DNA of 64,000 nt from contig JAJGOT010001014.1 of assembly GCA_022457155.1 (NCBI GenBank), positions 40,362-104,361 of the forward strand, in the 5' to 3' direction. A model generated the notes under the pieces. That model was not told where the DNA came from. It saw nothing but the letters and a program-made list of their open reading frames with translations, and did no database searches. Each line of letters starts with the position of its first letter. The stretch's first letter is position 1. The DNA is from Cladopsammia gracilis. Lineage: Eukaryota > Cnidaria > Anthozoa > Scleractinia > Dendrophylliidae. Position numbers and translations under genes: made by a program. Of the stretch, positions 1-64,000 are shown piece by piece.

Positions 1-3000
1 CCTCCTGTTTTCCCCTGTTTTCCCCTGTTTTCTCGTGTTTTCCCCTGTTTCCTCCTGTTTTCCCCTGTTTTCCCCTGTTTTCTCGTGTTTTCCCCTGTTT
101 TCTCCTGTTTTCCCCTGTTTCCTCCTGTTTTCTCCTGTTTTCCACTGTTTTCTCCTGTTTTCCCCTGTTTTCTTGTGTTTTCCCCTGTTTTCCACTGTTT
201 TCTCGTGTTTTCTCCTGTTTTCCCCTGTTTTCTCGTGTTTTCCCCTGTTTTCTCCTGTTTTCTCCTGTTTTCTCCTGTTTTCTCGTGTTTTCCCCTGTTT
301 TCCCCTGTTTTCTCGTGTTTTCCCCTGTTTTCTCGTGTATTCCCCTGTTTTCTCCTGTTTTCCCCTGTTTCCTCCTGTTTTCCCCTGTTTTCCCCTGTTT
401 TCTCGTGTTTTCCCCTGTTTCCTCCTGTTTTCCCCTGTTTTCCCCTGTTTTCTCGTGTTTTCCCCTGTTTTCTCCTGTTTTCCCCTGTTTCCTCCTGTTT
501 TCTCCTGTTTTCCACTGTTTTCTCCTGTTTTCCCCTGTTTTCTTGTGTTTTCCCCTGTTTTCCACTGTTTTCTCGTGTTTTCTCCTGTTTTCCCCTGTTT
601 TCTCGTGTTTTCCCCTGTTTTCTCCTGTTTTCTCCTGTTTTCTCCTGTTTTCTCGTGTTTTCCCCTGTTTTCCCCTGTTTTCTCGTGTTTTCCCCTGTTT
701 TCTCGTGTATTCCCCTGTTTTCTCCTGTTTTCCCCTGTTTCCTCCTGTTTTCCCCTGTTTTCCCCTGTTTTCTCGTGTTTTCCCCTGTTTCCTCCTGTTT
801 TCCCCTGTTTTCCCCTGTTTTCTCGTGTTTTCCCCTGTTTTCTCCTGTTTTCCCCTGTTTCCTCCTGTTTTCTCCTATTTTCCCCTGTTTTCTCGTGTTT
901 TCCCCTGTTTTCTCCTGTTTTCCCCTGTTTCCTCCTGTTTTCTCCTGTTTTCTCGTGTTTTCTCGTGTTTTCCCCTGTTTTCTCCTGTTTTCCCCTGTTT
1001 TACCCTGTTTTCCCCTGTTTTACCCTGTTTTACCCTGTTTTCCCCTGTTTTCTCGTGTTTTCCCCTGTTTTCTCGTGTATTCCCCTGTTTTCTCCTGTTT
1101 TCTCCTGTTTTCCCCTGTTTCCTCCTGTTTTCCCCTGTTTTCCCCTGTTTTCTCGTGTTTTCCCCTGTTTTCTCGTGTTTTCCCCTGTTTTCTCCTGTTT
1201 TCCCCTGTTTCCTCCTGTTTTCTCCTGTTTTCTAGTGTTTTCTCGTGTTTTCCCCTGTTTTCTCCTGTTTTCCCCTGTTTTACCCTGTTTTCCCCTGTTT
1301 TCTCGTGTTTTCCCCTGTTTTCTCGTGTATTCCCCTGTTTTCTCCTGTTTTCTCCTGTTTTCCCCTGTTTCCTCCTGTTTTCCCCTGTTTTCTCCTGTTT
1401 TCCCCTGTTTTCCCCTGTTTTCTCCTGTTTTCTCCTATTTTCCCCTGTTTTCCCCTGTTTTCCAATGTTTTCTCGTGTTTTTCCCCTGTTTTCCCCTGTT
1501 TTCCCCTGTTTTCTCGTGTTTCCCCTGTTTTCTCCTGTTTTCCCCTGTTTTCTCCTGTTTTCCCCTGTTTTCTCCTGTTTTCTCCTGTTTTCTCCTGTTT
1601 TCCCCTCTTTTCTCCTGTTTTCTTTTCTCGTGTCTCCTGTCTCCTGTTTCCTCCTGTCAGGAGGAAACAGGAGAAAACAGGGGAAAACAGGAGAAAACAG
1701 TAGGAAACAGGAGGAAACAGGGTAAAACAGGAGGAAACAGGGGAAAACAAGAGAAAACAGGGGAAAACAGGAGAAAACAGGGGAAAACAGGAGGAAACAG
1801 GAGAAAAGAGGAGAAAACAGGGGAAAACAGGAGAAAACAGGGGAAAACAGGAGAAAACAGGAGAAAACAGGAGAAAACAGGGGAAAACAGGAGAAAACAG
1901 GGGAAAACAGGAGAAAACAGGAGAAAACAGGGAAAAACACGAGAAAACAGGGGAAAACACGAGAAAACAGGAGAAAACAGGGGAAAACACGAGAAAACAG
2001 GCTAAAACAGGAGAAAACAGGGGAAAACAGGAGAAAACAGGGGAAAACAGGAGAAAACAGGAGAAAACAGGAGAAAAGAGGGGAAAACAGGAGAAAACAG
2101 GAGAAAACAGGAGAAAACAGGGGAAAACAGGAGAAAACAGGAGAAAACAGGGGAAAACAGGAGAAAACAGGAGAAAACAGGGGAAAACAGGAGAAAACAG
2201 GGGAAACACGAGAAAACAGGGGAAAACAGGGGAAAACAGGAGAAAACAGGGGAAAACACGAGAAAACATTGGAAAACAGGGGAAAACAGGGGAAAATAGG
2301 AGAAAACAGGAGAAAACAGGGGAAAACAGGGGAAAACAGGAGAAAACAGGGGAAAACAGGGGAAAACAGGGGAAAACACGAGAAAACAAGGGAAAACAGG
2401 GGAAAATAGGAGAAAACAGGAGAAAACAGGGGAAAACAGGAGAAAACAGGGGAAAACAAGAAAAAACAGGGGAAAACAGGGGAAAACAAGAGAAAACAGG
2501 GGAAAACAGGAGAAAACAGGGGAAAACAGGGGAAAACACGAGAAAACAAGGGAAAACACGAGAAAACAAGGGAAAACAGGGGAAAATAGGAGAAAACAGG
2601 AGAAAACAGGTGAAAACACGAGAAAACAGGGGAAAACAAGAAAAACAGGGGAAAACAGGGGAAAACAAGAGAAAACAGGGGAAAACAAGAGAAAACAGGG
2701 GAAAACAAGAGAAAACAGGGGAAAACCCGAGAAAACAGGAGAAAACAGGAGAAAACAGGGGAAAACACGAGAAAACAGGGGAAAACAGGAGAAAACACGA
2801 GAAAACAGTGGAAAACAGGGGAAAACACAAAAAAACAGGGGAAAACAGGGGAAAACACGAGAAAACAGGGGAAAACAGGGGAAAACAGGAGAAAACAGGA
2901 GAAAACAGGGGAAAACACGAGAAAACAGGAGAAAACAGGAGAAAACAGGGGAAAACACGAGAAGACAGGGGAAAACAGGGGAAAACACAAGAAAACAGGG

Positions 3001-3050
3001 GAAAACAGGAGAAAACAGTGGAAAACAGGAGAAAACAGGAGGATACAGGG
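1..3050. repeat. Head-to-head inverted 10-bp minisatellite (about 3 kb)
   Basis: Positions 1 to about 1640 are tandem 10-mers of the type TCYCCTGTTT (variants with TCTCGTGTTT, TCCACTGTTT, CCTCCTGTTT). From about 1658 to 3050 the same unit runs on the other strand (GRGAAAACAG). The arms meet in a 16-bp perfect inverted repeat (1641-1656 and 1658-1673) around a single T at 1657. The long open frames rich in Phe-Ser-Pro-Val or Glu-Asn-Arg-Lys are by-products of a unit length that avoids stops, and I do not call them genes. Confidence 0.95.
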
Positions 3051-3260
3051 TGTAAATTCTAATGCAGTGTAAATTCTAAATACATTATAATAGGGGATAC
3101 ATGAAGTACCTACGGGCTGAGCAGCCGAAGAGCAGCCGCGTTTTATTTACAGCGAGCATAGAGACTCTCGAGCATTGAGCTTTGAAAGTCAAGCCTTGAG
3201 CTTTGAAATTAACGTAGAGCTTTTGAAACTCATCACTAAAGCTTTTGAAACTCATCGAGG
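3051..3260. other. Flank of the ISL2EU-type element, no gene
   Basis: This stretch separates the minisatellite from the first coding exon. It holds short direct repeats (GAGCTTTGAAA and GCTTTTGAAACTCATC each occur twice) and probably the 5' flank and promoter of the nuclease gene. I could not identify a terminal inverted repeat partner downstream of 7837 by eye. Confidence 0.4.
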
Positions 3261-3641
3261 ATGGACGAAGATAAAAAGCACACAGAGTGGGTGACAGAAG
3301 ATCTCGCAAAGTGGAGCGCTGATGAGCTAAAATCGCTTCTTACGAAGCTCAAATTGAAGGCTTCGGGGACAAAGCACGAGCTTGTTCATCGACTACTGCC
3401 ATTTCAAAAGGATGACGGTTTGCTTGAGAAACACGTCAAGGAAATTAATAAGAGTTTCAAGTTCAAGACGAGTATGGATAAAACAATAATACCACCACCT
3501 TCTGCTGAGTGGAACGCAGACAGCTCTTTTTACCCGAAGGTAACGGCAGAGACTATTTCCGATTACGTAGCATTTAAACGACAGGGGGGGAAAGGTCAGT
3601 ACCGAAAAGCCAAGAGAATGCTTTTTTCAAGAGGAAAATAA
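3261..3641 (+). pseudogene. SAP-domain N-terminal part of YqaJ/SWIM nuclease gene, ends at a frameshift
   Basis: The 126-residue frame opens with an ATG and carries a SAP-like helix-extension-helix at about residues 10-45 (LxKWSADELKSLLTKLKLKASGTK), a common DNA-binding module in this transposon protein family. It stops at 3641. The next frame (from 3656, open upstream to before 3641) continues the protein after a -1 shift inside the A-rich stretch near 3633-3645. Both frames overlap there without a splice signal, so a 1-base indel (decay or sequence error) is the simplest reading. The family is inferred from the downstream SWIM and YqaJ domains. Confidence 0.6.
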
Positions 3642-3655
3642 AAACGGTTAAAGTA

Positions 3656-4781
3656 ATGAAAGTTGAGGACAACAGTACATCTGTCTTTGTCAAGGCGTTT
3701 GTTGTGAAAAGCTTTGGACAGGAAGTCACTCGTCCAGCTACTATTTTGTTCGAAAACAATGCACCTATAAAAGGTCACTGCACGTGTGCAATTGGAAGAT
3801 GTGGAGTTTGCTGCCATATAATCGCTCTGTTGATGTACCTAAACCACTTTAACGAACACAAAGTAAAACTTCTTGCCTTAACACGGACACAGAAAATGCA
3901 AACATGGCATAAGAAGGGGAACCTGTCTCCTCGAAAAGCAACAACTACGTCTCACATCCCTCTGAAAAACTTTCGTAATGTGCGATCTTACCGAAGGTCC
4001 TTAGCCACTAAAAGAAAAACTAAAAAGAAGGATGTTAATGTACCTGCCACTGTTGATGATCTGAAAAGCGACTGGCTAAAAAGAGATGTGAATCAAGTTG
4101 AAGATAACATTAAAAATGCCATTGATGGCCAGAATTTACATAACCATTTCTTCAAGACACTGACAAAATTCAATATTGTTTCTGGCCTTTCCATGCAGCT
4201 GCGGTACAACAATGCTTTCAAACTAAGGGCCGTTCTGGAGGATCACAATTACTGTATGAAAAGCGAAATATATGACCAGGCCCAGGCAGTTTTAAGGCCA
4301 CAATTCTCTGTGATGTCTGGTGATGTCTGGCATTCAAAGCTTGTGACTGATGATGAGAAATTTCCTGAGGAAAAGGAGGCCTCCCAATTAAAGGAAAGCC
4401 ACACCCATGCCAAATCTGATTTGATGTTTGCAAATGAAAAGAAGGCTATGAAGGAGCTTTTGGAGATTGTCCATAGTGCAAAGGGAGCACCGAAAACATT
4501 GTCAGTGCCAAAGTACATCATTAAACCTGAACCATATGGGTCCAATTATGTCAAGGTGGATCAGGGGTCAAGTGAATGGCGCTCTTTGAGGATTGGAGTA
4601 ATTAGTGCAAGCAAGCTTCTATACCTGCTAGGCTTCCACGGTCAGAAAGAATTTATTCGCTCCTGGTTCTTCATCCACAATAAAATTGATGAATCACTTG
4701 CTGCACCGAAAAAATTTAAGAACTTTGCAAGAGGCCATCAGTTTGAAAGAAAGGCAATCGAGTTATTTGAAGAGCTTTCAG
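3656..4781 (+). CDS. SWIM zinc finger and N-terminal half of YqaJ-type nuclease domain (exon)
   Basis: The frame is open from about 3640 and its first ATG is at 3656. A SWIM zinc finger lies near residues 41-60 (HCTCAIGRCGVCCH, CxC..CxH). A basic linker follows, then the start of a YqaJ/lambda-exonuclease-like fold near residue 305 (QGSSEWRSLRIGVISASKL) and an ARGHQFERKAIELFEEL helix. The exon ends with a GT donor at 4782. Read-through to the stop at 4825 would truncate the nuclease domain before its metal-binding residues. The role is inferred to be the nuclease partner of an ISL2EU transposase. Confidence 0.7.
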
Positions 4782-5103
4782 GTTTGTTTGGTAGATTCAG
4801 CTTGCTATTCTCAAAGTTCCATTAAGACATTTTTTCATTTATTTTTTTTTAGTGGCCCAATGTTTTTTTCCTGTCTTTTCCCCTACAGTTTTGTAATATT
4901 TTTTGGGGGTGTTCTTTCTGACCACTTAGGTATATGTGTTTGTATGTTGGGGTGGGTGGGTGAGCATTAGGGGCAGGGGTGCAAACAGGAGACTTATCAG
5001 AGATTGACGCTTAATAGAGCTTTTACAGTATTCTTTTACATTATTTTTTTTAACATTCTTTAACACTGATGTCTCTAGTAAATTTATGTCCTACTTGTTT
5101 CAG
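4782..5103 (+). other. Intron in the YqaJ nuclease gene
   Basis: The exon frame ends at G-4781 followed by GTTTGT. At 5090-5103 there is a T-rich tract ending in TTTCAG. Joining 4781 to 5104 keeps phase (first base of a Gly codon plus two bases) and restores the family pattern in which a GVPISPSGF segment precedes the YGASPDG nuclease motif. The intron is T-rich and has stops in all frames. Confidence 0.75.
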
Positions 5104-5576
5104 GAGTTCCAATTTCTCCAAGTGGGTTTTTTTATCACCCCTCAGATCCAAGGTATGGTGCAAGCCCAGATGGAATTGGAAAATCGTTTCTAGTAGAAGT
5201 CAAAACAAGGGCTGAAGGAAGCAATGCTCCCCTGAACAATCTGACTGGATCCCATGTCCTGCAAGCAAATTTCCAGATGGCTTGCACTGTTGCAGAAATA
5301 ACATTTCTTGAGTCCTACTTGCCTGAGCAACACATTGCAAACTTTTTCACAATAGAAAGAAACAATCTCTTGATTGATGTTTGTAAAATGATTACTGACC
5401 ATATTTTAGAAAGAAAGACAGTTACTTATTGGCCTCATGAGGAAAACAAGTTACTCAAGAAACTTGGTGACCAAGTTATGGGACAAATCCCATCTTTTGA
5501 TAGCTTAAGGCCACTACGATCTTGGGTGAATAATATGGCCAAAAGTGTGGAACAAGTACTATTGTGTCCAGGGTAA
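5104..5576 (+). CDS. C-terminal exon of YqaJ-type nuclease
   Basis: The exon encodes the catalytic half of the nuclease. It has YGASPDGIG (metal-binding Asp) followed by VEVKTRAEG (the E-x-K pair), the usual D..ExK signature of the PD-(D/E)XK/YqaJ fold. A helical C-terminus ends at TAA 5574-5576. The ATG at 5277 lies downstream of the catalytic residues, so this is not an independent gene. It converges with the transposase gene. Confidence 0.75.
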
Positions 5577-6274
5577 CCATTGAATTCATGAGGTTCCGAG
5601 GAATTCACTTCAACATTCAACTGATGCAAATTATTCTTCAAATGACAACTGTTTTTAAGTGAATCTCCCCACTTCTGTGATCGTTCCTCGTTTACCATAG
5701 TTGTAAAGCTTGTGTTCATGTCTCTACTGTGGGGATAAAATACAAATTATGATCACCTTGGGGATTTATAAATAAAAATAGCCCAGAGAACAAAATTAAT
5801 ATAAATGGAGTCTGTTGCACCTTTATAGTTGTTTTTAATTTTATTGATATTACAATGTAGTCACTTGGGATTATAGGCAATGGCATTTCAACTGCTTAAT
5901 GTTTGCCTTAATCAATTTTCTTGAAAGCTGTGATTCAATGGTGGATTTAATGAAATCAGATGTTATTGGCTGGGGGGGGGGGGGGGGTAGTTGACCTATG
6001 TCTGGGTATAGGACAAAAAATGCATACCCTGTATGACGCCCTCTACTTTAGGACAATGTTTAGGATAAAGGACAAAATACACCCTGCAATCATGCAACCA
6101 TACCCTGATTAGGATAGGTTCAGTTCCTGTTTAGGACAGAGAGGCCAAAAACCATACCCTGTCCAGTGGCACATCTTTGAAAAGGCCACATGAAGGATTC
6201 CCCAACCCCCCCCCCCCCCCCCACTGGATTTTTTAATTGTGAACATTTATTTGCTCCTTCTTATCAACACTATT
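5577..6274. repeat. Intergenic region with G/C homopolymers and ATACCCTG-type repeats
   Basis: This is the non-coding gap between the convergent transposon genes. It holds a run of about 17 G near 5970-5988, a run of C near 6205-6221, and between them degenerate repeats built on GGACAAAA and (A)TACCCTG. The G-run/repeat/C-run layout resembles the small MITE-like insertion at 47544-47951, so 5970-6221 may be a related insertion. Confidence 0.5.
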
Positions 6275-7837
6275 TTAAGAGTTCTTTGGACCAACTGGGC
6301 TCTTTAGCATGTTCACAATGTGAGCAAATATTTTGAAACAGTGGCCAAGGATATCAATACGGCTGAGAGGCCAGCAAGCATTTAAAATGGTCCAATCCCT
6401 TATCCGTCCAATATAGTTCTCATTATAAATCCTCAGGGTAGCAATGTCAAAATTTTTGCAAATATCTGTTTCTTCGTACTGATCTGAAAATTTCAGAGGA
6501 GGCCTGTTATGAAGAATTCCTTTGGAGTGGCACAAGTCTGAAATATTAAAACCCTTATCGGTTAAGACAATTTTCCCCTTATTTATTTTGCTTAAAATCC
6601 CGCACTGATCAGTTATGTCACTGTCAGATATAGTTCCAGGGTATGTTTCGCTGCAGTGAAGTAATCCCCCATGAGGAAAAATCCAGATGGACGTTTTTCC
6701 TGTGGTGTGGTTCTTGTACGAACTGAATGTTATATTATTGATGTCATAGTTCTCCGACTGACCAATCCATGTCTCAGTGGCATCTCCAAGTGCCTCAGTG
6801 GCTGCATACCCAGCTTCTATGAATTCCTTTGGTAGGAATTCCTCCACAAATCCTGGCAAAGGTTTCAATTCCAGGCATTCAAACAACGAAGAAAGAAATA
6901 CTGCCCATGCAACAAAGTTTCTAGATACAGTTGAAATACTGGCTCCAGTCATCCATGAAACTACTCCCAGGTGAAGACTATGTCTGCAGATTGAAAAAAA
7001 GCAGACCACCTCAGTTTTTAAATCCAATTTCCTACTCTTTGTTTCCATTCCACTTCCTCTACAGTCAGGATATACTATGAGGTGTACAAATGGCTCAATA
7101 GCCTCAAATAAACAATCAAACTCTGTTGTAGTTAGCCCCGTCATGTAAAAAAACTTTTGTGGATAATGAATAAGGTTGGCATAAGTGAATTTAATTTGAC
7201 CAAGTTGACACCTAAGTTGTTTCAGTTGGAATTGCAGGTTTTGCTCTCTTTCCATAACATCATTAAGTTGTTTTTTCAGATTGGCCATCTCAAGTTCCTT
7301 TTCCTTCAACTTCCTCTTAATTGCATCACATTGTTTTCTCAGGTCTTCATTCTCAGATTTCAAATTCTCAGAATGTTTGTTCACGCTTTCGTGGTCATTT
7401 CTTGACAACTCCTGTTCTGTACAGGAAATACCCGCATCACGATAGCTTTCTATTAACCTTCGCTTTGCCTTTGGTGTGTTTTGCGAACTGCGTTTTGCCG
7501 CTGCGAGTTTTCTTGCCTTTCTCTTCTTGCCATTCGAACACCGAGGTTTTGAGTTTTCAAGCTTCTTTATATAGTCCTCTGTACAGATAACATCTGGCGG
7601 ATCATCAATGCTTTCTCTTCGTCCTTTTGACCAGTGTGCCGAACAAATGACTTGCTTCTTCCAATTTACGTTTTCATTTACAAGAACTTTACGGTAAGAA
7701 GTCTTAAGTTCGTCGTTTCGTTTATCTATTGAGGTAAGGGTGTAATACTCCAGTCCCTCGTTTCTCCAATTATTAGTGCATAGTGCACCGGCACAATTCC
7801 AATGCCACCTGGACTTCTTAGAAGAGGAGGTCGCCAT
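6275..7837 (-). CDS. THAP-domain DDE transposase (ISL2EU/Harbinger-like, DDE_Tnp_4 type)
   Basis: I start at the ATG at 7837, which has a good context, rather than the GTG at 7900. An N-terminal THAP zinc finger is visible (WHWNCAGALC, then CSAHW, the C2CH pattern). It is followed by a basic stretch, a leucine-rich coiled coil (about residues 155-215 from the ATG), an HTH-like segment (TTTEFDCLFEAIEPF) and a DDE catalytic domain. The probable acidic residues are in DATETWIG, LTDKGF and NENYIGRIRDW. It ends with LLKSPVGPKNS. The frame is intact over 520 residues, so the protein could be active. Binding of the transposon ends is inferred from the family. Confidence 0.8.
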   Translation of the reverse strand: MATSSSKKSRWHWNCAGALCTNNWRNEGLEYYTLTSIDKRNDELKTSYRKVLVNENVNWKKQVICSAHWSKGRRESIDDPPDVICTEDYIKKLENSKPRCSNGKKRKARKLAAAKRSSQNTPKAKRRLIESYRDAGISCTEQELSRNDHESVNKHSENLKSENEDLRKQCDAIKRKLKEKELEMANLKKQLNDVMEREQNLQFQLKQLRCQLGQIKFTYANLIHYPQKFFYMTGLTTTEFDCLFEAIEPFVHLIVYPDCRGSGMETKSRKLDLKTEVVCFFSICRHSLHLGVVSWMTGASISTVSRNFVAWAVFLSSLFECLELKPLPGFVEEFLPKEFIEAGYAATEALGDATETWIGQSENYDINNITFSSYKNHTTGKTSIWIFPHGGLLHCSETYPGTISDSDITDQCGILSKINKGKIVLTDKGFNISDLCHSKGILHNRPPLKFSDQYEETDICKNFDIATLRIYNENYIGRIRDWTILNACWPLSRIDILGHCFKIFAHIVNMLKSPVGPKNS

Positions 7838-8820
7838 TACTCGGCTCGACTTGCGCGATGCAAATGTCCGGCAGACGCGGAACTCGCCCCAGTCCCTCAC
7901 GATATGAAATCCGGCAATTGACCGTTGAAAATATCCCGCCTTCGCTGCCTTCGGGTCAGCGGCCTTATATTAATCCGAGGTGGATGCGTCATGTATAAGG
8001 ACATAGATTGTACCCTTTCATACGCCCTAAAGATTTTGAAGAATTAACTTCCCCGTTTTCAAGGAGTCGGCTGAGGAGAATCTTGCTTCTGCTTATGGAA
8101 TTGCGCTCCTAGAATAACTGAAAAACCCCAGGATCGACCAGGATCCTCGTAAAGGGTAAACGTTTTCAGGTGCTGACGAGATATCAGCCATTTACTCAAC
8201 CCACTGAACCTGAACATTTGGAATAGAATACGCAACTTTTCAGACTTCTACGAATCACTCTTCGCAATTTAAAGTTGGCCTATTTTATTATTTTAGTTTT
8301 TACTTTATCAGTGCTGGAACAATTTCAATAAGGGGACCGCCTTGTTTTCCATGAGAATTCTGTCGCGTGTCACGCGTCACGCGTCACATGCGCGACATCA
8401 TTTTCAAATAAATTATTCGTACTTTTATTATTCCGTTAAGCTATTCTACCAATACCGAACGCTAAGTAATCTTGACGTTGGCTCTGTCTGTTGTTGCAGT
8501 TTTATTTCCCGAATGACGCCGGCAATCAACAATATGCCAGGCCCGAGTGCACGCTCAAGCGCTTCTTTTACAGGGATTTATCCCATGTGTTTATCAATCT
8601 GCTCCTGGTCTCGCTATTTTCATTTACACGACTTTTAAAGGGTTACATGATTCATTGTTACACAGTTTCTAGCGTCTCCCTTTTACAATTACATGGTTTT
8701 TACAGATATGGATTCCATAAATATGTAGTTCTCAATAAGTGCATTTTAAGCTATAGATAGTAAAGAAGTTACCATCGATAAAAGTTGGAAGTTTCTATGA
8801 AATCCGATTGTATGGCTTTT
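7838..8820. other. Non-coding flank, nothing recognised
   Basis: The first part is presumably the 5' flank of the transposase gene. Around 8360-8395 there is a short CACGCGTCACGCGTCACATGCGCG repeat-like stretch. The short open frames at 8342-8760 have no family features and I treat them as chance. Confidence 0.4.
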
Positions 8821-9013
8821 AGGGGAGCAGGGGTGGTGTAGTGGTGAGAGAACTCGCCTCCCACCAATGTGGCCCGGGTTCGATCCTCGGTCCCGGCGTC
8901 ATATGTGGGTTGAGTTTGTTGCTGGTTCTCTCCTTGCTCCGAGAGGTTTTTCTCCGGGTACTACGGTTTTCCCCTGTCCTAAAAAACCAACATTCTAAAT
9001 TCCAATTCGATCT
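8821..9013 (+). mobile_element. tRNA-derived SINE with cnidarian-type tail domain
   Basis: The head matches an RNA polymerase III tRNA promoter: A box TGGTGTAGTGG at about 8833 and B box GGGTTCGATCC at about 8877, spaced as in a tRNA. The body (GTTGAGTTTGTTGCTGGTTC, TCCTTGCTCCGAGAGGTTT, then TTTTCCCCTGTCC) resembles the conserved central domain reported for cnidarian SINEs, recalled and not searched. Nearly all of it is also open as a chance ORF. Confidence 0.8.
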
Positions 9014-9164
9014 GGAAAGAGGACCTGCATGGACCTTCAAGTTATTGGGGGTAACGAATAATTACAATAGAGTGAAGCAGGGTAAACAGCCTTTAGTTCT
9101 AGTTATCCAGAAGTTCGATACTGAGACTCCACAGTACACAGTTTCAATAGCCCTCCTTTTCTCA

Positions 9165-9560
9165 CTTACTTAAATCACTATTTACGGTACATTTACATGA
9201 TCCAATAAAACATGTAAATTTAATTTACAGGGTTTCAACAGCCCCATTTGTGGTAAAGACATTTACATGTTATTTACAGGATAATTCAAAACATTTTACA
9301 TGTTATTTACAAACGAAGATACTGTAAATCTACCTAAAAAAATTTACATGTTATTTACATGTTCTTCAAATTATAATCCCAGAAAACGACCCTGTAAATC
9401 ACTATTTACAGTACATTTACATGATCTATTGAAACATGTAAATAACATGTAAATTGTTTTTTACAAATCCTTAATATGTTAATTACAATTTACAAATCAT
9501 GTAAATCCAGATTTACATTTTGTAAATTGGATTTACATGTGCATGTAAATTTTCAACTTT
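9165..9560. repeat. TTTACATG/CATGTAAA-rich repeat with internal duplication
   Basis: The motif TTTACATG and its complement recur throughout. A longer block beginning AAATCACTATTTAC occurs at about 9172 and again at about 9396, both running into ACATTTACATGATC. The many short palindromes suggest an AT-rich MITE or satellite fragment. Confidence 0.6.
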
Positions 9561-10991
9561 TCCAGTGTAGTGCTTATATAACTCAACAATGCACGAGGAA
9601 CAAGTTTTTTTATTTCTTTTATAAAATAAAAACGTTTAAAATGAACCTTACGTCACGCGCGTGCTTTATCGAGTTATAATGAACTCGGTTTAACCAATCA
9701 TAGCGCGCGCATTTCCTTGAGCATTTTATAAAAATGTATAAGTTTGGAGAGCACGAGAGAAGCGTAAGAGTTCGCCGAGAGCAACTCTAGCTTCTCGAGT
9801 GCATCCATAACTCGATAGATGCACAGCTTAAAGCATGAGCCAATTGTTTATAACATGGCGAAAGGAAAAGAAAAAAAAGATTGATCGCATGACTGAATGA
9901 AAAAAGGCGCGAAAATTATTGCCGCGTATCGCAGTTCGAATGACAAAGCTGTTCGAACCGCTTGATCTGGAAAAAATCGAACAAACACAATTTTCTGAAA
10001 ATGCCTTCTAATAATTGACTTTGAAATATAGTATGTGCTTTATGCTTCCTTTAACATGTTCCTGAACATTGTTTGAAGCGGATTGGAACCGAAAAATTTC
10101 ACTACGCGGCTGTAGGAACTAAAACGAGCAAGTTTGTATTTTTCCGCATCACGGGCTGTTGTTTGTGCAAGTTTTGTCGAACTCGGTCTGCTCTGTGGAG
10201 CAATGGTTCATGAACTGAAACGGAGACTCGCCGTGTAGCCCACAGCTGTTGTTACTTGAAGAGGGAATAACTTATGCTTTCAGTATGGATTGACTTCCGA
10301 CTTGAAATTGTGTGGACTAAAGATGCGGGGTCTTTAGCGAATGGTCCATGTCAAAACAACAACAAGAACAATTCAACTCGCTTAAACTTGTAAAACAAAC
10401 CTAATTTTCTTGAACGCTGGCTGCTAAAGGAAGGGACTAAAAAGCTACATCGAGTGCAGGTAACGTTTTTTTAACGTTAATTTGTGTCAAAATGTATTAA
10501 TTTTTGACTGCCTTGATTGTAGTTTTTTCAAATCGGATAGCTTTTCGCTCTGTTTAGTCGCATGCTTGTTCAGTTTGTTTTTCAATTCGGAATTGAAGTC
10601 TTTTCAGACACGATTCTCTGCCATTTTACTGCTGTATTTCATGTTGTCTGTTGTTTTATAATAGGTATAATTTCCGTAGAAAACCTCGGTTTGTGAAATT
10701 TTAGCGTAGCGTGGTCACGAGTAAACTTGTAAACATCGCGCGGCCACTAACATTAATTTTTTGACATTTTTATACAGTCATGCAGTGGCCGGCAATAAAT
10801 TAACACTTGAGGTTTGATTTGTGAAGACGTTTGCTTCCACCCGGATATTTACGATGTTGTCCTCCATTTAAAATGCGCTGAAAAGGAGTGAGCAAATGAG
10901 TGAGCGAGAAAAATTATGCTCAGTGGCATTAACACACGTCATTTCTTTGATATTTTTTTTTTAATAAACGCACGGTCTTGCGTATAAAGCT
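9561..10991. repeat. Non-coding dispersed repeat material
   Basis: I see no coding sequence. The part from about 10420 to 10650 (AGGGACTAAAAAGCTACATC, GCAGGTAA, CTGCCATTTTACTG) is a diverged copy of 54045-54285, so this is a dispersed repeat. Confidence 0.45.
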
Positions 10992-11178
10992 AACAAATAG
11001 ATTCCATTTGGCCGTGTGTCTGTTCAGTTGTAGATCACAGATGACGTCAAAATGTGGTAAGAACAAAAAAGTGGCACACGAGCCGCAGGCGAGAGTGTCA
11101 CTGATGCTCTTACCACATTATGACGTCTTCTGTTTTCTATAACTGAACAGACACACGGCCAAATGGAATCTATTTGTT
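10992..11178. repeat. Long perfect-armed inverted repeat (foldback/MITE candidate)
   Basis: The outer 38 bp at 10992-11029 are the exact reverse complement of 11141-11178. The arms then continue imperfectly to about 72 bp (GATGACGTC facing GACGTC, GTGGTAAGA facing TCTTACCAC) with a GC-rich loop. No open frame is present. Confidence 0.85.
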
Positions 11179-11629
11179 TTTTATACAATGAACTGAATAC
11201 TACGTGCTCTGTGATTGGTCGTTGCCAGTGATCTATCAGAGTATAGACGCACGGCTGACGTCATATAAAAATTGTTTGCTTTGTTTTGTCCAACATGGCG
11301 CACAGTTTTGAATGTGTTTGCGAGATTATTCTGGATTGAGCAAGTGAAAACCTCGAAATATGTTTAGCAGGAGCTGTTTACGAGCAAGAAAAAGAAGAAA
11401 CCAAGACGAAAAGTATTCTTGGCGACTTGAAAAATACCTAAACTGGAACAAATCTTCGAACAGTCGAGCGCTACGAGGCAAGTTCGTAATTTTACTCTTT
11501 TTACTTTTCTGTTCATTGTATAGTTAAATAGATGCACGCTCGCGTTATTGAATTGGATTGGGTGAATTTCCTAGCTATGTTATAAATATATTTTAAAGGT
11601 AACCATCATTCAAAAAGTGTTCCTTTCTG
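11179..11629. other. Non-coding, nothing recognised
   Basis: I find no long open frame or known element. A CAACATGGCG context at about 11292 resembles a metazoan translation start but is not followed by a usable frame. Confidence 0.3.
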
Positions 11630-12060
11630 TGGGTGTGAGCATCCTATAGTCACCTTAGTACGACTACACCTTTGGCTTGGTACACCTGACATAACAACTA
11701 CTGCTTTCCATTTTAGGCTTATGGGCATGGCTTTTGACATGTTCATACACTGCAAAGTATCTCTGAGAGATTTACAGATGTTCTTGAGTCAATTGAAATC
11801 GGTTATATATGTTGTGTTACAAACCAGTTAAATTTGTTATTTTCCTTTGTCCCAGGATAATTAACATAATCTCAGACAAAAGAAAAACCAAAATCAAACT
11901 GGTTTGAAAATTTTCAAACCAAAGAAAACTTTGAACCACAACATATACGATGTACACGTATCACCGTCTTACAAATGCACCGTCATTTATAAAAATACAG
12001 ACTACAAAAAATATTGCTTGAAAGTCATTTACATCAGCCTGGCGTAAAGGGGTGGGGTGG
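11630..12060. repeat. Left arm (outer part) of large inverted repeat
   Basis: Several blocks are reverse-complement copies of 43310-44090. Examples are TTTACAGATGTTCTTGAGTC (about 11773 versus about 43880), the block around GGTTTGAAAATTTTCAAA (about 11900 versus about 43455) and CATCAGCCTGGCGTAAAG (about 12030 versus about 43320). The segment is non-coding. Confidence 0.75.
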
Positions 12061-12393
12061 GGGGTTAATAGATTGCTCGTTTAACCTTGTCTTTTAACCT
12101 TGTCTTTGAATGAAATGACATGTGGTGTCTGGTAAATACTGCCGCGACAGCTGCATCTACCAGGAAAATTCTCTGTTCTTATATTAACGGCGTGGTCTGG
12201 TAATTTTCTTCGAGGTTGACATAATTCAGCGTGCTAAAAGGCGAACTGATAACTACCCATTTATATATATATATATATATATACCGCAATCACTGCATGT
12301 TAATAATCCATGCGAGGCAGCGTGTCATGTGTGCAAAAGGTGCTGTGTTTTTATCTTGTTTTTATCTTGTTCAATTTCGATCTCAATCCACGC
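12061..12393. other. Non-coding, short (TA)n
   Basis: This stretch contains a dinucleotide run (TA)11 at about 12261-12283 and no gene. It lies just upstream of the hAT remnant. Confidence 0.4.
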
Positions 12394-12990
12394 TCAATGG
12401 ACCTCGCCAAACATCCAGAATGAGCTACTGGGGAAAACCGAAACGTCAGTACTGCTTCTCCGCCATCGAAACCAGAGGATTACCATCGTGCCAACACATT
12501 TTTCACCTCTCTGAATAAGGTCCGAAATTGAGAATCGGTTCAGTGGAAATGACCAAGATGTTCTTTGTGCGTTGGGTGACATCACCCTTAGTGATTCGCC
12601 CACCAGTGATAGCTCTGACCTGGTTGCCAGGTACTATAACCTCGACAAGGAGCTACTCCAGGCAGACCAACTGTTCAGTCATTTCAAGACAGCACACGTG
12701 GAGAGATCAATAAAAACAGCTGCAGAAATCATTGAAGCATTGCACGAAAACAGCCTTTATGAAATGAACCCAGAGTTCTCGAAGGTCGCGTCCACTCTGG
12801 GCGTCATCCCCGCAACATGATGCACAGCGGAGCACTCATTCAGCGGACTCCGGCGCTTAAAGACTTACCTTCGGAGCACGATGGGACAGAATAAACTAAA
12901 TAGCATTGCTATCGTCTGTATTGAGCGCTCCTACGGCAATAAAGTCATTGTCAGTATGGACAAGATAATAAACATTTTTGGACAACACCA
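12394..12990 (+). pseudogene. hAT-family transposase C-terminal remnant
   Basis: After frame changes and a stop at about 12818, the plus strand encodes a segment with the hAT C-terminal dimerisation signature: AEHSFSGLRRLKTYLRSTMG, then LNSIAIVCIERSY (about 12825-12940). It is preceded by helical sequence in the 12572-12820 frame. No catalytic core is present. The fragment interrupts the left arm of the large inverted repeat, because it is missing from the right arm. Confidence 0.7.
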
Positions 12991-13279
12991 CGGAAGAAAC
13001 ATCTTTTTCTTTTAATAAGTTTTTTATTTTACTAGATAGAGTGTGCGAGGTTTCCAAAAAAAAAAACTATTTTGGAATTATAACAGTTACATTACTTAAA
13101 AAAAGCATTAGACTTAGGAATTGTAAACGTTTTTGTTTTTCATGCAATTTGAGTGAGTTTGTATCCCGATTTCAACACCCACGCATTCGGCGGGCATTCT
13201 GTAAATGTTTTGGGCAACAAGGTCACTCCCCTCCCCCCACCCCCCCCCCCCCCCCCCAAGGCCAAAGGTGCCCGTACGC
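12991..13279. other. Non-coding, poly-C tract
   Basis: AT-rich sequence is followed by a C-rich tract at about 13227-13258. Any frame through it, including a proline-rich one, is low complexity. Confidence 0.4.
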
Positions 13280-13790
13280 CTATGAAAACGATAGCTACTA
13301 TCTTGACATTTGATTCTGTAAAGGATCCTTCTAATTTATACGCCAATGTTCAGTCTTCGCCCACATTTCCGGATGTTATACCCAATTCTACTCGGAGAAC
13401 GGCCATTGAACTGCATTGTTTGAAGGAGAGGTGTGGAGAAGAAATCTCCTTCTTAACAGCTAGTTTAAATGCATAGGCTTGTTTTTTGTATCTTTTCTTC
13501 GCAAACAAATGACCATTCTTGCGATGGCATTGAATTCAGAGGGAACCGAAGAACCAGCAAATGTCACCCGACTAAACAATTTGTTTCTTTCCAAACGGGC
13601 TTAACGTGGAAAGCAGCTATACTCCTTGAAATGTCCCTGGGGAGAACTTGTTCCCATTACTCTTGAATAACATGAAATTGCTTTGTCCTACCACGAGTTT
13701 GTGGACACCAACATGCCTGAAGTGGATGCCCGGTGAGCCAGGATGAAACCTCCACAAACGGGGGTTGAGCTATTGACGTTTTAAAACCCC
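13280..13790 (+). pseudogene. Left arm (inner part) of large inverted repeat; decayed transposase-like ORF
   Basis: The frame at 13280-13476 shares its sequence (ILTFDSV, SSPTFP, IELHCLKERCGEEIS) with the longer minus-strand frame at 42702-43112. The similarity ends near 13765. The segment is vaguely reminiscent of the helical C-terminal part of KDZ-type transposases, but I cannot establish this. The last 27 bp (about 13764-13790, GTTGAGCTA, TGACGTT, AAAACCCC) recur inverted at 41338-41364. Confidence 0.5.
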
Positions 13791-16700
13791 GCCGTTTTGG
13801 TCATTTCCCGTCAAATCGTTACTTTATGGGTGAGCTTGGATGAAATATTGGACATTATTCGCATACATTTCTTAAAATCCCATTTTGAGTTTTATGCGAA
13901 ATAGTCCGCTGTTTTGGTCATTTGCCGTCAAATCGTTACTTTATGGGTGAGCTTGGATGAAATATTGGATCTTATTCGCATACATTTCTTAAAATCCCAT
14001 TTTGAGTTTTATGCGAAATAGTCCGCCGTTTTGGTCATTTGCCGTCAAATCGTTACTTTATGGGTGAGCTTGGATGAAATATTGGACCTTATTCGCATAC
14101 ATTTCTTAAAATCCCATTTTCAGTTTTATGCGAAATAGTCCGCTGTATTGGTCATTTGCCGTCAAATCGTTACTTTATGGGTGAGCTTAGACAAAATATC
14201 GGACCTTATTCGCACACATTTCTTAAAATCCCATTTTGAGTTTTATGCGAAATAGTCCGCCGTTTTGGTCATTTCCCGTCAAATCGTTATTTTATGGGTG
14301 AGCTTGGATGAAATATCGGACCTTATTCGCATACATTTATTGAAATCCCATTTTGAGTTTTATGCGAAATAGTCCGTCGTTTTTGTCATTTCCCGTCAAA
14401 TCGTTACCTTATGGGTGAGCTTGGATGAAATAATGGACCTTGTTCGCATTCATTTCTTAAAATCCCATTTTGAGTTTTATGCGAAATAGTCCGCTGTTTT
14501 GGTCATTTGCCGTCAAATCGTTACTTTATGGGTGAGCTTGGGCAAAATATCGGACCTTATTCGCACACATTTATTGAAATCCCGTTTTGAGTTTTATGCG
14601 AAATAGTCCGCCGTTTTGTTCATTTCCCGTCAAATCGTTACTTTAATGGTGAGCTTGGATGAAATATTGGACCTTATTCGCATACATTTATTTAAATCCC
14701 ATTTTGAGTTTTATGCGAAATAGTCCGCCGTTTTGGTAATTTGCCGTCAAATCGTTACTTTATGGGTGAGCTTGGATGAAATATTGGACCTTATTCGCAT
14801 ACATTTATTGAAATCCCATTTTGAATTTTATGTGAAATAGTCCGCCGTTTTGGTCATTTTCCGTCAAATCGTTACTTTATGGGTGAGCTTGGATGAAATA
14901 TTGGACCTTATTCGCGTACATTTCTTAAAATCCCATTTTGAGTTTTATGCGAAATAGTCCGCTGTATTGGTCATTTGCCGTCAAATCGTTACTTTATGGG
15001 TGAGCTTGGACAAAATATCGGATCTTATTCGCACACATTTCTTAAAATCCCATTTTGAGTTTTATTCGAAATAGTCCGCCGTTTTGGTCATTTCCCGTCA
15101 AATCGTTACTTTAATGGTGAGCTTGGATGAAATATTGGACCTTATTCGCATACATTTATTTAAATCCCATTTTGAGTTTTATGCGAAATAGTCCGCCGTT
15201 TTGGTAATTTGCCGTCAAATCGTTACTTTATGGGTGAGCTTGGATGAAATATTGGACCTTATTCGCATACATTTCTTAAAATCCCATTTTGAGTTTTATG
15301 CAAATAGTCCGCCGTTTTGGTCATTTCCCGTCAAATCGTTATTTTATGGGTGAGCTTGGATGAAATATCGGACCTTATTCGCATACATTTATTGAAATCC
15401 CATTGTGAGTTTTATGCGAAATATTCCGTCGTTTTGGTCATTTCCCGTCAAATCGTTACCTTATGGGTGAGCTTGGATGAAATAATGGACCTTGTTCGCA
15501 TTCATTTCTTAAAATCCCATTTTGAGTAGTTTTATGCGAAATAGACCGCCGTTTTAGTCATTTCCCGTCAAATCGTTACTTTATGGGTGAGCTTGGATGA
15601 AATATTGGACCTTATTCGCATACATTTATTGAAATCCCATTTTGAGTTTTATGCGAAATAGTCCACCGTTTTGGTCATTTCCCGTCAAATCGTCACTTTA
15701 TGGGTGAGCGTGGATGAAATATTGCACCTTATTCGCATACATTTCTTAAAATCCCATTTTGAGTTTTATACGTAATAGTCCGCTGTTTTGGTCATTTGCC
15801 GTCAAATCGTTACTTTATGGGTGAGCTTGGATGAAATATTTGACCTTATTCGCATACATTTATTGAAATCCCATTTTGAGTTTTATGCGAAATAGTCCGC
15901 CGTTTTGGTAATTTGCCGTCAAATCGTTACTTTATGGGTGAGCTTGGATGAAATATTGGACCTTATTCGCATACATTTCTTAAAATCCCATTTTGAGTTT
16001 TATGCGAAATAGTACGCTGTATTGGTCATTTGCCGTCAAATCGTTACTTTATGTGTGAGCTTGGACAAAATGTCGGACCTTATTCGCATACATTTATTGA
16101 AATCCCATTTTGAGTTTTATGCGAAATAGTCCGCCGTTTTGGTCATTTCCCGTCAAATCGTTACTTTAATGGTGAGCTTGGATGAAATATTGGACCTTAT
16201 TCGCATACATTTATTTAAATCCCATTTTGAGTTTTATGCGAAATAGTCCGCCGTTTTGGTCATTTCCCGTCAAATCGTTATTTTATGGGTGAGCTTGGAT
16301 GAAATATCGGACCTTATTCGCATACATTTATTGAAATCCCATTTTGAGTTTTATGCGAAATAGTCCGTCGTTTTTGTCATTTCCCGTCAAATCGTTACCT
16401 TATGGGTGAGCTTGGATGAAATAATGGACCTTGTTCGCATTCATTTCTTAAAATCCCATTTTGAGTTTTATGCGAAATAGTCCGCCGTTTTGGTCATTTC
16501 CCGTCAAATCGTTACTTTAATGGTGAGCTTGGATGAAATATTGGACCTTATTCGCATACATTTATTTAAATCCCATTTTGAGTTCTATGCGAAATAGTCC
16601 GCCGTTTTGGTCATTTCCCGTCAAATCGTTACTTTATGGGTGAGCTTGGATGAAATATTGGACCTTATTCGCATACATTTCATAAAATCCCATTTTGAGT

Positions 16701-17740
16701 TTTATGCGAAATAGTCCGCTGTATTGGTCATTTGCCGTCAAATCGTTACTTTATGGGTGAGCTTAGACAAAATATCGGACCTTATTCGCACACATTTCTT
16801 AAAATCCCATTTTGAGTTTTATGCGAAATAGTCCGCCGTTTTGGTAATTTGCCGTCAAATCGTTACTTTATGGGTGAGCTTGGATGAAATATTGGACCTT
16901 ATTCGCATACATTTATTGAAATCCCATTTTGAATTTTATGTGAAATAGTCCGCCGTTTTGGTCATTTTCCGTGAAATCGTTACTTTATGGGTGAGCTTGG
17001 ATGAAATATTGGACCTTATTCGCATACATTCTTAAAATCCCATTTTGAGTTTTATGCGAAATAGTCCGCTGTATTGGTCATTTGCCGTCAAATCGTTACT
17101 TTATGGGTGAGCTTGGACAATATATCGGACCTTATTCGCACACATTTCTTAAAATCCCATTTTGAGTTTTATTCGAAATAGTCCGCCGTTTTGGTCAGTT
17201 CCCGTCAAATCGTTATTTTATGGGTGAGCGTGGATGAGATATTGGACCTTATTCGCATACATTTCTTAAAATCCCATTTTGAGTTTTATGCGAAATAGTC
17301 CGCCGTTTTGGTAATTTGCCGTCAAATCGTTACTTTATGGGTGAGCTTGGATGAAATATTGGACCTTATTCGCATACATTTATTGAAATCCCATTTTGAA
17401 TTTTATGTGAAATAGTCCGCCGTTTTGGTCATTTTCCGTCAAATCGTTACTTTATGGGTGAGCTTGGATGAAATATTGGACCTTATTCGCGTACATTTCT
17501 TAAAATCCCATTTTGAGTTTTATGCGAAATAGTCCGCTGTATTGGTCATTTGCCGTCAAATCGTTACTTCATGGGTGAGCTTGGACAAAATACCGGACCT
17601 TATTCGCACACATTTCTTAAAATCCCATTTTGAGTTTTATTCGAAATAGTCCGCCGTTTTGGTCATTTCCCGTCAAATCGTTACTTTAATGGTGAGCTTG
17701 GATGAAATATTGGACCTTATTCGCATACATTTATTTAAAT
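13785..17740. repeat. 117-bp satellite array, left block (about 34 units)
   Basis: Tandem units average 117 bp (for example successive GTCCGC anchors at 13904, 14021 and 14138). Each contains GTCAAATCGTTACTTTATGG, GAGCTTGGATGAAATATTGG and ATCCCATTTTGAGTTTTATG. Variant units recur in order at longer distances, so there is higher-order structure. No coding capacity is apparent; the 70-residue frame at 15317-15529 is a satellite artefact repeated at 39126-39338. Confidence 0.95.
17733..17740 (+). repeat. Candidate target-site duplication, left of the Polinton
   Basis: ATTTAAAT here is repeated at 35323-35330. The satellite unit reads ATTTAAATCCC when uninterrupted. Four extra bases (CAGT, 17741-17744) separate it from the TIR on this side only. 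Confidence 0.6.
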
Positions 17741-17744
17741 CAGT

Positions 17745-18189
17745 AGTGTAAATCTGACGGTTCTAGCGCATTTTCATTAAATTTCGTTAAATTATCGATC
17801 GTTCACATTAATTTAACGAGAAAATGACCCGTTCACACGTTCACAACTCGCGAGTCACGGGTCACATGCATAACGCATTTTCGTTAAATTATCGATCATT
17901 CACATTAATTTAACGGTATACACATACACGTTCACAACTCACGAGTCACGAGTCACGCAAAATGATTATTCACCACTAGTAGTAGTCACACACACGAATG
18001 TGTTCCCCAAAGAGATACCACTCAAGCAACACTGGTGAGTTCTATGGAAGAGAAAAATCGACACTACCTAAAGAAAGCACCGCAATTCTAAGCGACTATC
18101 CCAAAGAGATACCACTCAAGCAACACTGTTAGGTTAAGGTAAGGAATTTTTTTAAAAAATGGAATTAAAGAAATAATAAGTACTAATAA
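17745..18189 (+). repeat. Left terminal inverted repeat of the Polinton
   Basis: The repeat matches the reverse complement of 34845-35322. The outer 330 bp or so are essentially identical. After AGCGACT the right copy has about 21 extra bases, and a second small difference lies near the T-rich tract at 18145-18160. It contains internal repeats: TCACATTAATTTAACG twice, CGAGTCACG words, and GAGATACCACTCAAGCAACACT twice. The inner edge reaches to within 6 bp of the first start codon, so the TIR includes the promoter of the first gene. Confidence 0.9.
18165..18174 (+). promoter_or_regulatory. Early-type promoter box TTAAAGAAAT
   Basis: The box starts 31 nt before the ATG at 18196. The same decamer, or a one-base variant, stands 27-32 nt before the ATGs at 18614, 19244, 34447 (minus) and 34842 (minus). 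Confidence 0.65.
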
Positions 18190-18195
18190 AAGCAA

Positions 18196-18585
18196 ATGGC
18201 TAATCGAAAAATTTTGATTGATGAGGAAATTATTGATGATACCATGTTATTAATAAGAACATGGGAACAGGGGGAATATGGTTTGAAGATAAAAAAGCGA
18301 ATTGTTGAAGCTTTACTACTATATGGAAACACCATGGAACAAGTTTCAAACTATTTAGTTAAGGCATTTCGTTTTTGTAAATTTAAACCTGGTGTAGATG
18401 AGGTTTTCAAATTGTTTGCACGTCCAATAAATTATTGTAAACATGACTTACAATTAGGTGATTGCCCTTCTTGTAGAGGGTCTAAAATCAGACGGGGACG
18501 TAAAAAACCGACTAATTCACAACCCATGGAAGTAGAGATAGTCAAACCAATTTCTAGAGAGATGAAATTAAAGAAATGGAATTAA
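18196..18585 (+). CDS. Polinton small protein with C/H-rich cluster, unknown function
   Basis: The 129-residue product starts at the first ATG after the TIR. Its N-terminal two thirds look helical. A C-K-H...C-P-S-C cluster (about residues 80-95) could bind one zinc ion and is followed by a basic segment (RRGRKKP). The gene lies at the left end next to other small genes sharing the TTAAAGAAAT box. By position and promoter I infer an early accessory role (regulation or host interaction). I do not recognise the family. Confidence 0.7.
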   Translation: MANRKILIDEEIIDDTMLLIRTWEQGEYGLKIKKRIVEALLLYGNTMEQVSNYLVKAFRFCKFKPGVDEVFKLFARPINYCKHDLQLGDCPSCRGSKIRRGRKKPTNSQPMEVEIVKPISREMKLKKWN

Positions 18586-18591
18586 AGAAAT
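18582..18591 (+). promoter_or_regulatory. Early-type promoter box TTAAAGAAAT
   Basis: The box starts 32 nt before the ATG at 18614 and overlaps the stop codon of the preceding gene. A second identical decamer sits at 18568-18577, inside the end of that gene. Confidence 0.6.
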
Positions 18592-18613
18592 AAAATATAC
18601 TAAATAAAAAGCA

Positions 18614-19165
18614 ATGGAAAAGCATTCGAAAAGCACACTCAAAGAATTGCAATTTTTAGCAAAAGAGATGAAAATCAAGGGATATTATCTAATGCGGAAA
18701 GCAGAATTAATTGATGCGCTAGATGCTGTTGAAAGACAAGAGCCTGTGAAATCACCAAAGCGTAAAGTTTTACTTTGTCTTCACGGAAGAAATAAATACA
18801 GTTGTAAGGAGTGTTCAGGTTCAAGGATTTGTGAACACGATAGACAAGAGTATATTTGCAAAGAATGTGGTGGAAATGGTATATGTGCCCATTGGAACAT
18901 CAAATATTATTGTAAAGAATGCGGTGGAAAGGGAATCTGTATACACGGTAAAAACAAATATTATTGTAAAGAATGCGGTGGAAAGGGAATCTGTAAACAT
19001 GATAAAAACAAACGATATTGTAAAGAATGCGGTGGAGGTGCTATCTGTAATCATGGAAAAAACAGAACCAGTTGTAAGGAATGTAGAGAAGAGAAACAGC
19101 GGCGACTGGAGAAATATGACGATATTGAAGAAATTGAAATTGAATTAAGCGGAAGCGAAGATTAA
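18614..19165 (+). CDS. SAP-like domain plus 18-residue CxEC...CxH zinc repeat protein
   Basis: The first 40 residues (STLKELQFLAKEMKIKGY, KAELIDAL) fit a SAP-type DNA-binding module, also found at the start of this element's polymerase. From about residue 55 an 18-residue unit is repeated about five times: C-K-E-C-G-G-x-x-I-C-x-H followed by a basic/aromatic KNKYY. Each unit offers Cys/Cys/Cys/His ligands. Similar Cys-His repeat proteins are known from protists and large DNA viruses. The tail is acidic (DDIEEIEIELSGSED). I infer a nucleic-acid-binding early protein; the true function is unknown. Confidence 0.75.
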   Translation: MEKHSKSTLKELQFLAKEMKIKGYYLMRKAELIDALDAVERQEPVKSPKRKVLLCLHGRNKYSCKECSGSRICEHDRQEYICKECGGNGICAHWNIKYYCKECGGKGICIHGKNKYYCKECGGKGICKHDKNKRYCKECGGGAICNHGKNRTSCKECREEKQRRLEKYDDIEEIEIELSGSED

Positions 19166-19179
19166 AACCGTAATTATAA

Positions 19180-19206
19180 TTTCAACTCGCGTTTCACGAG
19201 TTGAAA
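19180..19206 (+). terminator. 3'-end hairpin after the zinc repeat gene
   Basis: A 10-bp perfect stem (TTTCAACTCG/CGAGTTGAAA) closes the loop CGTTTCA. It starts 15 nt after the stop codon end at 19165. The hairpin at 19924 has the same loop. Confidence 0.65.
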
Positions 19207-19213
19207 AATTGTC

Positions 19214-19223
19214 TTAAAGAAAT
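19214..19223 (+). promoter_or_regulatory. Early-type promoter box TTAAAGAAAT
   Basis: The box starts 30 nt before the ATG at 19244. An A/T-rich ATATACTATATAA element lies between the box and the ATG, as it does before 18614 (ATATACTAAATAA). Confidence 0.65.
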
Positions 19224-19243
19224 AAATATACTATATAACAAAC

Positions 19244-19909
19244 ATGCAACTGACAAGTCTTTCAAATATCTGCAAAGAAAATATTACTTTCCACGAGGCT
19301 GTAACATACACAGTGAAAAACACCGATTCAGAATATCAAAGGATTAAGATTGAAACCAATTATCCTAATAACAAGAAAGGACCGCTAGTTATCGAATTAC
19401 CATTTCTCTTTAGTTTTGGTGTGAATGAAAGAAGGGATAAAGTAACTAACGAGGTAGTCGGTTACTCTATTCCAGTCTGTTTATGGAGTAAAGGAGAAAA
19501 ACCAACAGCAGAAGAAGAAGAGTTTTTTAAGTGTTTAACATTTCTCGAGGATATTTGTTTTGAACAATTAGAAGACACGTATGGTCCTGAAATATCTAAT
19601 AGATTAAAACCGTTACTATATTACAAGAAAGGTGAAACAAATGCACCGATATTATATGCTAAACTCATGTATTCGGAAAAGTCAGATAAAATTTTATCGC
19701 TATTCACAGCGAAAGGAAACGAGAAACCGGATCCACTCGACTATCTTAACCAATATTGTAAAGTTAAATTAGCTTTGATAATTGAAAGCATTTACATAAG
19801 TGAAAGCGTCGTTTCACTACAGATGAAAGTTCACGAAGCATATGTTAAACCGCTAAAACAGAGACAGCTGTTGTTAACAATACAAGAAAGCGAAGATGAA
19901 GAAGATTAA
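19244..19909 (+). CDS. Polinton conserved protein, possible ssDNA-binding or accessory protein
   Basis: The 221-residue product has a predicted beta-rich core (VIELPFLFSFGVNERRD, then GYSIPVCLWSKGEKPTAEEEEF) and an acidic C-terminus (ESEDEED), a combination often seen in viral ssDNA-binding proteins. The FSFG...CLW pattern reminds me of an uncharacterised family in large DNA viruses and Polintons, recalled and not searched. It belongs to the left early cluster, with the TTAAAGAAAT box upstream and a hairpin 15 nt after its stop. Confidence 0.65.
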   Translation: MQLTSLSNICKENITFHEAVTYTVKNTDSEYQRIKIETNYPNNKKGPLVIELPFLFSFGVNERRDKVTNEVVGYSIPVCLWSKGEKPTAEEEEFFKCLTFLEDICFEQLEDTYGPEISNRLKPLLYYKKGETNAPILYAKLMYSEKSDKILSLFTAKGNEKPDPLDYLNQYCKVKLALIIESIYISESVVSLQMKVHEAYVKPLKQRQLLLTIQESEDEED

Positions 19910-19923
19910 ACTAAAATAAATCA

Positions 19924-19952
19924 ATTTCAAGTCGCGTTTCACGACTTGAAAT
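19924..19952 (+). terminator. 3'-end hairpin after the 221-residue gene
   Basis: An 11-bp perfect stem (ATTTCAAGTCG/CGACTTGAAAT) closes the loop CGTTTCA. It starts 15 nt after the gene end at 19909. Confidence 0.65.
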
Positions 19953-20097
19953 ACGTGTTCATTGAGCTGAAACGTTGTCACGTTCAGTGAAAAATAATCG
20001 ATGATGTCATCAAATAACCGGTTGAAAGCGGTTTTGACCGGTCGAAAATCAGCATGATGCATTGCAACAAAGGCTTAGCACACCATTCGAAGCAAAG

Positions 20098-20412
20098 ATG
20101 GACAACGACAGGATGCTTCGTGATGTTGAACAAACTTTCAGCCAACTTCGAGCGAAATACCCTCGAATTCATCTACATCTTCGAAAATGTTATGCTGAAA
20201 TACAAGAAAAAGAAGAAGCGTCTACAAACAAGCTGACAAACGAGGAAAAGAAAGAGAAAATCAAGACGCTTTTGAAGACGGCCATCAATATGAAACATTT
20301 GAACGTAACCTACAGTGGTTTAATTGATAAAAGTGCTGATACAGTGAAGGAACTGAAAGAGCTTTTGAAGAACCTAAATCCGTACATTTATGACAAATTT
20401 GAAAACTATTAG
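20098..20412 (+). CDS. Polinton small charged helical protein, unknown
   Basis: From the ATG at 20098 the product has 104 residues; an in-frame ATG at 20062 would add 12. It is Lys/Glu-rich and almost entirely helical, with no recognised domain. Its upstream region differs from its neighbours: it is more GC-rich, has no TTAAAGAAAT box, and carries ACCGGTT..ACCGGT and GATGATGTCATC palindromic words. It may therefore be a later acquisition with its own promoter. A tandem repeat follows. Confidence 0.55.
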   Translation: MDNDRMLRDVEQTFSQLRAKYPRIHLHLRKCYAEIQEKEEASTNKLTNEEKKEKIKTLLKTAINMKHLNVTYSGLIDKSADTVKELKELLKNLNPYIYDKFENY

Positions 20413-20473
20413 AGAGGTTTGTGAAGAAGAAAGTATCTTCTGGAAACACGTTTCTTAAGCAGTTATCAAAGGT

Positions 20474-20716
20474 CAACTGAGAAACAGCGTTGCCTTTTTT
20501 GTGAATTTAATTAACTGAGAAACAGCGTTGCCTATTTAACTGAGAAACAGCGTTGCCTATTTTTGTGAATTTAATTAACTGAGAAACAGCGTTGCCTTTG
20601 TGAATTTAATTAACTGAGAAACAGCGTTGCCTTTTTTGTGAATTTAATTAACTGAGAAACAGCGTTGCCTATTTAACTGAGAAACAGCGTTGCCTATTTT
20701 TGTGAATTTAATTAAC
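20474..20716 (+). repeat. Tandem repeats built on AACTGAGAAACAGCGTTGCC
   Basis: Seven copies of the 20-mer are separated by either TATTT or (T)n GTGAATTTAATT linkers, giving alternating short and long spacings. They lie between convergent genes of the Polinton. The block is non-coding and could be a recombination-generated minisatellite, a binding-site array or a transcript 3' region. Confidence 0.85.
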
Positions 20717-20781
20717 TAGTTAACTAAGTGAAAATAAAATGAAATGAAATGAAAATGAATGACTCACTCTTTGTGTAAATG

Positions 20782-20808
20782 ATTTATTATACGTCTTGTA
20801 TAATAAAT
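20782..20808. terminator. Hairpin between convergent Polinton genes (TTTATTATAC family)
   Basis: An 11-bp perfect stem (ATTTATTATAC/GTATAATAAAT) closes the loop GTCTT. Nearly the same stem occurs at 23824 and 28676. It sits between the convergent genes ending at 20412 and 20861 and could act on either strand. Confidence 0.6.
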
Positions 20809-20860
20809 TTCACACGCATGCGCATACACATGTTACACATGTATACACATGTTGAAGGAT

Positions 20861-21352
20861 TCATGTTATGAAAATTCTCTCATATTTCTCTTCAATCCTT
20901 TCATTAGAAAGTGTACAAAGATCACTAATCATGTCATCGATTAATCTCATCTCATCCACAAACGAATCGTGATCGAAATGTTTCCCCCGCATACAAGAAC
21001 GTAAGTCAATCAGTACTTTCTGATATGTTGTATATGCGTGTTTACTCATTTCAATCCTTCGATTATAATTCTTGTAATCGGCGTATGTTTTCAATAACAA
21101 TCCCGCACCGGCAATAACTCCTAGTGTAACGGGGTTTAGTGTAACTCCGCCTGCTATTGTACCGCTCGCGATAAGAAATGAACTACTCAGTTTACAGAAT
21201 AGATTCATTCGTTTGAAGCGTCTATAAGTCTTTTTATAACACCACCACTTCTTGTGATAAAATCTGTAAAGAGCCTTAATCTCCAACAGTCTCTCCTCAC
21301 CGATTGAAGTATCGATGTGATTGAACGTGAAAATATCTCGTTTATGTTTCAT
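20861..21352 (-). CDS. Polinton membrane-spanning protein
   Basis: The 163-residue product has a basic, aromatic N-terminal third (FYHKKWWCYKKTYRRFKR), then two closely spaced hydrophobic segments (about residues 55-90: SSFLIASGTIAGGVTL and LGVIAGAGLLL), then a helical charged tail. Comparable two-TM proteins are common in metazoan Polintons, with no settled function. It is transcribed divergently from the ATPase gene, the two ATGs being 37 bp apart in a pure A/T promoter region. Confidence 0.7.
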   Translation of the reverse strand: MKHKRDIFTFNHIDTSIGEERLLEIKALYRFYHKKWWCYKKTYRRFKRMNLFCKLSSSFLIASGTIAGGVTLNPVTLGVIAGAGLLLKTYADYKNYNRRIEMSKHAYTTYQKVLIDLRSCMRGKHFDHDSFVDEMRLIDDMISDLCTLSNERIEEKYERIFIT

Positions 21353-21388
21353 ATTTTAAAAATTAATTTATTTTTTAAATATAGTAAA

Positions 21389-22027
21389 ATGAAGTTTCTT
21401 AACTATGATGTGGGTGATGATATGGTAACGAATTACAAACAATTACATTCTTTCATGCCAGATCAAAATTTTAGAATGTTGATTTGTGGACCTTCTGGTT
21501 CAGGAAAAACAAATCTTTTACTTGATATGATTTTTCGTTTATTGTATTATGACAAGGTATATCTGTATGCGAAAAATTTAGACCAATCAAAATATCAGTT
21601 CTTATTAAGAAAATTTGACCCGATCAATCAAGATGCTGGTTATGAAGTGATAGAAATATCTCCAGAAGATATCATACCAGTATCTTCATTATCGGATGAA
21701 AACCAAAAAATAATTATATTCGATGATTTTGTGTGTGAAAAGAATCAAAATCCGCTGATTGAATATTTTATCAATGGTAGACATAAAAATTGTAGCGTTA
21801 TTTATCTTTCACAAAGTTATTATAAGACACCAAAAGATATACGGTTAAATTGCTCGCATTTCTGCGTTTTCGAATTTCCGAGTAATAACGAAATTTCTAT
21901 GTTTTGTCGTGAGGTTAATGTTGATAAGAAACAATATGAAATGGCTACAAAAGATCCATACTCTTTTCTCTATATTGACAAACCGAAGAAAAGAGTATTA
22001 AAAAATTTTGATGAAAATATAATCTAG
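21389..22027 (+). CDS. ATP: DNA-packaging ATPase (FtsK/HerA-like, Polinton type)
   Basis: The start is the ATG at 21389 (AATATAGTAAAATG context). The upstream extension of the frame has no conserved sequence and begins at a weak codon. The 212-residue product has Walker A GPSGSGKT (residues 34-41) and a Walker B hydrophobic strand ending in acidic residues, KIIIFDDF (about 107-114). A later S-Q-S sensor-like segment (IYLSQSYYK) is typical of A32/FtsK-like packaging ATPases. It would pump the element's DNA into preformed capsids. It starts a rightward virion-gene block and is separated by 18 nt from the fibre gene. Confidence 0.9.
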   Translation: MKFLNYDVGDDMVTNYKQLHSFMPDQNFRMLICGPSGSGKTNLLLDMIFRLLYYDKVYLYAKNLDQSKYQFLLRKFDPINQDAGYEVIEISPEDIIPVSSLSDENQKIIIFDDFVCEKNQNPLIEYFINGRHKNCSVIYLSQSYYKTPKDIRLNCSHFCVFEFPSNNEISMFCREVNVDKKQYEMATKDPYSFLYIDKPKKRVLKNFDENII

Positions 22028-22045
22028 ATTATATCCAGAAACGAA

Positions 22046-23812
22046 ATGAGCTATTCAAACGGAATGTTACCGGATTCTTTCAGGTATCAAACAGGAGGTG
22101 GGAAACAAGGATTACCCGGTGTCGGATTTAAATTAACGCCTTCAGGTAATTACGATATTCAAAACAAAAGGTTGGTGAATATAGATAATCCGATCGACCT
22201 GAAGGATGCCATTAATTATGGTACCGCTAAAACACACTTTCTGAACTTGGATGGAAGTACGCATATGACTGGTGATTTAGATCTCAGAGGAAACAAATTA
22301 ATAAATCCAATAGAGATCGACATGAACAGAAAACTAATCACAAATTTAGACACGGACGAAGATAACGATCTGTCTGCCGTCAATATGGTGACACTGAAAA
22401 AATTTCATCCAAACGCTCCTGAACCAACGCATGAAGTTGTGAAGGATATTGACCTGAAACAGCGTTTCAATGTTGTCCATTCGAAACAACAGACTTATCA
22501 CGATTTAGGAGCAAATTATAATAATCTTGTCTCTTACAGCGATGTCAAAAATATTTTCTTATCCCGTAAAGAGATGTTTCCGATGGAAAACGGATTAGAT
22601 ATGGGGAACAATACGGTTTATAATGTAAAAGACCCGACAGTCGCTGATCACGGAGTAAACAAAAGATACGTGGATGTTGAGGCAGCTAAAAAGCTTTCTT
22701 TGACAGGCGGAACAATGACCGGTATTTTGGATATGAATTCACAACCTATCAACAATATTGCAACACCAACACTTAATCATCAACCTACATCAAAATCTTA
22801 TGTTGATCTCAAGATATTTAATGTAGTATATGAACTTGTAAAAACAGAAGATAGGCTCAATAAATATATCGACGAATCGCATATTACAACCTCGGCAAAT
22901 TCGAAAGATGAATTTAGGTACCTAATGGAAAGTGTTGATGAAAGCTCTTCAGAACATGATATAACCGTCACTGGTATAGTCGATTTGGTAGAGTCGCCGC
23001 ATACGCTAAACAAAAAAGTCTACAGTCTTTTATTACACAAACACCCGTTAAATAGCTACGCCTCAAGAATCGGTTTTAATTTGTACAAATTACCAGAGGG
23101 AGAATATACCGTTTGTATTGAATTTATTCCACCGACGCTGAGCGGTGTCAGCGTCGACGTTGAATCGACTTCTATCAACATAAATAAACAAACGACAAAA
23201 AACTTTACGAATTACACTAGAAGCATTATCAATTTACATAAGTGGCATATTTCACCGCCGGAGTATATTATGGTCGATTTAAAATGTAGCGGTTCACCAA
23301 CATCAGCTTCGCAAGCTCAAGCTTATCTAGTGATATACGGAATAAAAGGAAACCACTCGGATGTACCTGCTACTATCTACGACACTTCTTATATTTTGGA
23401 GGGTGGGAAAATGGTAATGCAAACCACTCTCGATATGAACAATCATGCAATTATCAATTCGCCAAGTCTCAACAGTTGCGCTGTATTTTACAACGGTGTT
23501 TACAAGAAAACTACGAACCAAACATTTGCTAAATTTTCAGGAGAAAAAGATGTTATGGTTCCGGAAAATTGTAAAATTGTAAAATGTTGTATAAACATTC
23601 TCGACACGCTTGAAACATACCCTCCTATTTTTGTGATGATAAACAACAAAATAGGAAGGGGAGAAGGTGGAAAGAAACAGGTCTGTCACTTGGATAACGA
23701 TATCGCACTGGTTGAGTGTGATACATTTCGAGTGAGAATACAAAGTGAGCAAGGTACTACCCCATCAATCAATAAATGTTTGGTAAGTCTTTTGCTTGAA
23801 CCGACATCCTAA
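22046..23812 (+). CDS. Fibre/spike-like protein with phage tail-fibre type repeats
   Basis: The 588-residue product has N-terminal repeats of the LDMNxxxIxNI type: TGDLDLRGNKLINP, ENGLDMGNNTVYNV, GGTMTGILDMNSQPINNIATP and a later TTLDMNNHAIINSP. A leading GGTMTG or TMTG resembles the shaft motifs of phage tail fibres. KSYVDL and NKRYVDV spacers follow some repeats. The C-terminal 250 residues are predicted beta-rich and may form the receptor-binding or trimerisation head. I infer a virion attachment fibre. It lies between ATPase and capsid genes, and a 13-bp-stem hairpin begins 12 nt after its stop. Confidence 0.7.
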   Translation: MSYSNGMLPDSFRYQTGGGKQGLPGVGFKLTPSGNYDIQNKRLVNIDNPIDLKDAINYGTAKTHFLNLDGSTHMTGDLDLRGNKLINPIEIDMNRKLITNLDTDEDNDLSAVNMVTLKKFHPNAPEPTHEVVKDIDLKQRFNVVHSKQQTYHDLGANYNNLVSYSDVKNIFLSRKEMFPMENGLDMGNNTVYNVKDPTVADHGVNKRYVDVEAAKKLSLTGGTMTGILDMNSQPINNIATPTLNHQPTSKSYVDLKIFNVVYELVKTEDRLNKYIDESHITTSANSKDEFRYLMESVDESSSEHDITVTGIVDLVESPHTLNKKVYSLLLHKHPLNSYASRIGFNLYKLPEGEYTVCIEFIPPTLSGVSVDVESTSININKQTTKNFTNYTRSIINLHKWHISPPEYIMVDLKCSGSPTSASQAQAYLVIYGIKGNHSDVPATIYDTSYILEGGKMVMQTTLDMNNHAIINSPSLNSCAVFYNGVYKKTTNQTFAKFSGEKDVMVPENCKIVKCCINILDTLETYPPIFVMINNKIGRGEGGKKQVCHLDNDIALVECDTFRVRIQSEQGTTPSINKCLVSLLLEPTS

Positions 23813-23823
23813 GCTTCTTACAA

Positions 23824-23852
23824 AATTTATTATACGCTGCGTATAATAAATT
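23824..23852 (+). terminator. 3'-end hairpin after the fibre-like gene
   Basis: A 13-bp perfect stem (AATTTATTATACG/CGTATAATAAATT) closes the loop CTG, 12 nt after the gene end at 23812. It is the strongest member of the TTTATTATAC hairpin family. Confidence 0.65.
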
Positions 23853-24044
23853 AGATGATCTTTCAGATCTTAGCGTGTTCAAACGCTTCTACGACCTCTC
23901 TAGCAATCTCTCGAGTTTCTCTTAACCATTGAGGAGAATAGATCTGAAAGATATGTTCGTTTATAAAAGAGACAAGAAAGAAAACACTCGCAATCATTAT
24001 TTTATATTAACAATTAAAAATTTAAAATCGATATATCTAATAAA
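23853..24044. other. Intergenic gap, late-type promoter region
   Basis: No gene is seen. The last 40 bp are A/T-only and end in ATATCTAATAAAATG, matching the TAATAAAATG context of other late genes (21389, 25602, 28702). Confidence 0.45.
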
Positions 24045-24114
24045 ATGAGTTTACTTAAGTGGAAAGAACTTGCAAAACGAAAAACCCAGTTGGGGAATAA
24101 GATTAATTTTGTTC

Positions 24115-24801
24115 ATGAAACAAAGCGGTAAAGAATTAGCAGGAATTGATTATTATCCTGATGTAGATCCGTATGAAGAGATGGATGTAGAAGGTTTAAT
24201 TGATTTTGGTGAAGAAGTTTTACCAGAACATGCGAAGCCGCAACCACCGGTTGCATCAGCATCATCAGCAGATTCTCCACCACCAGCATATTCGCCGGGT
24301 CAATACATGAAATTAAAACAACAAAGAGCCCTGGAAGAAAAAGAAATATTTGAAAAATACGGTTTACCTATTATTGAAACAACCGAAGAATCACCGGAAG
24401 AGGCGCTTGAAGCGTATGATAGCGTGGTAAAAGAGCTAGGAAAAGAAAAACGAAAATTGACCAATTTAATGAATAAAACAGGAGATCCTACAGAAAAGGA
24501 AACTCTCAAAGAACAAAGAGAGCGGTTGCAAAGAGAAAGTTCCGTAATTTCAGTGAGAAGAGATAAATTAAAAAAGACAGGCAAAGGTCTAAGAAGAAAA
24601 AGAGGCGGAAACTTAACATTTTTTAATAATTATAAAGATCTTGCTAAAAAACTCGAACTAATAGTAGGTGAAATTATAGCCGGTAATACAAATATTGAAA
24701 TGCGTAATACCGGAGTTGCAATTTTAGACGAACTTTTGAAAAATAATATAATCGATAAAAGACAGGCAGAACAGATTTACAAGAGTTATTTTAAATATTA
24801 A
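24115..24801 (+). CDS. Polinton conserved virion-associated protein (basic coiled-coil, GGN..FF motif)
   Basis: The 228-residue product (ATG 24115) has an acidic, Pro-rich first third with PPPAYSP, a charged coiled-coil middle (about 90-170), an RRKRGGNLTFFNNYK basic motif, and a conserved-looking C-terminal helical domain (KKLELIVGEIIAGNTNIEMR, NTGVAILDELL). This C-terminus is typical of a late structural protein found in cnidarian Polintons. An ATG at 24045 with a good late-promoter context opens a different frame (28 codons, stop at 24131) whose sequence looks like this family's N-terminus. Joining them would need a +1 shift near 24126-24130. Confidence 0.7.
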   Translation: MKQSGKELAGIDYYPDVDPYEEMDVEGLIDFGEEVLPEHAKPQPPVASASSADSPPPAYSPGQYMKLKQQRALEEKEIFEKYGLPIIETTEESPEEALEAYDSVVKELGKEKRKLTNLMNKTGDPTEKETLKEQRERLQRESSVISVRRDKLKKTGKGLRRKRGGNLTFFNNYKDLAKKLELIVGEIIAGNTNIEMRNTGVAILDELLKNNIIDKRQAEQIYKSYFKY

Positions 24802-24826
24802 AAAATATTACTAATATCAAAAAAGG

Positions 24827-25588
24827 ATGGATAGAGAAATAGTATTATCATCATATTCTGTTAAATCAGAAGGTAACAACAGACCTGGAGATTTCACAAC
24901 AAAATTTTATCAACCGATTGTTTTAGATCAAAATGCGGAATATGCTATCGGTCTTAACAGAATTATCAATATGAGTTTTACGTGGTATAACATTAATGCT
25001 GAACGTAACAATCAGCTAATCAGATACAGTTCTGATGGTGGAAAAACGTTTCGAGATATTACTTTCCCAGGTGGAGTTTGGAATTATAAAAAGTTTAATC
25101 AACTTATCCAAAAAGAAACTGCTATAAAACATCCTGAAAAAGACGATGAGTTTCCAATCAACCTGGTTTTTAATAAAGCAACTTTTAGAGTAACAATAAC
25201 ATTGAAAGAAAATTATCAACTCGATCTAAAACAGAGTAACTTTAACGAACTGATCGGTTTTGACAAAACAGTTCTGAAGGAACAGATAAACGTTGGTCCT
25301 AGAGTTCCAAATTTGGCTCAAGATACTGAGATGTTGAACGTTCATTGTGATCTGACAAACGATTCACTTGTTGATGGTATAAAAACAGATATCATTTACT
25401 CCTTTTCGACAGGTGTTCTTGATCCATCATATAGTTTTACAATTGAACCGATGAGAGTAACATATAACCCTGTGAATACAAACACGATAAGCAATATTCG
25501 AATCTATATCACAGATGGAAAAAGAAATAAGGTCAACCTAAACGGTGCTGATACAGCTTTTTCTTTAATTTTAAAGAAAATAATATGA
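24827..25588 (+). CDS. mCP: Minor capsid (penton-like, single jelly-roll) protein
   Basis: The 253-residue, beta-rich product has a distinctive N-terminal signature (PGDFTTKFYQPIVLD, YAIGLNRIINMSFTWYNI), a GGKTFRDITFPGGVW turn and regularly alternating hydrophobic strands. These are characteristic of the Polinton penton homologue at the vertices of the capsid. It is 25 nt after the previous gene and 13 nt before the next one, inside a tightly packed late block (ATPase, fibre, this gene, small basic protein, MCP, pX-like, protease). The context TACTAATATC lies before the ATG. Confidence 0.85.
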   Translation: MDREIVLSSYSVKSEGNNRPGDFTTKFYQPIVLDQNAEYAIGLNRIINMSFTWYNINAERNNQLIRYSSDGGKTFRDITFPGGVWNYKKFNQLIQKETAIKHPEKDDEFPINLVFNKATFRVTITLKENYQLDLKQSNFNELIGFDKTVLKEQINVGPRVPNLAQDTEMLNVHCDLTNDSLVDGIKTDIIYSFSTGVLDPSYSFTIEPMRVTYNPVNTNTISNIRIYITDGKRNKVNLNGADTAFSLILKKII

Positions 25589-25601
25589 ATGTAATAATAA
25601 A

Positions 25602-26021
25602 ATGAAAAGTTACGAATTTACACGCTTTTATAGCCCATCTTTAGGTAAATTTATTTACAAACATAAAGGAACAGGCGTCATTGTTGATAATATTTTTAAA
25701 CCGATGAAGGCTGTAGCAAAGGCAGTTTTCAATAAATTTGCGAAACCTATCGCGAAAAAAGCGTTGGATGCGGGAATTTCTCATGCTGGTGAAAAACTAG
25801 GTAAAAAAGCAGCTGAAAAATCTGGCGATCTGATAATGAAAAAACTAGCTAGTATGAGAACGGCTACGCATAGAATATCTTCACCAAAACAGCCCACAAC
25901 TTCGTATAGTATGAGAACGGCTACGCACCAACGGCGACCTCCACCAAAACAGCAAGAAGATACTGATGTAATATTAAACAGATTAATATCAGGTAACGGT
26001 TTAAAAAAGAAAAAAAGATAA
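25602..26021 (+). CDS. Small basic virion protein, possible pVI/core-like
   Basis: The 139-residue, strongly basic product has an amphipathic helical Lys/Ala segment (about residues 33-85: KAVAKAVFNKFAKPIAKKAL, AGEKLGKKAAEKSG). A duplicated stretch (SMRTATH at about residues 85 and 104) and a KKKKR tail follow. Its location between penton and MCP genes and its amphipathic character fit the membrane-active or DNA-condensing small proteins of adenovirus-like capsids. The specific role is inferred. The ATG follows GTAATAATAAAATG. Confidence 0.7.
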   Translation: MKSYEFTRFYSPSLGKFIYKHKGTGVIVDNIFKPMKAVAKAVFNKFAKPIAKKALDAGISHAGEKLGKKAAEKSGDLIMKKLASMRTATHRISSPKQPTTSYSMRTATHQRRPPPKQQEDTDVILNRLISGNGLKKKKR

Positions 26022-26050
26022 AAAATAATATAGCTCTATAATTAAAAAAG

Positions 26051-27337
26051 ATGGCTTTTCGATCAAGTGATTATTTAGAACGATATGAAAGGGTAAAATT
26101 TAAACCTGATGATGTAATCAGAACACCGGCTAATGGCCAACATCAGGAAAAAGGTGGTTATAAGTTTACAATCGATGATAGATCAACGTTTTACGACTGG
26201 TATAACGCTCGTTTTGAAGTACGATACCAACTGCAGAAATTAGCAGACGGTGCTGGTTATGCAGCAGCTGATAGAATAACAGTTATTAACGGTTCTCATT
26301 CATTAATTAAACACCTAAAGATTAGATCTGGAGGTAAATTGATTTATGATTCCGATAATCTGCATAAAGTTACTTTTGTTAAAAATCTGTTAGAATACTC
26401 TGACGACTTCAGTAGATCAGTAGGAAAGAGAAGTTTCTGGTATCTGGATACTGATGCAACAACCGCTAACACTAATACAGGATTTGAAGCGAGGCGGATA
26501 CAAACTCAAGCGGCTCAAAACAATGGTAATGGTGGTGCTAAAAACATCAGCACGATTATTCCTCTGAATCGTTTTTCCTTTTTCGAAGAGTTGGAAGATA
26601 AGATGCTTGTTCCTATGCAGCTACAGTTCGAGATAAGGTTGCAAGACGATGATGAGTTGATTCATATGGCTAACGGTACGGATGCTGGAAGAGTTGTTGT
26701 CGATAGGTTTTCACTTTACGTTCCAAAAATAATACCTAAACTCTCTCTTTACGATAAATTTGTCAGCTCTTTTTTGAAAGAAAAACAATGGAAATATTTA
26801 GTCGATATGTATAGTCAATCAGCTCCAACGAGAGTATCAGGATTTTTTCGAATAACACCTAGTGTTGATAATGTTAAGCATGTTTTTGTTTATCTGAAAA
26901 GAGCCGCCCCACCAAATAATAATAAAGCAGAAGATAGTCCGTATCTTATGGACACTTTCAAATTAAATGCTGCAGATAACAACTCTTCGCTAGCAACCTG
27001 TAAATTAGAGTATGGAAGTTCGGTTTTTTACCCAGAATTAGAGTATGATGCTGAAGAAAAAGCGTTGATATTTGATGATGTAATGTCTTATGCAATGAGG
27101 TTAAATGATTACAACACAGGTACTCAGCTGAATTTATCCAATTATAACTCTCTCTATCCGCTAATTTATTTCAATTTAACTTATCAAGCTGAAAAAATAA
27201 CAATAGATCCCAAACCGCTAGAGTTCCATTATAACTTGAACACAGCTGCAACTGCAGACTTTAACGTACATGCGATAGTTTTGTATGAAAAATTAGCAAA
27301 AATAGACAAGGTTGGAAATGAGTTGGTCATCGCGTAA
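26051..27337 (+). CDS. MCP: Major capsid protein (double jelly-roll, hexon-like)
   Basis: The 428-residue product has a typical Polinton MCP N-terminus (SSDYLERYERVKFKPDDV) and a YKFTIDDRSTFYDWYNARFE strand pattern. ITVINGSHSLIKHLKIRSGG and a late YPLIYFNLTY strand give two successive beta-sandwich halves with an insertion around residues 130-160 (ATTANTNTG..NNGNGG). It would form the trimeric hexon-like capsomers of an icosahedral virion. The frame is uninterrupted. The gene lies 30 nt after the small basic protein gene. Confidence 0.9.
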   Translation: MAFRSSDYLERYERVKFKPDDVIRTPANGQHQEKGGYKFTIDDRSTFYDWYNARFEVRYQLQKLADGAGYAAADRITVINGSHSLIKHLKIRSGGKLIYDSDNLHKVTFVKNLLEYSDDFSRSVGKRSFWYLDTDATTANTNTGFEARRIQTQAAQNNGNGGAKNISTIIPLNRFSFFEELEDKMLVPMQLQFEIRLQDDDELIHMANGTDAGRVVVDRFSLYVPKIIPKLSLYDKFVSSFLKEKQWKYLVDMYSQSAPTRVSGFFRITPSVDNVKHVFVYLKRAAPPNNNKAEDSPYLMDTFKLNAADNNSSLATCKLEYGSSVFYPELEYDAEEKALIFDDVMSYAMRLNDYNTGTQLNLSNYNSLYPLIYFNLTYQAEKITIDPKPLEFHYNLNTAATADFNVHAIVLYEKLAKIDKVGNELVIA

Positions 27338-27396
27338 CCGCGTTGCGTAAATTCATTTTAAAAAACAATTTTGTATTTTACAATACTAAATACAAA

Positions 27397-28212
27397 ATGA
27401 CAACATATCATCCTTACAAAGTAAGTTTATCTAAAGGTCAGAAAGAAAAACTTGCAAGAGCTTATAAAACAAGCAGCCCAATCACGATTAGGTTAGCGAA
27501 GTCACAGACAAGTGGTAGCGATGAGCTACTGCTAACAGCTACTCAGATCAATAGAATCAGTAAAGCGAAATCGCTTGGAAATGGTGTAGAGATAAAAATA
27601 TCGAAAACACAGATTAGAAAAGTAATGAGAGAGGGTGGTAGTCTGTTCAGCGCTATTATACCGCTAGCGAAAACGTTAGCACCGACTATAGCTAAAACAC
27701 TCGGTTTATCAGCGCTTGCCGGATTAGCTAGCGAAGGAGCAAGTCAAATTGTTAAAAAGATAAGTGGTAATGGTGTCGGCGGACAAACCGGTGGTTTCCT
27801 CATCCCACCAGATAAGATTAAACAACTGATCGATTATAAACATTTGCTAACAAATAAACAGAAACAAGAAATTCTGGGCGCTCTTCAATCGGGAGGTCGA
27901 GTACTGATAAAGCCGACAAAAACACAATCTGGAGGGTTATTAGGGACGATATTAGCCAGTGTCGGTATTCCGCTAGCTATCGAAGCGTTTAAAAAATTGA
28001 CTGGAAGTGGAGCACCCAGAATGGGCAGACCTAAAAATGGAAAAGGGGCACCACGTCTAGGTGTAAGTAGGTATCCTTATCAACCTCCTCCATTCTTTGG
28101 ACAATGGGGAGAAAATACTGTTGGTATGGGGACTAAAAAAAAGGGAAAAGGGTTACTTTTCGGGAAGAACAGCCCGTTCAACAGCATACCGTTAGTAGGG
28201 GCTATCCTATAA
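27397..28212 (+). CDS. pX-like Gly-rich/hydrophobic virion protein
   Basis: The start is ATG 27397 (context ATACTAAATACAAAATG); the frame is open to 27343 without a better start. The 271-residue product has an N-terminal Thr/Ser/Lys-rich region (YHPYKVSLSKGQKEKLARAY) and a hydrophobic helix (SLFSAIIPLAKTLAPTIAKT, LGLSALAGLAS). A second hydrophobic GGLLGTILASVGIPLAIEAF segment precedes a conserved-looking tail (KGKGLLFGKNSPFNSIPL). It is common in cnidarian Polintons just before the protease, with an unestablished role: a minor capsid or membrane-lytic precursor is inferred. Its last 76 nt overlap a -1 frame that continues into the protease (see 28137-28175). Confidence 0.75.
   Translation: MTTYHPYKVSLSKGQKEKLARAYKTSSPITIRLAKSQTSGSDELLLTATQINRISKAKSLGNGVEIKISKTQIRKVMREGGSLFSAIIPLAKTLAPTIAKTLGLSALAGLASEGASQIVKKISGNGVGGQTGGFLIPPDKIKQLIDYKHLLTNKQKQEILGALQSGGRVLIKPTKTQSGGLLGTILASVGIPLAIEAFKKLTGSGAPRMGRPKNGKGAPRLGVSRYPYQPPPFFGQWGENTVGMGTKKKGKGLLFGKNSPFNSIPLVGAIL
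28137..28175 (+). promoter_or_regulatory. Candidate -1 ribosomal frameshift signal, pX-like to protease
   Basis: A_AAA_AAG in the pX-like frame (28137-28143) is followed by a 6-nt spacer and an imperfect hairpin at 28150-28175 (GGGTT/AGCCC and CTTT/GAAG with an internal loop). The -1 frame is open from 28137 through the whole protease, and has no ATG before 28263. G_GGA_AAA at 28143-28149 is a second usable heptamer. This is weaker than the two downstream signals. Confidence 0.4.
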
Positions 28213-28262
28213 GGAGTGTAAAGCCAAAATTCGTAAACAAACCGTTAAGTAATGTTGAACTG

Positions 28263-28661
28263 ATGAAGTGGATTTCATACCTTAGAATTCCAAATTTCAA
28301 AGGGATATATTCAAGGGATGAAGCTATGCCTAAAAATCATAGTCCATGCATTATTAATCTCGATTCGCTTGAAAATGCTGGAACTCATTGGGTTTGTTGT
28401 ACACCATCTCACGATAGATCTGTCGTATGGTATTTCGATAGTTTTGGCATGGGTTATCCCGAAGAATTTACAAGCGCAGGGAAACAGATAATCTATAATT
28501 CAAGTCAATATCAAAACATAAAAAGCGTCCTTTGTGGTTATTATTGCCTTTATTTCCTTCATCAATGGTCACTCAAGAAAGATTTTTATGATATCTTACA
28601 ACCGTTTAGCTTAACAGATACACTCATCAATGAAAAGTTCATTAAAAATTATTTTATGTAA
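28263..28661 (+). CDS. PRO: Adenain-like cysteine protease
   Basis: From ATG 28263 the product has 132 residues. It has the adenovirus-protease triad in the expected order: His in GTHWVCC (about residue 41), Asp in YFDSFG (about 59), a Gln before the nucleophile (about 87), and Cys in VLCGYYCLYF (about 98). It would process capsid precursors. The frame continues upstream without any ATG. A segment typical of the family N-terminus (NKPLSNVEL) is encoded just before the first ATG, so the mature product may begin earlier through frameshifting from the preceding gene or a non-AUG start. Confidence 0.85.
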   Translation: MKWISYLRIPNFKGIYSRDEAMPKNHSPCIINLDSLENAGTHWVCCTPSHDRSVVWYFDSFGMGYPEEFTSAGKQIIYNSSQYQNIKSVLCGYYCLYFLHQWSLKKDFYDILQPFSLTDTLINEKFIKNYFM

Positions 28662-28675
28662 TTAAAATTAAAAAG

Positions 28676-28702
28676 TTTTATTATACAGATCGTATAATAA
28701 AA
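28676..28702 (+). terminator. 3'-end hairpin after the protease, abutting the next start codon
   Basis: An 11-bp perfect stem (TTTTATTATAC/GTATAATAAAA) closes the loop AGATC, 15 nt after the protease stop. Its right arm supplies the A of the next ATG (28702) and the TAATAAAATG start context, so it may both end one transcript and shape the next leader. Confidence 0.6.
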
Positions 28703-28884
28703 TGGAACCACCAGCAAATATATATTGCGTCAAGGAACAAAAACATACAAACAACGCTGAACCATCCGGTTATGAGTTAGCCACCAACGGTAAACCTTAT
28801 TATTGGTGTAAGTGTGCTAATTGTGGAATTAAGAAAACCCGTTTCATTAAGAAATCCCATTTCGATATGATTTCGGGAAACTAG
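28702..28884 (+). CDS. Viral zinc-ribbon protein (DUF5679-like), zero-frame product
   Basis: The 60-residue frame has a degenerate viral zinc ribbon: IYCVKEQKH, then CKCANCGIKKTRFIKK. It ends at TAG 28882-28884. In related elements this ribbon is, as I recall, the N-terminus of a longer protein ending in a PLA2-like domain. Here the PLA2 lies in the -1 frame immediately downstream, and the stop is preceded directly by G_GGA_AAC. The short form is therefore probably the default product of a frameshift cassette. The first ribbon half shows only one clear Cys (YCVKEQ), so zinc binding may be altered. Confidence 0.7.
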   Translation: MEPPANIYCVKEQKHTNNAEPSGYELATNGKPYYWCKCANCGIKKTRFIKKSHFDMISGN

Positions 28885-28908
28885 TTCAGCCCTCACAAGG
28901 TGGGGGCT
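28875..28908 (+). promoter_or_regulatory. -1 ribosomal frameshift signal, zinc ribbon to PLA2
   Basis: The heptamer G_GGA_AAC (28875-28881) is exactly in the zero frame and immediately followed by the UAG stop. After a 6-nt spacer a GC-rich stem-loop begins: 28888-28896 pairs with 28100+800-808, that is 28900-28908 (9 bp including one G-U), with the loop AAG. GGGAAAC is a known functional retroviral slippery site. The -1 frame opens at 28851 and runs 603 nt. The stem followed by TTTTT also looks like a bacterial-type terminator, but that role is not expected in a eukaryotic element. Confidence 0.75.
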
Positions 28909-29483
28909 TTTTAGATGTGGAAGGTAGTCATAGTCTTGGAGAGATTGCTATGAAAGCTGGTATGAAAGGTCTTTACAATTTAGGAAAAATAGGAGCGTCA
29001 AAAGCCATCAAATCGGACTTTGTAAAGAAAAAGATTAAATCAGGTGTTAATAAGTATATCGATCAAGCTTTGGACAGTTTCACGGGAGACTTATCGAAAA
29101 GACTCGATCCACTTCACAGCGGTGGTGGGGTTGATATACAAAAACATTTATCAAAATTTGGAGAATTACATATGCGAACACCAACTTTAAAAAAATATAA
29201 TTACTGTGGTCCTGGAACAGACGTAAAAAAACGTTTGAAATCGGATGATCCAAAGATTAGAGACCCAATAAATAACCTTGATGCTATTTGTCAAAAGCAT
29301 GATATCGCATATAGTGAAGCACAAAGTTTGAAAGACAAACATAAAGCAGATGATATAATGCTTGATGAAATTTCAAAAATTCCATATAAAGATCGCCCCT
29401 GGGGTACTGCAGCTGTTCAAGGGATTATAAAAGGTAAAAGAATACTGGGTCTTGGTGCTTCAAAAAACGGAAAAAGCCGCTGA
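28881..29483 (+). CDS. Phospholipase A2-domain capsid-associated protein (-1 frame product)
   Basis: The frame is entered by -1 shift at 28875-28881. Without it the first ATG is 28950, since 28917 is GTG. A Gly-rich entry (QGGGFLD) and a basic helical region (about 100 residues) lead to a parvovirus-like PLA2 core: calcium loop YCGPGT, catalytic helix ICQKHDIAYSEA with the His-Asp dyad, and a following ADDIMLDE segment with the partner Asp. Such domains in parvovirus minor capsid proteins breach endosomal membranes. The zero-frame stop is TGA 29481-29483, inside the stem of the next frameshift signal. Confidence 0.75.
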   Translation, partial: LVQPSQGGGFLDVEGSHSLGEIAMKAGMKGLYNLGKIGASKAIKSDFVKKKIKSGVNKYIDQALDSFTGDLSKRLDPLHSGGGVDIQKHLSKFGELHMRTPTLKKYNYCGPGTDVKKRLKSDDPKIRDPINNLDAICQKHDIAYSEAQSLKDKHKADDIMLDEISKIPYKDRPWGTAAVQGIIKGKRILGLGASKNGKSR

Positions 29484-29561
29484 GTAGTAAAGTAGAGACG
29501 TGGCAAGAAAAGCTAGCAAACGAACTACATAAGCCTATAAGGCGAAAGTTTACTCAGCGGC
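29462..29561 (+). promoter_or_regulatory. -1 ribosomal frameshift signal, PLA2 to integrase
   Basis: The heptamer A_AAA_AAC (29462-29468) is in the PLA2 frame, 12 nt before its UGA. After a 7-nt spacer, 29476-29486 (GCCGCTGAGTA) pairs perfectly over 11 bp with 29551-29561 (TACTCAGCGGC), closing a 64-nt loop that itself contains a small GCC/GGC hairpin (29533-29543). The stop lies within the left arm. The -1 frame opens at 29438 and continues through the whole integrase. Confidence 0.8.
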
Positions 29562-30433
29562 GTGTTATTGCATACAGAATCGATGAAATATGGTGTTCCG
29601 ACCTTGTTGAGATGCAGAAATTTAGTAAGTGGAATAAGGGATATCGATATCTTCTCATGGTGTTAGATGTTTTCAGTAAATATGGATGGATTGTACCATT
29701 GAAGGATAAAAAAGGTGAGAGTGTTGTGGAAGCGTTCAAAACAATATTCATGGAAGGAAGAAAACCGGATTTTTTGTGGACTGATAAGGGAAAAGAGTAT
29801 TACAATAAGAATATGAAAGAACTGTTGGATAAAAATAAGATTCAACTATATTCAACAGAGAATGAAGAAAAATCTAGTGTTTGTGAAAGATGGAACCGTA
29901 CGATGAAAAACAAAATGTGGAAACAATTTACCATTCAAAACAATACAAAATATTATGATATGTTGCCGCGGTTGTTGGATGAATACAATAATTCAAAACA
30001 TCGAAGTATCGGTATGACACCTGTGGAAGCGTCGAAGAAAAAGAACGAAAGTGCTGCTTACTTAAATCTGTACGGTAAGATGAAACGTACGCACACTAAA
30101 CCGAAATTTAAAGTTGGGGATAAAGTTCGAATATCAAAATACAAACGTCCTGTTTTCGATAAAGGTTACACCCCAAACTGGACTGAAGAGATTTTTACTA
30201 TCGATAAGATTCAATACACTAATCCGATAACATATAAAATAAAGGATGAGATGGGTGAGGAGATAACGGGTACTTTTTATGAGCAAGAGTTGCAGAAGGC
30301 TGTTCAAGACGTTTACCGTATTGAGAAGGTGATTCGACGAGATGCTCGAAAAGGTAAAGCGTTGGTAAAGTGGAGCGGTTACCCAGAAAAATTCAACTCT
30401 TGGATAGATTTGAAAGAACTGAAAGACCTGTAA
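29468..30433 (+). CDS. INT: Retroviral-type integrase with C-terminal chromodomain (-1 frame product)
   Basis: The frame is entered from the PLA2 frame at 29462-29468. The only early ATG (29612) lies after the first catalytic Asp. The rve core has IWCSDLVEM (first D), DFLWTDKGKEYY (second D) and VCERWNRTMKNKMW (third E), the D,D-35-E arrangement typical of Polintons. A basic linker/SH3-like segment (KPKFKVGDKVRISKYKRPVF) is followed by a chromodomain (YRIEKVIRRDARKGKALVKW, SGYPEKFNSWI). It catalyses insertion and leaves a short target duplication. The ELHKPIRRKF lead-in matches Polinton integrases. The frame is intact to TAA at 30433. Confidence 0.88.
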   Translation, partial: RKKPLSSKVETWQEKLANELHKPIRRKFTQRRVIAYRIDEIWCSDLVEMQKFSKWNKGYRYLLMVLDVFSKYGWIVPLKDKKGESVVEAFKTIFMEGRKPDFLWTDKGKEYYNKNMKELLDKNKIQLYSTENEEKSSVCERWNRTMKNKMWKQFTIQNNTKYYDMLPRLLDEYNNSKHRSIGMTPVEASKKKNESAAYLNLYGKMKRTHTKPKFKVGDKVRISKYKRPVFDKGYTPNWTEEIFTIDKIQYTNPITYKIKDEMGEEITGTFYEQELQKAVQDVYRIEKVIRRDARKGKALVKWSGYPEKFNSWIDLKELKDL

Positions 30434-30447
30434 TGATGTAAGCTTTT

Positions 30448-30477
30448 TTTTTCATTTCATGAACGTGAAATGAAAAA
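30448..30477. terminator. Hairpin between convergent integrase and polymerase genes
   Basis: A 12-bp perfect stem (TTTTTCATTTCA/TGAAATGAAAAA) closes a 6-nt loop. It starts 15 nt after the integrase stop on the plus strand and lies 11 nt past the PolB stop on the minus strand. It could end both transcripts. Confidence 0.65.
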
Positions 30478-30487
30478 TCATGCGAAG

Positions 30488-33400
30488 CTATTTTGTTTTA
30501 TAATGTCCGTACGCAAGTGTGTGAATTCTATCAGGTTGTATTATTCTCTTATCATCATCTGCCGAAAGAGCGATCTTATTCACCTCTTCCGTAAATACTT
30601 CATGTTTACGACTCCTTATAGTATACATCTTTCGGTACTGTTTTCCACCACTAAATAAACATTTCTTATAATCACTAAATTTAATGGTTTTATTTCTTAC
30701 TGACTTCGTTACTCCTTTACACTTCTTCTCCTCCTTTCCCTCATACATCTTATAACTGTAAAGTTTCGATCTCAACCCTACAAATTCTTCTATTATTTTA
30801 CCGCCAGCTTCATCCTTGAACATTCCCACTACTTTCTTATTTATACCTACCTGTATACCTGACGGATGATCTTTTGGAAAATTACTCGTATCAAACTTGG
30901 CAACTACATCGTCGCTTATATCTTTGTAAAAGTCTTTTGTTTCAATCTCATATGCTAAGCTATCCGTATCGGTAAATAGTAGCTTTGCTTTTTCACCATA
31001 CTTTGGTTTGATGTAGTTATAATGAAAATCGTACATTAGAGACTTACTCAGATCGAGGATACACATACCGATATATACCGGTTTGTCGAATACAATTTTT
31101 ATCTTTTTCATATCGACTGCACATAAATTTTCTGAAAAAATGGTGCAGTGTTTGAAGTTGGGTTTTGCTGCAAGTTTCTTTGCTTTCTTTTCCGAGTTGA
31201 GTAGACGTACATCCACTCTGTTACGGATGTTTTCCATCGTTTTTCCAAAGACGGAATTATTCATAAGTTTGAAAAATTCCTTTTCAAACTCATTTTGAGC
31301 TTCTGCACGCAAGCGTGTGTTTAAATCAATGTACTTTTTCATCCAATCACTCTCTTCAAATTTAATACCTCGATGAATCTTTGTGATTTTCATCCCTAAA
31401 GATTCATATAGTTTGAGATTTTCATAGTGAAGAATGTATTTCTTTTTATCATTCAAGTTAGGTATTAGTTTCTCCACTTTGTTTACCTTCAATCTCTCTG
31501 GAGCGAGAGGGTAGTCATTGTGAAGGTCGTGCAGCTCTTTCGGATACTCGAGATCGACTTCGAGTACGCAACTCTCATTTCTCCAATTAACCAATTCATC
31601 TTCATTCATCCATTTGAAACCACCTGTAGGTAATTTCTTACACATAGCCCAACCGTAAAGGTTATTTGCATCGAGATATGTAACATATGTGTCAGACTTA
31701 CTCTCATCATACTTTTCTTCCATGTAGATGTTGTTAGCTTTACCATACCTGTTTGATATCATTGAAATACCTCCTCTTATCCCTTTTTCAAACAATAGTA
31801 ACATATCTGGATCAGTCAAAAGTTCAAGTTTGACACCTGTGTATTTTAATAACGCATCCCAAGACAATCCTGGTGCAGTATAATACCAGGCTGGATCAAG
31901 GTCGTAATTGTTAATGCAAAGTTCACGAAAGTTTTCAAACACATCACATAGCAACAGCACATCCGACTTGTTGTAGAGATTGTGATAGTCTCTTAGCGTC
32001 TTCATTTCAAACGTACTCCACACCTTTTGCGCATGTTCATAATCTTCGTCAGAAATACCTTCTCCACTAAGTTTGGAAAAGAATTTATCTTTCGGTGGTA
32101 ATTGTGTTTCGTTTAATCTATTGAGGGAGTCCATATATTCATAAGGATATACACCTTTTCTCAACATCAACTCAAACTGTTCACCGCTAAAAAACTTGCC
32201 TGTGTTTTTGAATTTATCCTTTGATGCGCTCTTGAGATTTGAAACCAATTTGTCCAAACTTGAAGCCATAAAGTTGAAACTGTCAACAAATCGTATTTGT
32301 CGTTTTACATAGTTTTCTTTACCATCCTTATCCTTATACGTGTCAACCTTTATTTCTTTCGTGAAACTAAGATATTTTTCTTCATTTTGTGGAATACAAT
32401 TTATTTCACCTTCACTAACACCAAGATTTTTGATAAATAGATGAGCATCATACCCACACAAGTTGTGAAAAAAGACAGGAATAAATGTTGCTTTCTTACA
32501 TTTTAGATTACATCCATTATGTGCTGCACCACGAAATCTTCCAGTGTAATGACAATGATCGCGTACTTTGTCATCATCTTTTGCAAATTCACCTTTACAG
32601 ATCCAACACCTTGTTGACCTTTCAAATTCACGTCTCTCTTTATCCTTAAAAATCATCTTCTTTGAGAATTTAAACTCGTCATATATTCTCTTGATTTCAC
32701 ATTCCAACATATCCATAAATTTTTGACTTACATCTTCATCTTCAGAGGTTGCTGTATATTCAACAAGTTTTGAATGCTTGTCATCAAAATTACACTTTAT
32801 GTGAAAGCAAAAACTTGACGGTTTATGCTTTTGTAACTTCTTTGTGTAACTCTTTTCTTCTTCTTCTTCTTCTTCTTCTTTTGGAATCGGTTTGATGGTT
32901 GACTCAAAATCTGCTGTGATGGTGAATTCTAAAGGTATTTTTCGTTGATGGTTTTTAAATGAAATAGTCGATCCTTCCTCCGGCATTACAATTTTAACAG
33001 CCTCATTATCTTTACAGTATTCTTCATGTTTAAGTAACAATTCTTTTGTACCACGATAGTTGAGACATCTTAAACAAAAATACTTTTTATGTTCATTCTT
33101 TGATGTTTGACTTGATAACAGTCTACTCATATTCTTTATGAGGCAATAGTGTTTATTTTCACCTTTAGAAATGAGTAAGAGGTTTATTTTATCTTTACAT
33201 GTGCGCGACTCACTTATTTTCAGAGGGTAAACTTCACCTTCATAACCAAAAACGTTAACACCAACTGTTGGGTTTTGTTTTTCAAAACGTTTAAGATCCT
33301 TCAATTCGAATGGAAACTCAATTCCATTCCAGTCTAATTTTTCAGACTGTTTCCTTAATATTTTCGTTATACGTTCACCATCTCTAGTTACTGGATTTAA

Positions 33401-34447
33401 CGCTCTTGTGATGCACCATTTAAAACATTCATCGTCATCGTTTTTCATGTTTATTATCGCTTTTTTATTTGAGAGTACTTCTGGGAGCTGTATGTAGGAG
33501 GAACCACTCAGCGGTTCATACTTTACTGTATGGAGTTCCAAAGCAATGATTGAATCAAATATCCAATTACTACCTCGTTTTTGATATGCTGCTAAACTCT
33601 CTAACACTTTACCCATCATTTTTTGGTAGAGATCGTCAAGGTTAGTACCTTGAAGGTTTATTTCAACCTTTGAAACAAAATGTCCAGTTACGTACTCTAC
33701 ATCACCGGTTGCTATATTTGTTTTCGACATGGTGCACTTTAGGATTAATTTCAACTTTATGTTGCGGTGTTCGTTTAGGAACTGAAGTATAATAGGTTTT
33801 ACAGCTGACAAGAATGTTTTAGGGCCATACCCCTTAACCCCATCAATAGTATATTGCACAGCGAACTTTTTCAAAGCTGACTTCCTCTCTTCAAGCTTGA
33901 ACGCGCTTGCGTGTTTAGGCTTTAAATTTTCTAAAGCCACTTGGAGTGAATTTCTTTTTGAAACCCACTGTTTGTTATTATTTTTTACTTTTTTTTTCGC
34001 CTTTTGGAGTTTCTTCTTGATTCTTTTGATCTGTTTGACTTTAGCTTTATCATTCACCACTTCAACTGGTGAAGGCATTTCAAAGTTCTTTTCTTCTCTT
34101 TTTTGTCTGCGAGTTTGTTTAGATTTCATCTGATAAGGTTTTGGTTCTACTTTTCGTGGAGGTGGGGGTGGTGTTTGTTCTCTTTCCCTTGGAGGTGGTA
34201 CTTCTTCTTCTTCTTCATCTATAAAATTAACAATACCACGTTGTGGTGGAACAGTAGTATTGTCAGCTAGCCGTTGTCTTCTCTTTTTAGAAAGCCTCTT
34301 CTTTTTAGGTTTATCATTCTCTTCCTTTTGTGATTTAATACTACTTTCGATATTTTCAACTAGTTCTTTCTTACTCCAACGTGAATAATTTTTCAAACCG
34401 CTTTCACGTGCAATTACCCTAAGCTGTTTAACAGTTTTTGAATCCAT
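30488..34447 (-). CDS. POLB: Protein-primed family B DNA polymerase
   Basis: The intact frame encodes 1319 residues. A SAP-like module (KQLRVIARESGLKNYSRWSK) is followed by basic and Pro-rich linkers (residues 40-150), then a terminal-protein-like or linker region. Proofreading motifs: ExoI ITADFEST (about 514), a CWICKGEF/DHCHYTGRFRGAAH zinc-like cluster (about 615-640), ExoII FHNLCGYDAH (about 662) and ExoIII YNKSDVLLL (about 829). Polymerase motifs: A YLDANNLYGWAM (about 926), B KLMNNSVFGKTMEN (about 1064) and C LLFTDTDSLAYE (about 1161). It replicates the linear element by protein priming at the TIRs. It shares the TTAAAGAAAT promoter box with terminal genes. Confidence 0.95.
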   Translation of the reverse strand: MDSKTVKQLRVIARESGLKNYSRWSKKELVENIESSIKSQKEENDKPKKKRLSKKRRQRLADNTTVPPQRGIVNFIDEEEEEVPPPREREQTPPPPPRKVEPKPYQMKSKQTRRQKREEKNFEMPSPVEVVNDKAKVKQIKRIKKKLQKAKKKVKNNNKQWVSKRNSLQVALENLKPKHASAFKLEERKSALKKFAVQYTIDGVKGYGPKTFLSAVKPIILQFLNEHRNIKLKLILKCTMSKTNIATGDVEYVTGHFVSKVEINLQGTNLDDLYQKMMGKVLESLAAYQKRGSNWIFDSIIALELHTVKYEPLSGSSYIQLPEVLSNKKAIINMKNDDDECFKWCITRALNPVTRDGERITKILRKQSEKLDWNGIEFPFELKDLKRFEKQNPTVGVNVFGYEGEVYPLKISESRTCKDKINLLLISKGENKHYCLIKNMSRLLSSQTSKNEHKKYFCLRCLNYRGTKELLLKHEEYCKDNEAVKIVMPEEGSTISFKNHQRKIPLEFTITADFESTIKPIPKEEEEEEEEKSYTKKLQKHKPSSFCFHIKCNFDDKHSKLVEYTATSEDEDVSQKFMDMLECEIKRIYDEFKFSKKMIFKDKERREFERSTRCWICKGEFAKDDDKVRDHCHYTGRFRGAAHNGCNLKCKKATFIPVFFHNLCGYDAHLFIKNLGVSEGEINCIPQNEEKYLSFTKEIKVDTYKDKDGKENYVKRQIRFVDSFNFMASSLDKLVSNLKSASKDKFKNTGKFFSGEQFELMLRKGVYPYEYMDSLNRLNETQLPPKDKFFSKLSGEGISDEDYEHAQKVWSTFEMKTLRDYHNLYNKSDVLLLCDVFENFRELCINNYDLDPAWYYTAPGLSWDALLKYTGVKLELLTDPDMLLLFEKGIRGGISMISNRYGKANNIYMEEKYDESKSDTYVTYLDANNLYGWAMCKKLPTGGFKWMNEDELVNWRNESCVLEVDLEYPKELHDLHNDYPLAPERLKVNKVEKLIPNLNDKKKYILHYENLKLYESLGMKITKIHRGIKFEESDWMKKYIDLNTRLRAEAQNEFEKEFFKLMNNSVFGKTMENIRNRVDVRLLNSEKKAKKLAAKPNFKHCTIFSENLCAVDMKKIKIVFDKPVYIGMCILDLSKSLMYDFHYNYIKPKYGEKAKLLFTDTDSLAYEIETKDFYKDISDDVVAKFDTSNFPKDHPSGIQVGINKKVVGMFKDEAGGKIIEEFVGLRSKLYSYKMYEGKEEKKCKGVTKSVRNKTIKFSDYKKCLFSGGKQYRKMYTIRSRKHEVFTEEVNKIALSADDDKRIIQPDRIHTLAYGHYKTK

Positions 34448-34468
34448 CTTATTTTCATTACACTCAAG

Positions 34469-34478
34469 ATTTCTTTAA
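34469..34478 (-). promoter_or_regulatory. Early-type promoter box TTAAAGAAAT upstream of PolB
   Basis: On the minus strand the decamer starts 31 nt before the PolB ATG (34447) and is embedded in GGAATTAAAGAAAT, the same 14-mer seen at 18161-18174. Confidence 0.65.
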
Positions 34479-34501
34479 TTCCATTTTTTATGAAATGAAA
34501 C

Positions 34502-34532
34502 AATTTCAACTCTAGAAAATAGAGTTGAAATT
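34502..34532 (-). terminator. 3'-end hairpin after the rightmost Polinton gene
   Basis: A 12-bp perfect stem (AATTTCAACTCT/AGAGTTGAAATT) closes a 7-nt loop. It begins 14 nt beyond the stop of the minus-strand gene that ends at 34546. Its stem is related to that of the hairpin at 19180 (TTTCAACTC). Confidence 0.6.
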
Positions 34533-34545
34533 TATATTCACCACG

Positions 34546-34842
34546 TTAATTAAATTTTTGAGGATAACAGAAATGTAGCACATCTTCACATATTTGTTTA
34601 TATTTTTTGATTGTAAGAAGATTTTGACATGTTCTGCTGATAACATTCAAATAAGCTGTTGCTGGTTGCCTTTGGAGAATTGAGTTGAAATAATTCATTG
34701 TTTTTATTTCCAGCTCTTTCACTTTTTCATAGTTCTTAGAAAGTTCATCTTCACTGATTTCCCTATAATGATAAAATTCAATGAGACCATATTTCTCTAA
34801 TAAAAATCGTTCAGAGGTATCAATTTGGTATTCAACATTCAT
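34546..34842 (-). CDS. Polinton small helical protein at right end, unknown
   Basis: The 98-residue product is mostly helical, with Cys at about residues 73, 85 and 92 and no recognised domain. It is the mirror-position counterpart of the 18196 gene: its ATG lies 3 bp inside the TIR edge, so its promoter is carried by the TIR itself. The ATAAAGAAAT variant of the early box is at 34860-34869. I infer an early accessory gene. Confidence 0.6.
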   Translation of the reverse strand: MNVEYQIDTSERFLLEKYGLIEFYHYREISEDELSKNYEKVKELEIKTMNYFNSILQRQPATAYLNVISRTCQNLLTIKKYKQICEDVLHFCYPQKFN

Positions 34843-34844
34843 AG

Positions 34845-35322
34845 TTATTAGTACTTATTATTTCTTTATTTCTTTTTTTAAAAAATTTTCATACAAAAAT
34901 TCCTTACCTTAACCTAACAGTGTTGCTTGAGTGGTATCTCTTTGGGATAGTTTCTATTCCATTCTAGTCAGTCGCTTAGAATTGCGGTGCTTTCTTTAGG
35001 TAGTGTCGATTTTTCTCTTCCATAGAACTCACCAGTGTTGCTTGAGTGGTATCTCTTTGGGGAACACATTCGTGTGTGTGACTACTACTAGTGGTGAATA
35101 ATCATTTTGCGTGACTCGTGACTCGTGAGTTGTGAACGTGTATGTGTATACCGTTAAATTAATGTGAATGATCGATAATTTAACGAAAATGCGTTATGCA
35201 TGTGACCCGTGACTCGCGAGTTGTGAACGTGTGAACGGGTCATTTTCTCGTTAAATTAATGTGAACGATCGATAATTTAACGAAATTTAATGAAAATGCG
35301 CTAGAACCGTCAGATTTACACT
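34845..35322 (-). repeat. Right terminal inverted repeat of the Polinton
   Basis: This is the reverse complement of 17745-18189 with about 21 extra bases (around 34955-34977) and a slightly different T/A-rich segment near 34880-34900. The ends are exact inverted copies (AGTGTAAATCTGACGG). Confidence 0.9.
34860..34869 (-). promoter_or_regulatory. Early-type promoter box variant ATAAAGAAAT
   Basis: This one-base variant of the box starts 27 nt before the ATG at 34842 on the minus strand, inside the right TIR. Confidence 0.5.
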
Positions 35323-37224
35323 ATTTAAATCCCATTTTGAGTTTTATGCTAAATAGTCCGCCGTTTTGGTAATTTGCCGTCAAATCGTTTCTTTATGGGT
35401 GAGCTTGGATGAAATATTGGACCTTATTCGCATACATTTCTTAAAATCCCATTTTGAGTTTTATACGTAATAGTCCGCTGTTTTGGTCATTTGCCGTCAA
35501 ATCGTTACTTTATGGGTGAGCTTGGATGAAATATTTGACCTTATTCGCATACATTTATTGAAATCCCATTTTGAGTTTTATGCGAAATAGTCCGCCGTTT
35601 TGGTAATTTGCCGTCAAATCGTTACTTTATGGGTGAGCTTGGATGAAATATTGGACCTTATTCGCATACATTTCTTAAAATCCCATTTTGAGTTTTATGC
35701 GAAATAGTACGCTGTATTGGTCATTTGCCGTCAAATCGTTACTTTATGTGTGAGCTTGGACAAAATGTCGGACCTTATTCGCATACATTTATTGAAATCC
35801 CATTTTGAGTTTTATGCGAAATAGTCCGCCGTTTTGGTCATTTCCCGTCAAATCGTTACTTTAATGGTGAGCTTGGATGAAATATTGGACCTTATTCGCA
35901 TACATTTATTTAAATCCCATTTTGAGTTTTATGCGAAATAGTCCACCGTTTTGGTCATTTCCCGTCAAATCGTTACTTTATGGGTGAGCTTGGATGAAAT
36001 ATTGGACCTTATTCGCATACATTTCTTAAAATCCCATTTTGAGTTTTATGCGAAATAGTACACTGTATTGGTCATTTGCCGTCAAATCGTTACTTTATGG
36101 GTGAGCTTGGACAAAATATCGGACCTTATTCGCATACATTTATTGAAATCCCATTTTGAGTTTTATGCGAAATAGTCCGCCGTTTTGGTCATTTCCCGTC
36201 AAATCGTTACTTTAATGGTGAGCTTGGATGAAATATTGGACCTTATTCGCATACATTTATTTAAATCCCATTTTGAGTTCTATGCGAAATAGTCCGCCGT
36301 TTTGGTCATTTCCCGTCAAATCGTTACTTTATGGGTGAGCTTGGATGAAATATTGGACCTTATTCGCATACATTTCATAAAATCCCATTTTGAGTTTTAT
36401 GCGAAATAGTCCGCTGTATTGGTCATTTGCCGTCAAATCGTTACTTTATGGGTGAGCTTAGACAAAATATCGGACCTTATTCGCACACATTTCTTAAAAT
36501 CCCATTTTGAGTTTTATGCGAAATAGTCCGCTGTATTGGTCATTTGCCGTCAAATCGTTACTTTATGGTTGAGCTTGGACAATATATCGGACCTTATTCG
36601 CACACATTTCTTAAAATCCCATTTTGAGTTTTATTCGAAATAGTCCGCCGTTGTGGTCAGTTCCCGTCAAATCGTTATTTTATGGGTGAGCGTGGATGAG
36701 ATATTGGACCTTATTCGCATACATTTCTTAAAATCCCATTTTGAGTTTTATGCGAAATAGTCCGCCGTTTTGGTAATTTGCCGTCAAATCGTTACTTTAT
36801 GGGTGAGCTTGGATGAAATATTGGACCTTATTCGCATACATTTATTGAAATCCCATTTTGAATTTTATGTGAAATAGTCCGCCGTTTTGGTCATTTTCCG
36901 TCAAATCGTTACTTTATGGGTGAGCTTGGATGAAATATTGGACCTTATTCGCGTACATTTCTTAAAATCCCATTTTGAGTTTTATGCGAAATAGTCCGCT
37001 GTATTGGTCATTTGCCGTCAAATCGTTACTTCATGGGTGAGCTTGGACAAAATACCGGACCTTATTCGCACACATTTCTTAAAATCCCATTTTGAGTTTT
37101 ATTCGAAATAGTCCGCCGTTTTGGTCATTTCCCGTCAAATCGTTACTTTAATGGTGAGCTTGGATGAAATATTGGACCTTATTCGCATACATTTATTTAA
37201 ATCCCATTTTGAGTTTTATGCGAA
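35323..37224. repeat. 117-bp satellite array, right block (about 16 units)
   Basis: The array resumes exactly at the Polinton's end with ATTTAAATCCC, the duplicated target (35323-35330). Units carrying rare variants (TTTTATACGTAATAG, GAGTTCTATGCG, AATACCGGACC) reproduce the order seen at about 15771-17740, so this block is a copy of the left array's end. The array breaks off at about 37224. Confidence 0.95.
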
Positions 37225-38993
37225 CAAGAGGCTACCCGGTAGCCTATACTCATGCGCTTGCGTAAGAAAGTTTTATGGTTTATTTTAAACGGGTCACGCA
37301 CCCCTCCCCCGTCAACGAATTTTGCATGACACATATTGCACCATCACACAAGACATGATGATTGAAGCTAACAATTTTTTTGTACTCGCTTTGAATATTT
37401 AATTTATTGATTCCTGATCAAACCCACACTAGTCTAATACTTCCCAAACCGTGAATTATTTCTATTACATTGGGTTATTCCAGAAAGAATCCACCTCCCC
37501 CCCCCCAACCGACGGATGGCAAGATTGTTTGACCCCTCCCCCTCTGCCCGGATTTCCTTGCCCCAGGGACCCGTCCTCCTTTCCGGATTTCCAATAAATT
37601 TTTCGAAGCCCTAAATTTATCTGAGGTAATGAAAAAAAACATGTAATCGGATTCAGGAGATTCTGCTTTTATAATGTCAAAACTGTGAAAATGTTAATAA
37701 AAATAAACATTGCGTGACGCATCATACACCCCCCCCCGTTTGATTGCATATATGCAAATTTCGTGTGAAATGTAATTCGATCGCGCGCTATCCAAAATAG
37801 TTGTTCGAAAGGTCAAAACGTTTTAATGAAACTGACCGAAACTCATACTTTCCTTGAATGAAAACGTCTTTCCCTTGAATAAAAGAATTAAACGCTTATC
37901 ATTATTCAGTGATTTTCTGCTTCCGGAAGGCTTGATTGGCGATTTATTTATCCTAATTGCAGCGCAGAGCGTTAGGGTCTGTGAATTATATTATAAACAT
38001 CACAAAATAATATTTAAATTCAGCAACCTGCTTTATTATATCTAGTGTTTTCTAAAATTTTCGACTTTTCCTGTGTATATAGAATGCCATTCTTATCCGT
38101 AAAGATGATTCGCATAATGTTTTCGCGAATCAAAAATCTTGAAAGCAAACTTTATTTTAGAAAGCGTGATTATATTATTGGCTTCACGAAGAAAACATTC
38201 GAACAAGTTTAATCGCAATTTGCCTTTACACAGGAAAAAGGACAACGAATTCTCCCAGTTGAACTTTTTTATTTTCAAATATCTATTAGTTTTGTCTCAA
38301 GAGCAAAATGCGTTAAATTATCGCATCGAGGGAGCCGTGCTCGGCAACGCAAGCAAATTTGTTTAGCACATGTCGAAAAACCAACAGTCTATGAAATGTT
38401 TCTTACAAAGCAAATGGACATTCATAAATGTTATTTTCTTTACCGTAGTTTTCCAGGAATGCTTGAAAATTCTTAGTAAAGTCTGCCGCTTCGCGCTTCG
38501 TAGGAAGACACGTCCCGCTTTGTGATAAATGGATGCTAATCCTCACAGGAAGATTCCATCGCTTTCAGCTCTCTAACCGCCACTTCAAAAGCATACAAAT
38601 CGTCTTAAGGACTTTTTCTTTCCATTTCGAAGTCTTAAAAGGCGTGTTTACATTCTGGTAATGGAAAATGAACGTCTGCAAAATTGAAGTGTGGAGTACA
38701 GAAGCGGTCATATTTGTTTGAAATCTGATGACAGTCTTCTCCGAGTGACAAACCGGTTCTCTCTAGTCCCCCCTAAAATCCAGACATGTGCTCAGTAGAC
38801 GGATTCTGATTGGTTTAAACTTCCTGAAGCCTTTTATAACAATAGGGGACAAAAATAACTTTCTAGGGGAGGCAGGGGCGAGTTCGCGTACACTAAAATA
38901 TGCGTGCATAAATTTACATGCAAAATCGTGACACAAAAAATAACAAGAAAAACCGAGCCCATTTTTTAACCTCATGCCGCTTTGCGCATGAGT
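37225..38993. mobile_element. Insertion of unknown type within the satellite array
   Basis: The satellite is interrupted between ..TTTTATGCGAA and AATAGTCCGCCG. The insert starts with the 17-bp palindromic AGGCTACCCGGTAGCCT and an ACTCATGCGCTTGCG stretch, and ends with a hairpin (CTCATGC..GCATGAG at about 38972-38993). Hairpins close to both ends are seen, but there is no long TIR. No open frame resembles a protein family. It has short C-runs (about 37497-37506, 37729-37737). Confidence 0.55.
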
Positions 38994-40130
38994 TAAATAG
39001 TCCGCCGTTTTGGTAATTTGCCGTCAAATCGTTACTTTATGGGTGAGCTTGGATGAAATATTGGACCTTATTCGCATACATTTCTTAAAATCCCATTTTG
39101 AGTTTTATGCAAATAGTCCGCCGTTTTGGTCATTTCCCGTCAAATCGTTATTTTATGGGTGAGCTTGGATGAAATATCGGACCTTATTCGCATACATTTA
39201 TTGAAATCCCATTGTGAGTTTTATGCGAAATATTCCGTCGTTTTGGTCATTTCCCGTCAAATCGTTACCTTATGGGTGAGCTTGGATGAAATAATGGACC
39301 TTGTTCGCATTCATTTCTTAAAATCCCATTTTGAGTAGTTTTATGCGAAATAGACCGCCGTTTTAGTCATTTCCCGTCAAATCGTTACTTTATGGGTGAG
39401 CTTGGATGAAATATTGGACCTTATTCGCATACATTTATTGAAATCCCATTTTGAGTTTTATGCGAAATAGTCCACCGTTTTGGTCATTTCCCGTCAAATC
39501 GTCACTTTATGGGTGAGCGTGGATGAAATATTGCACCTTATTCGCATACATTTCTTAAAATCCCATTTTGAGTTTTATGCGAAATAGTCCGCTGTTTTGG
39601 TCATTTGCCGTCAAATCGTTACTTTATGGGTGAGCTTGGACAAAATATCGGACCTTATTCGCATACATTTATTGAAATCCCATTTTGAGTTTTATGCGAA
39701 ATAGTCCGCCGTTTTGGTCATTTCCCGTCAAATCGTTATTTTATGGGTGAGCGTGGATTAGATATTGGACCTTATTCGCATACATTTCTTAAAATCCCAT
39801 TTTGAGTTTTATGCGAAATAGTACGCTGTATTGGTCATTTGCCGTCAAATCGTTACTTTATGGGTGAGCTTGGATGAAATATTGGACCTTATTCGCATAC
39901 ATTTATTGAAATCCCATTTTGAATTTTATGTGAAATAGTCCGCCGTTTTGGTAATTTGTCGTCAAATCGTTACTTTATGGGTGAGCTTGGATGAAATATT
40001 GGACCTTATTCGCATACATTTATTGAAATCCCATTTTGAGTTTTATGCGAAATAGTCCGCAGTTTTGGTCATTTCTCGTCAAATCGTTACTTTATGGGTG
40101 AGTTTGGATGAAATATTGGACCTTATTGAA
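38994..40130. repeat. 117-bp satellite array, third block
   Basis: These are direct-orientation units. The first 580 bp or so (38996-39580) match 15187-15770, including the rare TTATGCAAATAG and GAGTAGTTTTATG variants. The block ends at a shortened unit near 40130. Confidence 0.9.
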
Positions 40131-40830
40131 ATCTCATTTTTTCCAAAACGGGGACTATTACGCACAATACTCAAAATGGGATTTCAACAAATGTATGGGA
40201 ATAAGGTCAAATATTTCATCTAAGCGCACCCATAAATTAACGATTTGACGGTAAATGACCAAAACGGCGGACTATTACGCATATAACTCAATATGGGATT
40301 TTCATAGATGTACGTGAATAAGGTCCAATATTTCATCTACGCTCACCCATAAAGTAACGATTTGACGGTAAATGACTAAAACGGCCGACTATTTCGCAGA
40401 AAACTCAAAATGGGATTTTCATAAATGTATGCGAATAAGGTCCAATATTTATCCAAGCGCGCCCACAAAGTAACGATTTAACGACGAATGACCAAAACGG
40501 TGGACTGTTTCGCACAAAACTGAAAATGGTATTTCAATAAATGTATGCGAGTAAGGTCCAATATTTCATCCAAGCGCACCCATAAAGTAACGATTTGACG
40601 GCGAATGACCAAAACGGCGGACTGTTTCGCATAAAACTCAAAATGGGATTTTATAGTAAATGTATGCGAATATTAGGTCCAATATTTCATCCACGCTCAC
40701 CCATAAAGTAACGATTTGACGGCAAATTACCATATAAAACTGGGTTCTATTTCGCGCAAAACTCAAATTGGGATTTCAATACTGAAATGTATGTGAAGAA
40801 GGTCCAATATTTCATTTTAGCGCACCAGTC
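40131..40830. repeat. 117-bp satellite units in inverted orientation (diverged)
   Basis: From about 40140 the unit is read on the other strand (CAAAACGG.GGACTATT, CTCAAAATGGGATTT, GTAACGATTTGACGG). These six or so units are more diverged than the direct ones, so the inversion is older than the latest expansions. Confidence 0.85.
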
Positions 40831-41376
40831 GGTCTTTTTTGATTCGGGCGCTCTTAGGAAATGCTTTTTAGGCCAAAGTTCGAGAAGCGGTACGGAGTTT
40901 GTAGGATCAGAAAACTGCTGGAAGATGCATGCCTTTCGTTAGTAAATCGGTATTTAAGAATCCAATATCCGCTCTCGCACGCTTCAAGTCACTGTAAATA
41001 TCGCATGTGAGCAAAAACAACACATAAGTATTTTGACTCAGTAATTATTGATGAATATTCCCTTCTGCGAATAATTGTTAATTATACCAAGAAATTGCTA
41101 TTAAATATTCAGTATATAGCTGTGACCACACAAACAGAGCACGATAAGCCTGCGGTTTGGCCCGATTTTCCGCCACATTTCTTTTTCACCAGCTGCGTGA
41201 TTCTGCTAAAATTTGGTTTGGCTAAAAGTACCTTACTTCTATGGGTTTAAAACAAAAAGGAAACAGAAACAATGTTTTTCATGTTAGTTCCCGTCAGTAT
41301 TTGGTGCATGCAGCAATTTTCTACTTTTACCTTACCGGGGTTTTATAACGTCAGTAGCTCAACGCAACTCAACTTA
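40831..41376. other. Non-coding; inverted copy of the left array edge at 41338-41364
   Basis: No gene is seen. GGGGTTTTATAACGTCAGTAGCTCAAC at 41338-41364 is the near-exact inverted copy of about 13764-13790, the sequence that borders the satellite on its left. Confidence 0.55.
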
Positions 41377-41507
41377 GCCTGCATGACAGGCGCTTTATGA
41401 GCTAAGCGGGGCGAGGTAACTATTTCGAGCGAAGCAGGAGAGCTCGTCTTGCGCTTCGCGCGAAATATTTCGCTCGCCCCGCTTGGCTCATAAAGTGCCT
41501 TTTCATG
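41377..41507. repeat. Foldback MITE-like inverted repeat
   Basis: An arm of about 41 bp starting TAGCCTGCATGACAGGCGC is nearly the reverse complement of the arm ending in CTTTTCATGCAGGCTA. A GC-rich inner part (CGGGGCGAG facing CTCGCCCCG) closes the loop. It is flanked on both sides by AACTC-type pentamer repeats, one of which may be the insertion target. Confidence 0.8.
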
Positions 41508-41786
41508 CAGGCTAACTCAACTCAACTCAACTCATTCTTCATTGATAATTATTTTACATTTTAATGACTGGCCCACAGGTAGCTGTTGCTAATCTAGGCG
41601 GGCCAGTGATACTAAATGAACGTAGCAAACAGTAAGATAAATGAAGAAATAGTGAAGAAAGAAGGGAAAAAATACCAAGATGAAACATAAGATCGAATAA
41701 CAAGTAAACGGAGCAGGACTGTTTTTCTATTTTTATAATTATTCAACTACTCCTGCTTTTCTAATTATTATTGGATTTCAATATAT

Positions 41787-42056
41787 TCATCTTCTTTTTC
41801 CAAGATATAAAAAAAGCCATTTGAAAAGGAACTTTTTGAATATTTTCTTAGGCGAATCTGTTATAGGGCATGGTATTTCTTTCCACAGTTTTACACGAAG
41901 TCCAGAAAAGGAACGCTTTTGTATCTCTAATCTGGCGCTTTTAATGTAAAACTTTCCGGAGGCGGATGACAGTGTATTGTATGAATGGATGTTGAAGGTT
42001 TTCTCAAATGAATATAACACGTGTAATGGTGCATAATTCTTATTGATATCGTGCAT
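41787..42056 (-). pseudogene. LINE reverse-transcriptase ORF, C-terminal fragment
   Basis: The 89-residue frame resembles the extreme C-terminus of cnidarian non-LTR retrotransposon RTs: HSYNTLSSASGKFYIKSARL, then SFSGLRVKLWKEIP and a Lys/Phe/Leu-rich tail. The 5' truncation is typical of LINE insertion. The (GAGTT)n-like repeats below 41535 on the minus strand could be its 3' tail. Confidence 0.65.
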
Positions 42057-42327
42057 TAAATTTGCTATAGACTTGTAGTAAAGAAAAGTTATAGGTAAAA
42101 TATTAGCGTCGACGAATAAGGGAATTGCATGATCGCGCGTCTGTGTAATACATCATACGAAGTACTCTTTTCTGGAGAATTATATTTTTATTAAGGTAAG
42201 TCTTGGATGCCTGACGCCAGGCAACAAGACCATATGTTAAGTAATAATCATAATTTCGAAATTAGCTGGTAAAGTTTTTTTAACGAATCCATATTGCTAA
42301 GAGTATGCGCCACTTTAAATAAAGTAA

Positions 42328-42447
42328 TGTATTGTATTGTATTGTATTGTATTGTAACTTGAAAGAATAGACATGACTAAGAGGTTTAGGGGAATAAACC
42401 ATATAAACCCGCTTATCATTCCCCTAAGCCTCGTAATAATGTCTATT
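42328..42447. repeat. (ATTGT)n microsatellite and adjacent inverted repeat
   Basis: A pentamer run (TATTG)5 at 42328-42355 is followed by an inverted repeat whose arms (ATAGACATGACTAAGAGGTT and AGCCTCGTAATAATGTCTAT, with GGGGAA facing TTCCCC) enclose about 20 nt. Confidence 0.7.
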
Positions 42448-42548
42448 GTTTCATGTTGGATTTTCATATATCGAAATTGGGCTATTGAAATAATTGGTGT
42501 ATTGCGCTCCTTGATCATCAACTGCACAAATGATCCCGTCTCCCTGTT

Positions 42549-43112
42549 GTGGAGGTTTCATTCTGGCACACCACTCATTCGTCACTATCACATTCGGAGT
42601 CCGAATCTGGATAATAATCTTCTATGCTTTCGATGCATTTACCCACTTCAGGCATGTTGGTGTCCAGAAACTCGTGGTGGGACAAAGCAATTTCGCGTTG
42701 TTCAAGAGTAACGGGAACGAGTTCTCCCCAGAGACATTTCCGGCAAGGAATATAGCTGCTTTCCATATTCAGCCCGTTTGGAAAGAAACAAATTATTTAG
42801 TCCAAGGGTAACTTTTGCTGCTTCTTCGGTTCCCTCTGAATTCAATGCCATCGTAAGAATTGTCATCTGTTTGCGAAGAAAAGATACAAGCCTATGCATT
42901 TCAACTGTTAAGAGGGAGATTTCTTCTCCACACCTCTCCTTCAAACAATGCAGTTCAATGGCCCTTCTCCTTGTAGAATTGGGTATAGCATGCGGAAATG
43001 TGGGCGAAGACTGAACATTGGCGTATAAATCAGAAGAAGGATCCGTTACAGAATCAAATGTCAAGATAGCAGCACCCTGAATAGCATTGTGACAAGCTAT
43101 TATTTTCTTCAC
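42549..43112 (-). pseudogene. Right arm (inner part) of large inverted repeat; transposase-like ORF fragment
   Basis: The minus strand is open for 136 residues (43112-42702): LTFDSVTDPSSDLYANVQSS, then ELHCLKERCGEEISLLTVEM and a helical HRLVSFLRKQMTILTMALN. It is the better preserved copy of 13280-13765. The helical part might derive from a KDZ-like transposase, but the match is by impression only. Non-coding similarity continues to 42549. Confidence 0.5.
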
Positions 43113-43309
43113 GTTGTCGGTGACCTTTGTTATTTCCTTCGATAACTTTATCGCAATGGCTTAACCGTCTGAATCAAAAGCAACAAAGAGACATTGGTAT
43201 AAAACAATAACAATGGAAACTGAGACAAATACCATAAAAGCTCAATTAAGCTTCCCTTTCGAAATCACGTTTTGTAATAAGCCCTTCTATCTATTGAGCC
43301 TCCCACCCC

Positions 43310-44090
43310 TCCCTTTACGCCAGGCTGATGTAAATGAGTTTCAGCAATATATTTGGCCTCACTTTGTTGTCTGTATTTTTATAAATGACGTTGCATTTGT
43401 AAGACGGTGATACATGTACATTGTATATGTTGTGGTTCGAGTTTTTCTTTGGTTTGAAAATTTTCAAAGCAGTTTGATTTTTATTTTATTTTATTTGAGA
43501 TTATGTTAATTATTCTGCGACAAAGAAAAGTAAGAAATTAAAGTGGTTTGTAAATTTTCATCCGAAAGAAGAACCACAACATACATAACCGATTTCTTGT
43601 TGTGTTGTAGTTCAATTTATTTCCTCTAAGATTTGTTATTTGAAATAAGCCCCCCTTCTTGAGGCCTAACATCAAACAAGCCTCCCTGTGGTTGTGTGGT
43701 GGAAAGGATGTTGTGGAGAGGACTGTTTGACAAAAGCCCCAGGAAAGAATAACCCCAGTTTCAGGCATCACTCTGGAATGACCCCAAACTAATATGCAGT
43801 GTACACAGCCAGGTACATACATTGTATGCAGAGTAAATTTAATGTTCTTACCATCTTTGGTTGTAAAGGTGGTTTCTTTGACTCAAGAACATCTGTAAAT
43901 CTCTCAGAGATGCTTTGCAGTGTATGAACATGTCAAAAGCCATGTCCATAAGCGTAAAATAGAAAAGCAGTAGTTGGTCTGTCAGGTGAACCAGGCCAAA
44001 GGTGTAGTCATACTAAGGTGACTATAGGATGCTCACACTGGTGGAAAGTAACACTCTTTGAATGATGGTTACCTATACATACATATATAT
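43310..44090. repeat. Right arm (outer part) of large inverted repeat
   Basis: Blocks are reverse-complement copies of 11630-12060, with about 300 bp extra (about 43540-43850) in this arm. Confidence 0.7.
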
Positions 44091-44639
44091 TATTTGCATT
44101 AATAACATGAAGACTAGCAGGTTCATAATGTACATGTATGTATACTGCAAACAGACATGTTACTGGTATAAAAAGAACCTCAGTGTGCATTTGTGACAAA
44201 GAAAATTGATTTTTATCAATATTTATATTAATTTATTTTACATTTGTATAATAATTTTACTGTTTAAAGTGTTTTGTCTAAGAACGCAATTATACAATGA
44301 TGTCAGCCAAGTTTGCACATGGACCATTTGATCCAAAGTCAGTACCTGGTCCCTGACATAATTTTATTTAATCAACTGGACAGAGGTGACAACACATATT
44401 TAATTTATCAACTGCAATTACAGGGCTGATAAAACTCATTCATATTTTGTGGTTATCATCACTTGGACAGAGTGCTCAATACATGGTAAAAGTGAAAAAC
44501 AGCTCACCTCCACTGACTGTCAGCCAACTGTCGGCCGACAAATAACCAACAGTTTACAGACACAATTTCACACGAAGATCACCACTGAGCATGAAACTCA
44601 AGTTACTGTTTTGTAACATCACATTGTGTGAAATATATA

Positions 44640-44640
<1 letters not shown>
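44091..44640. other. Non-coding, nothing recognised
   Basis: AT-rich sequence without a plausible gene or identifiable element. Confidence 0.3.

Positions 44641-44702
<62 letters not shown>
44641..44702. repeat. (TA)n microsatellite
   Basis: A TA run of about 60 bp directly adjoins the 3' end of the Penelope-like fragment, the same association as at 53650-53862. Confidence 0.9.
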
Positions 44703-44704
<2 letters not shown>

Positions 44705-45123
44705 TTTGTAGAGATGGATTACTTGGTGGAAGACATTTATTCACTGCTACTCAGAGTTTCATGCTTCTTACGAAGCAATCATCAGGCAACTGCCTACAAT
44801 AACGGATACATAGAATACATATAAAATTTGAAATTACAGAACAATACCTAATGGCGTGACGTGCGGAGATATGATTGGTTAACTAAACGAATACAGTTTT
44901 CAACAGGAATTTCTTAGAATGTCTACAAGTAGATAGGAGTTCGCTTCTATTGTTCAGTGTTGACATTTCGGGTCTGCATATGATGAAATATTTTTCCCAT
45001 AAACATAAATTACAACGCTTGTTTACATTTGAATACGATCTTGCTTGTTTAATCTTACGCCATTTGATGTTGTAAATGACGTCTCTTTCTTTTAAGCTCC
45101 AGATGTATTTGCTTAATTCTGTT
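44703..45123 (-). pseudogene. Penelope-like element 3' fragment with GIY-YIG endonuclease C-terminus
   Basis: The minus strand encodes [20 protein letters not shown], then [28 protein letters not shown] and [15 protein letters not shown], matching the C-terminal part of the GIY-YIG endonuclease domain of Penelope-like elements. The 3' UTR holds a hairpin-like CCTGATGATTGC..AAGCATGAAAC. It is an inverted near-identical copy of 53246-53650. Both are 5'-truncated. Confidence 0.75.
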
Positions 45124-46355
45124 GCATGCTTGTAGCGGAGCACTCGCCAGGCCGAAGGCCTGGCTGCGCAGCCCCATACTCATAGAACCTGTGCCGTCAT
45201 TTTTCATGGTAATGGATAGCGGAATGTTTCGCGGGCGCGTGTGTGTGTCACACAGGACCGCGCGTCACATCGTGGTGTGTCACACAGGACCGCGCTCCGT
45301 CGCGCAGGACTAGCTCGCGGGCGCGTATGACGTTGCAAAACATGCGCATACGACGTCATGTAGAAACCAAAGCGAGGCTTTGTTTTTTGCGCGGTTACAC
45401 GGCCGAATGTCACGTCAGCTAGAAAAACACTTTGATTGTCTGCTGTGTTTACTGAGCGGAGAAAACGGTTGAAATTATAAGTCGTTATTTTCCTGCATTT
45501 TTTCGCGGTTTGCTACTCAAGACAGGGATACTCAGAAGCCGCTTTAGTGGAAAAAGAAGAGCTTCCTGGGATAAAATCTTGCTTCGGGGAACGTCATACA
45601 TTTTTCAAAGCGGGGAGATGTTTGATTTTATTACGGAATCCAGTACCACAGGAGCGGAGAAAACGGACACTAAAACTCTCGAACGTTATGAATATGACGG
45701 CAAACAACCTTTGCCGAAGAGGAGAAACACTGGACATCGGACAAACAAACATAAGCAGAAAAGCAAGTAACGTCTAAATGTGATTTGCAAAAATTGTTTA
45801 GTTTAATAATAAGACTTAAGCTTAAGCTTCAGTTAAATATGTTAATTTTACCCGAAGAATTTTCTCCAAGTTTTTGCATTCAGAGCTAAATTTACAACTT
45901 TGAATATCCGTGGTTTTGGCAATGAAGCGAAACAACGCTCTGTTTTTGATTTTGCGAAAAATTCCCGTTCTGATTTTATTTGTTTACAAGAACCTTTAGC
46001 GACAAGACAAAATGCGATAATTCTCTGACAGCTACATGAAATGGCGCGGTAAAAGGTTCTGGTCGCCCGCTCTTGGTAAACAAGGCGGCGTTGCCATTCT
46101 TGTCGCTGAAAATACTGATTTCAAATGTTTACAATGGAAAAAAGATTCTTCTGGTAGAATTGTTAGTGTTTTAACTGATTTCGACGACACGAAAATTAAT
46201 TTGGTTTTATACTTATGCACCCACGAATCCAAGTGAACGTACTTTTATGACACAATTCATGAATATTTTTTCCGAACTCTTTTAAAATTATTGCTGGCGA
46301 TTTTAACTGCATTGAAAACGTTTCTGATAAGTTTGGAGGAAATCCTACAATTTCC

Positions 46356-46976
46356 ATGGATTTGAAAGATCTGCACAGTGTTCTCTGGCGCAAAAAAACA
46401 CGGCCGACTGAAAAATACAATGCACATGGTAATAATGCGGATAAAACTATCGGTACACGTTTGGATAATTTTTTTATTGCTCAGGACTTGTATGATTCCT
46501 TTTTAAAATTTGAAATTTTGCCTTGTGTTTTTTCCGATCATGATTCTGTTGATTTAAGCCGCAATTTGCATAATTCATTTTCCCGTGGACCAGGACTTTG
46601 GAGGCTAAATTTAGAATTTGATGTTTGCGATATGATCTCAGAAATGATTAAGAAACATGCATTGTACTGGAAAGCATTTACTTTCATTCAAGCTTTGTGG
46701 GATTTTCTTAAAGAATCTATAAAATTAGTTGCTATAGATTTTGGTCGAAGTAAACAACGCGCAACTATAAATTCTTTGATCGAAGCTAAACGGGCTCTTA
46801 TTAAAGGAGATAGCTCAGCGAAAACCACCATAGAAACGCTTGAAAGAGAAATTCGGGCCATTAATTTATCCCAAATGAGAGGAAGCCAAATTCGTAGCAG
46901 AGTCAAATGGCTTGAAGAAGGTGAAAAACCTACCAAATTCACGTGCTCAGAAAAATACTGTTCAATCTATTTATAA
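46356..46976 (+). pseudogene. LINE endonuclease C-terminal and linker fragment
   Basis: This is the longest surviving frame of LINE copy 1 (206 residues). It has GTRLDNFFIAQDLY and the SDHDSV motif of the APE endonuclease, followed by RGPGLWRLN and a helical linker up to WLEEGEKPTKF, which normally leads into the reverse transcriptase. It lost its upstream catalytic half through stops near 46234 and frame shifts. Confidence 0.75.
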
Positions 46977-47543
46977 CTCCGCCGGTGTTGGAAGTCTTTT
47001 CACAAGATTCCGGCCCATTTCGATTTTTACCGTAATTTGTACTTGCAAGAACCTGTTAATTTAACAGTCCAAACCGAATTTTTTAACAATCTTGTAAACA
47101 GATTAAGTGAGAGCGAAATTTTATCCTGCGAAGGATTTTTATCTTTGGCTGAAATTACCCACGCAATGCGTGGACTTTCTTCAGGGAAAACCCCCGGTTC
47201 AGACGGATTACCTCAACAATTTTTCGCTAAATTCTGGGATCTTTTAGGCCCTATTCTGTTCGAAATTATAAATTTAGTTCCGTCCAATTGGAAAATAATT
47301 CTCTCAGTGATTCAATGCAAGGAAGCGTGACTACATTACTTTACAAGAAAGATGATAAGAAAAACCTGAAAAATTGGTGGCCCGGCCATTTCGCTACTCA
47401 ATGTTGATAACAAAATTTGTTCAAAAGCTCTTACAAACAGACTTTCAAAATTGTTACCCTCGATTATTTTCACAATGGCACCGAGAACTCTCGGGACACT
47501 GTAAGGGACATAAGGAATGACATCACAACACAGTTGCAAATTG

Positions 47544-47951
47544 CCCCCGGGGGGGGGGGGCTGGGACTCTGAGACCCTTAACCTATACTAGACCATTTTA
47601 GCTGCATTTTGCAACCCTATTCTAGAATAAACACCGAAAAATCCTACCCTATCCTAGACCTTTTCTAGACTCACTATTTTGCAGAAACTTGTTCACTATC
47701 ACAGTCTAAGATACCAGGGGTCAGTAAAAATGTCGTACAGCACACCTTACCGATTTTTCCATTTGCCAGTAAACCTCGTCTAGACTAAATTCTTCATGCA
47801 ACTGATCAGTTTTGTGGAAAATGATACCCTATTCTAGACCAAACATTTCTGATTACTATACCCTATCCCAGACTAAACTGCTTGAAAACCATACCCTTGA
47901 CAGCGGCACATACCTATATAGCTCATATATGGGAGTACCCCCTCCCCCCGG
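47544..47951. mobile_element. Small MITE-like insertion with 8-bp target duplication and G/C-run ends
   Basis: GCAAATTG at 47536-47543 is repeated at 47952-47959. The homologous LINE copy 2 reads GCAAACTG once at the corresponding place (about 51260), an empty site. The insert begins CCCCCGGGGG.. and ends ..CTCCCCCCGG, and its interior is built from degenerate ATACCCTATTCTAGACC words. An 8-bp duplication suggests hAT-driven mobilisation. Confidence 0.75.
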
Positions 47952-48358
47952 GCAAATTGATTTCTCCCGAATGACCAAATAGAAATTTTCTGCTTTGTGG
48001 TGTCATCCGAATATTTGTGAAATACAACAGTCAAAGCTTGTGACTCTATAAATAATTTAGCTACTGGCAACTCATCATTCAATACCAGAAATGACTAAAG
48101 TAATCATGTGCAAACCAGAAAGGACTTTCAAGTGGACCAAACGACCGGAAATGAACTTTATAAATAATCCCTTATGGACTAGACTTTCAAGTGACTCATG
48201 TAAACCGGAACTGACCTTGTATTATTGTAACCGGAAATGACTAGCTTTATAATGCAGGATGCCTTGTAACCGGAAATGACTAGCCTCTCAGGATAATATT
48301 GTAAACTTTAGGGATTTGTTATTGATGAATAAAACATTTTAAAACGAAAAAAAAAAAC

Positions 48359-48675
48359 ACTTTTGTTTTGTTTAGCAGAGAAAACGGTTTGCAAAATCGT
48401 TTTTCCCTGCTTTTTTTCGTGGTTTGCTACTCAAGAGAGGTTTCACATTTCAGAAACAGTGAGCTTTTGTGGAATTTGTGCAGTCTAAATGCACTGTGCA
48501 GACGGTCGCGTAATAAGCTTACTGTTTTTGAGAATTGCTAAAATTGAAAAATAGCCTGGTCGTCAATCTTAATTCTAATTATTCTTGTGCTTCCGACCTT
48601 TCACCTAGTTAAGCTTATCATCATCGTTTTTGTTCAGAGAGCTCCGCTGTTAGGCTAAGCCTATCTATATATATT
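48359..48675 (+). repeat. Truncated copy of repeat family R (possible LINE 3' end)
   Basis: From about 48440 the sequence (GTGCAGTCTAAATGCACTGTGC, GACGGTCGCGTAAT, TTAGGCTAAGCCTATC, TATATATATTA) recurs at 51600-51840, 52900-53155 and, inverted, at 63441-63700. It always ends in the TATATATATTA-type tail, and the 5' end of a LINE follows at once here. Confidence 0.65.
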
Positions 48676-51600
48676 AGCGGAGCACTTGCCAGGCCGAAGG
48701 CCTGGCTGCGCAGCTCCATACTCATAGAACCTATGCCGTGATTTTTCATGGTCATGGCTAGCGGAATGTTTCGCGGGCGCGCCCGTCCGTGTGCACGTCC
48801 GTCCGTCCGTCCATCCACCCGTTACGTATTGAAGAGAGAGGAACTGGGAACGAGGCTTTGTTTTTCGCGCGCTTCCCGCGGCTACCAACAGGGCAGTTCG
48901 CAAAAGCTTGCCTCCGCGCCAAAACAACCCGTCCTCGTCACTGAAAAAATCACGGAGAAAGACAAACAAGATACGCCAATTCCTGAAGCAAAGAAAACGG
49001 ACCCTAAAACTCGCGAACGTTCTGAATATGACGGCGAACAACCTTTGCCGAAGAGGAAAAACACTGGATATCGGACTAAGCTTATGTCATTTTACCAGAA
49101 GAATTTTCTCCAAGTTTTTACATTCAGAGCTAAATTTACATCTTTGAATATCCGTGGTTTTGGCAATGAAGCCAAACAACGCTCTGTTTTTGATTTTGCG
49201 AAAAATTCCCGTTCTGATTTCATTTGTTTACAAGAAACTTTAGCGACAAGTCAAAATGCGATGTGGCGCGGTAACGTGCGGTAAAGTTTCTGGTCGCCCG
49301 CTCTTGGTAAACAAGGCGGCGTTGCCGTTCTTGCAGCTGAAAATACTGATTTCAAATGTTTACAATGGAAAAAAAGATTCTGATCTTTTAGTAGAATTAT
49401 TAGTGTTTAACTGAACTCGACGACACGAAAATTAATTTGGTTAATACTTATACACCCACGAATCGAAGTGAACGTAAATGCTTTTAAGCTTATGATACAA
49501 TTCATGAATATTTTTTCAGAACTCTTTTAAAATTATTGCTGGCGATTTTAACTGCATTGAAAACGTTTCTGATAAGTTTGGAGGAAATCTTACAATTTCC
49601 ACGGATTTGAAAGATCTGCACAAGTGTTCATATAATGGCGCAAAAACAACACGGCCGACTAAAAAATACAATGCACATGGTTTAATGCGGATAAAACTAT
49701 TGGTACACGTTTGGATAATTTTTTTATTGCTCAGGACTTGTATGATTCCCTTCTAAAATACGAAATTTTGCCTTGTGTTTTTTCCGATCATGATTCTGTT
49801 GATTTAGCCGCAATTTGCATAATGCATTTTCCCGTGGACCAGGACTTTGGAGGATAAATTTAGAATTTAATATTTACGATATGATCTCAGAAATTATTAA
49901 GAAACATGTATTGTACCGGAAAGCATTTAATTCCATTCAAGCTTGGTGGGATTTTCTTAATAATAAAGAATCTATAACATTAGTTGCTATAGATCTTGGT
50001 CGAAGTAAACAACGCATATTAATCGCGATAAGGCCACGCAACTATAATTTCTTTGATCGAAGCAAAACGGGCTCTTATTGAAGGAGATAACTCAGCGAAA
50101 ACCACCATACAAACGCTTAAAAGAGAAATTCGAGCCGTAAATTTATCCCAAATGAGAGTAAACCAAATTCGTAGCAGAGTCGAATGGCTTGAAGAAGGTG
50201 AAAAACCTACCAAATTCTTTTTTTACGCTCGAAGCAACACGGCTCAGAAAAATACTGTTTATTCTATTTTTAGCTCCGCCGGTGTTAAAGTCTTTTCACA
50301 AGACTCCGGCTCATTTAGTTTTTTACCGTAATTTGTACTCGCAAGAACCTGTTAATTTAACAGTCCAAACCGAATTTTTGAACAAACTTGAAAATAGATT
50401 AAGTGAGAGCGAAATTTTATCCTGCGAAGAATCAGTTTTATCTTTGGCTAAAATTACCCACGCAATACGTGGAATTTCTTCAGGGAAACCCCCGGTTCAG
50501 ACGGATTACCTCACGAATTTTACGCTAAATTCTGGGATTATTTGGCCCTATTTAGTTTGGAAAATAATTCTTTTAGCGATTCAATGCACTCGATGTTGAT
50601 TACAAAATTTGTTCAAAAGCTCTTACAAACAGACTTTCAAAAGTGTTACCCTCGATTATCAAGAAGATCAAACTTGTTCCGTCCCAGGTAGGACGATTTT
50701 TGAGAATTTATTTATTTCTCTTGCGTGGCACTCTAGATTATATAAATATTACCAATGAAACTGGTATCTTGCTGAATATTGATCAAGAGAAAGCCTTTGA
50801 CAGGGTAGAGAAGCATTGGTAAACTTTTTACCAATGTTAAATGCCATGAGGTTAGGAGCTTGGTGCTCACATCCGGACAATCCTTATGGCCTGACGTGGG
50901 TGTCAAGAATGCGAATCTTGGGTGTCTGGTCTAGCAATGGTAATGCAAATGTGAAACTGGATAACTGGTTACCACGCCTTTCCAAGCTAGATTAAAATTT
51001 GAACCTGTGGAAGGGTGTGGGGTATTTTTACTCCCACCCTATCGGCACTACTCAATACTAGGTTTTTAGTTAATGTTAAGACTATTTTCTTTTACCTATG
51101 GACTTCTGCTTACGACGAGAATGACATGCGAGTGCGCTTTTTTATTAAGACCATACTTATGGTATATGGGTTTTTCGAAATAAAGCAACTTTTCACAATG
51201 GCACCGAGAACTCTCGGGCCACTGTAAGGAACATAAGGAATGACATCACAACACAGTTGCAAACTGATTTTTCCCGAATGACCGAACAGAAATTTTCTGC
51301 TTTGTGGTGTCATCCGAATATTTGTGAAGCTTGTGACTCTCATAATTGAGCTACTGGCAACTCATCATTTCCAAATCAGTTTCTCGGGTAATTTTCCAAA
51401 CGCAACAGATGTATTTTATTCGGAAATTAGTCATACTAGTTATTCTAGACCGAGAAATTTTTTTTTTTGTTATTTTATTATTAAAAATTCCTTTTTATTT
51501 TTTTATTATTTTTTTATTATTTTTATTTATTTATTTTTTTTTGCCTGTAGCCTCTCTATCAAAGCGTGGCTAGGTGCGAAACCTTTCATATGAATAGACC

Positions 51601-51840
51601 GAGAAAATGTTGTTTTGTGAGCTATTGTGGCCAGAATTTGTGCAGTCTAAATGTACTGTGCAGACGGTCGCGTTTATATATGCTTACTGTTTTTGAGAAT
51701 TGCTAAAATTGAAAAATAGTCTGGTCGTCAATCTTAATTTTAATTTTTCTTGTGCTTCCGACCTTTCACCTAAGTTAAGCTTATCATTATCGTTTCTGTT
51801 CAGAGAGCTCCGCTGTTAGGCTAAGCCTATCTATATATAT
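48676..51840 (+). mobile_element. LINE (Tx1/L1-like) copy 2, decayed
   Basis: This is a second copy of the same LINE family: a 5' region with a CCAGGCCGAAGGCCTGG palindrome, an endonuclease portion (LNIRGFGNEAKQRSVFDF, FICLQETLATS) and a linker (LEEGEKPTKFFF). RT-start pieces follow, then an RT fragment around 50700-50820 (a GRFLRIY-like then EKAFDRVE motif). Many frameshifts are present. From 51371 it continues into family R. Confidence 0.75.
48748..49284 (+). pseudogene. LINE 5' ORF/endonuclease N-terminal fragment
   Basis: The 178-residue frame runs from the GC-rich 5' region into the endonuclease start: FRAKFTSLNIRGFGNEAKQR, FICLQETLATSQNAMWRG. It ends at a stop soon after the first catalytic Glu. 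A proline/lysine-rich leader precedes the endonuclease. Confidence 0.6.
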
Positions 51841-51886
51841 TAATGGTAATAGGACTGAGTGGAGTCCAATTCGGTCTGTAATCATA

Positions 51887-53157
51887 GCGGAGCACTTGCC
51901 AGGCCGAAGGCCTGGCTGCGCAGCCCCATACTCATAGAACCAGAACCTATGCCCTTCATTTTTCATGGTCATGGCTAGCGGAATGTTCCGCGGGCGCGCG
52001 TGTGCCCTCCGTCCGCGTGTGCCCTCCGTCCGCTGTCGCACAGGACCGGACTACTGCGCAGGACTAGCTCGCGGGCGCGTATGACGTCGTAAAACATGCG
52101 CATACGACGTCATGTTGAAACCAAAGCGAGGCTTTGTTTTTCGCGCGGTTACACGGCCGAATGTCACGTCAGCTAGAAAAACACTTTGATGTTTTGCTGT
52201 GAATTTACTAAGCGGAGAAAACCGTTTAAATTAAAGGCGTTATTTCCCTGAATATTTCGCGGTTTGCTACTCAAGACAAGGATACTAATTAAGGGATACT
52301 CAGAAGCCGCTTTAGTGGAAAAAGACGAGCTTTCATGGATAAAATCTTGCTTCGAGGAACTTCATGTATTACGTTTTTATCAAATGCGGGAGATGTTTGT
52401 TTTGTACGGATTTCAGAACCAGAAGCGGAGATTTGAATTTCCAAGCAAGCGAGGGACATAAAGGTAAAACAGATTACAGTTTTCGATGAGAATTTATGTT
52501 GATATCAATCTGTGTGTGACTTTTTATTGGTGTTATTGTTAGTTTTGGAGAATTGATTTTAAAACGTGCTTAAATTCAGTTGTATCGATCTCTTGAATTT
52601 CATCGAAGAAAGCTTGAACTCGATGAGCTATAATTAAATGGTACGCGTTTTGCTTTTAAACGTAAACTAATGGAGATTTGAATAAATTTTTTCGAAAGAA
52701 GATTGTGTTGTCCATTTTTATGTGTTTGTTCATTCATTAGATAGTTTGAAAAGCGATTTTATGTAAACAAAACAAGACTTTGATTTTATAGTACAGTTCT
52801 ATCTTCACTCGCATCCCCATATGCAAATATGTTTGTGTATTTTTGCAATTTTTGATTTTCAAATCAGTTTCTCGGGCAATTTTTGACAAACAAAAACTGT
52901 ATTTTATTCGGAAACTAGTGGTACTAGTTATTCTAGAAAGAGAAAAGTTGTTTTTGTGAACTTTTGTATGGTCTATAAAAATGTACTGTGCAGACGGTCG
53001 CGTAATACTGTTTTTGAGAATTGCTAAAATTGAAAATAGCCTGTTCGTCAATCTTAATTCTTGTGCTTCCAACCTTTCACCTTAGTTAAGTTTCACCTTA
53101 GTTAAGCTTGTTCAAAGTGCGACGCTGTTAGGCTTGGGCTATCTATATATATTATTT
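51887..53157 (+). mobile_element. LINE copy 3 (5' region joined to family R), internally deleted
   Basis: The start (GCGGAGCACTTGCC, palindromic CCAGGCCGAAGGCCTGG) equals that of copies 1 and 2. The endonuclease and RT are absent. From about 52640 it matches family R and ends in GGCTATCTATATATATTA. A non-autonomous derivative carrying both ends of the LINE is a reasonable reading. Confidence 0.55.
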
Positions 53158-53245
53158 TTCATTTCTAAATGAGCATACATGATTTCTGTATCTTAATTTA
53201 AACGCTGTGTCACAAAGTCCGACTTATGTCTCTTTGTGACATACG

Positions 53246-53650
53246 TGACGTATGTCACAAAGAGACGTCATTTACAACATCAAATGGCGTAAGATTAAAC
53301 AAGCAAGATCGTATTCAAATGTAAACAAGCGTTGTAATTTATGTTTATGGGAAAAATATTTCATCATATGCAGACCCGAAATGTCAACACTGAACAATAG
53401 AAGCGAACTCCTATCTACTTGTAGACATTCTAAGAAATTCCTGTTGAAAACTGTATTCGTTTAGTTAACCAATCATATCTCCGCACGTCACGCCATTAGG
53501 TATTGTTCTGTAATTTCAAATTTTGTATGTATTCTATGTATCCGTTATTGTAGGCAGTTGCCTGATGATTGCTTCGTAAGAAGCATGAAACTCTGAGTAG
53601 CAGTGAATAAATGTCTTCGACCAAGTAATCCATCTCTACAAATCTACATA
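53246..53650 (+). pseudogene. Penelope-like element 3' fragment with GIY-YIG endonuclease C-terminus
   Basis: This is the plus-strand counterpart of 44703-45123. [20 protein letters not shown] and [18 protein letters not shown] are followed by the same 3' UTR with CCTGATGATTGCTTCGTAAG. It is 5'-truncated at the TGACGTATGTCACAAAGAGA junction and followed 60 bp later by a (TA)n tract. Confidence 0.75.
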
Positions 53651-53711
53651 TCGCTCTAGTTTATCTATTGAGCACTTTTATAGCTGATGAAGTCTTCAAT
53701 TCATTATTTTA

Positions 53712-53862
<151 letters not shown>

Positions 53863-54352
53863 CTTCACATGTCAAGCATTTAATGTACATAGACGTTTCA
53901 ACCGTTCGGGCGCCTTCTGATAAAAATTAAAAATACTTCAATACTTGGAATATTTTTTTTTTAAAAAAAAGGTCTTATATAGCGGGCAAGTTTGTAAACA
54001 ACAGCGATCGACTCAGCTCGACTTCGTTTGAAAATTTGGTGTGCTGATAGAAGGGACTATAAAAAGCCACATCAACTACAGGTAATGATGATTTAACCAT
54101 TTATTGTATACTTTAGCTGTGAATTTTTGTAAGACATACTGTCCTCGCTGCAGTTCGTTCAGATGTTTCGCTGCTATGTTTAGGTAGCCATGTGTTTGTT
54201 CATTTTGTCTTGATTCTGAATTGAACTTGTTAAGACATGAAACACCTGTAACAAAACATTCTATGCCATTTTACTGTGTTTTAATTTGTGTAGTCTCATC
54301 TCTGTCCAGTTCTTTACGTAGACGGAAGCTCTTCGTAGAAACTCTCAAATTG
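53863..54352. other. Non-coding dispersed repeat
   Basis: The part at about 54045-54285 is a diverged copy of 10420-10650 (GGGACTATAAAAAGCCACATC, then a CTACAGGTAATG splice-like motif). No gene is identified. Confidence 0.4.
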
Positions 54353-54587
54353 GGGTGACCCAAAAAAACTGACCCCGGTCCATGGACCCCCTGTACGGAC
54401 CAGGTCCACGGACTGCTTACAGACCGGTCCACGGACTGCTTACAGACCGGTCCACGGACCACCCCTAACAGACCCCCTCTACGGACCACCCCCCAAAAGA
54501 GACAACACTTATAAATAAGCTGAAAGTGTTGACTTACCGGTTGTTAGGATAGTTCACTCGTGTCGGCGACCGTTATGCTTCGTAGAT

Positions 54588-54851
54588 TTAACAAGATTTA
54601 ACAGACTCGAGGTCAAACTTGGGTGCAAATTCATTACACATTGCCATTTCCTTCGCCGTGGCAAGGTATGGAGGAAGACCGGAGTGCCTTGACAATGACC
54701 GATAACTATTTTCTATTTGTGCCTTCTTTCCCTCTACCATTTTTTTCAGCCCAATCTCTCGCGGGTTTATAAACTTGTCCCAGGCTTCACAAATTAGAGT
54801 ACCAAATTGGTCAGCGGAATTACAAATATTAACAAGCCTGGTAAATACCAT
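54588..54851 (-). pseudogene. ORF in the foldback arm, unknown
   Basis: The minus strand is open for 87 residues (AWDKFINPREIGLKKMVEGK, AQIENSYRSLSRHSGLPPYL). The other arm (about 55393-55620, plus strand) carries the same sequence with a frameshift near its end. Retention of a similar protein sequence in both arms may reflect recent duplication instead of selection. I do not recognise the family. Confidence 0.35.
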
Positions 54852-55178
54852 ATTTCCTCGAATAATAGCCGGGGGCGATTTTTTTTTTTCGCACCAAAAG
54901 GGGCCGATTATTCGAGGGAAAGCGATTATTCGAGGGAGGCGATTATTTCAAATATTGCTCACTGGAAGTCGTGCCCCTAAATATTTGGTTTTATTATCCC
55001 ATTAAATCAAAAAATAATCACATCAAATAAACTGAACATGGCTTTTTAAGTGTTTCATAGAAAAAACTGTAACAAAACTTATGCTTTTGTAACTATTTTA
55101 TTTGAAGTGTCCGTAGATACCACTTCATACTCTTCAGTTATTTGTAATAGCTCTGATGAAATTCTTTGTTTAGTTTCA

Positions 55179-55233
55179 GGGGGTGGTGGTGCAGGGGGGT
55201 GGGGGGGGGGCTGGTGGTGGGTGTGGTGGGGGA
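55179..55233 (+). other. G-rich tract, G-quadruplex candidate
   Basis: There are at least five runs of three or more G within 55 bp (GGGGGTGG, GGGGGGTGGGGGGGGGG, GGTGGGTGTGGTGGGGG) in the centre of the foldback element. Confidence 0.6.
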
Positions 55234-55806
55234 AGCACTTTCAAAATATCTTGCACTACTATTTGAGAAGAACAGAAGGAATTGTTCCATGGTACAACAC
55301 AAACAACAAATGAATAAAAGTGATTACAACATTTCTTACCGGTTATTCATGGCTGCCATGAGACAAGAGAGAGTGAGGTGTTGTATTTTGTGAAGCCTGG
55401 GACGAGTTCATAAACCCGCGAGAGATTGGCCCGAAAAAATGGCGGAGGGAAAGAAAGCACAAATAGAAAATAGTTATCTGTCATTTTCAAGGCACTCCGG
55501 TCTTCCCCCATACATTGCCATGGCGAGGGAAATATGGCAATGTGTAATGAATTTGCACCCAAGTTTGACCTCGAGTCTGTTAAATCTGGTTAAATCTACG
55601 AAGCATAACAGTCGCCGACACGAGTGAACTATCCTAACAACCGGTAAGTCAACACTTTCAGCTTATTTATAAGTGTTGTCTCTTTTGGGGGGTGGCCCGT
55701 AGAGGGGGTCCGTAGGGGTGGTCCATGGACCGGTCCGTAAGCAGACCGTGGCTCTGGTCCATACAGGGGGTCCACAGACCGGGGGTCAGTTTATTCGGGT
55801 CACCCT

Positions 55807-56374
55807 TCAAATTGTGTACGCTTATTAATCTGAGTTAGATTGGCAAAATTTTTCGGTATTTGCAGCTTGTTGTGTCAGAAATGGCACAAGGTAAAATTTA
55901 ATTGTAAGCCTTTTTACTTAAAAAAAGGTTGTATCTCTCAATGAATTTTTTCTGGAAATTGTGATTTGTTATCAATGTGTTGAATTATAAAACAGACTTT
56001 ATAGTGCTCAAGCTTGCACAATATTGCCTGATTTTAGCAAACTTGGCCTTAACGGCCTCGTCGGCTAAGTATCCGGCAATATAGCATTTCAATTTTGCAC
56101 TATAACTGTTAAATATTTACCAAAGCAAATTCCAAGACAGTGAAGGTATATTAAAATAATTCAGCCGATCCTGTATATAATTGGGAGTTCAGAAAGTGTC
56201 CCCTTAAATACAGGTGGTGGCTCGATATAGGTATAATACACTGTCAGATAGCAAATAAAACTCGGATTTTGTAAACTGGCTGAATTACGTATATACAGGT
56301 TCAACTGACACACCATGTAATTTTTAATAATAAGGTTAATTATATTTGTTGAATATTCATCTACATTTATTTCG
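55807..56374. other. Non-coding, nothing recognised
   Basis: AT-rich sequence with no frame or repeat I can assign. Confidence 0.3.
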
Positions 56375-56935
56375 TCATGCTAACATACTGTACCTTCCAC
56401 AAATCCAGAACATGGTAAGTATTGAGATTGGAGTGGAGATTTCTTGCACCTCAAAGCACAGAAAAGCTTTCGGCATGTGCATCTCATTACAAGGGCGAAG
56501 GGCTGCCGTTTCGTGGCACCAAACAGAGGAACTAATGGGAAAGTACGAGTCATCGATTGCTGCATCAACAACACGATCTCTAACCTCACTCCACTTTATT
56601 TCTTCCTGCCTTCGGCGATTTTCGTGAGCAGTCACCGAATGCTGCAGAAAATCAGCAGTTTCGCCAACATCCTCCACATGACAGTCGTGCATGCAGCGAT
56701 TCTGTAGCTGATCAGCCGCATCTAAGTGGCGCAGTCTTACGACAATGAAATATCTTATCCTCTCGATCCTCTTCTGTCAATAAACGTCGCTTTAAAAGAT
56801 TCAGGCTTTAAACGCTTCATGACCGGGAAAATAATAAACAATAAAGCGAAAAGCGAATCCAAAATATTAAAAACACTGAGAAGCTTCGTCCGCCATTACG
56901 GTTTTAGTTTGGCCACATTCTATTCTGAACGATGA
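56375..56935 (-). pseudogene. Coding-like minus-strand remnant, possibly KDZ transposase N-terminus
   Basis: The minus strand is open over 56692-56375 (CMHDCHVEDVGETADFLQHS, WSEVRDRVVDAAIDD, SSSVWCHETAALRPC). W..R..V plus Cys-rich pieces recall the N-terminal region of KDZ transposases, but the evidence is weak. Upstream, in another frame, there is more coding-like sequence to about 56935. I treat it as a decayed gene. Confidence 0.3.
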
Positions 56936-57067
56936 TTGGTCTGAATAATAATAATGGCAGCCATTGTCATGTGAGCTGGCACAGATGATCATTTAACCTG
57001 GGTGGAACCCGTAATTCTAAATGTAGAAGATATGGGTTTAACCCATTTAGAATCCGAGATACGGGTG

Positions 57068-57372
57068 GATTCAGTGGCATGATTTTCTGTTAATGTTGGA
57101 AGGCCAACTCTTACACTTGCCCGCGCCGAAATCGCAATTATGCCAAGGACATTGTATTCAACACAGACACACCAATTTTCGCCACGGGTAAGAACCCAAT
57201 AATTCTTGTGAAGAATGCCACCATAGATGACAAGGAAACTGAGATGATGTCCGTTCGGTGGAACGTAATAATATTCCACTCACAGATTCCACACGGAAAG
57301 CAAAAGCAAATCCCTCCATGTGCAAAATGCTTTGCATGTCTTATTCTCGGTGACGAAAATAGGCAGAATTAA
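57068..57372 (+). pseudogene. SF3-helicase-like ORF, 3' fragment (first, partial unit)
   Basis: This is the 3' third of the ORF described at 58773, beginning at the WHDFLLMLEG segment, followed by the same frame change and the PPCAKCFACLILG tail in the other frame. Confidence 0.6.
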
Positions 57373-57388
57373 AAGAAATATCACTGTT

Positions 57389-57478
57389 AGGAACGAGTAA
57401 CCACGAGTAACCATTAATTATATAAACATGATATATATTATTTACCCAATTAGTGGTTACTCGTGGTTACTCGTTAGG
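57389..57478. repeat. CGAGTAACC inverted repeat with doubled arm motif
   Basis: Each arm contains CGAGTAACCACGAGTAACC (two CGAGTAACC direct copies) and continues into ATTAATTAT / CCCAATTAGT around an AT-rich loop. Equivalent hairpins occur at about 59397-59484 and 61405-61492, and the left arm alone at 63413-63432. Confidence 0.85.
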
Positions 57479-57748
57479 TTTTGCGAAATGGAAGTTGTTA
57501 TCAGTATTTAATCGAGATTTCTAATACGAAAACCATAAACTGTTGCAATGTGGTCGATTTATTTTCCAGTTTGTTATCATTCTACACGGAAAAGAGAAGG
57601 AAAGTTCATGTGACAAACAGTTACAATTATTTAAGGAGCGTATGACACGCTTCAAATGTCAGGCAATATATATTTTGTAAACATTGATTATTTTTAAGTT
57701 AAGAATGATAATTCACACATTGTACAATGTTTAGAAGTTGTTAATATT

Positions 57749-58016
57749 TTGTACGAGCGCCATTTTTTTCAATGATTAAATGCATTCTTTTCTGCATGCT
57801 TTCTATAGTACGGTCTATTAACTTCTTGTCCAGATTGTTAATTGTTGACTCAACGCTTGCTTGGAATCTTTCGACATTTCCTTCTTGACAATTCCATACA
57901 AAGATGCTCGAGAAACTTTACGTCGCTTCATTATGTCTTTTTTCTTCAATCCTTTCAATTGCATTAAACATTTGACGTACGCCCTTGTTTCAGGATCAAT
58001 TTTCCCTTAAAAACCA
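57749..58016 (-). pseudogene. Tc1/mariner-like transposase remnant (unit 1)
   Basis: The minus strand, with frame changes, reads LKGLKKKDIMKRRKVSRASL (helix-turn-helix-like N-terminus) and then NNLDKKLIDRTIESMQKRMH followed by a GARTKY end, the typical C-terminal peptide of Tc1-like transposases. The whole catalytic core is missing. Copies recur at about 59757-60024 and 61765-62032. Confidence 0.65.
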
Positions 58017-58772
58017 TTTTGTTTACGTTTCTTCCTGCGAACACTTCGTTTCGTTACGTCAGTAATACAATAAAAAGCCTGTTAATTAGCCAATTAAAGA
58101 CACCCCAATCACGCCATTACCATTTTATGTTTTATTTCTGTATTTATAACAATCATGGGCCGTTGGAATGTCTCACGAGATATGGTTTGCTTTATAAACT
58201 AACTTTTTGGTTTTCGACAATCGACGCCAAAAGTGTCGAGACATTTCGTTATTATAGGAGTCGTTTCCTATTGCTTTTATTGTTTCCGTCACAAATTTAC
58301 CCCCTCCCCCCAATCAATGTTGATACGCAGAGCTCAGGCCTTGTTGAAGGCTACAACATTGAACGGGGGAGGGGGAGCTTTGTAGCACCTAGTAATATGA
58401 ATAATAATGATGAATACCAAATTAATTATTCTATTATGCGACATGCTGAGACTGTCTCAACTACTTCTGTCGCCGATTGTCCGGGCATAAGATCTAGGTT
58501 TTTGAAACGTTAGCAAGAAGCAATATTTGTCAATTATATCTGAAATATTTATTTGATGGAGAAGTTAAAATGTGCAATAAATGATATCCGATTCAATTTA
58601 ATTACAACTTGTTTCATACTATTAAATGAATGTTTTAATTCATCCTCGCTAGAGACGCTTACATCAATTAACCGCTTTCTGGACATACTACGGGCGTAAA
58701 TTGGGCAGTTCACAGAGACTTTGATCTCGCAAATTTATTGTTAAACTTTTTCAAACTTAACGAACATTCACA

Positions 58773-59195
58773 ATGGATTTTATACGAGGTTACAATTCAG
58801 GATCGTCTTCTATAGATGAAAACCAAACACAGGAGTACCACTCGGTTAAATTTTTTTCACGGTCAGTTCGAAATCTGTTAGAGAAAGGGCGCGGAAAATA
58901 TCGCAATATGATGATTGTCGGGCCAGCAAAATGCGGGAAAACGTTTCTCTTTAACCCTCTAAATTCCATTTACAGCACATTTTCCATTCCTGCGTGTACT
59001 AGTTTTGCGTGCGTTGGCGCTGAGAAGGCTGAGTGCATTTTCTTGAACGATTTCAGATGGTCTCCTTCAATGATTCAGTGGCATGATTTTCTGTTAATGT
59101 TGGAAGGCCAACTCTTACACTTGCCCGCGCCGAAATCGCAATTATGCCAAGGACATTGTATTCAACACAGACACACCAATTTTCGCCACGGGTAA
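58773..59195 (+). pseudogene. SF3-helicase-like protein, frameshifted (unit 1)
   Basis: The 140-residue frame has MDFIRGYNSG, HSVKFFSRSVRNLLEKGRGK, Walker A VGPAKCGKTFLF (about residues 49-60), Walker B-like CIFLNDFRW (about 87-95) and WHDFLLMLEGQLLHLPAPKS (about 102-121). This arrangement resembles the superfamily 3 helicases of Rep/NS1 proteins and their cnidarian genomic relatives. After PAPKS the family sequence continues in another frame (DTDTPIFATGK-like, then MMSVRW and PPCAKCFACLILG) to about 59380. A frameshift near 59125-59140 therefore breaks it, shared by all units. Confidence 0.65.
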
Positions 59196-60780
59196 GAACC
59201 CAATAATTCTTGTGAAGAATGCCACCATAGATGACAAGGAAACTGAGATGATGTCCGTTCGGTGGAACGTAATAATATTCCACTCACAGATTCCACACGG
59301 AAAGCAAAAGCAAATCCCTCCATGTGCAAAATGCTTTGCATGTCTTATTCTCGGTGACGAAAATAGGCAGAATTAAAAGAAATATCACTGTTAGGAACGA
59401 GTAACCACGAGTAACCATTAATTATATAAACATGATATATATATTCTTTACCCAATTAGTGGTTACTCGTGGTTACTCGTTAGGTTTTGCGAAATGGAAG
59501 TTGTTATCAGTATTTAATCGAGATTTCTAATACGAAAACCATAAACTGTTGCAATGTGGTCGATTTATTTTCCAGTTTGTTATCATTCTACACGGAAAAG
59601 AGAAGGAAAGTTCATGTGTGACAAACAGTTACAATTATTTAAGGAGCGTATGACACGCTTCAAATGTCAGGCAATATATATTTTGTAAACATTGATTATT
59701 TTTAAGTTAAGAATGATAATTCACACATTGTACAATGTTTAGAAGTTGTTAATATTTTGTACGAGCGCCATTTTTTTCAATGATTAAATGCATTCTTTTC
59801 TGCATGCTTTCTATAGTACGGTCTATTAACTTCTTGTCCAGATTGTTAATTGTTGACTCAACGCTTGCTTGGAATCTTTCGACATTTCCTTCTTGACAAT
59901 TCCATACAAAGATGCTCGAGAAACTTTACGTCGCTTCATTATGTCTTTTTTCTTCAATCCTTTCAATTGCATTAAACATTTGACGTACGCCCTTGTTTCA
60001 GGATCAATTTTCCCTTAAAAACCATTTTGTTTACGTTTCTTCCTGCGAACACTTCGTTTCGTTACGTCAGTAATACAATAAAAAGCCTGTTAATTAGCCA
60101 ATTAAAGACACCCCAATCACGCCATTACCATTTTATGTTTTATTTCTGTATTTATAACAATCATGGGCCGTTGGAATGTCTCACGAGATATGGTTTGCTT
60201 TATAAACTAACTTTTTGGTTTTCGACAATCGACGCCAAAAGTGTCGAGACATTTCGTTATTATAGGAGTCGTTTCCTATTGCTTTTATTGTTTCCGTCAC
60301 AAATTTACCCCCTCCCCCCAATCAATGTTGATACGCAGAGCTCAGGCCTTGTTGAAGGCTACAACATTGAACGGGGGAGGGGGAGCTTTGTAGCACCTAG
60401 TAATATGAATAATAATGATGAATACCAAATTAATTATTCTATTATGCGACATGCTGAGACTGTCTCAACTACTTCTGTCGCCGATTGTCCGGGCATAAGA
60501 TCTAGGTTTTTGAAACGTTAGCAAGAAGCAATATTTGTCAATTATATCTGAAATATTTATTTGATGGAGAAGTTAAAATGTGCAATAAATGATATCCGAT
60601 TCAATTTAATTACAACTTGTTTCATACTATTAAATGAATGTTTTAATTCATCCTCGCTAGAGACGCTTACATCAATTAACCGCTTTCTGGACATACTACG
60701 GGCGTAAATTGGGCAGTTCACAGAGACTTTGATCTCGCAAATTTATTGTTAAACTTTTTCAAACTTAACGAACATTCACA

Positions 60781-61203
60781 ATGGATTTTATACGAGGTTA
60801 CAATTCAGGATCGTCTTCTATAGATGAAAACCAAACACAGGAGTACCACTCGGTTAAATTTTTTTCACGGTCAGTTCGAAATCTGTTAGAGAAAGGGCGC
60901 GGAAAATATCGCAATATGATGATTGTCGGGCCAGCAAAATGCGGGAAAACGTTTCTCTTTAACCCTCTAAATTCCATTTACAGCACATTTTCCATTCCTG
61001 CGTGTACTAGTTTTGCGTGCGTTGGCGCTGAGAAGGCTGAGTGCATTTTCTTGAACGATTTCAGATGGTCTCCTTCAATGATTCAGTGGCATGATTTTCT
61101 GTTAATGTTGGAAGGCCAACTCTTACACTTGCCCGCGCCGAAATCGCAATTATGCCAAGGACATTGTATTCAACACAGACACACCAATTTTCGCCACGGG
61201 TAA
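60781..61203 (+). pseudogene. SF3-helicase-like protein, frameshifted (unit 2)
   Basis: The protein is identical to that of the 58773 copy, including the frameshift after the PAPKS segment. Identity argues for very recent amplification or gene conversion. Confidence 0.65.
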
Positions 61204-62788
61204 GAACCCAATAATTCTTGTGAAGAATGCCACCATAGATGACAAGGAAACTGAGATGATGTCCGTTCGGTGGAACGTAATAATATTCCACTCACAGATT
61301 CCACACGGAAAGCAAAAGCAAATCCCTCCATGTGCAAAATGCTTTGCATGTCTTATTCTCGGTGACGAAAATAGGCAGAATTAAAAGAAATATCACTGTT
61401 AGGAACGAGTAACCACGAGTAACCATTAATTATATAAACATGATATATATATTATTTACCCAATTAGTGGTTACTCGTGGTTACTCGTTAGGTTTTGCGA
61501 AATGGAAGTTGTTATCGGTATTTAATCGAGATTTCTAATACGAAAACCATAAACTGTTGCAATGTGGTCGATTTATTTTCCAGTTTGTTATCATTCTACA
61601 CGGAAAAGAGAAGGAAAGTTCATGTGTGACAAACAGTTACAATTATTTAAGGAGCGTATGACACGCTTCAAATGTCAGGCAATATATATTTTGTAAACAT
61701 TGATTATTTTTAAGTTAAGAATGATAATTCACACATTGTACAATGTTTAGAAATTGATAATATTTTGTACGAGCGCCATTTTTTTCAATGATTAAATGCA
61801 TTCTTTTCTGCATGCTTTATATAGTACGGTCTATTAACTTCTTGTCCAGATTGTTAATTGTTGACTCAACGCTTGCTTGGAATCTTTCGACATTTCCTTC
61901 TTGACAATTCCATACAAAGATGCTCGAGAAACTTTACGTCGCTTCATTATGTCTTTTTTCTTCAATCCTTTCAATTGCATTAAACATTTGACGTACGCCC
62001 TTGTTTCAGGATCAATTTTCCCTTAAAAACCATTTTGTTTACGTTTCTTCCTGCGAACACTTCGTTTCGTTACGTCAGTAATACAATAAAAAGCCTGTTA
62101 ATTAGCCAATTAAAGACACCCCAATCACGCCATTACCATTTTATGTTTTATTTCTGTATTTATAACAATCATGGGCCGTTGGAATGTCTCACGAGATATG
62201 GTTTGCTTTATAAACTAACTTTTTGGTTTTCGACAATCGACGCCAAAAGTGTCGAGACATTTCGTTATTATAGGAGTCGTTTCCTATTGCTTTTATTGTT
62301 TCCGTCACAAATTTACCCCCTCCCCCCAATCAATGTTGATACGCAGAGCTCAGGCCTTGTTGAAGGCTACAACATTGAACGGGGGAGGGGGAGCTTTGTA
62401 GCACCTAGTAATATGAATAATAATGATGAATACCAAATTAATTATTCTATTATGCGACATGCTGAGACTGTCTCAACTACTTCTGTCGCCGATTGTCCGG
62501 GCATAAGATCTAGGTTTTTGAAACGTTAGCAAGAAGCAATATTTGTCAATTATATCTGAAATATTTATTTGATGGAGAAGTTAAAATGTGCAATAAATGA
62601 TATCCGATTCAATTTAATTACAACTTGTTTCATACTATTAAATGAATGTTTTAATTCATCCTCGCTAGAGACGCTTACATCAATTAACCGCTTTCTGGAC
62701 ATACTACGGGCGTAAATTGGGCAGTTCACAGAGACTTTGATCTCGCAAATTTATTGTTAAACTTTTTCAAACTTAACGAACATTCACA

Positions 62789-63211
62789 ATGGATTTTATA
62801 CGAGGTTACAATTCAGGATCGTCTTCTATAGATGAAAACCAAACACAGGAGTACCACTCGGTTAAATTTTTTTCACGGTCAGTTCGAAATCTGTTAGAGA
62901 AAGGGCGCGGAAAATATCGCAATATGATGATTGTCGGGCCAGCAAAATGCGGGAAAACGTTTCTCTTTAACCCTCTAAATTCCATTTACAGCACATTTTC
63001 CATTCCTGCGTGTACTAGTTTTGCGTGCGTTGGCGCTGAGAAGGCTGAGTGCATTTTCTTGAACGATTTCAGATGGTCTCCTTCAATGATTCAGTGGCAT
63101 GATTTTCTGTTAATGTTGGAAGGCCAACTCTTACACTTGCCCGCGCCGAAATCGCAATTATGCCAAGGACATTGTATTCAACACAGACACACCAATTTTC
63201 GCCACGGGTAA
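62789..63211 (+). pseudogene. SF3-helicase-like protein, frameshifted (unit 3)
   Basis: The protein is identical to those of the 58773 and 60781 copies, with the same frameshift. Its 3' flank runs to the array end at 63440. Confidence 0.65.
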
Positions 63212-63440
63212 GAACCCAATAATTCTTGTGAAGAATGCCACCATAGATGACAAGGAAACTGAGATGATGTCCGTTCGGTGGAACGTAATAATATTCCACT
63301 CACAGATTCCACACGGAAAGCAAAAGCAAATCCCTCCATGTGCAAAATGCTTTGCATGTCTTATTCTCGGTGACGAAAATAGGCAGAATTAAAAGAAATA
63401 TCACTGTTAGGAACGAGTAACCACGAGTAACCATTAATTA

Positions 63441-64000
63441 TAATACATATAGATAGCCCAAGGCTAACAGCGTCGCACTTTGAACAAGCTTAACTAAGGT
63501 GAAACTTAACTAAGGTGAAACTTAACTAAGGTGAAAGGTTGGAAGCACAAGAATTAAGATTGACGAACGGGCTATTTTCAATTTTAGCAATTCTCAAAAA
63601 CAGTATTACGCGACCGTCTGCACAGTACATTTTTATAGACCGTACAAAAGTTCACAAAAACAACTTTTCTCTGTCTAGAATAACTAGTACCACTAGTTTC
63701 CGAATAAAATACAGTTTATGTTTGTCAAAAATTGCCCGAGAAACTGATTTGAAAATCAAAAATTGCAAAAATACACAAACATATTTGCATAAGGCCACGC
63801 GATTGAGTGAAGTTAGAACTGTACTATAAAATCAGTCTTGTTTTGTGTACATAAAATCGCTTTTCAATCTATCTAATGAATGAACAAACACATAAAAATG
63901 GGCAACACAATCTTCTTTCGAAAAAATTTATTCAAATCTCCATTAGTTTATGTTTAAAAGCAAAACGCGTACCATTTAATTAAGCTTATAGCTCATCGAC
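63441..64000 (-). repeat. Inverted copy of repeat family R
   Basis: The reverse complement of this segment matches about 52640-53157 (TATAGATAGCCCAAGGCTAACA, then CTTAACTAAGGTGAAA three times instead of twice). The junction with the tandem array lies at the TAATACATATAGATAG tail. It continues beyond the window. Confidence 0.75.

Follow-up and report, generated by a model that had tools for sequence, protein, structure and literature searches.

How could the integrase (IN) frame of this locus be translated? In the window, which is the whole 64,000-nucleotide stretch of DNA analysed here, the first ATG of the IN frame lies at 29612, downstream of the first catalytic Asp codon at 29600. The initial annotation proposed that IN is reached from an overlapping PLA2 frame by a second -1 frameshift, at a slippery heptamer followed by a stem. 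The conserved signals described below make it highly likely that a complete-looking Maverick/Polinton-type dsDNA element makes its IN by programmed -1 ribosomal frameshifting.

A Maverick/Polinton-type element with overlapping frames

The element spans positions 17744-35323, is bounded by 354-nt inverted repeats and lies within a satellite array whose repeat unit is 117 bp long (13789-17741 and 35327-37224). In a check for a 6-bp target-site duplication, TTTAAATC was found abutting the right end and again 2 nt outside the left end, both within satellite sequence. The long terminal inverted repeats, an rve integrase and an A32-like ATPase show that the element is of the Maverick/Polinton type. 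Its main features are as follows.

17744..18097, + strand: left terminal inverted repeat, 354 nt, 100% complementary to 34970-35323
21344..22027, + strand: A32-like packaging ATPase (Pox_A32, E 5.6e-15)
27397..28212, + strand: core-like ORF of 271 aa, preceding the protease and supplying the 0 frame at a probable third -1 site
28137..28661, + strand: adenain-like protease frame, offset by -1 from 27397-28212, with its first ATG at 28263
28702..28884, + strand: zinc-knuckle ORF (DUF5679), first part of the proposed ladder; ATG 28702, TAG 28882-28884
28851..29483, + strand: PLA2 frame (stop to stop), offset by -1 from the zinc ORF, with its first ATG at 28950; PF08398, E 6.1e-13
29438..30433, + strand: IN frame (stop to stop), offset by -1 from PLA2; PF00665, E 4.7e-11, and PF00385, E 1.4e-6
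30488..34474, - strand: 1328-aa ORF; Pfam match to Rho_N, with Endonuclease_7 and COG6_N under the cut-off
34970..35323, - strand: right terminal inverted repeat, pairing with 17744..18097

IN comprises an rve core and a C-terminal chromodomain, with its D-D-E residues spaced by 60 and 33 residues, and both YCGPGT and HDIAY are found in PLA2. The match of the zinc ORF to DUF5679 (E 2e-5, 25.1 bits) falls slightly under the Pfam cut-off of 27, and that of the protease frame to Peptidase_C5 (E 0.0079, 16.3 bits) falls under the cut-off of 21.3. The name 'core-like' is a guess from position, because this ORF is without a Pfam match. The Pfam search gave no polymerase match for the 1328-aa ORF, which is probably the protein-primed DNA polymerase, given its position and size. 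The larger + strand ORFs scanned gave no relevant Pfam match to jelly-roll capsid proteins, and no reverse transcriptase was found among the ORFs of the element that were scanned.

By eye, an AT-rich, TATA-like leader is visible at 28681-28704, just 5' of the zinc ATG. By the same reading, many of the element's other ORFs also have an AT-rich leader, which the first ATGs of PLA2 and IN lack.

The PLA2-IN junction

The junction between the PLA2 and IN frames (site 2) carries the following signals.

29462..29468, + strand: slippery heptamer A_AAA_AAC, in the PLA2 frame
29476..29486, + strand: 5' arm of the stem, including the PLA2 stop TGA at 29481-29483
29551..29561, + strand: 3' arm of the stem, perfect reverse complement of 29476-29486

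The PLA2 codons read TCA AAA AAC GGA AAA AGC CGC TGA, placing the TGA 12 nt past the heptamer, and a 7-nt spacer leads to a perfect 11-bp stem that closes a 64-nt loop. Heptamer, spacer, stem, loop, the -1 offset of IN and the position of ATG 29612 past the Asp codon had all been described in the initial annotation, and on checking every coordinate was exact.

When the 107 nt following the heptamer were shuffled with dinucleotides preserved, a perfect 11-bp helix beginning 5-9 nt past the heptamer arose in 5/40000 shuffles and a perfect 8-bp helix in 186/40000. The site 2 stretch folds at -33.2 kcal/mol, compared with -20.8 (sd 3) for shuffles (z = -4.13; 0/200 as stable). Both strands of the element were also scanned for X_XXY_YYZ motifs (Y = A or T, Z not G) linking a 0 frame to a -1 frame, the former open for at least 50 codons with its end no more than 100 nt away and the latter at least 60 codons long. 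Four sites were returned, all on the + strand, at 28143, 28479 (weak), 28875 and 29462.

Synonymous variation at the 3' arm of the stem is low, forming the second-lowest cluster of 8-codon windows among 209 IN codons, and is given little weight because it is not unique within IN. An internal hairpin considered within the loop of the window's stem was rejected, since by eye it is not kept in relatives.

Conservation and replacement of the site 2 signal

Relatives were sought in the window's own genome (878 Mb, 1469 contigs), so that all comparisons come from one genome. The IN search scored the best 121 of 5302 candidates, and inspection covered 68 of the 121, one of them being the place of the window itself. 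A search with the PLA2 family scored the best 150 of 2120 candidates. Thirty were fetched and 25 proved to be loci with this IN, comprising 13 earlier places (not counted again), 11 new members of the same family (family A) and L098. Family A therefore totals 79 places (68 plus the 11 added), and a further 13 loci have PLA2 next to IN, namely L098 and 12 from a further search. An additional search with the L101 integrase (best 124 scored of 4923 candidates) added no junctions. No relatives were found in other genomes among viral contigs (searched by protein and by patterns), genome contigs and a phage collection. Two candidates from the genome contigs were rejected as integrases, L001 since its tblastn match is out of frame and contains a stop, and L002 on reading its sequence.

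Conservation of the heptamer and stem across homologous elements had been named in the initial annotation as a check on its proposal. In these best-match samples, an in-register heptamer is kept at 88/92 loci that have PLA2 ahead of this IN. The four exceptions are L027, L117 and L118, which are one-frame PLA2-IN fusions, and L107, in which the junction is deleted. Within the 79 places of family A the heptamer is A_AAA_AAC in 65 and G_GGA_AAC, in the same register, in 13; the one place with neither is L027, where PLA2 and IN occupy one frame. The catalytic D, D and E of IN are kept in 67/68 copies.

The geometry is conserved together with the heptamer. In 67 family-A copies the 5' arm always starts 7 nt past the heptamer and the loop measures 49, 64, 67, 70 or 76 nt, lengths that differ by multiples of 3. 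The PLA2 stop in these copies lies 3-27 nt past the heptamer, at five positions and as any of the three stop codons. Among 78 family-A stems, 70 are fully Watson-Crick, three contain U.G, four have a terminal mismatch and one has an internal mismatch. In an alignment of the 60 distinct junctions (A1), 99.8% of cells pair, compared with 27-54% when the partners are slid by 1-3 columns. One pair alone covaries, with U-A in place of C-G on both sides of the stem in 8/60 distinct junctions, and the remaining 10 pairs are invariant. In the window the U of the covarying pair is part of the PLA2 stop; the copies with C-G have lost it and terminate PLA2 at a different stop within 27 nt. Of the five measures applied to A1, two (two-sided-change pairs and further pair types) are not above shuffles (399/500 reach them).

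Beyond family A, 10/13 diverged loci keep the site 2 heptamer. Eight of them (L101-L104, L106, L108-L110), with an IN 60-62% identical to that of the window, have A_AAA_AAC and the 7-nt spacer followed by a 9-bp stem, GATTTTGAG/CTCAAAATC, which is unrelated in sequence to the window's and closes a short loop. L105 (72% IN identity) has the window's stem, in which G-C replaces A-U and U.G replaces one C-G, and L098 (61% IN identity) combines A_AAA_AAC with a further stem. That families with different stems share only 60-62% IN identity argues that the system is not recent. Heptamer and stem are thus not merely kept, with covariation, but are also replaced, and these observations across relatives uphold the predicted second -1 shift, which would extend PLA2 into IN.

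The same data bear on the idea that the frames were broken through decay or assembly error. In the part of one source available, split ORFs in polinton-like elements that have integrated are interpreted as degeneration (PMC12721341). However, the terminal inverted repeats here are 100% identical, and the same break occurs at 88/92 loci with conserved signals and low dN/dS; the median is 0.19 for IN (150 codons; 2190 pairs of 68 copies with dS >0.05) and 0.10 for the PLA2 end (last codons; 782 pairs >75% identical). Decay or misassembly is accordingly given practically no chance.

PLA2 domain types ahead of the same IN differ greatly between copies (L006 and L008 versus L003) with the junction and tail unchanged, as if PLA2 modules had been exchanged. 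Other PLA2-bearing families are present in many copies in the same genome (L111-L116, L119, L120; L071-L075). In these 13 loci with the other type of PLA2, no match to this IN was found in the fetched stretch, and a heptamer scan of 11 of them yielded one weak candidate only.

Start codons available to IN

The overlap with PLA2 would be incidental if ribosomes reached an IN start codon directly, whether by internal initiation, by leaky scanning or by re-initiation. The window has no ATG in the open IN frame ahead of the first catalytic Asp, and the same is true of 50 of the 78 family-A copies with site 2, the window included. In 23/78 an IN-frame ATG lies between the heptamer and the Asp (75-108 nt before the Asp codon) and in 6/78 one lies 51 nt upstream of the heptamer; one copy has both types, so that 28/78 overall have such an ATG. 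Among the diverged copies with the site, 4/10 have no IN-frame ATG before the Asp and 6/10 have some. In 6/8 loci of the L101 family the ATG is upstream of the heptamer, and L108 has another after it.

An IN-frame ATG before the Asp is therefore present in 34/88 copies, and by sequence IN is not frameshift-only everywhere. The proposal that IN may be made only as a C-terminal extension agrees with the window, whose open IN frame has no ATG ahead of the Asp; in these 34 copies, by sequence, frameshifting is not the only possible route. Since an own start is open to them, it is the conserved signal that carries the argument for frameshifting, and not the missing ATG alone. Heptamer and stem are still kept in the copies that do have an IN-frame ATG, and initiation at an own start is considered an unlikely route to IN.

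A predicted upstream frameshift site between the zinc ORF and PLA2

By calling the PLA2-IN shift the second, the initial annotation implied a first one upstream. The junction of the zinc ORF and PLA2 (site 1) carries two features.

28875..28881, + strand: slippery heptamer G_GGA_AAC, with the stop TAG directly after; the zinc ORF ends GGA AAC TAG
28888..28908, + strand: hairpin with a 9-bp stem (28888-28896 / 28900-28908) and a 3-nt loop, 6 nt past the heptamer

G_GGA_AAC followed by the stop, in register with PLA2, is found in 47/68 copies; L030 and L066 also have the heptamer, with a PLA2 frame broken later. Ten of the 68 have the weaker-looking G_GAA_AAC with the hairpin kept (the PLA2 frame of one, L044, is broken). 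Site 1 is absent in 9/68. In eight of these (L005, L006, L008, L009, L010, L012, L014, L022) zinc and PLA2 share a frame and site 2 is kept, and in L027 zinc, PLA2 and IN are all in one frame. All 11 added family-A copies have site 1. A script scan of diverged loci found it in 4/8, as G_GGA_AAC in L103, L105 and L110 and as U_UUA_AAC, with a different hairpin, in L098.

Pairing at site 1 was counted in an alignment (A3) of 37 rows, 36 of them distinct, from which L098 was left out. It holds 24 distinct rows of the 47, nine from the other 12 family-A copies, and L097, L103, L105 and L110; L030, L040 and L058 repeat rows, and L097 is the sole row from the 11 added copies. In L105 the hairpin is shifted by one column, and this lowers the pairing count. 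In A3, 95.5% of cells are paired, compared with 84.0% in shuffles and 46-60% in slid controls. The covariation score is 0.302 against 0.111 for shuffles, and 0/500 shuffles reach 0.302. Two-sided-change pairs and further pair types are not above shuffles (500/500 and 279/500 reach them). Shuffling ignores relatedness, which the slid controls keep, and the shuffle figures are therefore not probabilities. The first shift is thus backed by evidence of the same kind as site 2, namely a heptamer, a hairpin and covariation.

Across sites 1 and 2 three heptamers, A_AAA_AAC, G_GGA_AAC and U_UUA_AAC, replace one another, and the two sites share one rule of spacing, stops and stems. Tandem -1 frameshifting is strongly supported by these features as the predicted mode of expression.

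Splicing offers another way in which the frames could be joined, or an upstream start provided for IN, with the overlaps as leftovers. Transcription of the element probably takes place in the nucleus, and splicing would be available there. However, an ungapped comparison of 78 copies revealed no GT at one place in 90% of them within 90 nt before the heptamer, and the four kept AGs near site 2 sit in purine-rich sequence. Intact vertebrate Mavericks have been reported to be intronless, in the portion of that report at hand (PMC8097293). Splicing would also leave the heptamer rule and the covarying stems unexplained, and is held to be very improbable.

A probable third site at the protease

The core-like ORF and the protease overlap at 28137-28212, with the protease in the -1 frame, and the overlap contains one candidate.

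28143..28149, + strand: candidate slippery heptamer G_GGA_AAA for the protease

A survey of this junction searched 58 loci, of which 35 have a protease match and 26 a readable junction. At 14/26 (group-2) the junction has A_AAA_AAC with a stop 21 nt later. In 14/14 of these a protease-frame stop directly precedes the heptamer on its 5' side, and the protease frame therefore opens exactly at A_AAA_AAC. The first Met of the group-2 protease is residue 94 or 95 of 152-153, there being no early ATG. These 14 loci revealed no strong stem common to the junctions. Eleven window-like loci, representing nine places (L081 and L082 being repeats of L004 and L003), carry G_GGA_AAA or A_AAA_AAA; their overlap is long, and an ATG lies 24 nt upstream of the anchor. 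The junction of L098 has neither an ATG nor a canonical heptamer. Eight further stretches were inspected. A clean -1 overlap is present in L123, L125, L126 and L127, the candidates there being A-rich or A_AAA_AAC; the core frame is broken in L122 and L128, the protease frame is broken in L121, and L124 ends short of the junction. Together these junctions point to what is probably a third -1 site, leading into the adenain-like protease.

Runs of A invite the thought that slippage by the polymerase, and not by the ribosome, yields mRNAs with a changed frame. A_AAA_AAC contains six A, and longer A runs occur in group-1 protease junctions. However, polymerase slippage does not explain G_GGA_AAC and U_UUA_AAC, which stand at the same places without a long run, and a 7-nt spacer and RNA stems suit a ribosome, not a polymerase. 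The chance that it accounts for these junctions is judged to be slighter still than that of splicing.

A model for expression of the integrase

In the proposed model, ribosomes would start at the zinc ATG at 28702 and most would terminate at the TAG at 28882. Some, aided by the hairpin, would slip by -1 on G_GGA_AAC to give zinc-PLA2, and some of these would slip by -1 again on A_AAA_AAC, aided by the 11-bp stem, to give zinc-PLA2-IN. Three products would result, forming a ladder in which each step is made in a smaller amount than the one before, and the upstream protease would probably be made likewise from the core-like ORF. From the sequence signals we infer ribosomal use of the sites, the product ratios and entry of the fusions into particles.

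Parvovirus-type PLA2 acts in the particle, and for this reason a PLA2-IN fusion could, by analogy, carry IN into the particle. The initial annotation further suggested release of IN by the adenain-like protease and named adenain-type cleavage sites around the PLA2/IN boundary as a check. Across 77 site 2 junctions the adenain-type motif, which may not be that of this protease, occurs upstream of the shift in 16/77 and downstream in 0/77, and is not conserved.

Comparison with known systems

The best-known cases of programmed -1 frameshifting are those of RNA viruses, retroelements and insertion sequences. MMTV gag-pro uses A_AAA_AAC, and the catalytic domain of IS3-family transposases is of the rve/DDE type. 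In MMTV and HTLV, gag-pro-pol is expressed through tandem -1 shifts, of which the first is the more efficient in such viruses, as described in the part of the source available (PMC5009743). The element resembles these viruses in having two predicted -1 shifts in series, with the second leading into the integrase-bearing part, and the proposed ladder of three products is like the decreasing series Gag, Gag-Pro, Gag-Pro-Pol in beta- and deltaretroviruses. It differs in being dsDNA and in its upstream parts, where a DUF5679 zinc domain and PLA2 stand instead of Gag and protease. The same partial text describes OrfA and OrfB of IS3-family transposases as joined via a -1 frameshift (PMC5009743). 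The likeness lies in a frameshift that would join a catalytic domain to an upstream ORF; the IS3 family is bacterial, whereas here the lipase and zinc domain of a virus-like element precede the catalytic domain.

Closer in gene content are Spodoptera Mavericks 1 and 2, for which the available portion of the report describes a PLA2-bearing CAP, a chromodomain rve INT and an adenain-like protease (PMC5803895). The present element likewise has PLA2, an rve integrase with a C-terminal chromodomain and an adenain-like protease. In contrast to the arrangement here, the Spodoptera genes are described in that portion as separate ORFs, and frameshifting is not mentioned there (PMC5803895). In adintoviruses, -1 slippery sites have been predicted in the Penton genes, and -1 frameshifting has thus been proposed in relatives of this element. 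Unlike the sites described here, those affect the C-terminus of Penton and not PLA2, integrase or protease, and no test of their conservation is described, as far as the accessible part of the source goes (PMC11071296). No report of a frameshift-made integrase or protease in Mavericks/Polintons was found in the literature searched, as represented by the partial texts at hand.

The present case adds conserved, covarying -1 signals in series in a eukaryotic DNA element, leading to its integrase. If the signals are used, Mavericks would set enzyme dose in the way that retroviruses do, and the integrase could travel in the particle, which would bear on integration upon entry. Annotation is affected as well, since Maverick ORFs for PLA2, integrase and protease that look broken may be intact genes, and intact elements may be undercounted. 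A wider reading is tentative, and we lean somewhat against it. A eukaryotic dsDNA virus-like lineage may have independently built recoding of the retrovirus type. Protease, phospholipase and integrase would then be -1 extensions of proteins of the structural or core kind, each carried in the particle in a small, fixed number and freed on maturation, the integrase being delivered with an endosome-opening lipase.

Elsewhere in the window, an ORF pair (181 and 144 aa) is present in three copies with a period of 2008 bases at 57968-63211, the first pair of the array being without a Pfam match. A 564-aa ORF on the - strand (6275-7969) matches DDE_Tnp_4 (E 1.3e-25), a Harbinger-type transposase family.
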